Shown one piece after another: positions 1 to 58,851 of a stretch of DNA of 58,851 bases. Made by a program: the position numbers and the translations under genes. The number at the start of each line of letters is the position of its first letter. Position 1 is the first letter of the stretch. Below the pieces are notes generated by a model. The model had not been told where the DNA came from and ran no database searches. It saw nothing but the letters and a program-made list of their open reading frames with translations. Source of the stretch: an uncultured Bacteroidota bacterium (lineage in GTDB: Bacteria; Bacteroidota; Bacteroidia; Flavobacteriales; Flavobacteriaceae); the NCBI GenBank assembly GCA_902560045.1, contig CACEKJ010000007.1:1-58851 (forward strand), given 5' to 3'.

Positions 1-1032
1 TAATTTATTTGTTATTTCTTCATCTTTCATAATAAGGCAAAGCATTAAGCCAACCCCTCTAATTTCTTTGATTTTTTCATGTACTAATTTTGAACGAATA
101 TATTTTTCATTAGAAACCACGTTCTTCATGATTTTTGTATTCAAAATAATTTTGAGTGTAGCAAGAGCAGCAGCTGATATTAGAGGATTGCCACCAAAAG
201 TTGTAATATGTCCAAGGATTGGATTAATATGAAGTACATCCATTTTATCCTTTGAACTCGTAAAAGCTCCTATTGGAACACCACCTCCTAAACCTTTACC
301 ATAAACAATTATATCTGGATTGCAATTATAGTTTTCAAATCCGAAAAGCTTTCCAGTTCTTCCTATTCCGGTTTGAATTTCGTCTAATATTAGTAATGCA
401 CCGACTTCCTTACATCTTTTTTCCACTAGATGTAAATAGTCATGCTTTGGTACGATAAATCCCGCACTACCTTGAATTGTTTCGAGGATTACACATGAAG
501 TATTATTGTCAATTTTTGAAAGATCATCAAAATTGTTGAATTCAATAAAACTGACTTCTGGAATTAAGGGTTCAAATGGTCTTTTACGTTCTTCTAGCCC
601 CATTAAAGTAAGAGCACCCATGGTACTTCCATGATATGCATTTTTTGCTCCAATAATTTTTCTTCTCCCCGTAAACCTACGTGCTAGCTTTATTGCTCCT
701 TCAAGAGCTTCCGTTCCAGAATTTGTAAAATAGGTTGAGTTTAAATCCTTTGGTAAATGTTTTGCTAATAGTTTAGCCAATTTCAAGGTGGGTTCAGTAA
801 TAAATTCCCCGTATACCATAACATGAAGATACTTTTCAGACTGCTTTTTTATAGCATTTATTATTTTATTATTTGAATGTCCCACGCTACACGCAGAGAC
901 TCCTGCAACAAAATCTAAATACTTTTTTCCGTTAGTATCATAAATATAGCTTCCAGTAGCTTTTGAAACTTCGATCAATAATGGTTCAGGTGTTGTTTGA
1001 GCTTGATATTTTTTAAAATCTGAAGTGATGAT
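1..1032 (-). CDS. Class III (PLP-dependent) aminotransferase, 3' end cut by window edge
   Basis: Translation of the minus strand gives at least 344 residues of a fold-type I class III aminotransferase (the acetylornithine/ornithine aminotransferase relatives annotated in Flavobacteria as 'aspartate aminotransferase family'). Visible landmarks are TNSGTEALEGAIKLARR, the aspartate in LILDEIQTGIGRTG, and the Schiff-base lysine in VYGKGLGGGVPIGAF. The gene follows the OstA-like gene in the same frame and on the same strand. No ATG, GTG or TTG lies between that gene's stop and the conserved start of the protein (ITSDFKKYQAQTTPEP). The best start is therefore an ATC at 1030-1032 or 1027-1029; the first in-frame TTG would remove about 18 conserved residues. 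Its substrate cannot be told from sequence. Confidence 0.85.
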   Translation of the reverse strand, partial: MITSDFKKYQAQTTPEPLLIEVSKATGSYIYDTNGKKYLDFVAGVSACSVGHSNNKIINAIKKQSEKYLHVMVYGEFITEPTLKLAKLLAKHLPKDLNSTYFTNSGTEALEGAIKLARRFTGRRKIIGAKNAYHGSTMGALTLMGLEERKRPFEPLIPEVSFIEFNNFDDLSKIDNNTSCVILETIQGSAGFIVPKHDYLHLVEKRCKEVGALLILDEIQTGIGRTGKLFGFENYNCNPDIIVYGKGLGGGVPIGAFTSSKDKMDVLHINPILGHITTFGGNPLISAAALATLKIILNTKIMKNVVSNEKYIRSKLVHEKIKEIRGVGLMLCLIMKDEEITNKL

Positions 1033-1035
1033 ATT

Positions 1036-2643
1036 TTAATTTTGCAGTTGATTGATTTTGATTAATTCGTATTTTAGATCCTCCTTAAATAAGTCTTCTA
1101 AGGTTTCAATTCTTTCATCTTCTCTAAAATAAAATCCTTTTAAAAATTTATCATTTTCGTTAAAATCTTCTTCTGGAAAAACCTTTCCGTCTATCTGATT
1201 AATTTTTGTAAAGGTTTCAATTTCTTGTTGCTCAATAAGAATATTTATTTTGGCAGATTTTGACTTGTCTATTCCAATTAGCTCATTTTTAGAATTTCTT
1301 AAATAATAAACTGATTCTGCATTTTTAATTATATCGATAAATTTTAATTTACCTTCTATAAAATTACCAAATAGCTTTTTCCCAGAAATTTGATTATAAC
1401 CAAGATCCAAAGTGTCTTTCTCTATTATAAATGCATTATCAAATACATATAAAGAATCAATTATATTATTTTCTGTATCAAATTTAATATGAATTGAATC
1501 ACCGGTAATTTGACTTTTATTATTCCATAAAATAGGTTTTTTAATTTTTCTTGATTTTTTTAATAAATTATTTTTATTATTTATCAATTGTGCAATTCCA
1601 GAAACCTGATCATAGTGAATAGAATCACATTTTCCACTGAGTGTATTCCTTAATATTTTGCCGTTATTAAATGCTCTTATAATTTGTTCTCCTTCTTTTC
1701 CAGTGATGATAATAGATTCTCCATGTATATGTGTTGTGTCTTTTTCTTTGAAAGAAGATATTAAAGCTCTTTTTTTAATATGCATTGAATCTAATTTTCT
1801 GTAGATTTCTGCGTAATGCCCAGTAGTTAGAGTTTTGTTTATTGTATCTAAAATTTTAATATTATTAGTTGCAGAGGCATAATTTGTAAGCTTATTAAAA
1901 TAAATACTGTCTCCGTTTATTTTATATTCCTCAAAATCAATCTCTGAATTTTTGATAAAATATCCGTTATCATTTGTTGTATCATAAAAACCTATTTCAC
2001 AATATATTTTTGAATCATCGGTATATATATCAGTTGGACCATAAAAATATGATTTACCACTTTCTGTATAATAATTTAATAGATCTGAATAGATTTTATA
2101 TTTAGGGGTCTTTAAATCAACATTTTTTTTAAATCTGTATTTTTTTTCTTCAGCATAAAAAGTTCCAATTACACTGATAATAGTATCCGTTAAGTTTCTA
2201 ATAAGTTTGCCATTGTTTGTGTAATATCCCTCTTGTTTATTTCTGTCAAATGATAAAGATTCTGTGTATAATTTAGACTCTGGTTCATTTAGAATAACAT
2301 TTCCTTTGGCTAATATTATTCTGGAATCTCCATTATATTCTATAAAATTAGCCTCAAGGTCTAATGTATCTCCTTGTTTTAAGACGACATCACCATAAGC
2401 CTCAATGAAGTTCTTTTCTTCGTAAAAAAAAGCTTGATTGCAGCTCATTAAAACTCCGTCATGAGAAATAAGTACTTGATTTTTACTATCTCTTGTAAGA
2501 ACTGATGCATCGGGATATTTGATCTTATCTTTTTCAAAGAAACCAGCTCTTTCAATTTTTATTTTTGTTTTTTCTTGAGCTAAATTTATCTGAAAGATAA
2601 ATAATAGAATTAGAGGGAATATCAGAGAAATTTTTTTCACCAA
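1036..2643 (-). CDS. OstA/LptA-like LPS transport protein
   Basis: 535 residues. An N-terminal signal peptide (hydrophobic run ending near LAQ, about residue 22) is followed by a long beta-rich region with repeated short motifs such as GDVVLKQGDTLDLEANFIEY and GKILRNTLSGKCDSIHY, typical of OstA/LptA-type periplasmic LPS carrier domains. In Bacteroidota this long OstA-like protein is thought to take part in moving lipopolysaccharide across the periplasm; that role is inferred from the family. The start is TTG (2643) or the adjacent GTG (2640); there is no ATG. It begins 1 base after the purA stop, so the two are probably cotranscribed. Confidence 0.8.
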   Translation of the reverse strand: MVKKISLIFPLILLFIFQINLAQEKTKIKIERAGFFEKDKIKYPDASVLTRDSKNQVLISHDGVLMSCNQAFFYEEKNFIEAYGDVVLKQGDTLDLEANFIEYNGDSRIILAKGNVILNEPESKLYTESLSFDRNKQEGYYTNNGKLIRNLTDTIISVIGTFYAEEKKYRFKKNVDLKTPKYKIYSDLLNYYTESGKSYFYGPTDIYTDDSKIYCEIGFYDTTNDNGYFIKNSEIDFEEYKINGDSIYFNKLTNYASATNNIKILDTINKTLTTGHYAEIYRKLDSMHIKKRALISSFKEKDTTHIHGESIIITGKEGEQIIRAFNNGKILRNTLSGKCDSIHYDQVSGIAQLINNKNNLLKKSRKIKKPILWNNKSQITGDSIHIKFDTENNIIDSLYVFDNAFIIEKDTLDLGYNQISGKKLFGNFIEGKLKFIDIIKNAESVYYLRNSKNELIGIDKSKSAKINILIEQQEIETFTKINQIDGKVFPEEDFNENDKFLKGFYFREDERIETLEDLFKEDLKYELIKINQLQN

Positions 2644-2644
2644 T

Positions 2645-3915
2645 TTATCTAAATAAGGTTTCTTTTCTATCTGGTCCTACAGAAACAATTACAATAGGAA
2701 TATTTAATTCTTTTTCTAGAAAATTAATATAATCGTTTAAGCTTTCAGGAAGTTCATCAATACTTTTTAAATTTCTTAAATCTTCAGACCACCCAGTGAA
2801 TTCTTCATATATTGGCTCTAATGATTCATCAGATAAATCATAAGGTAGGTTATAGATTTTTTTTCCTTTGTATTTATAATTAGTGCAAACTAAAACCTTA
2901 TCAAAACCGCTTAAAACATCGGTTTTCATCATCATAAGTTTGGTTACCCCATTAATTCTACAAGCATATTTTAGCGCAACTAGGTCAAGCCAACCACATC
3001 TTCTCGGTCTTCCAGTTGTTGCACCAAACTCTTTTCAACTTTACTCATTCTTTCTCCATAACTATCAAATAATTCAGTTGGAAATGGACCAGAACCCACT
3101 CTTGTAGTATAAGCTTTAAATATTCCAAATACCTCCTTAATTGAATTCGGGGAAATTCCTAAACCGGTGCAAGCTCCAGCAGCTGTTGTATTGGAAGAAG
3201 TCACAAATGGATATGTTCCAAAATCAACATCTAATAATGATCCTTGAGCACCCTCTGCTAAAATTGATTTATTTTCGTCTTGAGAATTAAATAGAAAATC
3301 TTCAGAATCAATAAATTTTATCTTTCTCAGTTTTTTAATTGCTTCAAAGAATTCATTTTCTAATTCCTCAAGATTATAGTCAAGTTCAACGTTGTAGAAG
3401 CTTATTAGTTGCTTATGTTTTTGTGAAAGCTGATCATATTTTGTTTTCCAATTTTCACTTTCAAGATCTCCAACTCTAAATCCATTTCTTCCAGTTTTGT
3501 CCATGTAAGTTGGTCCAATTCCTTTAAGTGTTGAGCCTATCTTATTTTTTCCTTTAGCCTTTTCGCTGGCAGCGTCAATTAACCTGTGAGTAGGTAATAT
3601 TAAATGTGCTTTTCTAGAAATTAGCAGTGATTTACTGATATCTACTTCTTCCGCTTTAATATTTTCAATTTCTTTATTAAGAATTACGGGATCAATTACA
3701 ACTCCGTTTCCTATTAAATTTATTTTATCATCATGAAAAATACCAGAAGGAATAGTATGTAAAACATACTTTTTATCATTAAAAACAAGAGTATGTCCCG
3801 CATTTGGCCCACCTTGAAATCTAGCAATTATATCATATTTTGATGTTAATACATCAACAATTTTACCTTTACCTTCGTCTCCCCACTGAAGACCCAATAA
3901 TAAATCTACTGCCAT
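2645..3915 (-). pseudogene. purA: Adenylosuccinate synthetase with a one-base frameshift
   Basis: PurA makes adenylosuccinate from IMP, aspartate and GTP. The N-terminal part (3915 down to about 3036) starts AVDLLLGLQWGDEGKGK, with the GTP-binding loop and the GGPNAGHT motif, and runs in frame to ERMSKV. The conserved continuation (KEFGATTGRPRRCGWLDL, then MMMKTDVLSGFDKVL to ETLFR) is in another frame, reached by adding one base near 3032-3036, where the coding strand reads GTTGAAAAGAG. With one base restored the gene would be exactly 424 codons, the normal PurA length. As given, the main frame ends early in wrong-frame sequence and a 96-residue open frame remains at 2645-2935. A deletion or assembly error is likelier than programmed shifting because no slippery heptamer is in frame. 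ATG start directly abuts the fur stop. Confidence 0.9.
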
Positions 3916-4371
3916 TTACTTTTTTTTATTTTTACTACCATAGAAATACAAAGAATGACTACTGATTGTCACGTCAAATACCTCTTCAATTGTGTTTTTT
4001 ATCAAATCAATTCTTGGATCACAAAATTCAATTACTTCACCAGAAGAATCCAAGATCAAGTGATCATGTTGTCTATTAAAAAAGCATTTTTCATAGGATG
4101 CCTGTTGGTCATTTGAAAACTGATGCTTTCTTACAAGTTTACATTCTAATAATAACTCAATTGTATTGTATAAAGTAGCTCTTGAAACTCTATATTTTTT
4201 AATCTTCATTTTGACATATAATGACTCAATGTCAAAATGAATTTTTGTCTCATAAACTTCTTTAAGAATCGCATATCTTTCAGGTGTTTTTCTATATCCT
4301 TTTTCTTCTAAAAAATCGGTAAAAACATCTTTTACGATATCTTGAACATTTTGTTTTTTGGTAGAACTCAT
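3916..4371 (-). CDS. Fur-family metal-dependent regulator
   Basis: 151 residues. The N-terminal winged helix (about 10-85; [15 protein letters not shown] and [18 protein letters not shown]) is followed by a dimerisation and metal-binding part with the Fur signature HDHLIL (102-107). Cysteines are few (near 77, 96 and 117) and there is no CxxC pair, so the structural zinc site of classical Fur is absent; this can occur in Bacteroidota members. Which metal or peroxide signal it senses cannot be decided. It lies 10 bases after relA and abuts purA, consistent with one transcript. Confidence 0.85.
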
Positions 4372-4381
4372 AAAAATTATA

Positions 4382-6598
4382 TTATTTTCTTTTTATTTTA
4401 TCAATTCCATTAAGAATTTTAAGTTTTTGAATTAGTTTGTTAGCTTCTTTGTTTGATTTAACAGATAAGATTATATTTCCTTTAAAAATACCACTATCAG
4501 ATTCAAAATTAAGTCTTTTCATATTAATATTCATATTTTCTGAAATGACTTTTGTTATATTATTAACAAGTCCCATTTTGTCAATTCCAAGAACTTCGAT
4601 ATTGACGGTAAATTCTTCTTGAGATGAGTCTATCCATTTGGCTTTAATAATTCTATAATCATAATTTGACTGAAGACTTACCGAATTAGGGCAATTTTTC
4701 TTGTGAATTTTGATTCCATCATTAATTGTTACAAATCCAAACACTTTATCACCTGGAATAGGGTTACAACAAGCAGCTAATTTATAATCAAGTTTTTCCT
4801 CGTCATTTCCAAAAACCAATGAGTCATATTTTGATGTTATTTCTTGTTGATTGTTTTCGTCAATCCTAACTTCTTTTTTTCTAGAAATTTTCTTTTTGAA
4901 ATAATTTAGAATCTTATTACCTCTGTTAGAAATGAATTTTTTTAATTTCTCGTTATCGATAGTGTTTATTCCAACTCTGTAAAACAAATCTTGACTAGTT
5001 GAGAGTTTAAAATATTTTTGAAGCTCTAATATGATACTATCATTAAAATTAATTTTTAAGTGTTTTAATTTTCTTTTTAAAATTTCTTTTCCTTCATCTG
5101 CTAATAATTTCTTCTCCTCATTTAAAGTAGCTTTAATTTTACTTTTTGCTCTTGCGGTTGTAGCATAATCAAGCCAGTTGGAATTAGGCTTAATTTTTTC
5201 AGAAGTTAATATCTCAACCCTGTCCCCACTAGATAATTTTCTGTTTAGAGGAACTAACTTTCCGTTGACCTTTGCTCCACGTGTTTTTAATCCTACTTCT
5301 GTGTGGATAGCAAATGCAAAATCTAGTGGGGTTGCACCTTTGGGCAAAGATTTTAGATCACCTGACGGAGTAAATACAAATATTTCTTTGGAATATAAAT
5401 TTAATTTAAACTGTTCCACAAAGTCTACAGCATTTGTTTCCGGATTTTCAAGTGCTTCTTGAAGTTTATTAATCCAAGTATCCAGATTATCATTAGAGTC
5501 TTTCTGTTTGTATTTGTAATGTGCAGCATATCCTTTTTCAGCTATTTCATCCATTCTTTCACTTCTAATTTGTACTTCTACCCATCTGCTTTTTGGTCCA
5601 ACAACAGTAATGTGTAAGGCTTCATAACCGGTTGATTTTGGGGCAGATATCCAATCTCTTAGTCTGGTAGGGTTTGGGGTAAAATTATCAGTAACGATAG
5701 AATATATTTTCCATGCAATAAATTTTTCGTTTTCAGGTTTTGATTTGTAAACAATTCTAACCGCAAATTTATCGTAAACTTCCTCAAACGAAATCCCTTG
5801 GCGAGTCATTTTATTCTTGATAGAAAAAATTGATTTTGTTCTTCCTTTAATTGAATATTTTAATTTTTCTTTGGTTAATGTAGAATTAATTATTGAGTTA
5901 AATTTATCAATGTATTCATCTTGATCTTTTTTGCTTTCTATTAATTTTTTAGAAATTTCATCATAAGTTTCAGGATCTGTATATTTTAGTCCTAGGTCCT
6001 CTAATTCATTTTTAATATTATATAATCCTATTCGGTGTGCCAAAGGAGCATATATATAGAGAGTTTCCGATGCTTTTTGAATTTGCTTCTCATAAGGCAT
6101 ACTTGATAAAGTTTGCATATTATGAAGCCTATCAGCGATTTTTATAATAATAACTCTAACATCATCATTTAATGTTAAGAGCATTTTTCTATAATTTTCA
6201 GCTTGAATGGATACATCAGAGTATCCTTTAGTATTTAGTTTTCCGATTTTTGTTAGTCCGTCAACAATTTTAGAAATATTTTTTCCAAATTCCTTTTCAA
6301 TTTTCTCAAGCGAATGATCACTGTTGTCTTCTACAACATCATGTATAAGAGCTGATGCGATTGAAATGGCATCAAGTCCAATTTCAGAGGCAACTATTTT
6401 AGCAACAGAAATGGGATGAAAGATATATGCCTCACCAGATTTTCTTCTTTGATGTTGATGCGCGTCAACAGCATAGTCAAAAGCTTTTCGAATTAATTTT
6501 TTATCTTCTTTATTTAAAGATTGATAACTAATTCTTAATAAATCTTTGTATTCTTTGGCTAAAGCCTTTTTTTCTATTTCAATATCTTGAACAGGCAT
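4382..6598 (-). CDS. RelA/SpoT family (p)ppGpp synthetase/hydrolase
   Basis: 738 residues. Order of domains: HD hydrolase (about 40-200; FHPISVAK from residue 60, HDVVED near 86), synthetase (about 240-370; ending near YAAHYKYK), TGS (about 400-470; [19 protein letters not shown]), a CC zinc-finger region ([17 protein letters not shown]) and a C-terminal ACT domain. Both catalytic halves look intact, so it is probably bifunctional, the usual single long RSH enzyme of Bacteroidota. It would set the stringent response alarmone level. ATG start; first gene of the relA-fur-purA-OstA-aminotransferase run, after a 61-base gap from the rRNA methylase gene. Confidence 0.93.
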
Positions 6599-6659
6599 AT
6601 CTTAAATTTAGCATAAAGATGACTAATAGCCAATTTCTTTATGTAATTTTTAAGAATCC

Positions 6660-7451
6660 TTAGCGATTGAATTTAAATTGTCTATTCACTTCAAATAAAC
6701 ATATTGCACTGGATACCGATACGTTTAGAGAGTCAGCCATTCCCAGCATTGGGATTTTAATTAACTCGTCAGAGTTTTTACTCCAAAACTCTGAAATTCC
6801 ATTATTTTCTGATCCAGAAATTATTGCAGTTGAGCAGTTATATGAAATAGAGTTGTATTTTTTTGAAGCATTCAAAGAAGTTCCGTAAATCTTAAATCCA
6901 TTATTTTTTAGAAAATTTAATGCGGATTCATTTTCCATACTAACGATCTTATTAGAAAAAAAAGTCCCTACACTGGATCGAATCACATTTGGATTATAGA
7001 TGTCACATTTTTCATTTGTGAGTATCACCAAATCAACATTAGACGCATCACATGATCTAAGTATAGCACCAATATTTCCAGGTTTTTCTATACCATCTAA
7101 AATTAGAACTAAGTTTATTTTTTTTTGATTAATTTCTATTATTGAATTTTTTTTTATTTGGGTAATTCCTACAATTCCCTCCGTTGAATTTCTAAAACTA
7201 ATTTTTGAATAAACATCATTATTAACTGCAATAATTTTAGTATTTGGATTAAAATCTATCTGATTAATATCAACAATATTTTCATTGTAAAATATTTTCT
7301 CAATTTCATATCCATTATTAATTGCCATTTCCAATTCTCTCTGACCCTCAATAACAAAAAATCCAGACTCCCTTCTAATTTTCGATTTATTACTAAGCTT
7401 AATTAGATCTTTAATTTCTTTATTGTCAAGACTGGTTATTTTTTTATTCAT
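6660..7451 (-). CDS. TrmH/SpoU family RNA 2'-O-methyltransferase
   Basis: 263 residues with the SPOUT knot motifs: LILDGIEKPGNIGAILRS (motif 1), IISGSENNGIS (motif 2) and IPMLGMADSLNVSVSSAIC (motif 3), preceded by an N-terminal substrate-binding region (about 1-95). It transfers a methyl group from S-adenosylmethionine to a ribose 2'-OH of rRNA or tRNA; the target base is not predictable here. Its ATG directly follows the TAG of the DUF3810 gene, indicating translational coupling. Confidence 0.88.
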   Translation of the reverse strand: MNKKITSLDNKEIKDLIKLSNKSKIRRESGFFVIEGQRELEMAINNGYEIEKIFYNENIVDINQIDFNPNTKIIAVNNDVYSKISFRNSTEGIVGITQIKKNSIIEINQKKINLVLILDGIEKPGNIGAILRSCDASNVDLVILTNEKCDIYNPNVIRSSVGTFFSNKIVSMENESALNFLKNNGFKIYGTSLNASKKYNSISYNCSTAIISGSENNGISEFWSKNSDELIKIPMLGMADSLNVSVSSAICLFEVNRQFKFNR

Positions 7452-8507
7452 CTACAGAAATTTATAGTTTAAAATTAATGAAATACTTTCATTATAATTT
7501 TTTATTCCAGAATCAATATTATTTTGTTTTAAGTATAAATCATATGTTTTCTTTGAAATGCTTTCAATATTACCATCATATTTTTTCCAGAATTTATTAA
7601 TGTCAATATAATCTTGGATTATTCCTTCATTTACTTGGCCAATTAATTTTTTATACTGATCCATATCAATTTTTGATACTTCACTTAAGCAAAGTCTAAG
7701 AGCATAAGATAATCCACAATATTTATGATATTCATTATCACTATTTACTAACATTACAAAAGAGATAAAGTTTGCGTCTTTTTCACTTGCAATTCCCAAT
7801 TGGTGTGCAATTTCATGGTTTATCACAAAAACTTGACTGGAGGCAGGAATATTATAGTTTATATTGGCTTCGTTGGTGAATGGATTAATATATCCACTAA
7901 ATCCCATGTAGGTTAAGGGTAAACTAAAAAGTGACTTTTTCACTGATGGGTATTTATATTTATAACTTATAATTGAATCTTCAAATAGGGTTTCCAAATT
8001 TTGTATGTTTTTTGTAGATATTTTTACATTTTCTGAAAAACTGTAGTTATTAACAGGTTTCAATGTCCGGTTTAAAAAAAGTTCAATGTGTTTTTTGTTT
8101 ATTTTATCAATCAATCTTTTTGTAAAATCTACAAGTTCTTTTTTTTCAAATTCGCCTTCAATTGCAAGATGGTTTTTAACTGTGATTCTCTTATAATTAA
8201 ATCCCCATAAAACATAAAATAGTAATGTTAAAATGAAGATCAAAGAGCCAACATTTAATAGCTTTAATCTTATTGTTTTTGGTTTTATTAATGAAAAATA
8301 AAAAATAAGTAAAAAACATAATAAATAAAACAGGTCACCAATGGGAATATTAATCCAATATGTTAATAGTCTAAGTTTTTCAGAAACATATAAATAGAAG
8401 CCGTTTGAATAATATTTATCTATTAATATATTCTCGTTTTTCAAATAATTAATTGCTGTAAGCAGGAGCGGTAAACTTAGAATTAAAAAAAATTTTAATT
8501 TTTTCAT
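7452..8507 (-). CDS. DUF3810 membrane protein with HExxH motif
   Basis: 351 residues. Three hydrophobic segments fill the first 110 residues (about 5-20, 50-72 and 85-105), followed by a soluble domain. This domain carries HEIAHQLGIASEKDANFISF: a HExxH zinc-protease motif with an acidic residue about ten positions on, the pattern of gluzincin metallopeptidases. The family is a Bacteroidota-specific domain of unknown function; peptidase activity is my inference from the motif. First gene of a divergent pair with the dipeptidase at 8574. Confidence 0.75.
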   Translation of the reverse strand: MKKLKFFLILSLPLLLTAINYLKNENILIDKYYSNGFYLYVSEKLRLLTYWINIPIGDLFYLLCFLLIFYFSLIKPKTIRLKLLNVGSLIFILTLLFYVLWGFNYKRITVKNHLAIEGEFEKKELVDFTKRLIDKINKKHIELFLNRTLKPVNNYSFSENVKISTKNIQNLETLFEDSIISYKYKYPSVKKSLFSLPLTYMGFSGYINPFTNEANINYNIPASSQVFVINHEIAHQLGIASEKDANFISFVMLVNSDNEYHKYCGLSYALRLCLSEVSKIDMDQYKKLIGQVNEGIIQDYIDINKFWKKYDGNIESISKKTYDLYLKQNNIDSGIKNYNESISLILNYKFL

Positions 8508-8573
8508 AATTAAGATATTGAAACGAAAATATAAATTTATTATTCGTTAATTTTATAAAAAATTACATTAATT

Positions 8574-10037
8574 ATGAGTGTTGAAGTGTCAAATGTTGAG
8601 CCTAAAGAAATATGGAAAAATTTTGTTTTACTGAATGAAGTCCCCAGGCCGTCAAAAAAAGAGGAGAAAGTCATTGATTTTTTAAAATTATTTGCAAGTA
8701 AAAATAATTTAGAATTTCGACAAGATGAAATAGGTAACCTAGTTATTATTAAGGAATCTACTGAAGGAATGTCAAATCGGGAAACTGTGGTTCTACAATC
8801 ACACGTTGATATGGTACATGAAAAGAATAATGATGTAGATTTTGATTTTTTAAATTCTGGGATTAAAATGTATGTTGACGGAGATTGGATTAAGGCTGAT
8901 GGAACAACTCTTGGAGCTGATAATGGACTAGGTGTTGCTGCAATAATGGCTGTTTTAGAGAGTAAAGATATTTCCCACCCAAAAATTGAAGCATTATTCA
9001 CAATTGATGAAGAAACTGGTATGACGGGTGCTTTAAATCTTTCAAATTCAATATTAACCGGAAATATTTTACTTAATCTTGATACTGAGGAAGACGATGA
9101 AATATGTATAGGTTGTGCAGGTGGAGTTGATATTACTATGCATCGAGAGTATAAATTGGTTGATCCATGTGAAGATGAGGTTTTTGTAAGATTACTTTTA
9201 AATGGATTGACTGGAGGTCATTCGGGAGCAGAAATACATAAAGGATTGGGAAATTCAAACAAAATTTTATTTGAAATAATTGCTGGTATTAATACTATAT
9301 TTCAAATAAAAATAGTTGATATTAATGGGGGAGGACTCAGAAATGCAATTCCAAGAGAAAGTAGCTTAACACTCAGTTTTTCAAAATCACATTTGGATGA
9401 GTTTAATGATTATATTAAAAAAAGTTCAATAAAATATTCTAGTAAGTTTGTAAAAACAGATCCAAATTTTAATCTTGAATCCGAAAATTTAGACATTATA
9501 GTTCCATCTTTATCTTACTTAGATACTGTTGATTTAATTAATTCGGTAAATCAATGTCCAAATGGAGTTTTTGAAATGAGTAAAAGTATAGACAACTTAG
9601 TTGAAACATCAAATAATTTGGCAAATATTAAATTAAATGAAGGTAAGCTTAAAATTCAATGCCTAACCAGATCATCCTCAGAAGATTCTAAAGAAAAATT
9701 ATCGAAAATAATTTCTAACATATTTGAAAATATAAATTGTCAATGTATTTTTTCAGGCGGTTATCCAGGATGGGAGCCAAACATTAATTCACTAACTCTT
9801 AAAGAGGCAAAAAGATCATATTTAAATTTATTTTCGTCTGATCCAAAAGTGAATGTAATTCATGCAGGATTAGAATGTGGAATAATTGGTTCTCATTATC
9901 CTAAAATGGACATGATTAGTTTTGGTCCAACAATTTTAGGAGCCCATTCTCCAGATGAAAAAGCCTCTATATCTTCAACGAAAAAGTTTTGGAACTTTTT
10001 CAAGGAAGTATTGGCTAATATTCCTGAAAGAAATTAA
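8574..10037 (+). CDS. pepD: Aminoacyl-histidine dipeptidase (M20, PepD type)
   Basis: 487 residues, the normal PepD length. M20 zinc-peptidase landmarks: QSHVDMVHE (first metal ligand), GADNGLGVAAIMAVLES (bridging aspartate), TIDEETGMTGA (catalytic glutamate and metal ligand), LLNLDTEEDDEICIGCAGG, a dimerisation domain with NGLTGGHSG, and a C-terminal HAGLECGIIG plus GPTILGAHSPDE. It cleaves dipeptides such as Xaa-His in the cytosol; no signal peptide. The stop overlaps the stop of the convergent PPIase gene by four bases (TTAA). Confidence 0.93.
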   Translation: MSVEVSNVEPKEIWKNFVLLNEVPRPSKKEEKVIDFLKLFASKNNLEFRQDEIGNLVIIKESTEGMSNRETVVLQSHVDMVHEKNNDVDFDFLNSGIKMYVDGDWIKADGTTLGADNGLGVAAIMAVLESKDISHPKIEALFTIDEETGMTGALNLSNSILTGNILLNLDTEEDDEICIGCAGGVDITMHREYKLVDPCEDEVFVRLLLNGLTGGHSGAEIHKGLGNSNKILFEIIAGINTIFQIKIVDINGGGLRNAIPRESSLTLSFSKSHLDEFNDYIKKSSIKYSSKFVKTDPNFNLESENLDIIVPSLSYLDTVDLINSVNQCPNGVFEMSKSIDNLVETSNNLANIKLNEGKLKIQCLTRSSSEDSKEKLSKIISNIFENINCQCIFSGGYPGWEPNINSLTLKEAKRSYLNLFSSDPKVNVIHAGLECGIIGSHYPKMDMISFGPTILGAHSPDEKASISSTKKFWNFFKEVLANIPERN

Positions 10038-11068
10038 TCTAAAATTTCTAATAACTCTATCTCGAATATCAAAGTAGCATTTGGTGGGATTACACCACCT
10101 GCTCCTCTTGCTCCGTATCCAAGATTACTTGGAATTACAAATGTTCCTTTTTCTCCTACTCTAAGGATTTTTAACGCTTCATCCCAGCCTTTGATTACTC
10201 TGCCTTGACCAACTGAAAATTCAAAAGGTTTGTTTCTTTTGTAAGAGGAATCAAATTCATTTCCATTTATCAATCTTCCAGAGTAGTGTACACTTACTCT
10301 ATCACCATCAATTGGAGTAACTCCATTTGTTGATTCATTGATATTATACTTTAATCCGGAATTAGTAGATGTAAAACCTTCAGAAATTCTATTAATTTCA
10401 TCTTGAATTTTTTGTTGTTGAATCATTAATAATTTCGGCTCCATTTCATTCCATGTTTTTACTGCATCAAACTTTTTTGCCTTAGACCCTATTCTTATAA
10501 TTTTTAATTTTTTAATTATTACATCTTCTTCTGGTCTGTTTGCAATAGCGGTTTTAACATTTGATATTTCATCTTGAATTTCGATTCCCTCAACAACGTG
10601 ACCAAATACTGAATGCTTGAAATCCAGATGTGGAGTCGGCACTTCAGTTATAAAAAATTGACTTCCATTTGTACCTGGACCTGAATTAGCCATCGATAAA
10701 ACTCCAGCTTTGTCGTGTAGTAGACTTTGGTCAAATTCATCTAAAAATTTGTATCCTGGACCACCAGAACCGTTCCCAACTGGATCTCCACCTTGAATCA
10801 TAAAGTTATTTATAACTCTGTGGAAAATAAGACCGTCATAAAATTTTATTCCTTTATATTCTTCTCTGACCTTCGGGTGGTTTCCTTCTGCTAATGCTAC
10901 AAAATTTGCAACTGTTACTGGGGTTTTTTCATATGTTAATTTAACCAGAATAACACCCATTGTTGTGTTAAATTCCGCATATAATCCGTCTTCAAGATCA
11001 TTGTGTGGATTATTACAAGCAAACATAACTGTGCAAGCCATAAAAAATAATATAAATTTTGTTTTCAT
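10034..11068 (-). CDS. Two-domain peptidyl-prolyl isomerase lipoprotein (cyclophilin + FKBP)
   Basis: 344 residues. A lipoprotein signal peptide ends at the cysteine in VMFACNN (about residue 18). A cyclophilin domain follows (about 30-195: FHRVINNFMIQGGDP, GPGTNGSQFFIT), then a helical linker and an FKBP domain (about 240-344: VHYSGRLINGNEFDSS, GYGARGAGGVIPPNATLIFE). Both isomerase types sit in one chain, predicted to be tethered in the periplasm or outer membrane, where it could help fold exported proteins. Such fusions are known in Bacteroidota. It lies just downstream of the nrnA-like gene (4-base gap). Confidence 0.92.
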   Translation of the reverse strand: MKTKFILFFMACTVMFACNNPHNDLEDGLYAEFNTTMGVILVKLTYEKTPVTVANFVALAEGNHPKVREEYKGIKFYDGLIFHRVINNFMIQGGDPVGNGSGGPGYKFLDEFDQSLLHDKAGVLSMANSGPGTNGSQFFITEVPTPHLDFKHSVFGHVVEGIEIQDEISNVKTAIANRPEEDVIIKKLKIIRIGSKAKKFDAVKTWNEMEPKLLMIQQQKIQDEINRISEGFTSTNSGLKYNINESTNGVTPIDGDRVSVHYSGRLINGNEFDSSYKRNKPFEFSVGQGRVIKGWDEALKILRVGEKGTFVIPSNLGYGARGAGGVIPPNATLIFEIELLEILD

Positions 11069-11072
11069 AATG

Positions 11073-12089
11073 TTAAGAGTTAAGAAGTTCTTTATAATTT
11101 TCGATTGATTTTAAAAAGTAATTAATAGTCTCATTTAATCCAAGTTTACTTACTGCTCCAGCAGCGTTTTTATGACCTCCACCGCCAAATACATTTTTAG
11201 AGAATTCATTTACATCAAAATCTCCTCTCGATCTTAATGAAATTCTTATTACGTCGTCTTTAATGTTCTCCATAAAAATAATTGCAAATTTTATATCTTT
11301 TATTGATAAACCATAGTTTACAATTCCTTCAGTGTCACCTTTTTCATAATTAAATTTATCAAGATCTTTTTGAGAAAGTGATATAAAACATGAGTTATAT
11401 CCGTCAATAATATTAATGTTTCCTAAGGCATGACTTAATAATTTTAATCGTTCCGGCTTGTTATTATCATAAATCTTGTTATGTATTTCAAAGTGAGATA
11501 TACCCGTTTTTAACAAACAAGAAACAACTTCGTGCGTCAGATGAGTTGTTGAAGGAAATTTAAATGACCCTGTATCAGTCATTATCCCTGTGTAGAGTGA
11601 CTCAGATATATTTTTATCAATCATATTTTTATCACCAAGATTATCAATAAAATGATAAATCATTTCACAAGTTGAACTCATTTCTGGGTCGGAATACATA
11701 AACTTAGCATAATCAGAAGGGTTTTCATGGTGATCAATCATAATTTTAATTGCTTCTGATTTCTCAACTACTTCTTTCATCTGAGAAATTCTCACTAAAT
11801 TATTAAAATCGAGAGTGAAAATTATATCTGCATTTAGAATCAGGTTGTTAATTTCAGAAACGTCATTATATATGATAATTTTTTTTTCAAAGTCTAACCA
11901 TTCTAAAAACTGTGGATATTTGTTAGGACTTATTATAGAGGCGTTATGACCAAGTTTATCTAGATAAAACTTTAAACCGGTGCAAGATCCAATAGCGTCG
12001 CCATCAGGATTTTTATGAGGTATTATAACAATATCTTTTTTAGAAGATAGTAATTGCTTAATTCTATTATATTGATCAATATTCATCAT
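11073..12089 (-). CDS. DHH/DHHA1 phosphoesterase (NrnA-type oligoribonuclease/pAp phosphatase)
   Basis: 338 residues. The N-terminal DHH domain shows HKNPDGDAIGSCTGL (metal ligands), the aspartate of TLDFNN and DHHENPSDYA; the C-terminal DHHA1 domain ends with FGGGGHKNAAGAV. This matches NrnA, which degrades 2-5 nt RNA and dephosphorylates pAp. Two ATG codons are in tandem at the start. Divergent from ndk, with a 78-base shared upstream region. Confidence 0.88.
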   Translation of the reverse strand: MMNIDQYNRIKQLLSSKKDIVIIPHKNPDGDAIGSCTGLKFYLDKLGHNASIISPNKYPQFLEWLDFEKKIIIYNDVSEINNLILNADIIFTLDFNNLVRISQMKEVVEKSEAIKIMIDHHENPSDYAKFMYSDPEMSSTCEMIYHFIDNLGDKNMIDKNISESLYTGIMTDTGSFKFPSTTHLTHEVVSCLLKTGISHFEIHNKIYDNNKPERLKLLSHALGNINIIDGYNSCFISLSQKDLDKFNYEKGDTEGIVNYGLSIKDIKFAIIFMENIKDDVIRISLRSRGDFDVNEFSKNVFGGGGHKNAAGAVSKLGLNETINYFLKSIENYKELLNS

Positions 12090-12140
12090 CTGCGAAGATA
12101 ATCATTAATCCTCAATGGCAAATAAATTAATAAAAAGTGT

Positions 12141-12148
12141 TATTTTTG
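12141..12148 (+). promoter_or_regulatory. Putative -7 element of the ndk promoter
   Basis: TATTTTTG followed by CACCC fits the Bacteroidota -7 consensus TAnnTTTG and lies 20 bases before the ndk ATG. No clear TTG is seen 18-20 bases upstream, so the -33 half is weak. Confidence 0.5.
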
Positions 12149-12167
12149 CACCCTAAAATATAAGAAC

Positions 12168-12584
12168 ATGAGTAATATCACATTTACAATGCTTAAACCT
12201 GATTCCATTAGAAATAAAAATACAGGGGCAATTATTGATAAAATCATTAAAGCTGGTTTTGTAATTAAAGCAATGAAGTTTACAAGGATGTCAAATGATC
12301 AGGCAAGTAATTTTTATGCAATTCACAAAGAAAGGCCTTTCTTTAACGATTTAATCGAATATATGACTAGTGGTCCAATTGTAGCTGCAATTTTAGAAAA
12401 GGACAATGCTGTAAATGATTTTAGGACTCTTATTGGATCTACTAATCCCGAAGAAGCAGCCGAAGGTACTATCAGAAAACTATTTGCCAAATCAATCAGT
12501 GAAAATGCTATCCATGGAAGTGATAGTAATGAAAATGCAAAAATTGAATGTGATTTCCATTTTTCAGAAAATGAAATATTTTAG
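12168..12584 (+). CDS. ndk: Nucleoside diphosphate kinase
   Basis: 138 residues, normal size. [17 protein letters not shown] contains the conserved Lys of the N-terminal strand, and [15 protein letters not shown] holds the active-site histidine that carries the phosphate between NTPs and NDPs. Monocistronic: it is flanked by opposite-strand genes on both sides, and its TAG interlocks with the stop of the DUF721 gene (TTAG at 12581-12584). Confidence 0.96.
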
Positions 12585-12862
12585 ATTAACACAATTCGGT
12601 TAATTATTTCTTTTTCAAATTTTTGATTTATTAGATTCTTAAGTTTTTCCTTTCCGTAGCTTAATTCTTGTTTCAACGCTGGTGAACTTAGTTTTATGTA
12701 AAGAGTCTTATTTTTAAGGTTTATATCTTTAGTGTAGTTTGCGATACCGTTTTCCATAACTTCAAACCAAACTTTTTTAACTTCTAAGTCTAAAAGTCCA
12801 TTTTCTAATTTATTCTCCTTTAAAAAAATATTTATGAGATTTTTAATATCCGTGTTATCCAT
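12581..12862 (-). CDS. DUF721 (DciA-like) protein
   Basis: 93 residues in the DUF721 family, related to the N-terminal part of DciA, a loader of the replicative helicase in many bacteria. The pattern [26 protein letters not shown] near residues 50-75 is the family core. Its overlap with the lipoprotein gene (8 bases) and closeness to recF fit a DNA-replication neighbourhood; the helicase-loading role in this organism is inferred. Confidence 0.78.
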
Positions 12863-13271
12863 CTAAATAGTTTTTTGGAGTAAACCTTTTGTATTTATAA
12901 ATATAACCTTCGTTATTTTCAATAAATAAATTTAAGGAATCCAATTTTATAATTTCTTCTTTAAAATTATCGCCTTTTCCATATTCAATAATTTTTCTTC
13001 CATTAGAAATTAAAAGTTTAAAATCGATTTGATGCATTGTAATATTAAAATTTCCATCCATTTTAGGTTTAACTTTTTTTCTAAAACCACTATTTTTTTC
13101 ATTGAATTCAAAATAATCTACTGTATTGCTAAATGGATAATTTTTTAATTCATTTCCCTCTAATGAGACTGAGCTAATCTCCCAATATCCAGCTAGAAGA
13201 TCTATGTTGTTTGTTTTATTGCATGATTGATTTAAAACCAGAATCGCTGTCAAAAAAAATAATTTTTTCAT
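12855..13271 (-). CDS. Small lipoprotein, lipocalin-like
   Basis: 138 residues with a lipoprotein signal (KKLFFLTAILVLNQSCNK, cysteine at about residue 17). After it comes LLAGYWEISSVSLEGNEL, the opening typical of lipocalin-like beta-barrel lipoproteins of Flavobacteria, and strongly beta-prone sequence. Ligand unknown. The gene overlaps recF upstream by four bases and the DUF721 gene downstream by eight. Confidence 0.65.
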   Translation of the reverse strand: MKKLFFLTAILVLNQSCNKTNNIDLLAGYWEISSVSLEGNELKNYPFSNTVDYFEFNEKNSGFRKKVKPKMDGNFNITMHQIDFKLLISNGRKIIEYGKGDNFKEEIIKLDSLNLFIENNEGYIYKYKRFTPKNYLDG

Positions 13272-14347
13272 ATTTCAAATATTTTATACGATTTATTAAC
13301 TTTTTTTATGATTTCTTCTGACCTTTTCTTATTGGTGTCGGAAATAAAAATCTGATTAAAATTATCTTCATTTACAAGATCTATAATTTTTTCAACTCTG
13401 TTATCATCTAATTTGTCAAAAATATCATCCAATAATAATATCGGATTTGTATTTAACCTTGATAAATAATCAAACTGTGCCAGCTTTAAGGCAATTAGAA
13501 AGGTTTTTTGTTGACCTTGACTACCAAATTTTTTAATAGAAAATTCATTTATGGTAAATAAAATATCATCTTTATGAATTCCATTAGTAGTGTATTGGTA
13601 TCTAATATCTTTTTCAAGATTATTTTTTAATAAATCATATAGATTTGACTGATTTTTAATATCTGATTTATATTCTATTTCAACAGATTCTTTTTCGTTA
13701 CTCAATTGCTTGTAACGTTTTTTAAAAATTGGCACAAAATCTTTTAAAAATTCACTCCTTTTGTTAAAAATTATTGACGCGCTGGAAGAAAGACTATTAT
13801 CATATATATCTATTGTTTTTTTTAATTTTTCTGTTTGATTGAAAAACATTTTTAATAATGCATTTCTTTGCTTCAATGTTTTGTTATAATCAATTAGCTT
13901 ACTTAAATATTCTTTATCAATTTGAGAAATTAATCCGTCTATAAATTTTCTTCTGGTTTCACTTCCTTCAATTATCAAATTCCTATCATCGGGAGATATA
14001 ATTACAAGGGGAATAAAACCAATATGATCACTAAATTTTTTATATATTTTATTATTTCTTTTAACCCGTTTCTTTTCACCTCTTTTCATTGAAATAAGAA
14101 TATTTTCGTCCTTTTCATCATAATCATAAATACCAGAAATGAAGAAGAAATCCTCATTGTGTTTTATATTTTGAGAAGGTATTGGATTAAAATAACTTTT
14201 TGTGTAAGAAAGGTGATAAATAGAATCTAATAGATTTGTCTTCCCAACCCCGTTTAAACCAACAAAACATACAATTTTTGTATCAAAATTAAATTTGATG
14301 CTATCAAAATTTTTATAATTGGTTAAGGATAATTCTTTTAGAAACAT
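13268..14347 (-). CDS. recF: DNA replication and repair protein RecF
   Basis: 359 residues from the ATG at 14347 (FLKELSLTNYKNF); an in-frame TTG at 14365 lies upstream but adds residues not expected in RecF. SMC-like ATPase: Walker A GLNGVGKTNLLDSIY (about 30-45), ABC-type signature FGSQGQQKTFLIALKLAQ, Walker B ILLLDDIFDKLD. RecF helps load RecA at single-stranded gaps. It heads the recF-lipoprotein-DUF721 unit and is divergent from the TPR gene. Confidence 0.92.
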   Translation of the reverse strand: MFLKELSLTNYKNFDSIKFNFDTKIVCFVGLNGVGKTNLLDSIYHLSYTKSYFNPIPSQNIKHNEDFFFISGIYDYDEKDENILISMKRGEKKRVKRNNKIYKKFSDHIGFIPLVIISPDDRNLIIEGSETRRKFIDGLISQIDKEYLSKLIDYNKTLKQRNALLKMFFNQTEKLKKTIDIYDNSLSSSASIIFNKRSEFLKDFVPIFKKRYKQLSNEKESVEIEYKSDIKNQSNLYDLLKNNLEKDIRYQYTTNGIHKDDILFTINEFSIKKFGSQGQQKTFLIALKLAQFDYLSRLNTNPILLLDDIFDKLDDNRVEKIIDLVNEDNFNQIFISDTNKKRSEEIIKKVNKSYKIFEI

Positions 14348-14434
14348 AGAGGAGTGAAAATACAAAGACTTTATAAGTATCTTATAAAACCAAAAATAAC
14401 AAATAAATTATCCAATTTTTAATAATAAAAATTT

Positions 14435-14442
14435 TATTTTTA
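14435..14442 (+). promoter_or_regulatory. Possible -7 element upstream of the TPR/ribH unit
   Basis: TATTTTTA followed by CGCCC resembles the ndk element (TATTTTTG followed by CACCC) and lies 18 bases before the ATG at 14460. It ends in A instead of G and lacks an evident TTG 19 bases upstream, so it is tentative. Confidence 0.35.
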
Positions 14443-14459
14443 CGCCCTAAATTAATTTT

Positions 14460-15221
14460 ATGGCAACGTATAAAAAAAGGGGTTTTAAAAATAAGGCTTC
14501 ATCAAATAGGGCAGAGGCTTTGGAGAAGAATTCGGCAACTGCTAATGTATTTAATACACTAGACGAGGGTTCCTCTAAAACTCAACAATGGGTTGAAAAG
14601 AACCAAAATATAATACTATCCTTGGTTGCTGTAATTGCGCTTTCTGTTATTGGTATATACCTGTATTCGAATTTTGTTATCAAGCCAAAAGAACAAAAAG
14701 CATTTAATGAAATGTATTATTCTCAAAAAAAGTTTGACGAAGCTATTTTGATTAATAATGACTCTTTATATAATTTAGTGTTAAACGGAGACGGGACCAA
14801 TTTGGGAATGCTAGATATGATTAATGAGTATGGTGGTACCAATGCTGCAAATTTAGCTGCTTATTATTCTGGAATGATTTATCTTAAGATGAACGACTAT
14901 CAAAATTCAATCAAATATTTATCAGAATTTAACTCTGATGATATGATTTTAGGTTCATTAGCCACTGGATCAATTGGGGATGCATTTGCTGAATTAAACC
15001 AATTTGAAGATGCATATGAATATTATGTTAAAGCTTCAAAAAACAATAATAGTTATACTTCTCCAATATATCTTTTCAAGGCAGGTTTAATTGCTATGAA
15101 ATTAGAAAAATTTAAAAAAGCTGAGGGTTATTTTTCATCAATCAAGTCTGATTATTCTAAAAGTGCTGAGGCCAAAAATATTGATGCCTATATCTCAAAA
15201 GCTAGAGCCTCTTATCAGTAA
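14460..15221 (+). CDS. TPR-containing single-pass membrane protein (YfgM-like)
   Basis: 253 residues. A positively charged, low-complexity N-terminus is followed by one transmembrane helix (IILSLVAVIALSVIGIYLYS, about 50-70) and tetratricopeptide-like repeats (about 110-250: AYYSGMIYLKMNDYQNSIKYL and AGLIAMKLEKFKKAEGYF). This layout matches the YfgM family of inner-membrane TPR proteins associated with secretion and chaperones. The stop is immediately followed by the ribH ATG, so the genes are coupled. Confidence 0.75.
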   Translation: MATYKKRGFKNKASSNRAEALEKNSATANVFNTLDEGSSKTQQWVEKNQNIILSLVAVIALSVIGIYLYSNFVIKPKEQKAFNEMYYSQKKFDEAILINNDSLYNLVLNGDGTNLGMLDMINEYGGTNAANLAAYYSGMIYLKMNDYQNSIKYLSEFNSDDMILGSLATGSIGDAFAELNQFEDAYEYYVKASKNNNSYTSPIYLFKAGLIAMKLEKFKKAEGYFSSIKSDYSKSAEAKNIDAYISKARASYQ

Positions 15222-15698
15222 ATGAAATCTGGAAAAAATATATCATTAAAATTTGATTCCAAGAATCATCCAGATATAAAAAAATATAATATTGGTATCG
15301 TTGTTTCTGAATGGAATAAGGATATCACCAAAAATTTATTGTCAGGTGCAATTGACACGCTTACACAACATGGTGTTCAAAAGGAAAATATTTTTATTCA
15401 ATGGGTACCCGGAAGTTTTGAATTAATTTTTGGATCCAAGGTTTTGTCTGAAAAAGAATTTGATGTTATTATCGCTATTGGTTGTGTAATTAAAGGTGAA
15501 ACCGATCATTATGATTATATATGTAGTTCTGTTTCACAGGGAATAATGCAATTAAATTTGACTAGTTCTATGCCTATAATTTTTTGCATATTGACGGATC
15601 ATAATAAACAACAGTCAATTGATAGATCTGGAGGAAAGTACGGTAATAAAGGAGTTGAATGTGCTTTTGCAGCTCTTCAAATGTTATCTATTAAATAA
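15222..15698 (+). CDS. ribH: 6,7-dimethyl-8-ribityllumazine synthase
   Basis: 158 residues, the usual length of lumazine synthase, which makes the riboflavin precursor from a pyrimidine dione and a butanone phosphate. Landmarks: NIGIVVSEWNKDIT, the substrate-binding WVPGSFEL, and GCVIKGETDHYDYIC with the catalytic histidine. The other rib genes are not in this window. Start ATG abuts the TPR gene. Confidence 0.95.
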   Translation: MKSGKNISLKFDSKNHPDIKKYNIGIVVSEWNKDITKNLLSGAIDTLTQHGVQKENIFIQWVPGSFELIFGSKVLSEKEFDVIIAIGCVIKGETDHYDYICSSVSQGIMQLNLTSSMPIIFCILTDHNKQQSIDRSGGKYGNKGVECAFAALQMLSIK

Positions 15699-15734
15699 GA
15701 TATTTGTTATATTTATTTAAACGCAAAATTTTAA

Positions 15735-16013
15735 ATGGGATTATTTAAATTAAGAAAAAATAAACGCTATAGTTATTCTGGGAGGTTTAACGAAGAAAAA
15801 TTGATCGATGGTTCTACTCATCAAAAGCATCGTAAAATTAAATCGAAATTTGATGAATATCGATCTACAATAGGGGATAATAACAGCTTTAGAGATAAAT
15901 TTAGATTAGCAATCAACGATTATAAAAAAGGTTCTGACTTCTCTGTAAGGAAAAGACTTATTTTAATTTTCACAATATTAACTTCCTTGTTTTTATTATT
16001 TTTTTTCATTTAA
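15735..16013 (+). CDS. Conserved small membrane protein of unknown function
   Basis: 92 residues. A basic soluble part (residues 1-72, rich in Lys, Arg and Tyr) ends in one C-terminal hydrophobic helix (LILIFTILTSLFLLFFFI) that reaches the C-terminus, making it a tail-anchored type protein. Similar small proteins sit between ribH and mutL in other Flavobacteria by my recollection. No function is known to me; it lies 15 bases before mutL in the same direction. Confidence 0.7.
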   Translation: MGLFKLRKNKRYSYSGRFNEEKLIDGSTHQKHRKIKSKFDEYRSTIGDNNSFRDKFRLAINDYKKGSDFSVRKRLILIFTILTSLFLLFFFI

Positions 16014-16028
16014 TAATCTCAAAATTTA

Positions 16029-17825
16029 ATGAAAGATATAATTAATATATTGCCTAAGAATGTTGCAAATCAAATTGCTGCAGGTGAAGTAGTCCAAAGA
16101 CCCGCATCAGTTGTAAAAGAGCTCCTTGAAAATTCTATTGATGCAGGAGCCTCTGAAATCACGATTCAAATTAAAGATGCCGGAAAAACACTTATTCAAA
16201 TTATTGATAATGGTAAAGGCATGTCTAAGAAAGATGCATTATTATGTTTTGAAAGACATACTACATCTAAGATATCAAAAGCAACTGATTTATTTAATAT
16301 CAGTACCAAGGGATTTAGAGGCGAGGCACTTGCCAGTATAGCTGCAGTTTCACATGTAAGTTTGATAACAAAACAGCCAGGTATTGAATTAGGTTCTAAT
16401 ATCGATATTCAGGGTAGTGAAATTAAATCTAGTAGATCCGTTGTTAGTGAGGCAGGAACCACAATTTCTATTAAGAATTTATTTTTTAATATTCCCGCAA
16501 GAAGAAATTTCTTAAAATCTGATAACGTAGAATTTAGGCATATTGCAAATGAATTTTTTAGAGTTTCATTATCACATCCTGAGATTAAATTTATTTTTAT
16601 TAATAATGGTTCTGAAATTTATAATTTGACAAATTCCTCTTTTAAAAAGAGGATAATAAACCTTTTTGGCTCAAAAACACAAGAAAAACTAGTTCCTGTT
16701 TCTGAGGAAACAGAAATTCTAAAAATTAATGGCTTTATTTTTAAACCAGAATATGCTAAAAAAACTAGAGGTGAACAATATTTTTTTGTAAATAACAGGT
16801 ACATAAAGAGCCCTTATCTAAACCACGCTATTAATTCTGCATTTGAAGGTTTGATTGATTTAAAGCATAATCCCTCATATTTTTTAAATCTTGAGGTTGA
16901 TTCTTCAACAATTGATATCAATATTCATCCAACTAAGACTGAAATTAAGTTTGAAGATGAACATTCAATATATGCTATTTTAAGAGCAGCAGTAAAACAC
17001 AGTATTGGTCAATACAGTATCTCACCTGTTTTGGATTTTGAAAGAGACAAATCTCTTGACATTCCTTATAATTATAAAAAGGATAAAACAAATTCTTCTG
17101 TTGGAATTGATATTAATTTAAATTACAACCCCTTTGATCATTCCTCTAAAAGAAAGGATTATGTTAACCTTGATTCTTTTGATAAAAAAATAGAATCCCT
17201 GGAATTTTCATCTGAGAGTAATAATTTTAGTGAAATTGACTTTAAAGAATTAAAAAGTAATATTTCTATTGAATCAACAATTCAGATTGACAAGAAATAT
17301 ATAGTAAATAAAAATAAATCATCTTTAATAATTGTTAATCAACAAAGAGCGCATCAAAGGATTATTTACGAAAAATTTTTGCAATCAATAACTCTTAATA
17401 ATTACGGTTCTCAAAAATTATTGCACCCAGTTGAATTTGATTTTAGTCCAGAAGAAATTTCGGTTCTAAATTCAAATAAAACAATACTGAATCAGTTTGG
17501 ATTAATTTTTAAATCAAAAAATAACCAATTAACTATCTCTTCAATGCCTGCATATGTTGAAATTGAGAATTTAAAAAACTCAATTGAGGATTTAATCTTT
17601 AATCTTCAAAACGAAATACCTAAAAATAGTTTCAGTGAATCTGATTTGATTTCAAAAGTTATGGCAAAAAGCTTATCAATTAAAAACGGAACGATTTTAG
17701 ATTTGAAAGAACAACAATACCTAATGAATGCATTATTTGCCTGTAAAGAATCTATGATTTGCCCTTTTAACAAAAAAACTTATGTTAAGCTTGAATATAG
17801 CCAAATTGATAATATGTTTAAATAA
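16029..17825 (+). CDS. mutL: DNA mismatch repair protein MutL
   Basis: 598 residues. The N-terminal GHKL ATPase shows the classical motifs NQIAAGEVVQRPASVVKEL, the Asp-X-Gly motif in IDNGKGM, and TKGFRGEALASIAAVS; a transducer domain follows (HPTKTEIKFEDE). The C-terminal dimerisation domain begins about residue 400. The site normally read as DQHA(X)2E(X)4E in endonuclease-type MutL appears as NQQRAHQRIIYEKF, so several metal-binding residues are replaced. Stop and the rhomboid start share one base (TAATG). Confidence 0.95.
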   Translation: MKDIINILPKNVANQIAAGEVVQRPASVVKELLENSIDAGASEITIQIKDAGKTLIQIIDNGKGMSKKDALLCFERHTTSKISKATDLFNISTKGFRGEALASIAAVSHVSLITKQPGIELGSNIDIQGSEIKSSRSVVSEAGTTISIKNLFFNIPARRNFLKSDNVEFRHIANEFFRVSLSHPEIKFIFINNGSEIYNLTNSSFKKRIINLFGSKTQEKLVPVSEETEILKINGFIFKPEYAKKTRGEQYFFVNNRYIKSPYLNHAINSAFEGLIDLKHNPSYFLNLEVDSSTIDINIHPTKTEIKFEDEHSIYAILRAAVKHSIGQYSISPVLDFERDKSLDIPYNYKKDKTNSSVGIDINLNYNPFDHSSKRKDYVNLDSFDKKIESLEFSSESNNFSEIDFKELKSNISIESTIQIDKKYIVNKNKSSLIIVNQQRAHQRIIYEKFLQSITLNNYGSQKLLHPVEFDFSPEEISVLNSNKTILNQFGLIFKSKNNQLTISSMPAYVEIENLKNSIEDLIFNLQNEIPKNSFSESDLISKVMAKSLSIKNGTILDLKEQQYLMNALFACKESMICPFNKKTYVKLEYSQIDNMFK

Positions 17826-18577
17826 TGTATAGAGTATCTCCAATTGTTAAACAGCTATTAATTATCAACATTATTTTTTTTGTTGGCTCTACTTTATCTT
17901 TTAATTCAGATTTTATTTATTCTTTATTTGGTTTATACTTCCCTGAAAACCCGCAATTTAAATTTTGGCAGATAATCACTCATATGTTCATGCATGGAAA
18001 TATTCAGCACATTTTATTTAATATGTTTGCATTGTGGATGTTTGGTTCGTCGGTTGAATCAATATTTGGTACAAAGAAATTTTTATTTTTTTATATTACA
18101 TGTGGGTTGGGAGCCGCATTTATACAAATTCTTTTTCTTTATTATGTTTTTTATTCAAATTTAGATTTATTAGTTAGTTCTGGATATGATCAGAGTAGTA
18201 TATTAAATATTTTAGCTGAAGGAAAATATAATACCAGTTGGGAAGGTGTTTTGGGACCAAAAGGACTTTTAGACTTTAATTCATCTTTTTTTTCAAGTAT
18301 GGTTGGAGCATCCGGTGCGATTATGGGGGTGTTGGTAGCATTCGGTATGTTTTTCCCTGACAGCAAATTAATGCTAATATTTTTACCGGTTCCTATTAAA
18401 GCTAAATATTTTATTCCTGGCATTATTCTACTTGATCTTTTTTCAGCAATCACTGGCCAAGCAATATTTAGTCCAAGTAATACTGCTTATGTTGCTCATA
18501 TTGGTGGTGCATTGACAGGATTTTTGATTATGTATTACTGGAAGAAAAATCAATTCACTAAAAACAGATGGTACTAA
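17825..18577 (+). CDS. Rhomboid intramembrane serine protease (intact)
   Basis: 250 residues with about six transmembrane helices. Full rhomboid set: HGNIQHILFNMFALWMFG (the H-x3-N oxyanion residues in helix 2), GASGAIMG with the nucleophilic serine, and HIGGALTGF with the catalytic histidine. Cleaves membrane proteins inside the bilayer; substrates unknown. It forms a tandem pair with the next gene, overlapping it. Confidence 0.92.
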   Translation: MYRVSPIVKQLLIINIIFFVGSTLSFNSDFIYSLFGLYFPENPQFKFWQIITHMFMHGNIQHILFNMFALWMFGSSVESIFGTKKFLFFYITCGLGAAFIQILFLYYVFYSNLDLLVSSGYDQSSILNILAEGKYNTSWEGVLGPKGLLDFNSSFFSSMVGASGAIMGVLVAFGMFFPDSKLMLIFLPVPIKAKYFIPGIILLDLFSAITGQAIFSPSNTAYVAHIGGALTGFLIMYYWKKNQFTKNRWY

Positions 18578-19326
18578 TGGATATATTAGGTAAACTAGGT
18601 ATAGACCTAAAAAAAATAGATTTTTTTCAGAAAGTCATTGGAATCAATATACTTGTTTTTCTTTTTTTTAGATTTTCATATATTTTTAATTATCAAAGTT
18701 CTTTTTTAAAACTCTTCTCATTAGAAAATAATTTTTTTGAAAAACCTTGGTCAATAATTACTTATTCTTTTATTCATCAGGGAATATTTGACTTAATATT
18801 TATGGCTATTTTGTTGATATTCACAACAAATGCTATAAAAAATCTACTTGGTGAAGAACTTCCCAAAAAACTTTTTGCTGTTGGTATTTTAATGGGTGGA
18901 ATATTTTTTCTTTTTTTTAACGATTCAAATGGTTCTTTGATAGGCGCATCTGCAGGAATTTCTTCTTTACTTTTATTCTTACTCCTAATGTCTCCAGATT
19001 TATCTGTAAAGCTTTTTAGATTTAGTATAAAATATAAGTACTTAATGGGACTCATTTTATTCATGGACTTTTTAAAGTTAATATCGCCAGGGGAATACGG
19101 AGTATACTCTCATATTGGGGGATATTTGGCTGGAATGTTTTATTATTTTTCTCTTTATGGTTTTCCAAAACTTAAAGCAAAACCAACTACACGAAAAAGA
19201 TATAAACATACTTATTCTAAACAAAGTAAGGTTGATAAGATCCTTGATAAAATCAGTAAAAGTGGATATGATAGTTTAAATAGCGAGGAAAAAGAATTCC
19301 TTTTTAAACAAGGAGGTAAGAAATGA
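18577..19326 (+). CDS. Second rhomboid-family protein, degenerate helix-2 residues
   Basis: About 249 residues from the ATG at 18577, which shares a base with the preceding TAA; another ATG at 18568 overlaps further and is less likely. Serine (GASAGISSLL) and histidine (YSHIGGYLAG) of the catalytic dyad are present, but the helix-2 stretch reads HQGIFDLIFMAILL, so the H and N of the usual HxxxN are lost. The C-terminal 60 residues are basic and soluble. It may be a slow protease or a partner of the first rhomboid. A 4-base ATGA overlap joins it to the next gene. Confidence 0.85.
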   Translation: MDILGKLGIDLKKIDFFQKVIGINILVFLFFRFSYIFNYQSSFLKLFSLENNFFEKPWSIITYSFIHQGIFDLIFMAILLIFTTNAIKNLLGEELPKKLFAVGILMGGIFFLFFNDSNGSLIGASAGISSLLLFLLLMSPDLSVKLFRFSIKYKYLMGLILFMDFLKLISPGEYGVYSHIGGYLAGMFYYFSLYGFPKLKAKPTTRKRYKHTYSKQSKVDKILDKISKSGYDSLNSEEKEFLFKQGGKK

Positions 19327-20345
19327 AAAATCTTTCGCTAATTGAAAAATTTTTATTTATAATAAATTCAGTCTTAGCTGTTCTTTTCTTGATTTCACTT
19401 TTACTTCCTCTTATTAATCCCGCTGTATTTCCATATTTATCAATATTAAGTTTGTTTTCCCCAATATTAATTGTGATAAATTTTTTATTTGTTTTTTTCT
19501 GGCTAGCGAAACTAAAAAAACAATTTTTGTTGTCTACTATTATTTTATGTTTAGGTTATAATTCTGTTTTAAGCTTTATTAATTTTTCAAATAACTCTTT
19601 GTTTGTAGGTGGAGATAATTTGAGCGTACTTAGTTATAATGTAAGACTTTTTAATAAATACAACTGGATAAAGAGTGACGATATCGGTAATAAAATTAAT
19701 AGTTTTTTAATTTCTGAAGACCCTGATATTATATGCTTGCAAGAGTTTCAAGACAATATAATTAATCTTTCCAATTATCCTTATAAATTTAAATTTTCAA
19801 AAGGAAGTAATTCTGGATATGGACAAGCAATTTTTTCTAAATTTCCAATTATTAATAGGCAAAGAATAGATTTAGCTAGCTCTTCAAACAATGCTATTTT
19901 TGTTGATTTAAAGATAAATAATGATACGATCAGACTTTATAATATACATTTACAATCGTTTTCTATTGAAAAAAAGATAGATCTATCTGCTGTAAACGTT
20001 GAAGAAAACAAAAAATTAGTCTCGAGAATTTCTAAGACTTTTATCAATCAATCAAAGCAGGTAAAATTACTATCACAAAGCCTAGGAAATAGCCCTTATA
20101 AAATCGTTTTAGCAGGAGATTTTAATAATACAGCCTTTTCGTATTCATATCGAAAGTTAATTGAAGGTTTAAAGGATAGTTTTATAGAAAAGGGTAATGG
20201 CTTAGGGATAACATTTAATTATAATTTTATCCCTTTAAGAATAGATTTTATATTAGTTGATGACTATTTTAAGGTAAATAAATTTAAAACCTACAAGATT
20301 AATTTTTCTGACCACGAACCAATATATACAGAATTTAACTTCTAA
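19323..20345 (+). CDS. Membrane-anchored endonuclease/exonuclease/phosphatase family protein
   Basis: 340 residues. Three N-terminal hydrophobic helices (about 10-100) precede an EEP fold: LSYNVRLFNKYNW, ICLQEFQD (metal-binding glutamate), NIHLQS, LAGDFNN and SDHEPIYTEF with the catalytic Asp-His. The substrate could be nucleic acid, inositol phosphate or sphingomyelin-like lipid; not decidable. The active domain would face the periplasm or cytosol depending on topology. Its TAA interlocks with the WbqC stop (CTAA). Confidence 0.85.
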   Translation: MKNLSLIEKFLFIINSVLAVLFLISLLLPLINPAVFPYLSILSLFSPILIVINFLFVFFWLAKLKKQFLLSTIILCLGYNSVLSFINFSNNSLFVGGDNLSVLSYNVRLFNKYNWIKSDDIGNKINSFLISEDPDIICLQEFQDNIINLSNYPYKFKFSKGSNSGYGQAIFSKFPIINRQRIDLASSSNNAIFVDLKINNDTIRLYNIHLQSFSIEKKIDLSAVNVEENKKLVSRISKTFINQSKQVKLLSQSLGNSPYKIVLAGDFNNTAFSYSYRKLIEGLKDSFIEKGNGLGITFNYNFIPLRIDFILVDDYFKVNKFKTYKINFSDHEPIYTEFNF

Positions 20346-20950
20346 AATTTTATAAAATCTTCGAAATCAAGTCCTTTATTAAAAATTAAATCTATCGAAC
20401 TTAAATTTTCAATAAAACCATTTTTTTCTTGAAATACTTGAGTGTAATTTTTAAAATCAACTTTTTCGTTAAAATTCTTATTTGTTAATAAACTCCTGTA
20501 ATCTGTTAAATCAATGTATTTCTCTAAATATTCATTTGTAAAATTACAGTTTAATTCTTTTTCTAAAATCTCAAAGATTAATCTAATTGAACTAAAATTT
20601 AAATCGACTAAAAATTTTTCTTTTTTATTATAAAAATTTATAAAATAGTCCTCAAAAAAATCATAGAAGGGAGAATTTTTATAAGCACTTTCAATCGATT
20701 TTAAATGTATTTTTTGCCAATTTGAATCATAGCATATTTTGATGTCCTTATATTTTTCTTTTTTAGTACTTGAAAATTTTACTGGTACTGATAAGTTGAG
20801 TTTTCCATTTGCAGCGTGTATTGAAGTTCTGTTTCTTAGTGTTTGCTTTACATAATGATCATTAACTTCAAATAAAATATTAGTTGAATTAATGATCGTT
20901 TTAAATGAAAAAATGTTGGGGAAATATGTTGGATGAATTATTATTTTCAT
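20342..20950 (-). CDS. WbqC family protein
   Basis: 202 residues. The N-terminal HPTYFPNIFSF, SIHAANGKLNLSVPV and ESAYKNSPFYDFFEDYF are WbqC-family signatures. Relatives occur in polysaccharide loci but biochemical function is not established. Its ATG overlaps the signal peptidase stop by four bases, and this pairing with lepB is typical of Flavobacteria. Confidence 0.85.
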   Translation of the reverse strand: MKIIIHPTYFPNIFSFKTIINSTNILFEVNDHYVKQTLRNRTSIHAANGKLNLSVPVKFSSTKKEKYKDIKICYDSNWQKIHLKSIESAYKNSPFYDFFEDYFINFYNKKEKFLVDLNFSSIRLIFEILEKELNCNFTNEYLEKYIDLTDYRSLLTNKNFNEKVDFKNYTQVFQEKNGFIENLSSIDLIFNKGLDFEDFIKF

Positions 20951-22503
20951 TTTCTTGATCTATCTAGGTAAAGACTAAAAAAATACCAACCTAACATAAC
21001 AACAATAAAATGTATTAAATAAGAATTTGGTTTGCCTTTTCCATGAACAGTCGTAAACATTCTATTCCATCTAATTTTATTAAAACCTTTTGCATTATAA
21101 TCAATACTCAACCACTTAAAAACAGGTTTTCCTACTACATGATCAAATGGAACAAAACCCCAGGTTCTTGAATCCTGAGAATTACTTCTATTATCACCCA
21201 TTAACCAATAGTAATCTTGTTTGAATTTGTATTCGTTGGTTTGAACACCATTTATATAAATTTCACTACCCTTAATTTCAAGTTTGTTATTCTCATATAC
21301 CTCAATTAATCTTTTATATATAGGTAGATTAGCTTTGGTTATTTTGATTGATTTGTTTTTTTGAGGAATATAAATAGGACCAAAAAAGTCATTGTTCCAA
21401 TCAAAAGATGGATTTTGAGGGAAAACGGATGAGTCTCGATAACCTTTTGGAAAAGTATCTTTCTTTATCCAACTCACGTTTGTATGGTTTTTTAGTTTTT
21501 CCAAAGATTTCTCGCTTATCCCCATGAACTTATAAGTATAATCACTGTTTATTGGCCCAAATCTGTCAGTGATGTCATAATTATTAATCATTACCCTTTT
21601 ATTAAACTTATTTTTTTTTGGTTGGACTAAATATGAAAACTGCAATTTAGTTCTTTCGGGTAGTTGATTTTTCTTTCCGTTAATGTAAACATATCCATTA
21701 ATCACTTCTAAAGTATCACCTGCAATACCAACAGCTCTTTTAACATAATTTGTTTTTTTATCTATTGGTTTATAATATTTCTTATCGGTGTAGAACATAT
21801 TTACCATAGTATCAACTGGCCAGTTAAAGCAAACAATTTCATTTCTTTTGATTTTCTGCAATCCCGGTAGTCTTAAGTAGGGTAGCTCTGCAATAAATGG
21901 CAGCTGTTCTTTATTCAGGTATGATTTTCTTTTTATGAAAGGAATAGTATCATGTACCATTGGGGCAGCAACTGTAGTCATTGGAACTCTTGCTCCATAA
22001 TGGAATTTACTAACAAATAAAAAATCTCCTACTAAAAGTGATTTTTCAAGAGACGATGTTGGAATGGTGTATGGCTGCATAAAATATGTATGTACAAAAG
22101 TTGCAGCTATTACTGCAAAAATTATTGAGCTAGTCCATTCGCCGTTAGAGCTTTTAGGATTTGTGTCTCTATTTTGCACATACTCAACATTTGTAAAATA
22201 ATTTAAATAATAGTTGTAAAAACCCAATGAAATAATTGATAAGGAAGTATCCACATATGAATTTTTCTGAAAACTTCTAGAAATTTCAACCCAAATAACA
22301 GGGATAATAATTACATTAATGACAGGTATAAAAATTAAAAGAAACCACCAAATGGGTCTGTTTATAATTTTTAGAAGAAAATAAATATTTACAATTGGAA
22401 TTAGGGCGTACCACCATTTAAATCCAGCTTTTGAATATAATTTCCAAGTTCCAATTCCATGAATTAAATTTATTATCAATAACGTTAAAAATATTTCTAT
22501 CAT
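20947..22503 (-). CDS. lepB: Signal peptidase I, long flavobacterial form with N-terminal DUF5684 region
   Basis: 518 residues, much longer than E. coli LepB. An N-terminal membrane region (about 1-115, DUF5684-like: FKWWYALIPIVNIYFLLK) precedes the catalytic part. The serine lies in PTSSLEKSLLVGDFLFVSK, the general-base lysine in NYVKRAVGIAGDTLEV, and the C-terminal box is WLMGDNRSNSQDSR. A large insertion lies between the lysine and that box, and there is one more helix at the C-terminus. It removes signal peptides of exported proteins such as those predicted in this window. Confidence 0.93.
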   Translation of the reverse strand: MIEIFLTLLIINLIHGIGTWKLYSKAGFKWWYALIPIVNIYFLLKIINRPIWWFLLIFIPVINVIIIPVIWVEISRSFQKNSYVDTSLSIISLGFYNYYLNYFTNVEYVQNRDTNPKSSNGEWTSSIIFAVIAATFVHTYFMQPYTIPTSSLEKSLLVGDFLFVSKFHYGARVPMTTVAAPMVHDTIPFIKRKSYLNKEQLPFIAELPYLRLPGLQKIKRNEIVCFNWPVDTMVNMFYTDKKYYKPIDKKTNYVKRAVGIAGDTLEVINGYVYINGKKNQLPERTKLQFSYLVQPKKNKFNKRVMINNYDITDRFGPINSDYTYKFMGISEKSLEKLKNHTNVSWIKKDTFPKGYRDSSVFPQNPSFDWNNDFFGPIYIPQKNKSIKITKANLPIYKRLIEVYENNKLEIKGSEIYINGVQTNEYKFKQDYYWLMGDNRSNSQDSRTWGFVPFDHVVGKPVFKWLSIDYNAKGFNKIRWNRMFTTVHGKGKPNSYLIHFIVVMLGWYFFSLYLDRSRK

Positions 22504-23045
22504 AATTTAAGTTTTAATGAAATTCCAAAATTAGATTCATTATTAATTTTATTAAAATCAATATTTGGCTTAATTGAAAGGTTCTCATCTAAATTATATT
22601 GCAATAAATGGGCGTCAACATTTGCATCAATTATATTTAATATATATAAACCGACAGTGACCAATATAGATAATTCTTTATTGCTCTTTAATGTGTTTTG
22701 CGCTCTAATTAACCCATCATTTGAAATTGCTGGATTAGATCCATTTCCAAAAAACTCGTCGTCTGTAAAACCTGCTAATCTTCTTTTATATGCACTTCGA
22801 TACCTGTTGTAATCGGTGTCATTTTTTTTATAAAAATAAATACCTGCTCCCAATGCACCGTAAACAATAGGGATTTTCCAATATTTTTTATTGTATGCCT
22901 GACCAAGTCCGGGTAAAACCGCTGAATAAAATGTTGCCTTTGAGGGTCTGAGAGCAAGCTCGTAATCTTTATCAAGATCAGAAGTTTGAGCATTTAGAAG
23001 AAACGGGAATAAAAATAATAATATCAGAAGAAAATACTTATTCAT
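22500..23045 (-). CDS. DUF5683 family protein
   Basis: 181 residues with an N-terminal signal peptide (LLILLFLFPFLLNAQ) and the family motif ATFYSAVLPGLGQAYNKKYW, then a hydrophobic hairpin region (about 60-80 and 125-145). Probably an envelope protein; no known activity. It overlaps parB upstream by eight bases and lepB downstream by four. In relatives a dapB gene commonly lies between this gene and lepB; it is missing here. Confidence 0.85.
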   Translation of the reverse strand: MNKYFLLILLFLFPFLLNAQTSDLDKDYELALRPSKATFYSAVLPGLGQAYNKKYWKIPIVYGALGAGIYFYKKNDTDYNRYRSAYKRRLAGFTDDEFFGNGSNPAISNDGLIRAQNTLKSNKELSILVTVGLYILNIIDANVDAHLLQYNLDENLSIKPNIDFNKINNESNFGISLKLKL

Positions 23046-23919
23046 TAATTTTTTTATTAAGTGAGTTTAAATCTTCAATTGAATCAAAGGGAATAATAAT
23101 TTTCCCACTTTTGTCTTTGTTAAATACCACTTTTATTTTTTTGTTAATTTTTTTTTCAAGTTTAGTAATATTCTTTTTAGAATTGGAGGGGATTTGAATT
23201 TTATCTTGAATTTTTAAAGAACCTTCTTTTTTTAGAGATTGTATCAGTTTTTCTGTATTCCTAACAGACAAGTTTTTGGATATAATTTTTTCGTAAATAT
23301 TAATCTGCATTTTTTCATCATCAATATTAATCATCGCTCTTCCGTGCCCCATTGATATGAAACCGTCTTTTATACCGCTTTGAATAATAGGATTTAATTT
23401 CAGTAATCTTAAATAATTACTAATTGTAGATCTTTTTTTTCCAATTTTGAGACTTAATTCCTCTTGGGTTAATTTAATCTCATCGATTAATCTTTTATAA
23501 GATATTGCTATCTCAATTGAATCTAAATCTTGTCTGTGAATATTCTCAACCAAAGCCATTTCAAGGGATTCGTTATCATCTGCATTTCTAACATAACTAG
23601 GAATTTTTTTAATTTTTAGCTCTTTAAATGCCTTAAGTCTTCTTTCTCCTGAAATTAATTGAAATTTATTTTTTGAAATGTTTTTTACTGTAACAGGTTG
23701 TATTAATCCGATGTTTTTTATTGAGGTAATTAGTTCATCTAATTTTTCTTTGTCAAATGTTGATCTAGGTTGAAAGGGATTTACATCAATTTTTGATACA
23801 TCTATTTCTAAAATGGAATTTAATTTTCTGGCTGAAATCAATTTACTTTTATTTTTTGAATCTTTTAGTATGGTTGATAGACCCCTACCAAGAACTTGTT
23901 TTTTTAATGCTTTAGCCAT
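23038..23919 (-). CDS. parB: Chromosome partitioning protein ParB
   Basis: 293 residues. The N-terminal ParB/Sulfiredoxin-like CTPase domain shows IDVNPFQPRSTFD and LISGERRLKAFKEL (the GERR box) and ENIHRQDLDSIEIA; the middle holds a helix-turn-helix (TQEELSLKIGKKRSTISNYLRLL); a basic C-terminal dimerisation part follows. It binds parS and spreads to load SMC. Two bases separate it from parA. Confidence 0.95.
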   Translation of the reverse strand: MAKALKKQVLGRGLSTILKDSKNKSKLISARKLNSILEIDVSKIDVNPFQPRSTFDKEKLDELITSIKNIGLIQPVTVKNISKNKFQLISGERRLKAFKELKIKKIPSYVRNADDNESLEMALVENIHRQDLDSIEIAISYKRLIDEIKLTQEELSLKIGKKRSTISNYLRLLKLNPIIQSGIKDGFISMGHGRAMINIDDEKMQINIYEKIISKNLSVRNTEKLIQSLKKEGSLKIQDKIQIPSNSKKNITKLEKKINKKIKVVFNKDKSGKIIIPFDSIEDLNSLNKKINE

Positions 23920-23921
23920 AT

Positions 23922-24683
23922 TTAATTTTTTGTAATAAGCTCATTAGCCAAATTTAAATAATTATCAGCCCCTTTACTGCTGACATCATAGTCGATAATA
24001 CTTTTACCAAAACTTGTTGCTTCCCCTAATTTTACGTTTCTGTGTATAACGGTCTTAAACACCATTTCATTAAAATGTGTTTTAACTTCTTTTTTTACCT
24101 GATTTGATAAATTTAGTCTAACATCGTACATAGTTAGGAGGAGTCCTTCAATTTTTAAATTTTTGTTATGTAGCTTTTGAATACTTTTTATGGTGTTTAA
24201 AAGCTTTCCTAGACCTTCTAGCGCCAGATATTCACACTGAATAGGTATTATGATAGAGTTTGCAGCAGAAAGTGCATTAATTGTTAATAGCCCCAGAGAC
24301 GGAGGGCAATCAATAATTATAAAATCATATTTATTTTTGATTTTAGATATTGAGTTTTTTAATAAATATTCTCTTTCTGAGGAGTTAACAAATTCAATTT
24401 CAATACCTACCAAGTCTATGTGTGCAGGAATTATATCTAAATAACTTAATTTAGAATTGTAAATGCAGTCAGTAATTTCACAATTGTTTTCTAATAAATC
24501 ATAAATTGTTTTTGTGTCTAATCCAACATTCACTCCAATGGATGAGCTAGAGTTTGCTTGTGGGTCAAAGTCTATTAATAAAACCTTTTTTTCAAGGGCA
24601 GCGAGCGCAGCTGATAGATTTACAGAGGTTGTTGTTTTACCAACACCTCCTTTTTGATTAGAAACTGCAATAATTTTACACAT
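23922..24683 (-). CDS. parA: Chromosome partitioning ATPase ParA
   Basis: 253 residues. Deviant Walker A AVSNQKGGVGKTTTSVNL, IDFDPQANSSSSIG and Walker B FIIIDCPPSLGLLT are intact. As a Soj-type ParA it works with ParB in segregating the origin region. It starts the parA-parB-DUF5683-lepB-WbqC run. The 96-base gap upstream holds no other gene and no clear hairpin. Confidence 0.95.
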   Translation of the reverse strand: MCKIIAVSNQKGGVGKTTTSVNLSAALAALEKKVLLIDFDPQANSSSSIGVNVGLDTKTIYDLLENNCEITDCIYNSKLSYLDIIPAHIDLVGIEIEFVNSSEREYLLKNSISKIKNKYDFIIIDCPPSLGLLTINALSAANSIIIPIQCEYLALEGLGKLLNTIKSIQKLHNKNLKIEGLLLTMYDVRLNLSNQVKKEVKTHFNEMVFKTVIHRNVKLGEATSFGKSIIDYDVSSKGADNYLNLANELITKN

Positions 24684-24779
24684 AAATATCTGTATATATA
24701 CGTTTTTAAATGTACAATTAATTCAAGTTAATTAGAACATTAATATGTTAAAGAAATTTAAAAAATGTTAACAGAAAAA

Positions 24780-26909
24780 TTAAGATTTACTTTTTAAAAT
24801 TTCTAAAATGGAAATCGCAGTTTCACCTATATTTGAGCCTGGTCCAAAAATAGCTGAAACTCCCTTAGAAATTAAAAATTTATAGTCTTTTTTTGGAATT
24901 ACTCCACCAACTACAACAATAATATCTTTTCTTTTAAATTTTTCTAATTCGTTAATGAGCTCTGGAACTAAGGTTTTATGTCCTCCGGCTAAAGAAGAAA
25001 TTCCTACTATATGAACATCATTTTCTACAGCTTGTTTTGCTACTTCGAAGGGGGTTTGAAATAAAGGCCCAATGTCAACATCAAAACCAATATCTGCAAA
25101 ACTTGTTGCTATTACTTTTGCTCCACGATCGTGTCCATCTTGCCCAACTTTTGCAATTAATATTCTTGGACGTCTACCATCCATTTCAGCAAATTCATCC
25201 GAATGTTTAACTGCTTTTTTATATGATTTGTTGTCTTTCATTTTTTCTTTATAAACTCCAGTAAAACTTTTAATTTCTGATTTATATCTTCCATAAGCTT
25301 TTTCAAGTGCGAGGCTAATTTCCCCAATGGTAGCCCTTTCTTTTGCTGCTTTTACAGATAAATCTAATAAATTTTTATTTTTATTTTTTGCAGCATGATA
25401 AAGTTCATCCAAAGCCATCTTTGTTTTTTCTTCATTTCTTTTAGCCTTTATAGCTTTTAATCTTGAAATCTGATTTTTTCTAACTTGATCATTATCAATT
25501 TCTAAAAAACTAATTTCTTCTTCCTCTTCCAGTCTATATTTATTTACTCCAACTATTGCAATTTCTTTATTGTCAATTTTAGCTTGTTTTTTTGCTGCAG
25601 CTTGTTCAATTCTCATTTTTGGAATTCCTTTTTGAATTGCTTTTATCATTCCGCCAGCATTTTCTATCTCATCAATATGAGATAAAGCTTTTTCAACTAG
25701 CTTGTTTGTTAAATTTTCAACATAAAAACTTCCTGCCCATGGATCAATCGTTTTACAAATTGATAATTCTTCTTGTAGTATCAACTGAGTATCGCGTGCA
25801 ATTTTAGATGAAAATTTTGTAGGTAATCCGATGGCCTCGTCTAGAGAATTTGTATGAAGACTTTGAGTGCCTCCAAAAACAGCGGACAATGCTTCTGTGG
25901 TAGTTCTTGTAATATTATTAAAAGGCTCCTGTTCACTTAAGCTCCAACCGCTCGTTTGGCAATGAGTTCTCAAGCAAGATGATTTGGGGTTTTTTGGATT
26001 AAACTGATTCATTAATTTGGCCCATAAATATCTAGCTGCCCTCATTTTGGCTATCTCAGTGAAATGATTCATTCCAATGCCCCAAAAAAAGGAAAATCTA
26101 TTTGCAAAATCATCAACTTTTAAACCAGCCTTTAACGCGGTTTTCACATATTCAATTCCATTTGCCAAGGTGTAAGCTAATTCCAGATCTGCACTAGCAC
26201 CAGCCTCCTGCATATGATAGCCTGAAATACTTATACTGTTAAACTTGGGCATATTTTTACTCGTATATTTAAAAATATCTGAAATAATATGAATGGATTC
26301 CTTTGGAGGGTAGATAAATGTATTTCTAACCATGTATTCTTTCAAAATATCATTTTGAATTGTTCCTGAAAGTTTTTCTTTTGCAACTCCGTTTTCCTCA
26401 GCTGCAACGATAAAAAAAGCCATTATAGGTAATACTGCACCATTCATAGTCATCGAAACGCTAATTTTATCTAACGGTATTTGGTCAAATAAAATTTTCA
26501 TATCCTCAACAGTATCAATAGCTACACCGGCTTTTCCAATATCACCAAAAACTCTTTTATTGTCGGAGTCATATCCTCTGTGAGTTGGTAAATCAAAAGC
26601 TACAGATAATCCTTTTTGGCCAGATTTTAGATTTTCTTTGTAAAATTCATTACTATCTTCAGCAGTAGAAAACCCAGCATATTGTCTGATTGTCCACGGT
26701 TTATTTACATACATTGAAGAGTATGGTCCTCTTACAAAAGGATATTTTCCCGCCACTGTATTTAAGTGTTTACAGTCATTTAAATCCTTTTTTGAAAAAT
26801 TTCTTTTTAGTTCAATTCCTTCATCTGTAATATTCTGAATATTTGAGTTTTTGCTTTTAAGTTTTGGCTTAAAATCTATAAAGTTTATATGATTCAATTC
26901 TTTTCTCAA
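24780..26909 (-). CDS. mutB: Methylmalonyl-CoA mutase, large (catalytic, B12-binding) subunit
   Basis: About 709 residues. The catalytic barrel includes [51 protein letters not shown] and the substrate region [14 protein letters not shown]. The C-terminal cobalamin domain (about 575-709) has [13 protein letters not shown], the histidine that ligates cobalt. It interconverts succinyl-CoA and methylmalonyl-CoA. I chose the TTG at 26909 because RKELNHINF aligns with the usual family N-terminus; longer open frame to 26945 would overlap mutA by 32 bases. It lies four bases after the mutA stop. Confidence 0.92.
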
Positions 26910-26913
26910 AATA

Positions 26914-28149
26914 TTATTCAAGTTCTGTTTTAGCAATTCTTTCAATATCCATGTTTAAAATTTCACTCTTCTTTTTTAATTCTAAAAGATGCTCTTCAGA
27001 AATAATTTTTGAATCGTCAATGTATTTATTGAATCCTACAAGAATATTCTTATTCGAATCATAAAATGAATTCTCTAATCTATTGTTCTGTTCTATTTGT
27101 TCTTTGATAAATCCATTTTTGTGGGATTCGAAATAACCACCGTTCTTTTCTATTTTTTTAAAAAGGGAAAGACTTTTTTCAGAAATATTGCGAATTAAAT
27201 CATTAATATAATAACACCCTTCTATAGCATTAGAAACTTTGTCAAGTTGTGTTTCATTTTTTAAAATTAAAAGTTGATTATTCATAATTCTCTGAGAAAA
27301 TTCATTTTTTTCGTTAAATAAACTATCATAAGGGATTGATTTGATAAAATTGCATCCCCCAAGAATTCCTGAAATACATTCTGAAGTTGATCTAATAATA
27401 TTATTGTTATAATTTTTGATGGTTTTGTTTCTAAGAGAAGGGATAGAGGTTATTGTGGTGTCGTCTATTTGTTCTCCGTGTTCGTTTGTTATAATGGACC
27501 ATAATATTCTTAATACTTGAATTTTACTTATTTCAAAAAAATAGTTACTTCCCTGTGTTAGTTCAAATGAAATATGCTTTGCAATATTACATCCGTATAT
27601 ATTTAAATATTCGTTTGCAAGTGAGAGCATAAAAGCAATTTCTTGAATAATATTAGCTCCTTTATTTCTAACACTTGCAGAATTAATATTTATTTTGAAA
27701 TTTCTATTATCAATATCTTGAAGTTCTAATATTTTATCATTTTCAAGTCTTTGTTCAAATATTATAAAATGAGTGTTATTTTTTAATTTGTCAAGGTCAT
27801 TTACAAAATCGGTTTTTATAAAAAAAATCACATCCGAATTATTGAATTTTTGAATAATCTTTTTTGTATCCAATTTTGGGCTATGAAATAATGTAATATG
27901 ATTTATATCATTTTTTAAAAACTCATTAATTTCATTACAAGCCTCAATAAATTTCACTTCTTTTACCTCACCAAGAATATTCCATTGATCAGGGATTAAC
28001 AAGTTTATTGGCTGATTATTTTCTGTATAAAAAGGGGAAATAACAACATCTTCAATGGATTTAGAAAACAGCCTATTATATTTTTCTAAACCAAGATCAT
28101 CAATCAGTTTATTCTTCCATTCTAGCCCTAATAATTCTGTATTTGACAT
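26914..28149 (-). CDS. mutA: Methylmalonyl-CoA mutase, small (non-catalytic) subunit
   Basis: 411 residues. It is a mutase-barrel homologue without the cobalamin C-terminal domain, shorter and more divergent than MutB. Shared remnants include [23 protein letters not shown] and [15 protein letters not shown], where MutB has its substrate-binding residues; the His-containing sites are not preserved. It pairs with MutB as a heterodimer. The ATG overlaps the stop of the FtsB/DivIC-like gene by one base. Confidence 0.85.
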
Positions 28150-28448
28150 TATTTGGAAATTGTATCGTACTCAATTATAAATATTTCTTCATTTTCTCTT
28201 TTCATAAATAACTTTTCTCTTGCATATTTTTCAAGCCCACTGTCAGTTTTGATTTGATTTAACTCAATGTTATCTCTTTCTATCTCATTTTTGTAATATT
28301 CTTTTTGATTATTTAAATCATTTATATCATTATTTAATTCATTGTGAACTAAAATTGAATTACTATCAAAGAATATCATCCAAATAACAAAAATGATGAT
28401 AATTATTACATATGAATTTTTTAAAAATTTTAAGGTTAAATCTTTCAA
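28149..28448 (-). CDS. FtsB/DivIC-like cell-division protein
   Basis: 99 residues: one transmembrane helix (NSYVIIIIIFVIWMIFF, about 11-28), a coiled coil (about 38-68, heptad-like NDINDLNNQKEYYKNEIERD) and a conserved tail GLEKYAREKLFMKRENEEIFII. This is the FtsB/DivIC architecture, a bitopic divisome protein. TTG start overlaps the udk stop (TTGA), so the two are coupled. Confidence 0.85.
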   Translation of the reverse strand: MKDLTLKFLKNSYVIIIIIFVIWMIFFDSNSILVHNELNNDINDLNNQKEYYKNEIERDNIELNQIKTDSGLEKYAREKLFMKRENEEIFIIEYDTISK

Positions 28449-29047
28449 TGGCTATTTTTTAAAATTATGTTAAGAATTTGATTAATATTGGATTTTTCGC
28501 TGGTATCTAAAATTAAATCACAATGTTTCTTTATTGGTTCAACCCACTTTTTGTGCATTTCATTTAATAAATTATGGAACAAATCAATTATATCATTTTT
28601 TTTTCTTCCTCTTTCTTCGGTATCCCTAGATATTCTTCTGCTCATGCGTATTTCTTTAGGACAATCTAAAAAAATATTATAATCAATTATTTCTCTAAGT
28701 TTCTTATCATTTAAAATTAGTATTCCTTCAATAACTAAAATTTTGGGGGGATGACATTTAACTGTTTTCTTTAGTCTTAAGTGAGTATTAAAACAATATA
28801 CCGGTATATTAATCGATTTTCCTTTTTTTAAATCTTTTATTTGAGAAGTTAAAAGATCAAAATCCATTGCATTGGGTTCGTCATAATTTAGTTTGTCCCT
28901 CTCTGAAAAAGATAAATTAGAGTTGTCTTTGTAATAAGAGTCGGAGGAAATAAAGTTTATATCTAGATCATATGTTTCTTTAATTATCCTATTGATTATG
29001 GTAGTTTTACCACTACCAGTACCACCTGTAATTCCAATCACAAACAT
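28445..29047 (-). CDS. udk: Uridine kinase
   Basis: 200 residues. The P-loop ITGGTGSGKTTIINRI is at the N-terminus, followed by SSDSYYKDNSNLSF, NYDEPNAMDFDLL and RRISRDTEERGRKKND. It phosphorylates uridine and cytidine with ATP or GTP in pyrimidine salvage. It is followed by the FtsB/DivIC-like gene and the mutase genes, an order also common in other Flavobacteria by my recollection. Confidence 0.93.
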   Translation of the reverse strand: MFVIGITGGTGSGKTTIINRIIKETYDLDINFISSDSYYKDNSNLSFSERDKLNYDEPNAMDFDLLTSQIKDLKKGKSINIPVYCFNTHLRLKKTVKCHPPKILVIEGILILNDKKLREIIDYNIFLDCPKEIRMSRRISRDTEERGRKKNDIIDLFHNLLNEMHKKWVEPIKKHCDLILDTSEKSNINQILNIILKNSH

Positions 29048-29048
29048 A

Positions 29049-30140
29049 TTATTCCAATAATTTTATGATTCCTAAATTTTCGACACCTACATAAATGTTA
29101 TCATTATAATCAATCTCAATTGATCTGACTCTTCCAATATCTTCAAGTAGTTTTTTTTCATTTTTTATCTTAGTTATTCCATTTTTCCCAACCTCTAAAA
29201 TACACTGGTGAAGATATTGGAATTTTAAAGATCCGATTAAGATGCTGTTATTAAGAGATTCATATTTTGAATTTTTTATCAAAATCATACCACTTGGAGC
29301 TATGGAAGGAACCCAATAGTGCAAAGGGTCTTCCATACCCGCAATAGTGGTTTTATTAGTGAATTTTGTACCAATATAATTTATACCATAACTTGCTAGT
29401 GGCCATCCGTAATTTTTACCAGCTTCAATAATATTTATTTCATCACCACCTCTTGGTCCATGTTCGTGTGTCCATATTTGATTATTTTCAATATCGTAAA
29501 ACATACCTTGAGTATTTCTATGTCCATAACTGTAGATTGCTTTTTTAGAATTCTTTTCATCTACAAATGGATTATCAATAGGAATTCTTCCATCATCATG
29601 AAGTCTATATATTTTTCCTCCGTCTCTATTAATATCTTGAGGATTTAAATCTCTATTCCCTCTGTCTCCAATACTGAAAAATAAATAATTTTGATTGTCA
29701 AAAACTATTCGACTTCCAAAATGAATAGATCTTTTGCTGTTAGGTGTAGCTTTATAAATAATTTCTTTATTAATCGCTTTATTATTTTTGATTTGAAATC
29801 TCATAATTGAAGTATTCATACCATCATTTTCATCATTCGATGAACAGTATGATATATAAATCCAACCGTTTGATTTATAATTTGGATGTAATTCTACATC
29901 TAATAATCCTCCTTGATTTTTGGCAATTATTTTAGGAAGGTTTTTTATTAATAATTTTTCCCCGTTTTTGTAATGAATTAATTGACCTTTTCTTTCTGTT
30001 ATTAAAATTGAACTATCCGGAAGAAAAGTAAATGACCATGGAACTGCAATATCTGAAACAATCACTTCGTATTTTAAATCTGATGTAAACGAGTTTGCAT
30101 AAGTGAATAAAAAGATAAATAATGCTATGACTTTTTTCAT
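29049..30140 (-). CDS. Soluble aldose-sugar/glucose dehydrogenase-like (PQQ-type) beta-propeller
   Basis: 363 residues. A signal peptide (KKVIALFIFLFTYANSF) is followed by a six-bladed propeller: VPWSFTFLPDSSILITERKG, GGLLDVELHPNYKSNGWIY, SIHFGSRIVFDN, RNTQGMFYD and EHGPRGGDEINIIEAGKNYGWPLASYG. These match YliI/GDH-B-type dehydrogenases that use pyrroloquinoline quinone in the periplasm. Substrate unknown; no PQQ synthesis genes in this window. An SD-like AAAAGGAAAA stretch precedes the ATG. Confidence 0.88.
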   Translation of the reverse strand: MKKVIALFIFLFTYANSFTSDLKYEVIVSDIAVPWSFTFLPDSSILITERKGQLIHYKNGEKLLIKNLPKIIAKNQGGLLDVELHPNYKSNGWIYISYCSSNDENDGMNTSIMRFQIKNNKAINKEIIYKATPNSKRSIHFGSRIVFDNQNYLFFSIGDRGNRDLNPQDINRDGGKIYRLHDDGRIPIDNPFVDEKNSKKAIYSYGHRNTQGMFYDIENNQIWTHEHGPRGGDEINIIEAGKNYGWPLASYGINYIGTKFTNKTTIAGMEDPLHYWVPSIAPSGMILIKNSKYESLNNSILIGSLKFQYLHQCILEVGKNGITKIKNEKKLLEDIGRVRSIEIDYNDNIYVGVENLGIIKLLE

Positions 30141-30198
30141 AAATTTTTCCTTTTGATGAAATTACAAAAAACTAGTTATTTATAGCTCTAATATATAG

Positions 30199-30227
30199 TT
30201 GAAATCAACAATATTTATATATTTTTG
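30199..30227 (+). promoter_or_regulatory. Bacteroidota-type promoter for trxB
   Basis: TTG at 30199-30201, an 18-base spacer and TATTTTTG at 30220-30227 match the -33/-7 consensus TTG and TAnnTTTG. The trxB ATG lies 17 bases beyond. Confidence 0.6.
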
Positions 30228-30243
30228 TTAACTAAATTCCATA

Positions 30244-31179
30244 ATGATGAGTGAAAAAATAAACTGTCTTATTATTGGTTCTGGTCCTGCTGGATATACT
30301 GCTGCAATATATGCAGCTAGGGCAAACATGAAGCCTGTATTATATCAAGGTATTCAGCCTGGAGGTCAATTGACAACTACAACAGATGTTGAAAATTTCC
30401 CCGGTTATCCTGAAGGAGTTTCTGGCCCAGAAATGATGATACAGTTACAAAAACAGGCCGAAAGATTTGGAACTGATATTAGAAATGGATGGATTACTAG
30501 GGTTGATTTTTCTGATGATTTAAAACTGTGGGTAAATGACGAAAAGATTTTAGTATGTGATACAATAATTATTTCTACCGGTGCATCTGCCAAATATTTA
30601 GGGTTGGAATCAGAAAAAAAATATTTAGAAACTGGTGGGGGTGTTTCAGCTTGTGCTGTTTGTGACGGGTTTTTTTATAAAAATCAAGAGGTTGTAATTG
30701 TTGGGGGTGGTGATTCAGCTTGTGAAGAAGCACATTATCTTTCAAAATTATGTAGTAAAGTTACAATGCTTGTCAGAAAAGACAACTTTAGGGCTTCAAA
30801 AATCATGCAGGAGAGAGTGATGAAAACAAAGAATATTGAAATTTTATTTAATACTTCTACAGTTGAAGTCAAAGGAGATGGACAATTAGTTTCTTCAATT
30901 TTAGTTAAGAATAATATCTCTGGCAAACTTGAAGAAATTCCAGCTACAGGTTTTTTTGTAGCTATCGGGCACAAACCAAATACTGATATTTTTAGTCCGT
31001 TTATTGAAATGGACGAAACAGGCTACATAATTAATAAACCTGGTTCCACAAAAACAAACATTGAAGGCGTTTTTGTTTCAGGTGATGCTGCTGATCATAC
31101 ATACAGACAAGCAATTACAGCTGCAGGAACCGGATGTATGGCCGCGCTTGATGCTGAAAGGTATTTGGCATCAAAGTAA
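30244..31179 (+). CDS. trxB: Thioredoxin-disulfide reductase
   Basis: 311 residues. FAD-binding IIGSGPAGYTAAIYAARANM, substrate site CAVC in VSACAVCDGFF, NADPH-binding VVIVGGGDSACEEAHYL and C-terminal VFVSGDAADHTYRQAITAAGTGCMAA. It reduces thioredoxin with NADPH in the cytosol. Two ATG codons follow each other; either gives nearly the same protein. The gene is divergent from the sugar dehydrogenase. Confidence 0.96.
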   Translation: MMSEKINCLIIGSGPAGYTAAIYAARANMKPVLYQGIQPGGQLTTTTDVENFPGYPEGVSGPEMMIQLQKQAERFGTDIRNGWITRVDFSDDLKLWVNDEKILVCDTIIISTGASAKYLGLESEKKYLETGGGVSACAVCDGFFYKNQEVVIVGGGDSACEEAHYLSKLCSKVTMLVRKDNFRASKIMQERVMKTKNIEILFNTSTVEVKGDGQLVSSILVKNNISGKLEEIPATGFFVAIGHKPNTDIFSPFIEMDETGYIINKPGSTKTNIEGVFVSGDAADHTYRQAITAAGTGCMAALDAERYLASK

Positions 31180-31215
31180 TTAATTATGATTTATATAACT
31201 TTTATCAAATTTTAA

Positions 31216-32013
31216 ATGCCAATTTTTAAAAGAAATCCTTTTGGACATATACTTTTTATAAAAAAATGGCTTATTAGAGTACTTGGCGCCTATACTCATA
31301 GAAGATACAGAGGGTTCAACGAATTGAAAATTGAAGGCTCAGAGATAATTAGAGATCTACCTGATAATAATGTTTTATTTATTTCAAATCATCAAACATA
31401 TTTTTCTGATGTTGTTGCTATGTTTCATGTTTTTAATGCAAGTCTCAAAGGTCGCCTTGACTCGATAAAAAATATTGGTTATCTATGGAGCCCCAAATTA
31501 AACATCTACTTTATTGCAGCCAAGGAAACTATGAATTCAGGACTCATACCAAAAATGTTGGCATATGCTGGATCTATAAGTATTGAAAGAACATGGAGAA
31601 GTAATGGTCAAGATGTAAATAGAAAAGTAAAATTTAGTGATATTTCTAACATTGGAAAAGCTCTAGATGATGGTTGGGTAATTACCTTCCCTCAAGGTAC
31701 TACAACTCCATTTAAACCTGTAAGAAAAGGAACAGCTTTTTTAATTAAACAATACAAGCCTATTGTTGTACCTATTGTAATTGATGGATTCAGAAGGTCA
31801 TTTGATAAAAAAGGGCTTCGCGTTAAGAAAAAAAATATATTACAATCATTTACTATAAAAAAACCTCTTGATATTGATTATGAAAATGACTCAACAGAAG
31901 ATATTGTAAATCAAATCGCACATGCAATAGAACAACACGAGTCTTTTTTAAAGGTCATTCCTCAAAATGAACTAAATAAGTTAAATGAGCTAAATAAGAA
32001 GAGAGAGTTTTAG
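31216..32013 (+). CDS. 1-acyl-glycerol-3-phosphate acyltransferase-like protein (PlsC family)
   Basis: 265 residues. The acyltransferase box NHQTYFSDVV has the H-x4-D motif (about residues 58-63), and the phosphate-binding box reads FPQGTTTPFKP rather than FPEGTRS. It probably transfers an acyl chain in phospholipid or ornithine-lipid synthesis at the inner membrane; exact acceptor unknown. It ends at a four-base interlock with the MarR stop (TTAG). Confidence 0.85.
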   Translation: MPIFKRNPFGHILFIKKWLIRVLGAYTHRRYRGFNELKIEGSEIIRDLPDNNVLFISNHQTYFSDVVAMFHVFNASLKGRLDSIKNIGYLWSPKLNIYFIAAKETMNSGLIPKMLAYAGSISIERTWRSNGQDVNRKVKFSDISNIGKALDDGWVITFPQGTTTPFKPVRKGTAFLIKQYKPIVVPIVIDGFRRSFDKKGLRVKKKNILQSFTIKKPLDIDYENDSTEDIVNQIAHAIEQHESFLKVIPQNELNKLNELNKKREF

Positions 32014-32465
32014 TTTTTAAAAACATCACCTTCTTCTATGATTTCATTTATTTTAAATGTCACCCGATGAAATGCCTCCAGGTCTGATTCATCTATCCTA
32101 GAGCGAACAAGTTTCTTGAAATGTCTAATTTTTTTTATTACTATTTCCCTTTTTTCAATTCCAAGTTTTGTTAAATAAATTATTATTCCGCGACCATCAT
32201 CTGGGTTAGGTCTCCTCATAATTAAATTTTTATTTTCCATCGAGTTTAAAATCCTTGATAAGCTATTTGATTCTAATCCCATTGTGGGGCCAATTGAAGT
32301 TGATGGTGATCCGTTTTCAACATCAATACTTATTAAGGTAAAACCAATAGGAAATGTAACATCATAAAGCGCAGCCTCCGAATTATACATTTTTTCAATA
32401 TTTTTCCATGTTTGTCTTAAGACAAAATCAGCTCTATTACTGTATTTATTTTTTAAATAATCCAA
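32010..32465 (-). CDS. MarR-family transcriptional regulator
   Basis: About 151 residues. The winged helix (about 45-115) shows STSIGPTMGLESNSLSRILNSMENKNLIMRR and PDDGRGIIIYLTKLG, the classic MarR wing. Start choice: a TTG at 32489 would lie inside the putative -7 element and 2 bases from the palindrome at 32492-32511, so I prefer the in-frame TTG at 32465. No ATG is available before a conserved helix. Upstream is the M14 peptidase gene, 40 bases from the 32489 TTG. Its target genes and ligand are unknown. Confidence 0.8.
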   Translation of the reverse strand: MDYLKNKYSNRADFVLRQTWKNIEKMYNSEAALYDVTFPIGFTLISIDVENGSPSTSIGPTMGLESNSLSRILNSMENKNLIMRRPNPDDGRGIIIYLTKLGIEKREIVIKKIRHFKKLVRSRIDESDLEAFHRVTFKINEIIEEGDVFKN

Positions 32466-32486
32466 GTTGGAAAAAGTTTTGAGATG

Positions 32487-32511
32487 CAAATATAGTATGC
32501 CTGCATAGTAT
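32487..32511 (-). promoter_or_regulatory. Putative MarR promoter with overlapping operator palindrome
   Basis: On the minus strand TATATTTG (32494-32487) fits the -7 consensus. Overlapping it is an imperfect palindrome of 20 bases at 32492-32511, two 9-base arms (ATAGTATGC / GCATAGTAT) around CT with a single mismatch per arm, a size and symmetry typical for MarR operators. A clear TTG at -33 is absent. Autoregulation is an inference. Confidence 0.5.
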
Positions 32512-32529
32512 ATTTAAATTAAAATTAAA

Positions 32530-34929
32530 TTATTTTTTTATAATCCTATGATTTTCAGTACTCTCTAAGGAAAATAACTTTATTATATAAACCCCTGATT
32601 TTAAATTTCCTATTGAAAAATTCTCAATATTATTTTGATTAAAGGACATAATCTCTTTACCTAAAATGTCAAAAACTTTAATTTCTTTAATTTCTTCTTC
32701 TGAAGATATATATATCATATTATCAGAAGGTATCGGATAAATTTTAGCTTTATTTAGGGTATTTTCAGAACTACTTAAGCTGGAAGAAAGTGCTTTAATT
32801 TTAAAATCATCATAATAAAAACCATCTCTTCTTAATCCTCCATCGGATTTAAGTTTGAATCTTATTGAAATTTCTTGATCAATATAATCTGTTAATAAAA
32901 TACTTTCATTAACCCACTCACTTTGATTCCCGTCATATACAGGTTCGTCCAATGCATCTTCTTGTGTTTCTACACCCTTTCTGGTATACTTGCCACACTG
33001 AGGTTCCCAGGAAGCCCCACCGTCGTTAGATATTTCAATCTGAACATAATCATAACCTGATTCTATATTCCATTTTGCGTTAAAATTTATCTCAGCATAT
33101 GAATAACCTGACAAGTTTATATCATTTAAAAGATTAATTGTTTCAAGTGCATTATTACTGTAATTTGAATAAGGTGAATCTGTGATACTGGTTTGTGGTG
33201 AATTATATTCCTCAAAAGTTTCTGACCAACTCGAATCTATGGTCCAATAATCAGAATAATTATCACTTTCATCTTCAAATAATAGAATAGGGGCACCAAA
33301 TATTTTTTTTACGATAATTTCCTCGGAGAAAGAACCGTTATCTAAAATATACTTAAAAATTACATCCTCACCTGGATTAGTAGATTCATTTAATTCTATT
33401 TGAAATGACTCATTTATAATTTCACCGATATTTAATGAATTTATATTTATTTCTGGGGTCGTGGAAATAATATTTGAAGATATAGGTTCAATTTGAATGT
33501 TAAAACTACCATTATCTATTATTCCTAATCTTTGTAATTCAAAGTTTGCACTAAACGTATTTGAAGATATAAAGTTTTCAGTAAAATCTTTTAATGAAGC
33601 ATAGTTTCCTATAATCTTTGCTGCGGTAAGATTTAAATGTAACATTCCTTTACAAATATCTTCAATTGTTGATGCTTGTGGCCAAAATGAACTACCGATT
33701 TCAGGCGTCATCGCAAATATTTTTTCTCGCACTTGATTATTCTCGGTATTTAACATGCCATACATAAAGTCATCACTATCCCCGGCAGCTGGATATAAAT
33801 CAGCGCTAATTATATTATCATAATTATTCTCACTGACAAGTGCTGAAGAAATAAATTGGAAAATATTATCATCGTCTGTTGTCTGATTATAATCATATCC
33901 ATATGGATAAAGTAGCAAGTTTCCATAAGTGTGATTATTTAACGCAATCTTAAAATTATTTGACTCAACAAAATATCTAATGGCTCTATTTTCAGATTCA
34001 GAAAATGGGCCATCCCCAGCATAGGTGCTTCCATAAGGATTACTAGAAGTCCCAGATGTATTCCATACTTCATTGCCATTTTCATCTATGTATGAATAAT
34101 TTCTGTTATTGTCTACACCATGGGAGTCTCTTGTGTTTTTTCTCCACATTCCTCCACCATTAGGTTCTATTGTTTCATTAAAAATATAACCGTCTGGATT
34201 TACACAAGGAATAAAAAATAATTCTGAATTATCAATAATTTGCTTGATACTGTCATTCGAATCGTAATTTTCTAACAAATACCACATGAAATAAATTAAT
34301 TGTTGTAATGATGCGGGCTCTCTTGCGTGATGAAGAGCAGTATATAATATTTGAGGTTCCCCTTCAGAGATATTAGGATTGTCAGAAATTTTCACCCACT
34401 GTAAGTATCTGCCTTCATAGGTTTCATGAATGTGTGGGGAAGAAGAAAAGGTTTCGTCTTTAATGTCACTTCTAGCCGATATAATTTCAGGATATAGACT
34501 GTGCATATCATCTAATTCGTTAAGCATCTCATTGTAAGTGTAAAACCCACCAAAATCATCGGATGGTTTAAAATCATAATTTTCAGGTGTTTCTAATATA
34601 TTTTCATTTTCTTCACAAAAAATATTTTTAGCTGATTTATTACTTAATTTATTTCTTTGTTTGTAGAAATGAGTCACATCGTTAATTAAAATCTCATAAT
34701 CAAAATTTAGAGACAACATTTTTTCAATTTCTGATTCTGAAAAATCAGAAATAAAAAAGTGATTTTTCTTATGAAGACCATGGTCGATACAAACACCTTG
34801 CTTAGCAAGTTTTACTAAATCGGCAGGAGAGGTGTAATTAATCTTAACCTTATGAAACTTTTCATTTTTTTGTGAAAAACATAAAAAAGGAAAGAATGCA
34901 CAGAAAATTAATAATCGTATATGATTCAT
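32530..34929 (-). CDS. Secreted M14 zinc carboxypeptidase with T9SS C-terminal sorting domain
   Basis: 799 residues. A signal peptide (RLLIFCAFFPFLCFSQ) leads into an N-terminal region, then an M14 domain (about 125-440): zinc site ALHHAREPASLQQL (H-x2-E), FIPCVNPDGYIFNE, MWRKNTR, NNRNYSY, ALNNHTYGN (second His ligand) and the catalytic glutamate in TPEIGSSFW. Beta-sandwich modules follow, and a type A sorting domain closes the protein (AKIYPIPSDNMIYISSEEEI, GKEIMSFNQ, SGVYIIKL). It is predicted to leave the cell by the type IX system and degrade peptides outside. Confidence 0.93.
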   Translation of the reverse strand: MNHIRLLIFCAFFPFLCFSQKNEKFHKVKINYTSPADLVKLAKQGVCIDHGLHKKNHFFISDFSESEIEKMLSLNFDYEILINDVTHFYKQRNKLSNKSAKNIFCEENENILETPENYDFKPSDDFGGFYTYNEMLNELDDMHSLYPEIISARSDIKDETFSSSPHIHETYEGRYLQWVKISDNPNISEGEPQILYTALHHAREPASLQQLIYFMWYLLENYDSNDSIKQIIDNSELFFIPCVNPDGYIFNETIEPNGGGMWRKNTRDSHGVDNNRNYSYIDENGNEVWNTSGTSSNPYGSTYAGDGPFSESENRAIRYFVESNNFKIALNNHTYGNLLLYPYGYDYNQTTDDDNIFQFISSALVSENNYDNIISADLYPAAGDSDDFMYGMLNTENNQVREKIFAMTPEIGSSFWPQASTIEDICKGMLHLNLTAAKIIGNYASLKDFTENFISSNTFSANFELQRLGIIDNGSFNIQIEPISSNIISTTPEININSLNIGEIINESFQIELNESTNPGEDVIFKYILDNGSFSEEIIVKKIFGAPILLFEDESDNYSDYWTIDSSWSETFEEYNSPQTSITDSPYSNYSNNALETINLLNDINLSGYSYAEINFNAKWNIESGYDYVQIEISNDGGASWEPQCGKYTRKGVETQEDALDEPVYDGNQSEWVNESILLTDYIDQEISIRFKLKSDGGLRRDGFYYDDFKIKALSSSLSSSENTLNKAKIYPIPSDNMIYISSEEEIKEIKVFDILGKEIMSFNQNNIENFSIGNLKSGVYIIKLFSLESTENHRIIKK

Positions 34930-34959
34930 TTATTCATTTTAAATATAATTAGGCAAATA

Positions 34960-37900
34960 CTATTCCGAAATACACTTATTACTTAAGATCCAATTTTTGG
35001 CATTTGTAAATGCTTCTATCCAAGGGCTTACCTTTTCTGTTCTTTTGTCAGGGTAATAGGCCCAGTTCCATTTAAAAATAGATCTTTCAATATGGGGCAT
35101 GGTAACAAGATGTCTTCCGTCAGTACTACACATCATTGCTGTATTATAATCTGATCCATTTGGGTTTGACGGATATTCATTGTAAGAATAGTTTGCGATT
35201 ATATTATATTTATTTTCAGAGTAAGGTAAATTAAATTTTCCCTCACCATGGCTTACCCAAACTCCAAGATTTAGATTCTCTAATGAACCTAACATTATCG
35301 AGTTATTTTTTTTAATATTTACAGAAGTAAAGATGCTTTCATGCTTTTTTGAATCGTTGTATGTCATTTTACCATGATTTTCATGATCAGGGTAAATTAA
35401 ATCCAATTCCATAAATAATTGACATCCGTTGCAAATCCCAATTGACAATGTGTCTTCTCTGTTAAAAAAATTCACTAATGCTTTTTTTGCTTTTTCATTG
35501 TATTTAAATGAACCAGCCCATCCCTTTGCAGACCCAAGAACATCTGAATTTGAAAATCCGCCAACAGCACCTAAAAATTTAATATCTTCTAAATTTTCAC
35601 GACCTGAAATAAGATCTGTCATGTGAATATCTTTGACAAGAAAGCCAGCCATGTGAAGGGCATTTGCCAACTCTCGTTCACTATTACTTCCTTTTTCCCT
35701 CAAAACTGCTGCTATCGGTTTGGATGAATTTAAACCAATCTTTATTTCACCTTTAAATTCTTTTGGAAATTTAAATTTAAGGGGTTGTTTCTTATAATTT
35801 TTGAATCTTTCGTTTGCTAAATTATTAGCAGTTTGTTTTGCGTCAAGTTGAGTAGAGGTGTTAAACCAAATGTCTCTGAGTTTAGGTATTTTAAAGACAA
35901 ATTCATCAGAATCATTTTTTATCATCATTGAATCACCTGAAATTACTTCACCAATTTTATAATACTCAACTGAAAATTGGGTAAATATTTTTTCGATTTC
36001 CTCAGACTTGCTTTGAACTATGAGACCACAATTTTCAGAAAACAACAATTTTACTGAATCCTTCTCATTTAATGCAGATAAATCAATATTCGCAGAAATA
36101 TTAATGCTAGGAAAGCACATCTCTAGTAAGCTTGTAATCAATCCACCTGATCCTATATCATGACCTGCTATGATTAATTCATTTTTTATCAAATCCTGAA
36201 CTACATTGAAAGTTTTTTTGAAGAATTCAGGATTTTGGATTGACGGAGTTTCAAGTCCTACATTACCCATTATTTGAGAAAATGAGGAACCGCCTAGCTT
36301 AAATTTGTCATTTGATAAATTAATGTAATAAATGGATCCATAATTTTTCTTAAAAACAGGCTCAACTACAAAATTGATATTTTCACAATGGCCTGTTGCA
36401 GAAATAATAACCGTTCCAGGCGACTTTACCTCTTGATCCTTATATTTTTGATTCATTGAAAGGGAATCTTTTCCTGTAGGAATATTTATACCTAAATCAA
36501 TTGCAAATTCAGAAACGGCTTCAACAGCTTTAAAAAGTCTTGCATCTTCACCCTTATTCTTACATGGCCACATCCAATTTGCTGAGAGAGATATTCCTCT
36601 AATATTATCTTTTATCGGAGCCCAAATTATATTTGTTAATGCTTCTGCAATACTGTTTCTGCTTCCAGCAACAGGGTCAATAAGTCCAGAAATAGGAGAG
36701 TGGCCAATTGAAGTGGCTATTCCGTTGTCGGTTTCAAAATCCAATGCCATAACTCCACAATTATTAAGAGGCAACTGTAATTGACCAACACATTGTTGCT
36801 TAGCAACTTTACCTCCTACACAGCGATCTACTTTGTTTGTTAACCAATCTTTACAACCAACTGCCTCTAGACTAAGTAAATCCTCTAAGTAATTATGTAG
36901 ATATCTAGAGTCGTAAGAAATTTTATTATATAATTTTGATATCGAATTATCAGTAAGTATTGTTTTTGGTGAGCTTCCAAAAAAGTGCTTTAAATTCAGG
37001 TCAACACAGCTTTCATTAGATTTTTCAGAGTAAATTTTAAAATTATTGTCATCGCTAACTTTGCCTACAACATAAACAGGTGCTTTTTCTCTTTCACAAA
37101 TTCTAATAAATTCATCTATATTTTCCTTTTTGATGATCAGTCCCATTCTCTCTTGAGATTCATTTCCAATGATTTCCTTATTTGACAAAGTTGGATCGCC
37201 GATGGGTAAGTTGTCTAATTCAATAAACCCTCCAGTTTCCTCGACTAATTCGGTCAAACAGTTTAAATGTCCTCCAGCCCCATGGTCATGAATCGAAACA
37301 ATACAATTATTTTTATTTTCAATTGTACCTCTTATCGCATTAGCAACTCTTTTTTGCATTTCAGGATTTGATCTTTGGATCGCATTTAACTCAATTCCTG
37401 ATGAGAACTCACCGGTATCAGCTGATGAAACAGCTGCTCCACCCATACCAATTCTGTAATTATCACCACCCATTATTACAATTAGATCGTCTTTTGACGG
37501 TTTTTCCTTAATTGCATGATTTTTATTTGCATAACCAATACCACCAGCTAACATAATTACCTTATCATATGACTGAATTTCATTTTTGTCATTGTTTTCA
37601 AATGTTAATATTGATCCTGCAATAAGCGGCTGCCCAAATTTATTACCAAAATCAGAGGCACCGTTTGATGCTTTAATCAATATATCAATAGGGTTTTGAT
37701 AAAGCCATTCTCTACTTTCAATTTTATTTTCCCACTCCTTTGAATTTATTCTAGCATATGGAGTCATGTATACAGCTGTTCCAGCTAATGGTATAGATCC
37801 TTTCCCACCGGCTAATCTATCTCTGATTTCACCACCTGATCCTGTAGCAGCACCATTAAAAGGTTCAACAGTTGTAGGAAAATTATGTGTTTCAGCTTTT

Positions 37901-38628
37901 AAAGAAATTACCGTTTCAATCTCTGTAGTTTTATAAAATTCTGATTTATCAGCGCTTTTTGGTGAAAATTGTTGGATTTTAGGACCTTTGATGAATGCTA
38001 CATTGTCTTTATATGCTGAAACTAAATTTTCAGGATTAGTTTTAGAAGTTTTTTTAATTAGTGAAAAAAGAGACATTTCCTTTTCAACTCCATCAATAAT
38101 AAATTTCCCATTGAAAATTTTATGCCTACAGTGTTCTGAATTGACTTGTGAGAAGCCAAAAATTTCAGAATCTGTTAATTTCCTACCGATTTCTTTTGAA
38201 ACATTATTTAAATAATCTATTTCTTCAAGGTTTAATGACAAGCCCTCTTTGGCGTTGTAATTATCAATATTTTCAATATAATTTATTTTTTCTGGGACAA
38301 TATTAATTTCAAATAAATCTTGACATAGAGTTTTAAATCTTTGGTTCAACATTGGATCAAAGTTAGAAATTCTGTCTTCTAGCATGTATTTTTCAATTCT
38401 ATTGATTGATTCAAGGCCCATATTTTGTGTAATCTCAACAGCATTTGTACTCCATGGCGAAACCATAGCAGCTCTAGGCCCTATGTAATTGTTTTTTATC
38501 TTCTCTTCTGTAATAAGTTTAGCGTTTCCAAACAGCCATTCTAGTTTACTAATTCCTTCGATAGGAATTTTTTTTTCTGATTGGACAGCATAAATTGTTT
38601 TATGATTAGTTTGAAAAAAAGATATCAT
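34960..38628 (-). CDS. purL: Phosphoribosylformylglycinamidine synthase
   Basis: 1222 residues, the single-chain large PurL form. A synthase part with AETHNFPTTVEPFNGAATG and GGDNYRIGMGGAAVSS, the repeated ATPase-fold halves, and a C-terminal class I glutamine amidotransferase (LSIGICNGCQLFMEL with the nucleophilic cysteine and MPHIERSIFKW with its histidine). It converts FGAR to FGAM with glutamine and ATP in purine synthesis. A 105-base gap upstream separates it from the ABC exporter. Confidence 0.96.
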   Translation of the reverse strand: MISFFQTNHKTIYAVQSEKKIPIEGISKLEWLFGNAKLITEEKIKNNYIGPRAAMVSPWSTNAVEITQNMGLESINRIEKYMLEDRISNFDPMLNQRFKTLCQDLFEINIVPEKINYIENIDNYNAKEGLSLNLEEIDYLNNVSKEIGRKLTDSEIFGFSQVNSEHCRHKIFNGKFIIDGVEKEMSLFSLIKKTSKTNPENLVSAYKDNVAFIKGPKIQQFSPKSADKSEFYKTTEIETVISLKAETHNFPTTVEPFNGAATGSGGEIRDRLAGGKGSIPLAGTAVYMTPYARINSKEWENKIESREWLYQNPIDILIKASNGASDFGNKFGQPLIAGSILTFENNDKNEIQSYDKVIMLAGGIGYANKNHAIKEKPSKDDLIVIMGGDNYRIGMGGAAVSSADTGEFSSGIELNAIQRSNPEMQKRVANAIRGTIENKNNCIVSIHDHGAGGHLNCLTELVEETGGFIELDNLPIGDPTLSNKEIIGNESQERMGLIIKKENIDEFIRICEREKAPVYVVGKVSDDNNFKIYSEKSNESCVDLNLKHFFGSSPKTILTDNSISKLYNKISYDSRYLHNYLEDLLSLEAVGCKDWLTNKVDRCVGGKVAKQQCVGQLQLPLNNCGVMALDFETDNGIATSIGHSPISGLIDPVAGSRNSIAEALTNIIWAPIKDNIRGISLSANWMWPCKNKGEDARLFKAVEAVSEFAIDLGINIPTGKDSLSMNQKYKDQEVKSPGTVIISATGHCENINFVVEPVFKKNYGSIYYINLSNDKFKLGGSSFSQIMGNVGLETPSIQNPEFFKKTFNVVQDLIKNELIIAGHDIGSGGLITSLLEMCFPSINISANIDLSALNEKDSVKLLFSENCGLIVQSKSEEIEKIFTQFSVEYYKIGEVISGDSMMIKNDSDEFVFKIPKLRDIWFNTSTQLDAKQTANNLANERFKNYKKQPLKFKFPKEFKGEIKIGLNSSKPIAAVLREKGSNSERELANALHMAGFLVKDIHMTDLISGRENLEDIKFLGAVGGFSNSDVLGSAKGWAGSFKYNEKAKKALVNFFNREDTLSIGICNGCQLFMELDLIYPDHENHGKMTYNDSKKHESIFTSVNIKKNNSIMLGSLENLNLGVWVSHGEGKFNLPYSENKYNIIANYSYNEYPSNPNGSDYNTAMMCSTDGRHLVTMPHIERSIFKWNWAYYPDKRTEKVSPWIEAFTNAKNWILSNKCISE

Positions 38629-38732
38629 TATGATATATAAATATGAATGCTAAATTTAACGGAAAATAATGTATTTAATAAGTGAATAAATTGTTTAAAA
38701 TAAATAGTTATTCACCTCTTTTAAACACAAAT

Positions 38733-40559
38733 TTAAATGGATTGCATTTTAACCAAATTACTGTAAACACCGTCTTTTTTCATTAATTCTTTGTGTTTTC
38801 CAGATTCGATAATTTGTCCTTTATCAAGTACAATGATTTTTTCTGAGTTTTGGATGGTTGATAACCTATGTGCTATAACAATAGATGTTTTATCTTTCAT
38901 TAGATTGTCTAAAGCAGTTTGTACAAGTTTTTCACTTTCGCTGTCTAGCGCTGAAGTAGCTTCATCAAGAACCAAAATTGGAGGATTTTTTAAGACAGCT
39001 CTAGCAATACTTAATCTTTGTTTTTGACCTCCTGAGAGCTTATTCCCAGAATCTCCAATATTTGTATCAATTTTTTTTGGCAATTTTTTGACAAATTCCC
39101 ATGCATTTGCAACTTTTAAACAATTTATGATTTCATCGTTTGTTGCATCCTCTTTCGCAATCAACAAATTATTTTTTATAGTATCATTAAAAAGTATTGA
39201 ATCTTGTGTTACTAAACCAATCATTTTTCTCAAAGATTCTTTTTTTAGATTTTTTATATCTGTATTGTCAAAACATATTTCCCCTTTCTGTGTATCATAA
39301 AATCTACATATAAGGTTAGCCAATGTTGATTTTCCACTTCCAGATTGTCCAACCAGTGCTACACTACTTCCTTTGGGTATTGTCAGGTTTAAATTGTTAA
39401 TTACAACATCATTTTCATATGAAAATGACATATTTTTAATCTCAATATTGTGATCAAATGAATTAATTTCAATAGCATTTTTATTTTCTGATATGATTGT
39501 GTCGTTATCTATAACATCAAATATTCTTTCTGCTGCTGCAGTTGCTTTTTTTACTTTATAGGTAGCTCTACTTAACGATTTTGCTGGAGTTAGAATATTG
39601 TAGGCTAATCCAAGATAAACAATAAATGCACTAGCATCTAGTGAGTTTTCTTTTAAAACCATCATTCCTCCAACCCACAGTACTCCAGCAATAGCAGTGA
39701 TTCCTAAAAATTCACTCAAGGGGCTGGCTAGGTTCTTTCTGTTTAAAACGCTATTAGAAAATTTATAAAAACGAATCGTTGAGTTCGTAAACTTTTTTTG
39801 AAACTTTTCTTCAGCGTTGAATATTTTTAAAATCTTCATTCCAGATAAAGTTTCATCAACAAGAGATATAAATTGGCCTTGTTCTTTTTGAACCTTTAAT
39901 GATTTTCTTCTTAGTGATTTACCCACTAGTGAAATAACAAATCCACAGATAGGGATAAAAACAATTACAAATATGCTAAGTTTTGGACTTATCAAAAACA
40001 TTGATAATAAGGTGAATAAAACCATCAATGGATCTTTTACAATCAATTCAAAAATTGATAAAAAAGAGTGATCTAACTCTTGCACGTCTGATGATATTCT
40101 GGCCACTATATCACCTCTTTTTTTCTCTGAATAATATGAAAGTGATAATTTAATAATGCTCTTGTAAATATCGTTTCTAATATTTTTAACAACTCCATTT
40201 CTTAAATATGTAATAAAGAACATTGACATATAATTAAAGATGTTCTTTAACAAAAATGTAATTACAATAAGACCAACCATAAAAATTAAAACATCGTTAT
40301 TTCCATCTACTTTTTTTAAGGTTACAAAATAGTTTAGATAATTTTCAGAATAATTTGCTAAGTCTGAAATTCCAGACCATACAGGAGGAGATGTTAATTG
40401 CTCCGTCTGATTAAATAATACCTTAAGCATTGGAAACAGTGAGATCATTGATAATGTCCCAAAAAATGCATAAAAAACATTTGAAAATATATTTAAGACA
40501 AAATATTTTCTAAAAATCCATGCGTAGGAAAAAATTCTATTGAAGTAATTTTTTTTCAT
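38733..40559 (-). CDS. ABC exporter, MsbA-type (membrane and ATPase fused)
   Basis: 608 residues. About six transmembrane helices in the first 330 residues, then the ATPase: Walker A ALVGQSGSGKSTLANL, Q-loop LVTQDSILFNDTI, signature NKLSGGQKQRLSIARAVL, Walker B PILVLDEATSALDSES and switch IVIAHRLSTIQNS. The half-transporter layout resembles MsbA, lipid A flippase; a drug or lipid export role is equally open. It overlaps the phosphohexomutase gene by four bases. Confidence 0.9.
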   Translation of the reverse strand: MKKNYFNRIFSYAWIFRKYFVLNIFSNVFYAFFGTLSMISLFPMLKVLFNQTEQLTSPPVWSGISDLANYSENYLNYFVTLKKVDGNNDVLIFMVGLIVITFLLKNIFNYMSMFFITYLRNGVVKNIRNDIYKSIIKLSLSYYSEKKRGDIVARISSDVQELDHSFLSIFELIVKDPLMVLFTLLSMFLISPKLSIFVIVFIPICGFVISLVGKSLRRKSLKVQKEQGQFISLVDETLSGMKILKIFNAEEKFQKKFTNSTIRFYKFSNSVLNRKNLASPLSEFLGITAIAGVLWVGGMMVLKENSLDASAFIVYLGLAYNILTPAKSLSRATYKVKKATAAAERIFDVIDNDTIISENKNAIEINSFDHNIEIKNMSFSYENDVVINNLNLTIPKGSSVALVGQSGSGKSTLANLICRFYDTQKGEICFDNTDIKNLKKESLRKMIGLVTQDSILFNDTIKNNLLIAKEDATNDEIINCLKVANAWEFVKKLPKKIDTNIGDSGNKLSGGQKQRLSIARAVLKNPPILVLDEATSALDSESEKLVQTALDNLMKDKTSIVIAHRLSTIQNSEKIIVLDKGQIIESGKHKELMKKDGVYSNLVKMQSI

Positions 40560-42266
40560 AAATTGATTTTAGAAACGATCTCGTTTAATTTTGCATCTAA
40601 CATCAAATTTACCTCTTTAAATTCACTAATGGTTTGAATTTTAGAATTTACGCTTATATACATTTTTATTTTTGGTTCAGTTCCACTAGGTCTAAGAATT
40701 AATTTGTATCCGTCAATTGATTCAAATTCAATAACATTTGATTTGGGCAATTCAATTGTTTCGGTTTTTTGCGTAAGAATATTTTTTTTGATTGATTTTT
40801 GATAATCACAAACGTATTTCACCTTTGATTCACCGATAAAATTAAGAGGGGTTTTCCGGAAATGTTCTATTATATCATTAATTTCCTTTTGACCTTTTTG
40901 ACCTTCCTTTACAATTGAAATAAGCTTTTCTTTATAAAATCCATATTTGATATAAAGTTTAATGAGTTGATGAAAAACAGATGTATTATTTTGTTTGTAA
41001 AAAGACATCATCTCATATGCTAATAGGCTTGCAGTAATTGCATCTTTATCTCTAACCTCATCGCCAATCATTAGTCCATAACTTTCTTCTCCACCAGCAA
41101 TAAATTTTTGGTTTGGGAAATCTTCTATCATTTTAGCTATCCACTTAAATCCAGTTAAACTTAATTTGCAATCTACATTATAGTTTAGAGCAATTTTTTT
41201 TTATCATTGGGGTTGAAACGATTGTTGATGCAATAAAATAGTCTTTATTTAATTCTTCGTTGTTTGACTTTAATTTTAGTAAATAATCAAAAACAACAAT
41301 CATTAATTGATTTCCGTTAATCAATACCAGATTATTGTCTAAATCTCTTACAGCTACACCAAGTCTATCAGCATCTGGGTCCGTTCCTATAACCATCTCA
41401 GCATTTTCTAAATTTGCTAGTTTTAATGCCAAATCCATTGATTCAATTTCTTCAGGGTTTGGAGATTTAACTGTACTAAAATTACCGTCTGGTGACATTT
41501 GGGATTTTTCAAATTTTGCATTTAAGTAACCAGCCTTTTTTAGTAGTCTAGGCATAATTACTGATGAAGTTCCGTGTAGTGCAGTGAAAACGATTTTATT
41601 TTCTTTCCTTGAAATGATTTCTTTATTTAATCCAGTTGAAAGACAAAGATTAATGAATTCATTATCAAATTCTTGTTCAATGATCTCAATTAATGAATTA
41701 TTAGCGTTAAATTTTACATCTTCAAATTGTATCTTTTCAATCTCACTTATTAATTTTTTATCAATAGGAGGAACAATTTGACCTCCATCACTCCAGTAAA
41801 CCTTGTAGCCATTATATTTTGGTGGATTGTGAGAGGCGGTTAGTACAATACCACATGTACAATTAAGTTTTCTGACTGCATATGATAACTCAGGTGTTGG
41901 TCTTAACGATGAAAATAAATATACCTTAATTCCATTTGCTGAGAATACGTCTGCAACAATCTTCGCTAGTATGTCACTGTTTTTTCTACAATCAAATGCG
42001 ATTACAACTTTTTTTGAAATATTTTGTTGATTATTAATGAAATTTGATATTCCCTGGGTATTTTTTCCGATTGTATATTTATTAATACGATTGGTTCCTA
42101 TACCCATTATTCCTCTCATACCTCCGGTGCCAAACTCCAAATTTTTATAGAAAGATTCGTGAAGTTCAGAATGATTTTTTTTAAGAATATTTAATTCTTG
42201 GATCGTCTTATTATCAAACGGTTTCTTTCCCCAATTATTTATATTTTTTAGTATTTCTTCAGTCAT
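40556..42266 (-). pseudogene. Phosphoglucomutase/phosphomannomutase with a frameshift in an A9 run
   Basis: Alpha-D-phosphohexomutase. The N-terminal part (42266 down to about 41203) contains GMRGIMGIGTNR, phosphoserine loop LTASHNPPKYNGYKVYW and metal loop GTDPDADRLGVA, and ends in KKNCSKL. The C-terminal part (reopening at 41131) has GGEESYGLMIGDEVRDKDAI and phosphate-binding RPSGTEPKIKMYI. On the coding strand a run of nine A (T9 at 41194-41202 on the plus strand) makes the shift; with eight A the protein is continuous through PMIKKIALNYNVDC and reaches 569 residues, the normal length. It could be a sequencing error, a real mutation, or be rescued by slippage of RNA polymerase on the A run. 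Confidence 0.9.
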
Positions 42267-42328
42267 AAAATAAGCAGGTAAATTTATGATTTAAGTTTTT
42301 TTAAAGATGAATTAATCTGTTAAAGTAA

Positions 42329-43276
42329 TCACAAATTTAATTTTTTGGAAATTTTATATTGCGGTTTTTTATTGCTGTTTCGTAACATTAATTCCCCGAT
42401 GAATCCCATTGAAAAAAATTGACTTCCTATAATCATTGTAACCAGGCTAATATAAAATTCAGGTCTTTCTGTTATTAATTTGCCCAAGGGATTTACAAAT
42501 AATTTATCATACCCAAGAAAAATTGCGAATAATAAACCTGTAGTTAACATTAAAAGCCCTAATGATCCAAAAAGATGCATTGGTCTTTTGCCAAAACTAG
42601 AAATAAACCAAATTGTTAAAAGATCTAAAAATCCATGAAGAAATCTACTGGCTCCAAATTTAGTTCTTCCGTATTTTCGGGGCCTATGATTAACAATTTT
42701 TTGACCAATTTTTTTAAAACCCTCATTTTTAGCCAAGATAGGGATGTATCTGTGCATTTCTCCATATACATTTATTGATTTTATCACATCTCTTTTGAAA
42801 GCTTTTAATCCACAATTAAAGTCATTTAGTTTGATTCCTGACGTTAATCTTGCAGCAAAATTGAAAATTTTGGAGGGAATATTTTTTGATAATACCGAAT
42901 CGAATCTTTTTTTCTTCCATCCTGAAACCAAATCATAATTATCATTTGTAATCATATTATACATTTCAGGAATTTCTTTTGGGTCATCTTGAAGATCCGC
43001 ATCCATTGTAAATACTACTTCTCCTTGACATTTCAAAAACCCGGCATGAAGCGCTTGAGATTTACCATAATTTCTTAGAAATCGTATTCCTTTAATGTTC
43101 TTTTTATCAATTGATAGGTTTTGTATTAATTCCCAAGAACCGTCTGTACTTCCATCATCAATTAGAATAATCTCATTAGTAAAGCTATATGCTTTCATAA
43201 CCTCATCAATAGAGTTTATTAACTCTAAAAGAGATTCTTTTTCATTTAAAAGCGGTATTATGACAGAAATATTCAC
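42329..43276 (-). CDS. GT2-family glycosyltransferase (dolichyl-phosphate-mannose synthase-like)
   Basis: 315 residues from a GTG start. The GT-A domain shows ISVIIPLLNEKESLLELI, ILIDDGSTDGSWELI and FTMDADLQDDPKEIP (the DxD-like metal site), then two C-terminal transmembrane helices (about 235-255 and 275-300). Such enzymes move sugars to undecaprenyl phosphate or related lipid carriers. Which sugar is unknown. Followed upstream by the DUF4199 gene. Confidence 0.88.
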   Translation of the reverse strand: MNISVIIPLLNEKESLLELINSIDEVMKAYSFTNEIILIDDGSTDGSWELIQNLSIDKKNIKGIRFLRNYGKSQALHAGFLKCQGEVVFTMDADLQDDPKEIPEMYNMITNDNYDLVSGWKKKRFDSVLSKNIPSKIFNFAARLTSGIKLNDFNCGLKAFKRDVIKSINVYGEMHRYIPILAKNEGFKKIGQKIVNHRPRKYGRTKFGASRFLHGFLDLLTIWFISSFGKRPMHLFGSLGLLMLTTGLLFAIFLGYDKLFVNPLGKLITERPEFYISLVTMIIGSQFFSMGFIGELMLRNSNKKPQYKISKKLNL

Positions 43277-43282
43277 TAATGT

Positions 43283-43798
43283 TTATGATTTTTTCATGAC
43301 AACGGCTACCAAGAGTCCAAAAATTGCATTTCTTAATAGAGCATTAGCATAATTTTGAAAAATTGCCATGTAAGAGAATGAATGATTATTTTGCATTTCG
43401 TTCATTGCTTCACTTATCATTTCAGAAGTAGCCCCGAAATTTTCCATCATTACTTTTGAACTTACCATTATTTCTTCATGAATTATGTCTGCAGCAGCAG
43501 GATCAATAATTTTAAAAATTACAATGTTTCCGAAAGTAACAATTAAATAGCCAATAGCAATACATAAAAAATAAGCAGTAAACGCCTCTTTAAAAGAAAT
43601 TATATCATTCTGTAATTTTCTTGCACTAAAAACAGAGTATATACTAAAACCTAGTGCTGGTATCATGTAGGCCAGAATCACAGAAAAATTTGTGAATAAT
43701 TTTATATCTATAATGTAAATTATTGTTGTTATTACGAATAAAAGAGTTCCTAGTTTTACACCAAGATCAATAGAATTTTTTTTGAGGGTAGTATCCAT
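43283..43798 (-). CDS. DUF4199 membrane protein
   Basis: 171 residues from the ATG at 43798; an upstream in-frame GTG (43858) adds an unlikely segment. Four transmembrane helices: about 13-30, 37-55, 71-95 and 145-165. The KLGTLLFVITTIIYIID and SFKEAFTAYFLCIAIGYL regions match DUF4199, a Bacteroidota family of unknown role. Its stop is seven bases ahead of the glycosyltransferase start, suggesting co-expression. Confidence 0.8.
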   Translation of the reverse strand: MDTTLKKNSIDLGVKLGTLLFVITTIIYIIDIKLFTNFSVILAYMIPALGFSIYSVFSARKLQNDIISFKEAFTAYFLCIAIGYLIVTFGNIVIFKIIDPAAADIIHEEIMVSSKVMMENFGATSEMISEAMNEMQNNHSFSYMAIFQNYANALLRNAIFGLLVAVVMKKS

Positions 43799-43867
43799 AT
43801 TTTCATAATTTGCTTCAAATATACAAAAAGGATATTCCAAAAAAATTAAATAAAACACTTACAAAAA

Positions 43868-43897
43868 TTGTTTAATGTTAAAAAATCAATAAATTTG
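43868..43897 (+). promoter_or_regulatory. Bacteroidota-type promoter for the L31 gene
   Basis: TTG at 43868-43870, a 19-base spacer and TAAATTTG at 43890-43897, an excellent match to TTG(N19)TAnnTTTG. The next ATG is 18 bases after the -7 element, giving a very short leader. Confidence 0.75.
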
Positions 43898-43915
43898 CAC
43901 CTCAAAATCAGTAAA

Positions 43916-44170
43916 ATGAAAAAAGGTATACACCCTGAAAACTATAGACTTGTCGCATTCAAAGACATGTCTAATAATGATATATTTTTAGCCAAATCAA
44001 CAGCTCAAACAAGTGAAACTGTTTCTGTTGATGGAGTAGATTATCCACTTGTAAAGCTTGAGATCTCTAGAACATCTCATCCTTATTATACCGGTAAAGC
44101 TAAACTTGTTGATACCGCTGGTAGAATTGACAAATTCAAAACCAAATACGCGAAATTCAATAAAAAATAA
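43916..44170 (+). CDS. rpmE2: 50S ribosomal protein L31 type B
   Basis: 84 residues from the ATG at 43916; the longer open frame to 43868 would start inside the promoter. KKGIHPENYRLVAFKDMSNN and SSxT-type C-terminal HPYYTGKAKLVDTAGRIDKF are L31 type B features (bL31B): no zinc-binding cysteines, so it does not need zinc. It is a single-gene unit with its own promoter and terminator. Confidence 0.93.
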   Translation: MKKGIHPENYRLVAFKDMSNNDIFLAKSTAQTSETVSVDGVDYPLVKLEISRTSHPYYTGKAKLVDTAGRIDKFKTKYAKFNKK

Positions 44171-44195
44171 AAATCAGTTTTTTTAAAAATCTTTG

Positions 44196-44229
44196 AGCCT
44201 CTTATATAAAATTAAGAGGCTTTTTTTTA
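44196..44229 (+). terminator. Rho-independent terminator after rpmE2
   Basis: Stem AGCCTCTTA (44196-44204) pairs perfectly with TAAGAGGCT (44213-44221) around an 8-base loop and runs into eight T residues (44221-44228). It ends the rpmE2 transcript before the acetyltransferase gene. Confidence 0.85.
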
Positions 44230-44259
44230 TACATTTAACCAAAATTAATTATTCAAAAC

Positions 44260-44682
44260 ATGGCTGAAATAGATTTTAGAGCTGTTAAAAGATCTGATTT
44301 AAAAGAAGTAATAGTATTATTAAATCAACTCAAGGAAATAGATGTTTCAAAAATTAATTTAAATAAAGCGTGGAGTGATTTTATATCAAACTCAAGTTCT
44401 AATTCTATTGTTGGTATTTATAATAATAAAGTTGTTGCATACGGTAGCCTGGTTGTTGAAAATAAAATCAGAGGAGAGGTTGCTGGTCATATCGAAGATA
44501 TTGTAGTTGACAGCAATGTAAGAGGAAAAATGATTGGAGTTGCTTTAATTAAGGAACTGATAAAAATAGGGAAAATTAAGGGGTGTTACAGAATAACATT
44601 ATTTTGTAAAGAAACATTAGTTAAATTTTACTCTAGAAACGGATTTGAGGTTAATAACGTTGTAATGAAAAAGTATCTTTAG
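44260..44682 (+). CDS. GNAT acetyltransferase resembling eukaryotic glucosamine-6-phosphate acetyltransferase (GNA1)
   Basis: 140 residues. The second half reads GHIEDIVVDSNVRGKMIGVA, GCYRITLFCKE and FYSRNGFEV, strikingly like the GNA1 signature (GHIEDxxV, RGKGxG, GCYKxxLxC, FYxKxGF) that binds acetyl-CoA and glucosamine 6-phosphate. If it has that activity it would make N-acetylglucosamine 6-phosphate, a step bacteria normally do on glucosamine 1-phosphate with GlmU. The similarity is from memory of the human and yeast enzymes. Flanked by the rpmE2 terminator and a four-base interlock with the next gene (TTAG). Confidence 0.75.
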   Translation: MAEIDFRAVKRSDLKEVIVLLNQLKEIDVSKINLNKAWSDFISNSSSNSIVGIYNNKVVAYGSLVVENKIRGEVAGHIEDIVVDSNVRGKMIGVALIKELIKIGKIKGCYRITLFCKETLVKFYSRNGFEVNNVVMKKYL

Positions 44683-46271
44683 TTTTTCCTAACCGATCTT
44701 AAATCTAATAAATTTGTGGGATTAATCTTCATTCCCTTCACATCCTTAGACACAAATCTTACAACTTCATCATAGAAAAGAGGTACAATTACGGAATTAG
44801 AAATCACAATAGAATCCATTTTTTTATATAAAAACTCTTTGTTAGCCTGATCATTTTCCTTTAACGATTGCTCATAGAGTTTGTCATAATTTTGATCAAA
44901 AAAATGTGTATAATTTGGTCCATTTGGTGAAAAATTCTTGCTGTAAAACAATGATAAATAATTTTCAGCATCTGGATAGTCTGCTATCCAGCTAGCTCTA
45001 AAGAAATTTAATTTTCCGTTAGCTTTTGCTTGTTTTAGTGCCGAACCAGGAATTACGTCTATAATTATTTTAATTCCAATTTTTTCTAATTCTTTCTGAA
45101 GGAATTCGCAATAGATTAAATAATTGCTTGAAGTTGTAAGTTTTATTGATGGACTTTCGTTATATTTTTTTTTGTACTCATTAACCAATTTTTTTGCCTT
45201 TAATATATTATATTCATTGTTTTTATTTCTAGAATAACCGGGTAGCCCATAAGGGATAAAACCTCCATTTGCTGCAATTCCAATACCATTCCTTAGATAT
45301 TTTATCATTTTTTCTTTCTCAAAACCAATATTTATTGCCTTCCTAATCAGCTCAGATTGTATCGTCTTATTATTAGAATCCATAAAAAATGCCAAGTATT
45401 CTGTATTCAAGAAGGGTCCTCTCATCATCTCAATTGAGCTCTTATATTCTTCTTTTAGCTCACCCTTATGATTAATCACTTCGTCTTTGTAAGAGTTATC
45501 AAGTCCAGAAATAAAATCAATTTCACCTTTAATTAACTGAAGAAATTCGCTTTGTTTTTCTGGTAAAAATGAAATTGATACTGCTTCAAGAAATGGAAGT
45601 TTTTCTCCATTTTTATTCGTTTTGTGGTATTCTGTATTTTTTCTCAAAACAAGTTTGATGTTTTCTTCCCATCTTTTAAATTTAAATGGCCCCGTTCCAA
45701 TTGGATTTGAACGAAATTTTTCACCATAAAATTCAACTACATCTTTAGGTACAACAGAACAGTATTTCATTGTAAGTATTCCTAAAAATGCATTAAATGG
45801 ATCTTTTAATTTAATTTCAAAAATGGAATCATTTACTGCACTAAAGCTCTCAACTTTATCTAAAACCCAAGCACCTGGAGCTGCTATTTTTGGATCAATC
45901 AATCTGTTAAAACTATACTCAAAATCATGTGCTGTAACTTTTCTGTTTTTTATTTTGTGATGAGGGTGAAATTTAACCGAATTATCAATAAGAAAACTAT
46001 ATAATTTTCCATCGTCTGAAATACTCCATTTTTTTGCTATTGACGGGGTTATATTCATTGCACTATCCATCTCAACCAATCCCTCAAAGATTTGGTTAAC
46101 CGCCCAAATATTAGCAATATCTTTAGCATATATGGGATCTAAAGAGTTAATGTTTTTATGTTCATTATATCTAAAGACATTATTTGTATCAACATCAGAA
46201 ACGCTACTACAACTGCAGAAAACCATTAGTACAACTAATGAGCTAAGTGTTAGGTTATATTTGATGGTCAA
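44679..46271 (-). CDS. Solute-binding lipoprotein, family 5 (oligopeptide/dipeptide type)
   Basis: 530 residues. The lipobox is VLMVFCSCSS, cysteine near 19. A family 5 extracellular solute-binding fold follows: KNINSLDPIYAKDIANIWAV, AKKWSISDDGKLYSFLID, VTAHDFEYSFNRL, GTGPFKFKRWEEN and a later RKAINIGFEKEKMIKY. It would bind oligopeptides or dipeptides for import. The permease and ATPase genes are not nearby, so it is an orphan. TTG start at 46271; no ATG lies before the lipobox except late ones. Divergent from mtaB. Confidence 0.88.
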   Translation of the reverse strand: MTIKYNLTLSSLVVLMVFCSCSSVSDVDTNNVFRYNEHKNINSLDPIYAKDIANIWAVNQIFEGLVEMDSAMNITPSIAKKWSISDDGKLYSFLIDNSVKFHPHHKIKNRKVTAHDFEYSFNRLIDPKIAAPGAWVLDKVESFSAVNDSIFEIKLKDPFNAFLGILTMKYCSVVPKDVVEFYGEKFRSNPIGTGPFKFKRWEENIKLVLRKNTEYHKTNKNGEKLPFLEAVSISFLPEKQSEFLQLIKGEIDFISGLDNSYKDEVINHKGELKEEYKSSIEMMRGPFLNTEYLAFFMDSNNKTIQSELIRKAINIGFEKEKMIKYLRNGIGIAANGGFIPYGLPGYSRNKNNEYNILKAKKLVNEYKKKYNESPSIKLTTSSNYLIYCEFLQKELEKIGIKIIIDVIPGSALKQAKANGKLNFFRASWIADYPDAENYLSLFYSKNFSPNGPNYTHFFDQNYDKLYEQSLKENDQANKEFLYKKMDSIVISNSVIVPLFYDEVVRFVSKDVKGMKINPTNLLDLRSVRKN

Positions 46272-46328
46272 AGTTTTTATTGATATTTATTTAGTCGTAA
46301 ATTTACAATCCTTTTATTATTATAAATA

Positions 46329-47693
46329 ATGACAAGCGTTAAAAAAGTTGCATTTCATACTTTAGGTTGTAAATTGAATTTTACAGAGTCTTCAACAATT
46401 GCAAGATCATTTAAAGAAAATGGCTATGAGTTAACTGATTTTTCAAACAAAGCAGACTTTTATGTGATTAATACCTGTTCAGTTACTGAAAATGCTGATA
46501 AAAAGTTTAAAAATATTTTAAACAAAGCAAAAAGAAATAACTCAAGTGCAAAAAACATTGTTATTGGTTGTTATGCACAATTAAAACCAGCCGAAATTTC
46601 TAATATTCCCGGTGTAGATTTAGTTTTAGGTGCAAATGAAAAATTTAATGTTGTTGATTATATAGAAGACTTAAAAAACAACGACAAACCATTAGTGCAT
46701 TCTTGTAATATTAATGATATTGAAACATATGAAAGCAGCTACTCGGTTGACGATAGAACTAGATCTTTCTTAAAAGTCCAAGATGGTTGTGATTATAAGT
46801 GTACTTATTGTACAATTCCTAGGGCAAGAGGTTTTTCTAGAAGTGATTCTTTAGAAAATATAAAAGATAATATTTCTAAAATTGCTTCTAAGGGTGTAAA
46901 AGAGATCATTTTAACCGGCGTCAATATTGGGGATTATGGAAAAGGGGAGTATGGGAATAAAAAACATAAGTCAACTTTTTTTGATTTGATCAAAGAACTA
47001 GATAAATCAATGGGAATTGAAAGGCTAAGAATTTCATCTGTAGAACCAAACCTTCTTAAAAATGAAATAATTGATTTTATTTCTCAAAGTAATTTATTTG
47101 TGCCACATTTTCACATTCCATTACAAAGTGGGTCAAATAAAATATTAGGATTAATGAAAAGGAGGTATCAAAAAGAACTTTACCAGCAAAAAATTGAATA
47201 CATAAACAGAAAAATAGATAATGTTTGTATTGGGGTTGACGTTATAGTCGGATTTCCAGGAGAAACCGAGCAGGATTTTCAAGAGACTTACCACTTTCTT
47301 AAAAGTCTAGAAATTTCTTATTTACATGTTTTTACCTATTCTGAAAGAGATGATACAGAGGCGGCTTTAATGTCTAATATTGTTCCTAAAAATATTAGAA
47401 ATCAAAGAAGTAGAATGCTAAGGTCATTATCAAAAAAAAAGAGTAGAGCTTTTTATAATTCACAATTAAAGAGTAAAAGAATTGTTTTGTATGAATCAGA
47501 GAATAAATATGGATACATTCACGGGTATACTGATAATTATGTAAAGGTTAGAACTCCTTGGGATCCAAAATTATCTAATAAACTTATTTATTCAAAATTG
47601 AAAAATATTGATGATGAAGGATTTATGAGGGCAGAAAAGGTTGTCCAAAATAAAAACGTTAGACAAGTATCATATTCTGATGCCCACGGGTAA
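46329..47693 (+). CDS. mtaB: tRNA t6A methylthiotransferase
   Basis: 454 residues. The N-terminal UPF0004 domain binds the second iron-sulfur cluster (LGCKLNFTES, NTCSVTENADKK, GCYAQLKPAE), followed by the radical SAM site CDYKCTYCTIPRARG (C-x3-C-x2-C) near residues 153-167 and a C-terminal TRAM domain (about 375-440). MtaB turns t6A37 of tRNA into ms2t6A37. The final 24 bases overlap the convergent small acetyltransferase gene. Confidence 0.93.
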   Translation: MTSVKKVAFHTLGCKLNFTESSTIARSFKENGYELTDFSNKADFYVINTCSVTENADKKFKNILNKAKRNNSSAKNIVIGCYAQLKPAEISNIPGVDLVLGANEKFNVVDYIEDLKNNDKPLVHSCNINDIETYESSYSVDDRTRSFLKVQDGCDYKCTYCTIPRARGFSRSDSLENIKDNISKIASKGVKEIILTGVNIGDYGKGEYGNKKHKSTFFDLIKELDKSMGIERLRISSVEPNLLKNEIIDFISQSNLFVPHFHIPLQSGSNKILGLMKRRYQKELYQQKIEYINRKIDNVCIGVDVIVGFPGETEQDFQETYHFLKSLEISYLHVFTYSERDDTEAALMSNIVPKNIRNQRSRMLRSLSKKKSRAFYNSQLKSKRIVLYESENKYGYIHGYTDNYVKVRTPWDPKLSNKLIYSKLKNIDDEGFMRAEKVVQNKNVRQVSYSDAHG

Positions 47694-47954
47694 TAGAGAT
47701 TTGTATTTTCTGTTTTTCCTTATAAATTTTGTTATTATGGCTGCAGTTGGAACTACACTTATATTTCTATCTCTGATAATTTCTAAAACTTCTGACATAA
47801 AATTTTCACAGAATGCATCCCTATTTTTCATTTCAGGAACTAGAATTTTAGTAAGGAAAATTTTTCTCTCTTGAACAGAGTACTCGATTATAGCTAAACC
47901 GCCGTTAATTTTTGTCTCAAATTGTCTTAAAAAGTTATTATCTGTTATTTCCAT
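47670..47954 (-). CDS. Small GNAT-like N-acetyltransferase (YidJ/Gcn5-related)
   Basis: 94 residues from the ATG at 47954; a TTG at 47963 is upstream in frame. The pattern ITDNNFLRQFETKINGGLAI, IEYSVQERKIFLTKILVP and NISVVPTAAIITKFIRKN is the compact GNAT-like family (single-domain, short acetyl-CoA fold). The usual glycine-rich loop is weak, so activity is uncertain. It overlaps the mtaB 3' end by 24 bases and is divergent from the hydrolase gene. Confidence 0.7.
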   Translation of the reverse strand: MEITDNNFLRQFETKINGGLAIIEYSVQERKIFLTKILVPEMKNRDAFCENFMSEVLEIIRDRNISVVPTAAIITKFIRKNRKYKSLLPVGIRI

Positions 47955-47985
47955 AATTAACAAAACTTTATTAAAAAGTTGAATG

Positions 47986-47993
47986 CAAATTTA
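47986..47993 (-). promoter_or_regulatory. Possible -7 element for the small GNAT gene
   Basis: TAAATTTG on the minus strand (47993-47986), 31 bases before the ATG at 47954. The -33 element is unclear. Confidence 0.35.
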
Positions 47994-48023
47994 ATAAATT
48001 TAAACTAAATCGATTTTTTCTAA

Positions 48024-48689
48024 ATGGATAACTCTGTAAATCATATTTATATGATGCCAGGATTGGCAGCAAATTCCAAGGTTTTTGAAAATATAAACCT
48101 TAAAAACGACAATTATTACATTCATACGTTGGATTGGGATCAGCCTAAGAATGGCGAGTCCCTTAAAGATTATTGTAAAAGATTTTCAAAAAAAATAATT
48201 CATGACAATCCGATTTTATTAGGTGTTTCCTTCGGAGGTATAATTGTTCAGGAAATAGATAAGTTGATTAATGCAAAAAGAGTTATAATTGTTTCCAGTG
48301 TTAAAAAAGATTCAGAATTTCCGATGGTTTTTAAAATTGCTAGAGATTATGGTCTAAATAATGCTTTGCCCTTTGGAATGTTTGATAATGCGATAAATAT
48401 ATCAATGAAATTAAATATTAATAAATTATACAAAAGAATCGATCTTGCTGAGAGATATTTGACAGAAAGGGATGAATACTATTTAGAATGGGCGGTTAAA
48501 AATCTTTTAAATTGGAGACAGGATACACATAGAGAAGATATAATTCACATAAACGGGGATAGGGATAAAGTTTTCCCAATCAATAATATATCAAATTGTA
48601 TAATTTTAAAAGGTGGTAGACACGAAATGATTATTCTTAGAGCTAAATGGTTTAACGAAAATTTGATAAAACTTATCGAAAAGGTTTAA
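48024..48689 (+). CDS. Alpha/beta hydrolase-fold protein
   Basis: 221 residues. The nucleophile elbow is in LLGVSFGGIIVQE (G-x-S-x-G, serine near 73), the acid probably in HINGDRDKVFP and the histidine in LKGGRHEMIILRA. The oxyanion residues come from HIYMMPGLAANSKVF. Substrate unknown; likely a small esterase or lipase-like enzyme. It faces the DUF2892/TPR gene with only two bases between stops. Confidence 0.8.
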   Translation: MDNSVNHIYMMPGLAANSKVFENINLKNDNYYIHTLDWDQPKNGESLKDYCKRFSKKIIHDNPILLGVSFGGIIVQEIDKLINAKRVIIVSSVKKDSEFPMVFKIARDYGLNNALPFGMFDNAINISMKLNINKLYKRIDLAERYLTERDEYYLEWAVKNLLNWRQDTHREDIIHINGDRDKVFPINNISNCIILKGGRHEMIILRAKWFNENLIKLIEKV

Positions 48690-48691
48690 CT

Positions 48692-49261
48692 TTATCTTCT
48701 TCTCATATTATTTCTTCCAAAATGCTGATTGGGGATATTTGTTTTTTTCATTTGATTTTTCATCATTTTGATTTGATCAGTTAGCATCCCATTTTTATCT
48801 AGATTTTGTGCTTCTTTTAACATTTTTTGCGCTTCTATTTTTCTTCTTTTAGTAAATAGTATACCAGCTAAATTAAGCTTTGCCATTGCAAGGTCGTGAT
48901 CCATATTTAACCCAAGTGTTATGGCAGTCCTAAAATACTTTTCAGCTTGATTCATATTTTCCTGTGATATGATCAGACCCTTCAGATAATTAAAATATCC
49001 CTGTTGTTTCGTGGTAAGTGCGGTTTGTGGGTTCTTGATTCTATTTAACCACTTGTCAGCACCAACTAAGTTTTGTTTTCTTAACTGAAAAAAGGCGAGA
49101 ATTAGAAATTCATTTCTAAAAAAAAGTAGAATAAAAATCAATGATAGAAATATTAAAGCGATACCGTTTCCAGTAGAACCAACTGAGCCGTCAACGAACT
49201 GTTTGATAGCTAATGAAAAAATCAAAACAGCGATAATTAGTTTTATGTACTTATTAAACAT
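48692..49261 (-). CDS. Membrane protein with TPR-like repeats (DUF2892-like N-terminus)
   Basis: 189 residues. Two hydrophobic helices at residues 5-22 and 30-56 (NKYIKLIIAVLIFSLAI, GIALIFLSLIFILLFF) are followed by helical repeats (about 85-165: YFNYLKGLIISQENMNQAEKYF and LAMAKLNLAGILFTKRRKIE) and a polar, Arg-rich tail. No enzymatic motif. It may be a scaffold; it is divergent from rpmH. Confidence 0.6.
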   Translation of the reverse strand: MFNKYIKLIIAVLIFSLAIKQFVDGSVGSTGNGIALIFLSLIFILLFFRNEFLILAFFQLRKQNLVGADKWLNRIKNPQTALTTKQQGYFNYLKGLIISQENMNQAEKYFRTAITLGLNMDHDLAMAKLNLAGILFTKRRKIEAQKMLKEAQNLDKNGMLTDQIKMMKNQMKKTNIPNQHFGRNNMRRR

Positions 49262-49330
49262 TCTTTTAAAAATTAAAATTTCGTTTTAAAATTAATAAAA
49301 AACAATTTGATAATTATTAAATAATTTGGT

Positions 49331-49360
49331 TTGTTTAAGTAAAAAGTCTTTGTATATTTG
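49331..49360 (+). promoter_or_regulatory. Bacteroidota-type promoter for rpmH
   Basis: TTG at 49331-49333, a 19-base spacer and TATATTTG at 49353-49360. Both spacing and -7 sequence match the consensus, and the spacing equals that of the rpmE2 promoter. The rpmH ATG lies 38 bases after. Confidence 0.75.
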
Positions 49361-49398
49361 CCCGCAGTTTTAGTTTTAAAACACCTAAATATTTTAAG

Positions 49399-49557
49399 AT
49401 GCCAAAAAGAACCTTTCAGCCTTCAAAACGTAAGAGAAAAAATAAACACGGATTCAGAGAGAGAATGTCTACTGCAGCCGGAAGAAAAGTGCTTTCTAGA
49501 AGGAGAGCAAAGGGTAGAAAGAAGCTTTCGGTTTCATCTGAAAATAGCCCTAAATAA
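49399..49557 (+). CDS. rpmH: 50S ribosomal protein L34
   Basis: 52 residues translated directly: [20 protein letters not shown], then [20 protein letters not shown] and [10 protein letters not shown]. This is bL34 with its hallmark [10 protein letters not shown] and [16 protein letters not shown]. Single-gene unit between a strong promoter and an intrinsic terminator. It is not beside rnpA or dnaA, as it often is elsewhere. Confidence 0.96.
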
Positions 49558-49586
49558 AATGATTAACAATTGTTAATATTATATAT

Positions 49587-49616
49587 GGTGTTACTTATAG
49601 TAACACCTTTTTTTTT
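49587..49616 (+). terminator. Rho-independent terminator after rpmH
   Basis: Perfect 8-base stem GGTGTTAC (49587-49594) and GTAACACC (49600-49607) around a 5-base loop, followed by nine T residues (49608-49616). It separates rpmH from carB. Confidence 0.9.
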
Positions 49617-49653
49617 ATTTTTTTGATTAGTACATTTAAAAAACTTTAATTCA

Positions 49654-52506
49654 ATGCCAAAAGACGCTAACCTCAAATCTCTTTTAATAATCGGTTCAGG
49701 TCCTATAGTCATAGGACAAGCATGTGAATTTGATTACTCTGGTTCTCAAGCTCTACGTTCATTACGAGAAGATGGAATTGAGACTATTTTAATTAATTCA
49801 AATCCTGCAACAATAATGACGGATCCTGTAATGGCAGATCATGTTTATTTATTGCCTTTAAATACATCTTCAATTATTCATATTTTAAAGGAACATCCTC
49901 AAATTGACGCAGTTTTACCAACTATGGGTGGACAAACCGCGTTAAACTTATGTATTGAGGCTGACGATAAGGGAATTTGGCAGGATTTTAATGTAAAAAT
50001 TATTGGAGTTGATATAAATGCTATAAATATAACTGAAGATCGAGAAAAATTTAGAAATCTGATGCTTGATATCGGCATTCCTATGGCTCCACAGGCAACA
50101 GCTACATCTTACCTTAAGGGTAAAAAAATCGCACAAGAATTTGGCTTTCCGTTAGTTATTAGGGCTTCTTTTACTTTAGGAGGAACAGGTGCTTCTTTTG
50201 TTTATGAGGAAAAAGACTTTGATGAATTATTAACCAGGGGGCTTGAAACTTCACCTATTCATGAAGTTATGATTGATAAAGCATTAATTGGTTGGAAAGA
50301 ATATGAATTAGAATTACTTAGAGATGCTAATGATAATGTTGTAATTATTTGTTCAATTGAAAATATGGACCCAATGGGAATCCACACAGGTGATTCAATC
50401 ACCGTTGCTCCTGCAATGACCTTAAGTGATACTTGTTATCAGCGAATGAGGGATATGGCCATCAAAATGATGAGAAGTATTGGGGATTTTGCTGGAGGTT
50501 GTAATGTTCAATTCGCCGTGAGCCCAGACGAAAAAGAAGATATTATTGCAATTGAAATTAATCCTAGGGTTTCCAGATCATCAGCCTTAGCAAGTAAGGC
50601 AACCGGATATCCAATTGCAAAAATCGCAGCTAAACTTGCAACCGGTTATAATTTAGATGAGCTTCAGAATCAAATCACAAAATCAACTTCAGCACTCTTT
50701 GAACCAACACTTGATTATGTTATTGTTAAAATACCAAGATGGAATTTTGACAAATTTGAGGGTAGTGATCGAAGATTAGGTTTGCAAATGAAAGCGGTTG
50801 GTGAAGTTATGGGTATTGGAAGATCCTTTCAGGAGGCCTTACATAAAGCAACCCAATCATTAGAAATCAAGAGAAATGGTCTAGGAGCTGACGGTAAGGG
50901 TGAAACCGATTATGAGACAATTATTTCTAAGCTATCAATTGCATCATGGGATCGAGTTTTTGTTATTTACGATGCTATTCAAATGGGAATTCCACTAAGC
51001 AGAATTTATGAGTTAACAAAAATTGACATGTGGTTCCTAAAGCAATATGAAGAATTACTTTTCTTAAAAGATGAAATTTCTAATTATTCAATAAATGATA
51101 TTCCAAGAGATTTATTACTTGAGGCAAAACAAAAAGGATATGGTGATAGGCAGATAGCTTACATACTAAAATGTCTTGAAAGTGAGGTTTACTCTAAAAG
51201 ACAAGAAATGAATATTAATAGGGTTTACAAGCTTGTTGATACATGTGCTGCTGAATTTAAAGCATTTACCCCATATTATTACTCTACTTTTGAAAATGAA
51301 ATTGAAACCAATGATGGTGCAAAATATTCTGAAAATGAAAGTGTTGTTTCCGATAAAAAGAAAATTATTGTTCTTGGATCAGGTCCAAATAGAATCGGTC
51401 AAGGAATAGAGTTTGATTATTGCTGCGTTCATGGAATTTTGGCAAGTTCAGAGTGTGGATATGAAACAATCATGATAAATTGTAACCCTGAAACTGTTTC
51501 AACGGATTTTGACATTGCTGATAAATTATATTTTGAACCTGTTTTTTGGGAGCATATACATGACATAATCATGCACGAAAAACCGGAAGGAGTCATAGTT
51601 CAATTAGGAGGCCAAACTGCTTTAAAACTTGCTGAAAAGCTGGAAAGATATGGTGTTAAAATTATTGGAACAAATTACAAATCCTTAGATTTAGCTGAGG
51701 ACAGAGGTTTGTTTTCAACATTATTAAAGGAAAATAATATTCCATATCCAAAATTTGATACTGCGTCTACGGCTGATGAAGCTTTGGCAGTTGCTGAAGT
51801 ACTTGATTTTCCAATACTCGTAAGACCCTCTTATGTTCTTGGTGGACAGGGAATGAAAATTGTCATTAATAAAGAGGAATTAGAGGAGCATGTGGTTAAT
51901 CTACTAAGAAAAATTCCAAACAATAAGCTACTTTTAGATCATTATCTTGACGGGGCAATTGAGGCCGAGGCCGATGCTATATGTGATGGGGAAGATGTGT
52001 ATATTATAGGCATAATGGAGCATATTGAGCCATGTGGTATCCATTCTGGTGATAGTAATGCCTGTTTGCCGCCATTCAATCTTGGAGATATGGTAATCCA
52101 GCAAATTGAAGAACACACAAAAAAAATTGCTAAGGCTTTAAATACAGTAGGATTGATTAATGTTCAATTTGCAATTGTAAACGATATAGTCTACATAATA
52201 GAAGCTAATCCGAGAGCTTCAAGAACTGTTCCTTTTATTTCTAAAGCATATCACGAGCCTTATGTTAATTATGCTACAAAAGTAATGTTAGGAGAGAAAA
52301 AAGTTAAAGACTTTAACTTTAATCCAACATATGAAGGATATGCCATAAAAGAACCGGTATTTTCATTTAGCAAATTTCCAAATGTTAACAAGAAGTTGGG
52401 TCCTGAAATGAAGAGTACAGGTGAGAGTATATTGTTCATCGATAATTTGCAGGATGATAAGTTTTACGATTTATACTCCAGACGAAAAATGTATTTAAGT
52501 AAATAG
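49654..52506 (+). CDS. carB: Carbamoyl-phosphate synthase large subunit (short form)
   Basis: 950 residues. Two homologous ATP-grasp halves: the first with LIIGSGPIVIGQACEFDYSG, GGTGASFVYEE and IEINPRVSRSSALASKATGY; the second with VLGSGPNRIGQGIEFDYC, LVRPSYVLGGQGM and IIEANPRASRTVPFISKAYH. The protein ends at about residue 950, so the C-terminal allosteric MGS-like domain of the 1070-residue enterobacterial enzyme is missing. It makes carbamoyl phosphate with the CarA glutaminase, which is not in this window. Confidence 0.95.
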   Translation: MPKDANLKSLLIIGSGPIVIGQACEFDYSGSQALRSLREDGIETILINSNPATIMTDPVMADHVYLLPLNTSSIIHILKEHPQIDAVLPTMGGQTALNLCIEADDKGIWQDFNVKIIGVDINAINITEDREKFRNLMLDIGIPMAPQATATSYLKGKKIAQEFGFPLVIRASFTLGGTGASFVYEEKDFDELLTRGLETSPIHEVMIDKALIGWKEYELELLRDANDNVVIICSIENMDPMGIHTGDSITVAPAMTLSDTCYQRMRDMAIKMMRSIGDFAGGCNVQFAVSPDEKEDIIAIEINPRVSRSSALASKATGYPIAKIAAKLATGYNLDELQNQITKSTSALFEPTLDYVIVKIPRWNFDKFEGSDRRLGLQMKAVGEVMGIGRSFQEALHKATQSLEIKRNGLGADGKGETDYETIISKLSIASWDRVFVIYDAIQMGIPLSRIYELTKIDMWFLKQYEELLFLKDEISNYSINDIPRDLLLEAKQKGYGDRQIAYILKCLESEVYSKRQEMNINRVYKLVDTCAAEFKAFTPYYYSTFENEIETNDGAKYSENESVVSDKKKIIVLGSGPNRIGQGIEFDYCCVHGILASSECGYETIMINCNPETVSTDFDIADKLYFEPVFWEHIHDIIMHEKPEGVIVQLGGQTALKLAEKLERYGVKIIGTNYKSLDLAEDRGLFSTLLKENNIPYPKFDTASTADEALAVAEVLDFPILVRPSYVLGGQGMKIVINKEELEEHVVNLLRKIPNNKLLLDHYLDGAIEAEADAICDGEDVYIIGIMEHIEPCGIHSGDSNACLPPFNLGDMVIQQIEEHTKKIAKALNTVGLINVQFAIVNDIVYIIEANPRASRTVPFISKAYHEPYVNYATKVMLGEKKVKDFNFNPTYEGYAIKEPVFSFSKFPNVNKKLGPEMKSTGESILFIDNLQDDKFYDLYSRRKMYLSK

Positions 52507-52556
52507 TATCTTCTCTTTATTTATTTTTATAAATAAATTAATTGTAAATTGATTTT

Positions 52557-53666
52557 ATGGATTTAGTCATAATAATTTTACTTGTTGTTGTTTTTTTTAC
52601 CCTGATATATTTAATCTACAAGACAAGTTCATCCAAAAGTTCAATTGAAGCTACTGATTTATTGAATTTCTCAAATAGCCTGAATACTCAGATTCAGGAC
52701 ATCAGAAAAGAAATTGATAGTAATTCAAGAGAAAGTAGGGGTGAGATCGAAAAAAAGCTCAACAATATCAATAAACAAATTAATGATTATCATCAAAGTT
52801 CAGCAGTTTCAATAACTCAACAATTTAAAGAGTCTAATAAAGTTATTAAAGATGTTACGACCGAGTTAGAAAAAATTAAGGGGACAAATGAGCAAGTTTT
52901 AAGCTTTGCTAATCAAATGAAAACTCTTGAGAGAATTCTAGGAAATCAAAAGCAAAGAGGAGTTTTGGGAGAAATTCAATTAGAAAATTTACTTGCAAAT
53001 GTATTGCCACCTGAATTGTTTCAAATGCAATATGGTTTTTCAAATAAAGAAATAGTAGATGCGATTGTCAGAGTTGGAGATTTTATTATTCCTGTTGATG
53101 CAAAATTTTCATTGGATAATTATAACAAGATGATTGAGTCTACCAACAAAGATGAGTTAGCTGAGTTAGAAAAAAAATTCAAAGCTGATATTAAAAACAG
53201 AATTGATGAAACTTCAAAATATATTAGACCAAATGAAAAAACAACTGATTATGCATACATGTTTATTCCTGCGGATGGTCTATACCAAGATTTATTAAAT
53301 AGTAGGGTAGGATCATTAAAAATTAATCAGAGAGATTTGGTTAATTATGCATATGAGAAAAAAGTTATGATTGTATCTCCTATGAGTCTATTTCCAATGC
53401 TTCAAATAACGGTGAAAGCCTTACACAATATGAAGGTTGAAGATTCTATTAATGATATAATAAAAAATGTAGAGAAATTATCAAATCATCTAAATGCATA
53501 CAAAACTTATCACGATAAGCTTGGAAATACCTTGGGTACTGCCGTGAATCATTATAATGATACAACTAAAGAATTTAAAAAAATTAACAAAGATATAATT
53601 AAGATTTCAGGCTCTACAGAACTTGATATTAATACGGATCTAATCGAGAAACCTTCAGAGGATTAA
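52557..53666 (+). CDS. rmuC: DNA recombination protein RmuC homologue
   Basis: 369 residues. One N-terminal transmembrane helix (DLVIIILLVVVFFTLIYLIY), a coiled coil (about 35-125) and the RmuC core: RGVLGEIQLENLLANVLPPE, FIIPVDAKFSLDNYNKMIES, TTDYAYMFIPADGLYQDLL and SPMSLFPMLQITVKAL. RmuC is thought to restrain DNA rearrangement; nuclease activity is predicted from the fold. It ends in a four-base stop interlock (TTAA) with the DUF6580 gene. Confidence 0.92.
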   Translation: MDLVIIILLVVVFFTLIYLIYKTSSSKSSIEATDLLNFSNSLNTQIQDIRKEIDSNSRESRGEIEKKLNNINKQINDYHQSSAVSITQQFKESNKVIKDVTTELEKIKGTNEQVLSFANQMKTLERILGNQKQRGVLGEIQLENLLANVLPPELFQMQYGFSNKEIVDAIVRVGDFIIPVDAKFSLDNYNKMIESTNKDELAELEKKFKADIKNRIDETSKYIRPNEKTTDYAYMFIPADGLYQDLLNSRVGSLKINQRDLVNYAYEKKVMIVSPMSLFPMLQITVKALHNMKVEDSINDIIKNVEKLSNHLNAYKTYHDKLGNTLGTAVNHYNDTTKEFKKINKDIIKISGSTELDINTDLIEKPSED

Positions 53667-54163
53667 ACCCCTTTATTTGTAATTATTTTTTTGGATATTT
53701 CCTGAAATGACACTTTAAATAAAAACCCGAAGAATAAGTCCCCCGCTATGCTATATCCAAAAAATGGAATTGCCATTGTATAACATAATAAAAGACCATC
53801 TGGTGTTTTAGGATATCCTATCAGCCAAACTCCAAAATTTGATATCAAAAAGAAAATCAAACTACTTAAAAAAATATTATTAACTCTAATTTTTTTTATT
53901 CTTGTTCCTATGAATACTACGGATAAAAATGAAATGTAAACAAAGAGGTTAATTAATGAAAAGCCTAAGAAAAAATCTGAAATAATTAATATTACAAGAG
54001 GTATAGTAAAAGCAATTTTTTTATTAAAAAAATTCAGTCCACTAAACAAAGCTATGGCTGTTACAGGCGAGAAATTTGGAGGATGAGGTATTATCCTTGA
54101 AATTATGCCAAATATTATTAATACAAGTACAAGTTTTTCAGACTGTTTAAAATTTAAATTCAT
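53663..54163 (-). CDS. DUF6580 membrane protein
   Basis: 166 residues with about four or five hydrophobic helices and the family motif IIPHPPNFSPVTAIALFSG near 25-43. Role in transport has been suggested for the family; no experimental function is known to me. It overlaps the S41 protease gene by 17 bases, so both are probably on one transcript. Confidence 0.82.
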   Translation of the reverse strand: MNLNFKQSEKLVLVLIIFGIISRIIPHPPNFSPVTAIALFSGLNFFNKKIAFTIPLVILIISDFFLGFSLINLFVYISFLSVVFIGTRIKKIRVNNIFLSSLIFFLISNFGVWLIGYPKTPDGLLLCYTMAIPFFGYSIAGDLFFGFLFKVSFQEISKKIITNKGV

Positions 54164-55595
54164 ATAGCTTTTTAAATTTACTTTTAGTAATATACATTTC
54201 TTTACTCAAATTTTCAAAAATTTGGCTATCATCTATTAATCCATAGATTTCCATCCTATTTTCATACAAATTTCTAGAGCCAATTAGATTTATAGTTTGA
54301 TTTAGTAAAGGTTCATTAATATTTCCAATTATTCCCATATCATAGGGTTTTTCTTCAAATTCAAAATCTGGAATTAGACCATTGAAATAATCAGTTTGCC
54401 CGATTACATTTAGTGTTTTTAGAACCAATGGTTGGATAGCATATGTATGTGAAGGATTGATATTTTGACTCGTAAAATTTTCAGAGTCATAAAGGGTTAC
54501 CGAAGCTTGGTATTTTCCATAAGTGGTAGTACCAACTTGTACAACATCGATGTAAGGGGCCAAACAATTAATAACAAGTTCACTGGCTGAAGCAGAACTT
54601 CTAGAAGTTAAAATATACACACGATTCAAATTAAGACTGTTTTCAGAGGTTACAAACCTGTTTATTAAATATTCAGGGTCATTGTTTAACCAATAATTTT
54701 GAATATCTGTATTCCATTGTTCTGTGCTGAAAATCTCATTTTGAAACTGACCGGTAATTAAACTAGAAAGTAATACAGCTGAATTGATACTTCCCCCAGG
54801 ATTATATCTTAAATCTAGTATTAGTTCATCTACAGAGTTAGATTTAAATTCAGAAAAAATAATTTCAAGATTGTTATCAAAATTAGGAACAAATTGATTG
54901 TACATTAGGTATGCAATATTTCTTCCAGAGCTATTTATGATATCATAGTGAAAAATCGGATTTTTATTTAATGGTTGTTTAGAAAGATCAACATTAATAT
55001 TATTTAGCTCAATTGTATCGTCATTAGTTGTATCAGTATTCATATCATTATAAGTTGCAAAATTCACCTGATAGTTTTCCTGAGACAGCAAACTGTTATA
55101 ATTGCTAATATTTAGATCTGTATTATCAATAGAAGTAAAAATATCCCCTCTTTTTATATTATTTACTTCTGCGTTTGAATTTGGGTGGATATATCTCACA
55201 ACACCGAAAATTTCATTAGATGAGTTGGGTTTATAACTTAAGCCGAATTCCATTCCATTTGAAACTGATGTTCCGCTGAGAATCTGTTCAAGCTCAATAT
55301 AGTTGTCTGTAAGAACACTGAATTTATCAATATTTTCTCTATTGTAAATTAATGATTCAAATAATATTTCTGGAGTTTCATAGTTGTTCAGATAATTAGC
55401 ATAATCTGATGAGGAATCAAACCTGTCATTAGCTAAATCTAATATTTCTTGTTTGTATAAATAAAAGGCATTCATTCCTTTCCATACAAAATCATTAATT
55501 TCACCTGCATATGCACCATTATCGTCATTATCTTCAAAGCAACTTTGAAACGTCAATAATAAGACTACAAGTACTATTATTTTAGAATTATTCAT
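54147..55595 (-). CDS. S41-family C-terminal processing protease, lipoprotein
   Basis: 482 residues. Lipobox VVLLLTFQSCFE (cysteine near 19), a helical N-terminal part, a PDZ-like segment (about 110-185: FGVVRYIHPNSNAEVNNIKRG, ISNYNSLLS), then the S41 catalytic domain: LILDLRYNPGGSINSA, YILTSRSSASASELVI with the serine, and GTTTYGKYQASVTLY with the lysine. It is predicted to be anchored outside the cytosol and to process substrates from their C-termini. ATG start; 9 bases after purB. Confidence 0.88.
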   Translation of the reverse strand: MNNSKIIVLVVLLLTFQSCFEDNDDNGAYAGEINDFVWKGMNAFYLYKQEILDLANDRFDSSSDYANYLNNYETPEILFESLIYNRENIDKFSVLTDNYIELEQILSGTSVSNGMEFGLSYKPNSSNEIFGVVRYIHPNSNAEVNNIKRGDIFTSIDNTDLNISNYNSLLSQENYQVNFATYNDMNTDTTNDDTIELNNINVDLSKQPLNKNPIFHYDIINSSGRNIAYLMYNQFVPNFDNNLEIIFSEFKSNSVDELILDLRYNPGGSINSAVLLSSLITGQFQNEIFSTEQWNTDIQNYWLNNDPEYLINRFVTSENSLNLNRVYILTSRSSASASELVINCLAPYIDVVQVGTTTYGKYQASVTLYDSENFTSQNINPSHTYAIQPLVLKTLNVIGQTDYFNGLIPDFEFEEKPYDMGIIGNINEPLLNQTINLIGSRNLYENRMEIYGLIDDSQIFENLSKEMYITKSKFKKLYEFKF

Positions 55596-55604
55596 TGATT
55601 TAAA

Positions 55605-56951
55605 TTAATGAATTCCTGTAAAATTTTCTGGAGTAATATCTTTTAACTCGCTTTTAATAGATTCACTAACTAAAAGAGAATCAATAAAATTATGAATATG
55701 TTTTTTATCAATTTTTTTGTTTGTCCTTGTAAGCTCTTTTAAGGCTTCGTAAGGTTTAGGGTAATTCTCTCTTCTCAATATTGTTTGAATAGCTTCTGCA
55801 ATAACAACCCAATTATCTTCTAACTCCCTTTTTATTTTATCTTCATTTACTATTAATTTACCGATTCCTTTTAATGTTGATTTAAATCCGATTATTGTGT
55901 GTGCAATAGGAACTCCAATATTCCTTAATACTGTACTGTCAGTCAGATCCCTTTGTAGTCTGGAAATGGGTAATTTATTAGATAAATGCTCAAAAATGGA
56001 GTTTGCATAACCTAAATTTCCCTCACTATTTTCAAAATCAATTGGGTTTACTTTGTGGGGCATCGCTGAACTACCGATTTCTCCTTCTTTAATCTGCTGT
56101 TTGAAGTAATCCATTGAGATATATGCCCATATATCCCTATTAAAATCAATCAGAATTGTATTTATTCTTTTGAGGTTGTCAAATATCGCAGCCAAATGAT
56201 CATAATGTTCAATTTGGGTTGTCGGAAAAGAGTGTTTTAGTCCTAATTTTTTTTCGATAAACTGTTTTGAAAATTCAATCCAGTCAAATTTGCCATAAGC
56301 TACATGATGAGCATTAAAATTACCAGTTGCTCCGCCAAATTTCGCTGCAATTGGTATATGGCTTAAAAGATTTTTTTGTTCTTCAATTCTAGTTTTAAAT
56401 ACTTTAATTTCTTTTCCTAGCTTTGTAGGGGAAGCAGGTTGTCCATGTGTTCTAGCTAGCATGGAAATATTTTGCCATTTAACGGAAATATCATTTAATA
56501 CTTCAATTATTTTATCAAGTTCAATAATATAAACTTGTTCATACATTTCTTTTAAGCTCAAAGGGATCGCAGTATTGTTGATATCTTGAGACGTAAGCCC
56601 AAAATGAATAAATTCAACAAACTCATTTAGTTTTAAATCTTTAAATCTTTTTTTTAAAAAATATTCTACCGCTTTAACATCATGATTGGTAGTTTTTTCA
56701 ATTTCTTTAACTTCAAGGGCATCCTCGTCAGAAAAATTTAAATAAATCTCACGAAGATCTTCAAATTTTTTTTCTTCAAACTTTTTAAGTTGTGGTATTT
56801 CAAATTCACATAAACTTATAAAGTATTCAATTTCAACAATTAATCTGTATTTAATTAAAGCTTTCTCGGAAAAAAAGTCATTTAGTTCAGCAGTCTTTGA
56901 ACGGTATCTACCGTCAATAGGGGAAATTGCATTTAGACTAAATTTAGACAT
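55605..56951 (-). CDS. purB: Adenylosuccinate lyase
   Basis: 448 residues of the fumarase/aspartase superfamily: HFGLTSQDINNTA, ARTHGQPASPTKLGKE and the signature SSAMPHKVNPIDFENSEGN with the catalytic serine. It acts twice in purine synthesis (SAICAR to AICAR, adenylosuccinate to AMP), the second directly after PurA. The gene order purB-S41-DUF6580 is convergent with rmuC. Confidence 0.95.
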   Translation of the reverse strand: MSKFSLNAISPIDGRYRSKTAELNDFFSEKALIKYRLIVEIEYFISLCEFEIPQLKKFEEKKFEDLREIYLNFSDEDALEVKEIEKTTNHDVKAVEYFLKKRFKDLKLNEFVEFIHFGLTSQDINNTAIPLSLKEMYEQVYIIELDKIIEVLNDISVKWQNISMLARTHGQPASPTKLGKEIKVFKTRIEEQKNLLSHIPIAAKFGGATGNFNAHHVAYGKFDWIEFSKQFIEKKLGLKHSFPTTQIEHYDHLAAIFDNLKRINTILIDFNRDIWAYISMDYFKQQIKEGEIGSSAMPHKVNPIDFENSEGNLGYANSIFEHLSNKLPISRLQRDLTDSTVLRNIGVPIAHTIIGFKSTLKGIGKLIVNEDKIKRELEDNWVVIAEAIQTILRRENYPKPYEALKELTRTNKKIDKKHIHNFIDSLLVSESIKSELKDITPENFTGIH

Positions 56952-57037
56952 AAATTAAATGTTAAAGATTTGCAAAGTTAATCAAATTATTACATTTTAT
57001 GCTTTACTTTGCGCAACTACATTAAACAAGATATATT

Positions 57038-57835
57038 TTGATAAGTATAGGTCAATTATTTTCTAAAACATTCAAAGCTTTAAAAGGCCATTGGATACAA
57101 GCCATTTGTATTTTTTTTGTCTTTAATTTTGCTATTGCAATTGTTCAGGCAATCCCTGCCATTGGAGGTTTTTTGTCTTTAATTATTTCTGGACCCTTGA
57201 CAATTGGAATCTCTGTTTATTCGTTAAAAATTATAAATGACAATTTCCCTAAAGCTGAAAATGTTCTAGACGGCTTTAAATATAATCTGGGTAACGGGAT
57301 TTTAGCCTATTTTATTCTGATTCCGGTGATCCTTATTGTTGGCTTTATTTTAATGCTTGTTTTTGTATTTATTAATTCTATAGTTTTTGGTTTCTTGATT
57401 TCTATATTTTACAGTCAATCTTATGAAGTATTCATAACCTCTATGGATTGGGAAGCTTTATTCGCACCCTTTAAAGTATTAACATTTAAATCTGGTATTA
57501 TTGAGCCCGTCCTTCTTATTTTATTTGTAATTGTCAGTTTTTTGTTTTCTATAATTCTTCCTTGGATAATAGCTTCCATACCTTTTGCCATGACCTTTTT
57601 TATCATGGCTGAAGACACCTCTATTGATGCTTGGGATGCGGTTCAAAAAAGCTGGAATATGATGAAGGGCTATAAGCGAAAATATTTAATACTAAATATC
57701 CTATTATTACTGTTGGTAATCCCAATAATGCTATTTACCCTTTTTATTGGTCTTTTATGGTTTCTTCCTTTTTCTTTTATTATATCAGCTGTTTTTTATC
57801 AGCAAATAAAAGAAAATAATAAGTTGATTAATTAG
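57038..57835 (+). CDS. Polytopic membrane protein of unknown function
   Basis: 265 residues, starting from TTG (57038). About six transmembrane helices: 20-45, 48-65, 90-125, 150-185, 190-210 and 225-255. The gene holds the motif ISIGQLFSKTFKALKGHWIQ and MAEDTSIDAWDAVQKSWNMM before a pair of helices, similar to loosely defined DUF975-type membrane proteins. No catalytic residues stand out. Divergent from purB. Confidence 0.6.
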   Translation: MISIGQLFSKTFKALKGHWIQAICIFFVFNFAIAIVQAIPAIGGFLSLIISGPLTIGISVYSLKIINDNFPKAENVLDGFKYNLGNGILAYFILIPVILIVGFILMLVFVFINSIVFGFLISIFYSQSYEVFITSMDWEALFAPFKVLTFKSGIIEPVLLILFVIVSFLFSIILPWIIASIPFAMTFFIMAEDTSIDAWDAVQKSWNMMKGYKRKYLILNILLLLLVIPIMLFTLFIGLLWFLPFSFIISAVFYQQIKENNKLIN

Positions 57836-58605
57836 TTTTTAATTGTCTTGTTTAATACTTTATATTCCTCATAACATTCACTAATTGCATCGAGTACTTG
57901 AAGATCATTTGCTTTTCTTATGAATTCATCTGAATAATTACACTGAGCGATAAGAAAGTCTAAATCAATTTTATCTATGTCTAAGAGAACAATTAGCATT
58001 TCTCTGTCAAATCTATTAGCTAATGCATTTCTTATTTGATCATCTTTTTTCATCTTTTTAAGCTTCCTTAGTTGGTTTGGTTCACGTCCAAAAACCTTAT
58101 ATAAAAAATCAACAGGATTGAATATTGCATTTAGAGCCTTTGTAACTGCACTAGAGGGTCTTACACTTGATTCATATCCGACATTTGGTAGGCCTGAAAT
58201 ACTATATCTATAATTGTTGTTAATAGGAACCTGTTTTATATCCACTTCTAGATAACCAGTAAGTTTCATTTCATAAACAACAACTTCTTCTAAGGCTAAC
58301 GCTAATTCAGTTAGCTCAATGACAGTATTTGTACCAAATTTTATCCAGTCATTTGTCACCCTAACTTTTATAGATTTAAAGCCTAGATATGAAAAATGAA
58401 GAGTGTCATCAACTTGAGCATTAATTTCAAATTCACCTTTTTTACTGGTAGCTGTTCCTATTACCTTATTTAGGTTTACAATATTTACATTTTCTAGAGG
58501 AAGATTATTTTTTGAATTGAGAATTGTTCCACTTACATAATCTGATTCTTGAGAAAATGAAATAATAGAGATAAAAAATAAAAGAAAGATTAATCCTTTT
58601 TTCAT
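57832..58605 (-). CDS. CarboxypepD_reg-like domain protein, secreted
   Basis: 257 residues with a signal peptide (GLIFLLFFISIISFSQ). The CarboxypepD_reg-like beta-sandwich (about 22-110: VSGTILNSKNNLPLENVNIV, SKKGEFEINAQVDDTL, FSYLGFKSIKVRV) is followed by a helical C-terminal part. This domain is usual at the N-terminus of TonB-dependent receptors; here it stands alone, so its partner is unknown. The stop is interlocked (TTAG) with the convergent membrane protein gene. Confidence 0.8.
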   Translation of the reverse strand: MKKGLIFLLFFISIISFSQESDYVSGTILNSKNNLPLENVNIVNLNKVIGTATSKKGEFEINAQVDDTLHFSYLGFKSIKVRVTNDWIKFGTNTVIELTELALALEEVVVYEMKLTGYLEVDIKQVPINNNYRYSISGLPNVGYESSVRPSSAVTKALNAIFNPVDFLYKVFGREPNQLRKLKKMKKDDQIRNALANRFDREMLIVLLDIDKIDLDFLIAQCNYSDEFIRKANDLQVLDAISECYEEYKVLNKTIKN

Positions 58606-58641
58606 ACGTTAAATATAATTACTTAAATGACTATTTATTTG

Positions 58642-58851
58642 CTAAATCTGATAAAGATTTGTTAAATAGTTAACAAGCTTGTTTATCGCTATTGATCTGT
58701 GAGCAATTTTATTTTTTTCTTTAAGATTCATTTGCCCAAATGAAATTTTACTTCCATTTGGAATAAATATTGGGTCGTAACCAAAACCTGATTTTCCAAG
58801 TCTTTTTTTTGAAATAGTTCCCTCACATATTCCTTCAAATGTTTTTATTGA
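58642..58851 (-). CDS. Non-canonical purine NTP pyrophosphatase (RdgB/HAM1), C-terminal part
   Basis: The window end cuts off the 5' part; 69 residues plus stop remain. SGFGYDPIFIPNGSKISFGQ and NLKEKNKIAHRSIAINKLVN match the family's nucleotide-binding GFGYDPIF and the SHRxxA motif near the C-terminus. The enzyme hydrolyses ITP, dITP and XTP to keep them out of nucleic acid. Confidence 0.88.
   Translation of the reverse strand, partial: SIKTFEGICEGTISKKRLGKSGFGYDPIFIPNGSKISFGQMNLKEKNKIAHRSIAINKLVNYLTNLYQI

Follow-up and report, generated by a model that had tools for sequence, protein, structure and literature searches.

Why does a bacterium carry an acetyltransferase of the eukaryotic glucosamine-6-phosphate type (GNA1), and which step could it serve? 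The question is raised by one gene on a 58,851-nucleotide contig (CACEKJ010000007.1), the whole of which we call the window, from an uncultured member of the Flavobacteriaceae whose genome is 64% complete at 1.16 Mb. A preliminary description had proposed a GNA1-like enzyme that would open a second route beside GlmU or act on a different amine substrate. Both peptidoglycan and lipid A draw on UDP-GlcNAc, and GlmU has been studied as a target for antibacterial agents.

The open reading frame starts with ATG and is intact over 140 codons, with no internal stop. All four motifs quoted in the preliminary description are present (GHIEDIVV at residues 76-83, RGKMIG at 88-93, GCYRITLFC at 108-116 and FYSRNGF at 123-129), although its phrase "full GNA1 pattern" is slightly overstated, as Phe115 and Met91 depart from it. 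Pfam Acetyltransf_1 matches the protein at 50.1 bits (cut-off 20.7), and no NCBIfam model reaches its cut-off. A phmmer search of the PDB puts GNA1 or GNA1-like enzymes in all of the first nine places among distinct sequences, including yeast (E 8e-15), T. brucei, C. elegans, Arabidopsis, A. fumigatus and human, after which the values drop to E 1e-3. With a family profile, the eukaryotic GNA1 enzymes range from E 1e-25 to 1e-18 (Arabidopsis, 1.9e-25), followed by 6yug at 5e-9, which is C. parvum GNA1 by its entry title but a diamine acetyltransferase in the sequence file, and by the remaining matches at 1e-7 or worse. The AlphaFold monomer model has a mean pLDDT of 89.6, with the last six residues below 50, and structures of GNA1 or of the T. 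brucei GNA1-like enzyme fill the first 22 rows of its Foldseek list. VIA-align places the model on yeast GNA1 with a Z of 19.3 (2.2 Å over 137 residues) and on other GNATs with a Z of 16-18.8; therefore, the fold by itself would not decide the identity. The protein is closer to characterised GNA1 than to other GNATs in both sequence and fold, and the identity that had been read from the letters is borne out. It shares the fold of eukaryotic GNA1/GNPNAT1 (EC 2.3.1.4) over 137-140 residues at about 26-33% identity. The apicomplexan enzymes (PfGNA1 and C. parvum 6yug), which are GNATs that also perform this acetylation, resemble it in structure (Z 18.6) but are only 18-20% identical to it; according to the available text of PMC5838249, their origin is independent of the other eukaryotic GNA1.

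Relatives with 59-97% identity were found on 33 marine Bacteroidetes contigs, the nearest named one found being in the single-cell genome AG-390-J14 (97% over the protein). The dN/dS ratio is 0.04-0.26 against seven diverged bacterial relatives, a rough estimate at dS values of 1.4-4.0, and 0.14 against a viral relative (L175); against the 97% relative it is 0.51, from very few changes. Because of the 33 marine contigs and the low dN/dS, the gene is not a chance reading frame: it is real and under conserving selection.

To compare the substrate site, the C. elegans GNA1 (CeGNA1) positions of PMC3413214 and PMC5225019 were mapped through the profile alignment (Table 1). Glu79, Asp80, Cys116, Tyr124 and Met136 are invariant in all 41 alignment rows, which include three eukaryotic GNA1. 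In the text available from PMC3413214, CeGNA1 Glu104 and Asp105 hold the 3-OH and 4-OH of the sugar and, through the backbone, the acetyl carbonyl, while Lys136 binds phosphate, Cys141 is fully conserved and Tyr149 stabilises the thiolate. Lys136 and Arg164 are given as the basic phosphate-binding residues and Thr44 as substrate-binding (PMC3413214 and PMC5225019, in part). The basic residue of the Lys136 position is kept as Arg111 in the window protein. Three positions differ, with Thr44 replaced by Lys25, Lys116 by Met91 (the P-loop glycine position) and Glu140 by Phe115. The residue before the conserved cysteine is Phe in all 19 bacterial host rows and Asp or Glu in all three eukaryotic rows, and hence we call the protein "GNA1-like" instead of certifying it as GNA1. 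Human GNA1 has been crystallised as the mutant E156A (3cxp, among the Foldseek rows), and we take E156 to be the place equivalent to Phe115. For CeGNA1 Glu140, the backbone alone is described as contacting the substrate in the part of PMC3413214 that deals with it. Counted on from Met161, Arg164 falls on Tyr139, beside Lys137-Lys138 and in a C-terminal strand that is poorly modelled in the monomer; from the alignment, these two lysines may stand in for it. The structure prediction and site comparison proposed at the outset thus gave a GNA1 fold with most mapped site residues kept, and the alignment points to a GNA1-like enzyme with some rebuilding at the phosphate end of its site.

The gene indeed lies between a terminator-like hairpin and a convergent gene, much as first described. 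This convergent gene, encoding a solute-binding protein, overlaps its stop codon and is not found at the corresponding place in two related loci (L037 and L019). The claim that there are no sugar-metabolism neighbours did not hold, as a phosphohexomutase and a family 2 glycosyltransferase occupy 40556-43276 and the slot itself is that of the alternative glmU (TIGR03991) in a relative. The window has, one after the other, genes for a mutase, a glycosyltransferase and DUF4199, then rpmE2, the GNA1-like gene, SBP_bac_5, mtaB, a 97-aa gene and a hydrolase-like gene. In G021, a genome of the same family estimated to be 100% complete, the order is mutase, glycosyltransferase, rpmE2, alternative glmU, mtaB, the 97-aa gene and the hydrolase-like gene, and in L037 rpmE2, the GNA1-like gene and mtaB follow each other with no gene in between. 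Across group A, the group of loci to which the window belongs, rpmE2 is directly upstream of the GNA1-like gene in 22 of 24 loci, the other two starting at a contig edge. The alternative glmU adjoins rpmE2 in nine of the 13 loci inspected and is not adjacent to it in four. This shared slot is the strongest evidence that the GNA1-like gene took over the step of the old enzyme. The presumed metabolic step is the same, but the proteins are different in kind: the alternative GlmU is named a bifunctional diphosphorylase/acetyltransferase, and its match is to the acetyltransferase end of archaeal GlmU rather than to a GNAT.

Table 1. Positions of the GNA1-like gene, its mapped site codons and its neighbours in the window
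Feature	Position	Strand	Remark
Phosphohexomutase (PGM/PMM)	40556..42266	-	conserved neighbour; two frames, 41178-42266 and 40556-41131
Family 2 glycosyltransferase	42329..43276	-	conserved neighbour
DUF4199 protein	43283..43858	-	conserved neighbour in group A
rpmE2, type B ribosomal protein L31	43868..44170	+	left slot border; NF002462 114.3 bits (cut-off 86), match from codon 17
Intrinsic-terminator-like hairpin	44195..44222	+	between rpmE2 and GNA1-like gene; 1 found vs 0.1 expected
GNA1-like GNAT acetyltransferase gene	44260..44682	+	140 aa; main finding
Glu79-Asp80 codons	44494..44499	+	align to CeGNA1 Glu104, Asp105; invariant in 41/41 rows
Arg111-Cys116 codons	44590..44607	+	Arg111 = CeGNA1 Lys136, Phe115 = Glu140, Cys116 = Cys141
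Tyr124 codon	44629..44631	+	aligns to CeGNA1 Tyr149; invariant in 41/41 rows
Met136-Lys137-Lys138-Tyr139-Leu140 codons	44665..44679	+	Met136 aligns to CeGNA1 Met161
SBP_bac_5 extracellular solute-binding protein	44679..46271	-	convergent; between GNA1-like gene and mtaB
mtaB tRNA methylthiotransferase	46329..47693	+	right slot border; TIGR01579 413.6 bits, over cut-off

Two of these neighbours deserve a remark of their own. The phosphohexomutase is a single frame of 569 aa in the near relative G003, and the frame shift near 41148-41200 in the window is probably an assembly error. We also considered whether this adjacent mutase could be a special AGM1, which proved uninformative, as a gene of like length (574-640 aa) occurs in 8 of 11 genomes outside the genus. 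The conserved 97-aa neighbour past mtaB (47670-47963, minus strand), also found in G021, encodes a small GNAT-like protein (Acetyltransf_CG).

Is the old enzyme still encoded elsewhere? Canonical GlmU (TIGR01173) is over its cut-off in none of 40 genomes, the window's own included, as against nine of 14 controls; all matches in the 40 lie far under the cut-off, and we rejected a canonical GlmU hidden elsewhere in them. The alternative GlmU, whose model (alt_bact_glmU) is graded merely "hypoth_equivalog", is over its cut-off in none of the 21 genomes of the genus, and 15 other genomes with the GNA1-like gene (nine of group B, described below, and six of group A) yielded no match to it at E 1e-15. 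Four more entries are duplicates of genus genomes by contig coordinates and lack it likewise. Altogether, the alternative GlmU was found in 0 of 36 genomes from the lineages with the GNA1-like gene (34 of these genomes carry that gene itself) versus 268 of 296 in a sample of the order made up of genomes at least 80% complete plus the window's own, which is below 80%. The 21 genus genomes, the part of the 36 with completeness figures, are 56-86% complete, and the GNA1-like gene is present in 19 of them, no less than expected of a universal gene at that completeness. We rejected incomplete assembly as the general cause of the missing alternative GlmU, since 0 of 36 is hard to reach at 56-86%. 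Since neither GlmU type was found, the GNA1-like gene looks like a replacement and not a second route; as to the earlier question of whether glmU is intact in the window's genome, neither type was over its cut-off in this incomplete genome.

A search of the order with alignment A1, restricted to genomes at least 80% complete besides the window's own so that the genus could not appear, returned the window gene and, where a contig of G029 ends, a partial gene; G029 has the alternative GlmU too. Two genomes of the order estimated at 99% complete (G034 and G035) have neither the alternative GlmU nor a GNA1-like match, so other solutions exist. Perhaps one such independent solution is a stand-alone hexapeptide acetyltransferase in G032 (L124:1429-2097, minus strand) that resembles the C-terminal domain of archaeal GlmU; this genome also lacks the alternative GlmU and has a stand-alone nucleotidyltransferase, but its acetyltransferase is a GlmU-type domain (TIGR03992, 136 bits, below cut-off), not a GNAT.

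Other parts of the route are in place. Within the genus, glmS is over its cut-off in 15 of 21 genomes and full-length in 14, Arch_GlmM is over its cut-off in the window's own genome (G000), and LpxA, LpxC-FabZ and LpxD are present in G003, so UDP-GlcNAc is still needed. The GlmM sugar-loop motif GGEGNGG was read in all five genus genomes and in two of three genomes with the alternative GlmU (no motif was read in the third); a change of GlmM substrate was considered, and the unchanged motif gives no evidence for it. Unlike the eukaryotic GNA1-AGM1-UAP1 route, no UAP1-type partner (PF01704) was matched in the 40 genomes, where the control genomes were silent too. The candidate for uridylylation, by co-occurrence only, is a stand-alone PF00483 nucleotidyltransferase (alignment A2), which occurs in 29 of the 36 genomes from the GNA1 lineages versus 11 of 32 positive for the alternative GlmU (three Dyadobacter included), and in 8 of 12 genomes negative for the alternative GlmU without a close GNA1-like gene. 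Fisher tests that ignore relatedness give p 1.7e-4 for the first comparison and p 0.09 for 8/12 against 11/32. There is no match in the window's own incomplete genome or in six others of the 36, and the closest solved relative is 3pnn, titled "conserved domain protein".

This nucleotidyltransferase family of ~295 aa (L084:1492-2379, plus strand) has no specific name and is enriched where the alternative GlmU is absent. An ORF of 362-374 aa (L084:374-1489, plus strand) stands beside it in six of seven genus loci listed, and the one of this type that was scanned gave a sub-threshold HPr-kinase-like match.

A second lineage with the gene is group B, whose contigs are marine and carry the labels Marinoscillum, Flammeovirgaceae or Cytophagales. 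Here, glmS is 0.1-1.9 kb downstream and convergent in seven of nine loci (seven of the eight with enough sequence), the exceptions being L031, which ends just past the GNA1-like gene, and L035, which has no glmS within its 5 kb. An ORF may lie in between (a TonB receptor in L034, an unknown ORF in L022), a GH20 hexosaminidase adjoins glmS in four of the nine loci, and the three glmS products tested all score above the curated cut-off of TIGR01135. GlmS makes glucosamine 6-phosphate.

The setting is different in three Dyadobacter genomes, which have a relative at 39-41% identity and all keep the alternative GlmU. In the two loci listed, the gene stands beside an aminotransferase gene of common start sequence with flippase genes further on, and in L041 (4971-9348, plus strand) models identify WecE-like, WecF-like and flippase genes beside it. 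Since Dyadobacter keeps the alternative GlmU and has sugar aminotransferase and flippase neighbours, its GNA1-like protein probably has a different, WecD-like task. The different amine substrate raised in the preliminary description is an unlikely reading for the window gene but the likelier one for these relatives.

Scanning IMG/VR turned up 28 contigs that encode a relative, 18 of them at 46-64% identity, while the search of plasmids gave no match and the named phage records a single one (38%). Phage-type replication genes flank the gene in both viral loci scanned against PHROGs, a UvsX-like recombinase, a single-strand binding protein and an exonuclease in L190, and a topoisomerase and a polymerase exonuclease in L179; L175 has a modest match to phrog_1249. 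By eye and from ORF starts, a GDP-mannose 4,6-dehydratase-like gene lies downstream in 13 of the 18 close loci, most with a DegT-type aminotransferase; models confirm the aminotransferase in L177 and put the dehydratase just under the cut-off. In L195 (1403-3414, plus strand) a GlmS-like gene below the cut-off overlaps the GNA1-like gene, and in L196 (38-3414) a GlmS over the cut-off is divergent to it, L201 (38-3414) having identical coordinates. These viral pairs look as if they serve to make GlcNAc phosphate during infection. L177 also encodes a 138-aa protein (2592-3008, plus strand) with no NCBIfam, Pfam or PHROG match, and an ORF of similar size and start is directly upstream of the GNA1-like gene in 11 of the 18 close loci by eye.

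We consider it likely that, once the alternative glmU had been lost, a GNA1-type enzyme came to perform the acetylation in UDP-GlcNAc synthesis, whichever phosphate it acts on; for glucosamine 6-phosphate as the substrate, the chances seem about even. In the latter case GlmS, whose gene is present, would supply glucosamine 6-phosphate, which the GNA1-like dimer, judging from homology and site residues, would bind at its subunit interface; the substrate amine would attack acetyl-CoA directly and yield GlcNAc 6-phosphate. The archaeal-type GlmM or another phosphohexomutase, the genes of which are present, may then shift the phosphate to C1, and the candidate nucleotidyltransferase may add UMP. 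The displacement would have happened in place in the window's lineage, in the rpmE2-mtaB slot; in the second marine lineage, the gene is found close to glmS. Phe115 in place of the acidic residue, Lys25 in place of Thr44 and the uncertain Arg164 equivalent count against the takeover, as do the viral relatives, which are mostly in DegT/GDP-mannose dehydratase clusters, where the substrate could equally well be another amino sugar.

The takeover might also involve glucosamine 1-phosphate, with the role of GlmM unchanged and a swap of just the acetyltransferase half of the alternative GlmU, a version that we judge unlikely but worth keeping in mind. It needs no change of mutase substrate, and it is consistent with the retained GlmM and the GGEGNGG motif common to the genus and the alternative-GlmU genomes, as well as with the altered phosphate cleft (Thr44 to Lys25, Lys136 to Arg111, the Arg164 region to Lys137-Lys138). 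On the other hand, the available portions of PMC3413214 and PMC5838249 give the 6-phosphate as the substrate of the characterised GNA1 homologues, and the nearby glmS of group B and of viral contigs points to the GlmS product, though GlmS feeds both routes. Less plausible still is a WecD- or PerB-like acetylation of a nucleotide-linked 4-amino-deoxy sugar for surface glycans, which would make the place in the glmU slot a coincidence. The WecE- and WecF-like neighbours in Dyadobacter and the dehydratase and aminotransferase genes of the close viral relatives speak for it, but the gene is kept in nearly all of the reduced genomes of the genus despite their incompleteness, it goes with the absence of the alternative GlmU in two lineages, and no sugar aminotransferase is among the window genes scanned with Pfam and NCBIfam (34960-52506; the other group A loci were matched to window genes only). 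That the genus imports or salvages N-acetylglucosamine and uses the GNA1-like enzyme as an accessory is very improbable: a nucleotidyltransferase relative stands beside a NahK-like-looking kinase in G034 (L123; no NCBIfam match) and hexosaminidase genes adjoin some group B glmS, but the full-length glmS in two thirds of the genus genomes argues for de novo glucosamine 6-phosphate. A generic peptide, polyamine or drug acetyltransferase merely resembling GNA1 would fit the common fold (Z 16-17 to aminoglycoside acetyltransferases; an uncharacterised Agrobacterium GNAT reaches 18.8), but the profile gap between the eukaryotic GNA1 and 6yug and the kept site residues with Cys116 leave it hardly credible.

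Where might the enzyme that took over the step have come from? We built a tree of 49 rows comprising 10 of 25 group A genes, all nine of group B, two of three Dyadobacter genes, L044, three eukaryotic GNA1, seven other GNATs, 11 of 18 genes of viral group 1 (L175-L192) and six of ten of viral group 2 (L193-L202); the partial G029 gene (L060) was omitted. The bacterial genes and the 11 genes of viral group 1 in the tree form one clade (99/96), with L190 firmly (99/93) and L179 weakly (80/78) outside the bacterial genes. The window gene did not fall into a separate GNAT group lacking the binding residues, in a tree whose deep branches are weak and whose eukaryotic rows are not firmly placed. Host groups A and B as single clades were not rejected (AU p 0.175 and 0.124), so the tree does not show transfer between the two lineages, which their settings suggest. 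Viral group 1 as one clade was weakly rejected (AU p 0.037) in a test made after seeing the tree. The viral genes differ from those of the hosts in their nucleotide-sugar or replication surroundings and in residue 25, which is Thr in 9 of their 11 rows. With bacterial and viral genes in one clade and L190 and L179 outside the former, viral origin or carriage of the gene is therefore possible, and a transfer may have run in either direction. A viral GNA1 is not wholly new, as a glucosamine-6-phosphate N-acetyltransferase of marine giant viruses is named in a figure legend of PMC10148842.

The most complete version of the takeover is one that we offer only tentatively, and with more doubt than trust. 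In marine Flavobacteriaceae-like bacteria, a virus-borne GNA1-type gene would have replaced the alternative glmU at the acetylation step, in the very slot of that gene. It would have passed to, or come from, a second marine Bacteroidetes lineage where it is near glmS, and a stand-alone uridylyltransferase would have been recruited, giving a bacterial UDP-GlcNAc route with eukaryote-type acetylation. Our searches of the open-access literature, which leave subscription papers outside, listed no paper whose title or opening lines of the abstract describe a bacterial GNA1 in place of GlmU. If the takeover is real, two marine bacterial lineages make UDP-GlcNAc without GlmU, by a GNAT of the kind found in fungi, plants and animals, and an essential enzyme has been displaced naturally in its own gene slot, with viral relatives that suggest the vehicle. 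It would also provide a test of whether the "alternative GlmU" performs its assigned job.

Outside all groups of the tree is L044 (4995-5252, plus strand), a GNA1-like fragment of eukaryote-like look in an actinobacterial MAG, possibly on a misbinned contig.
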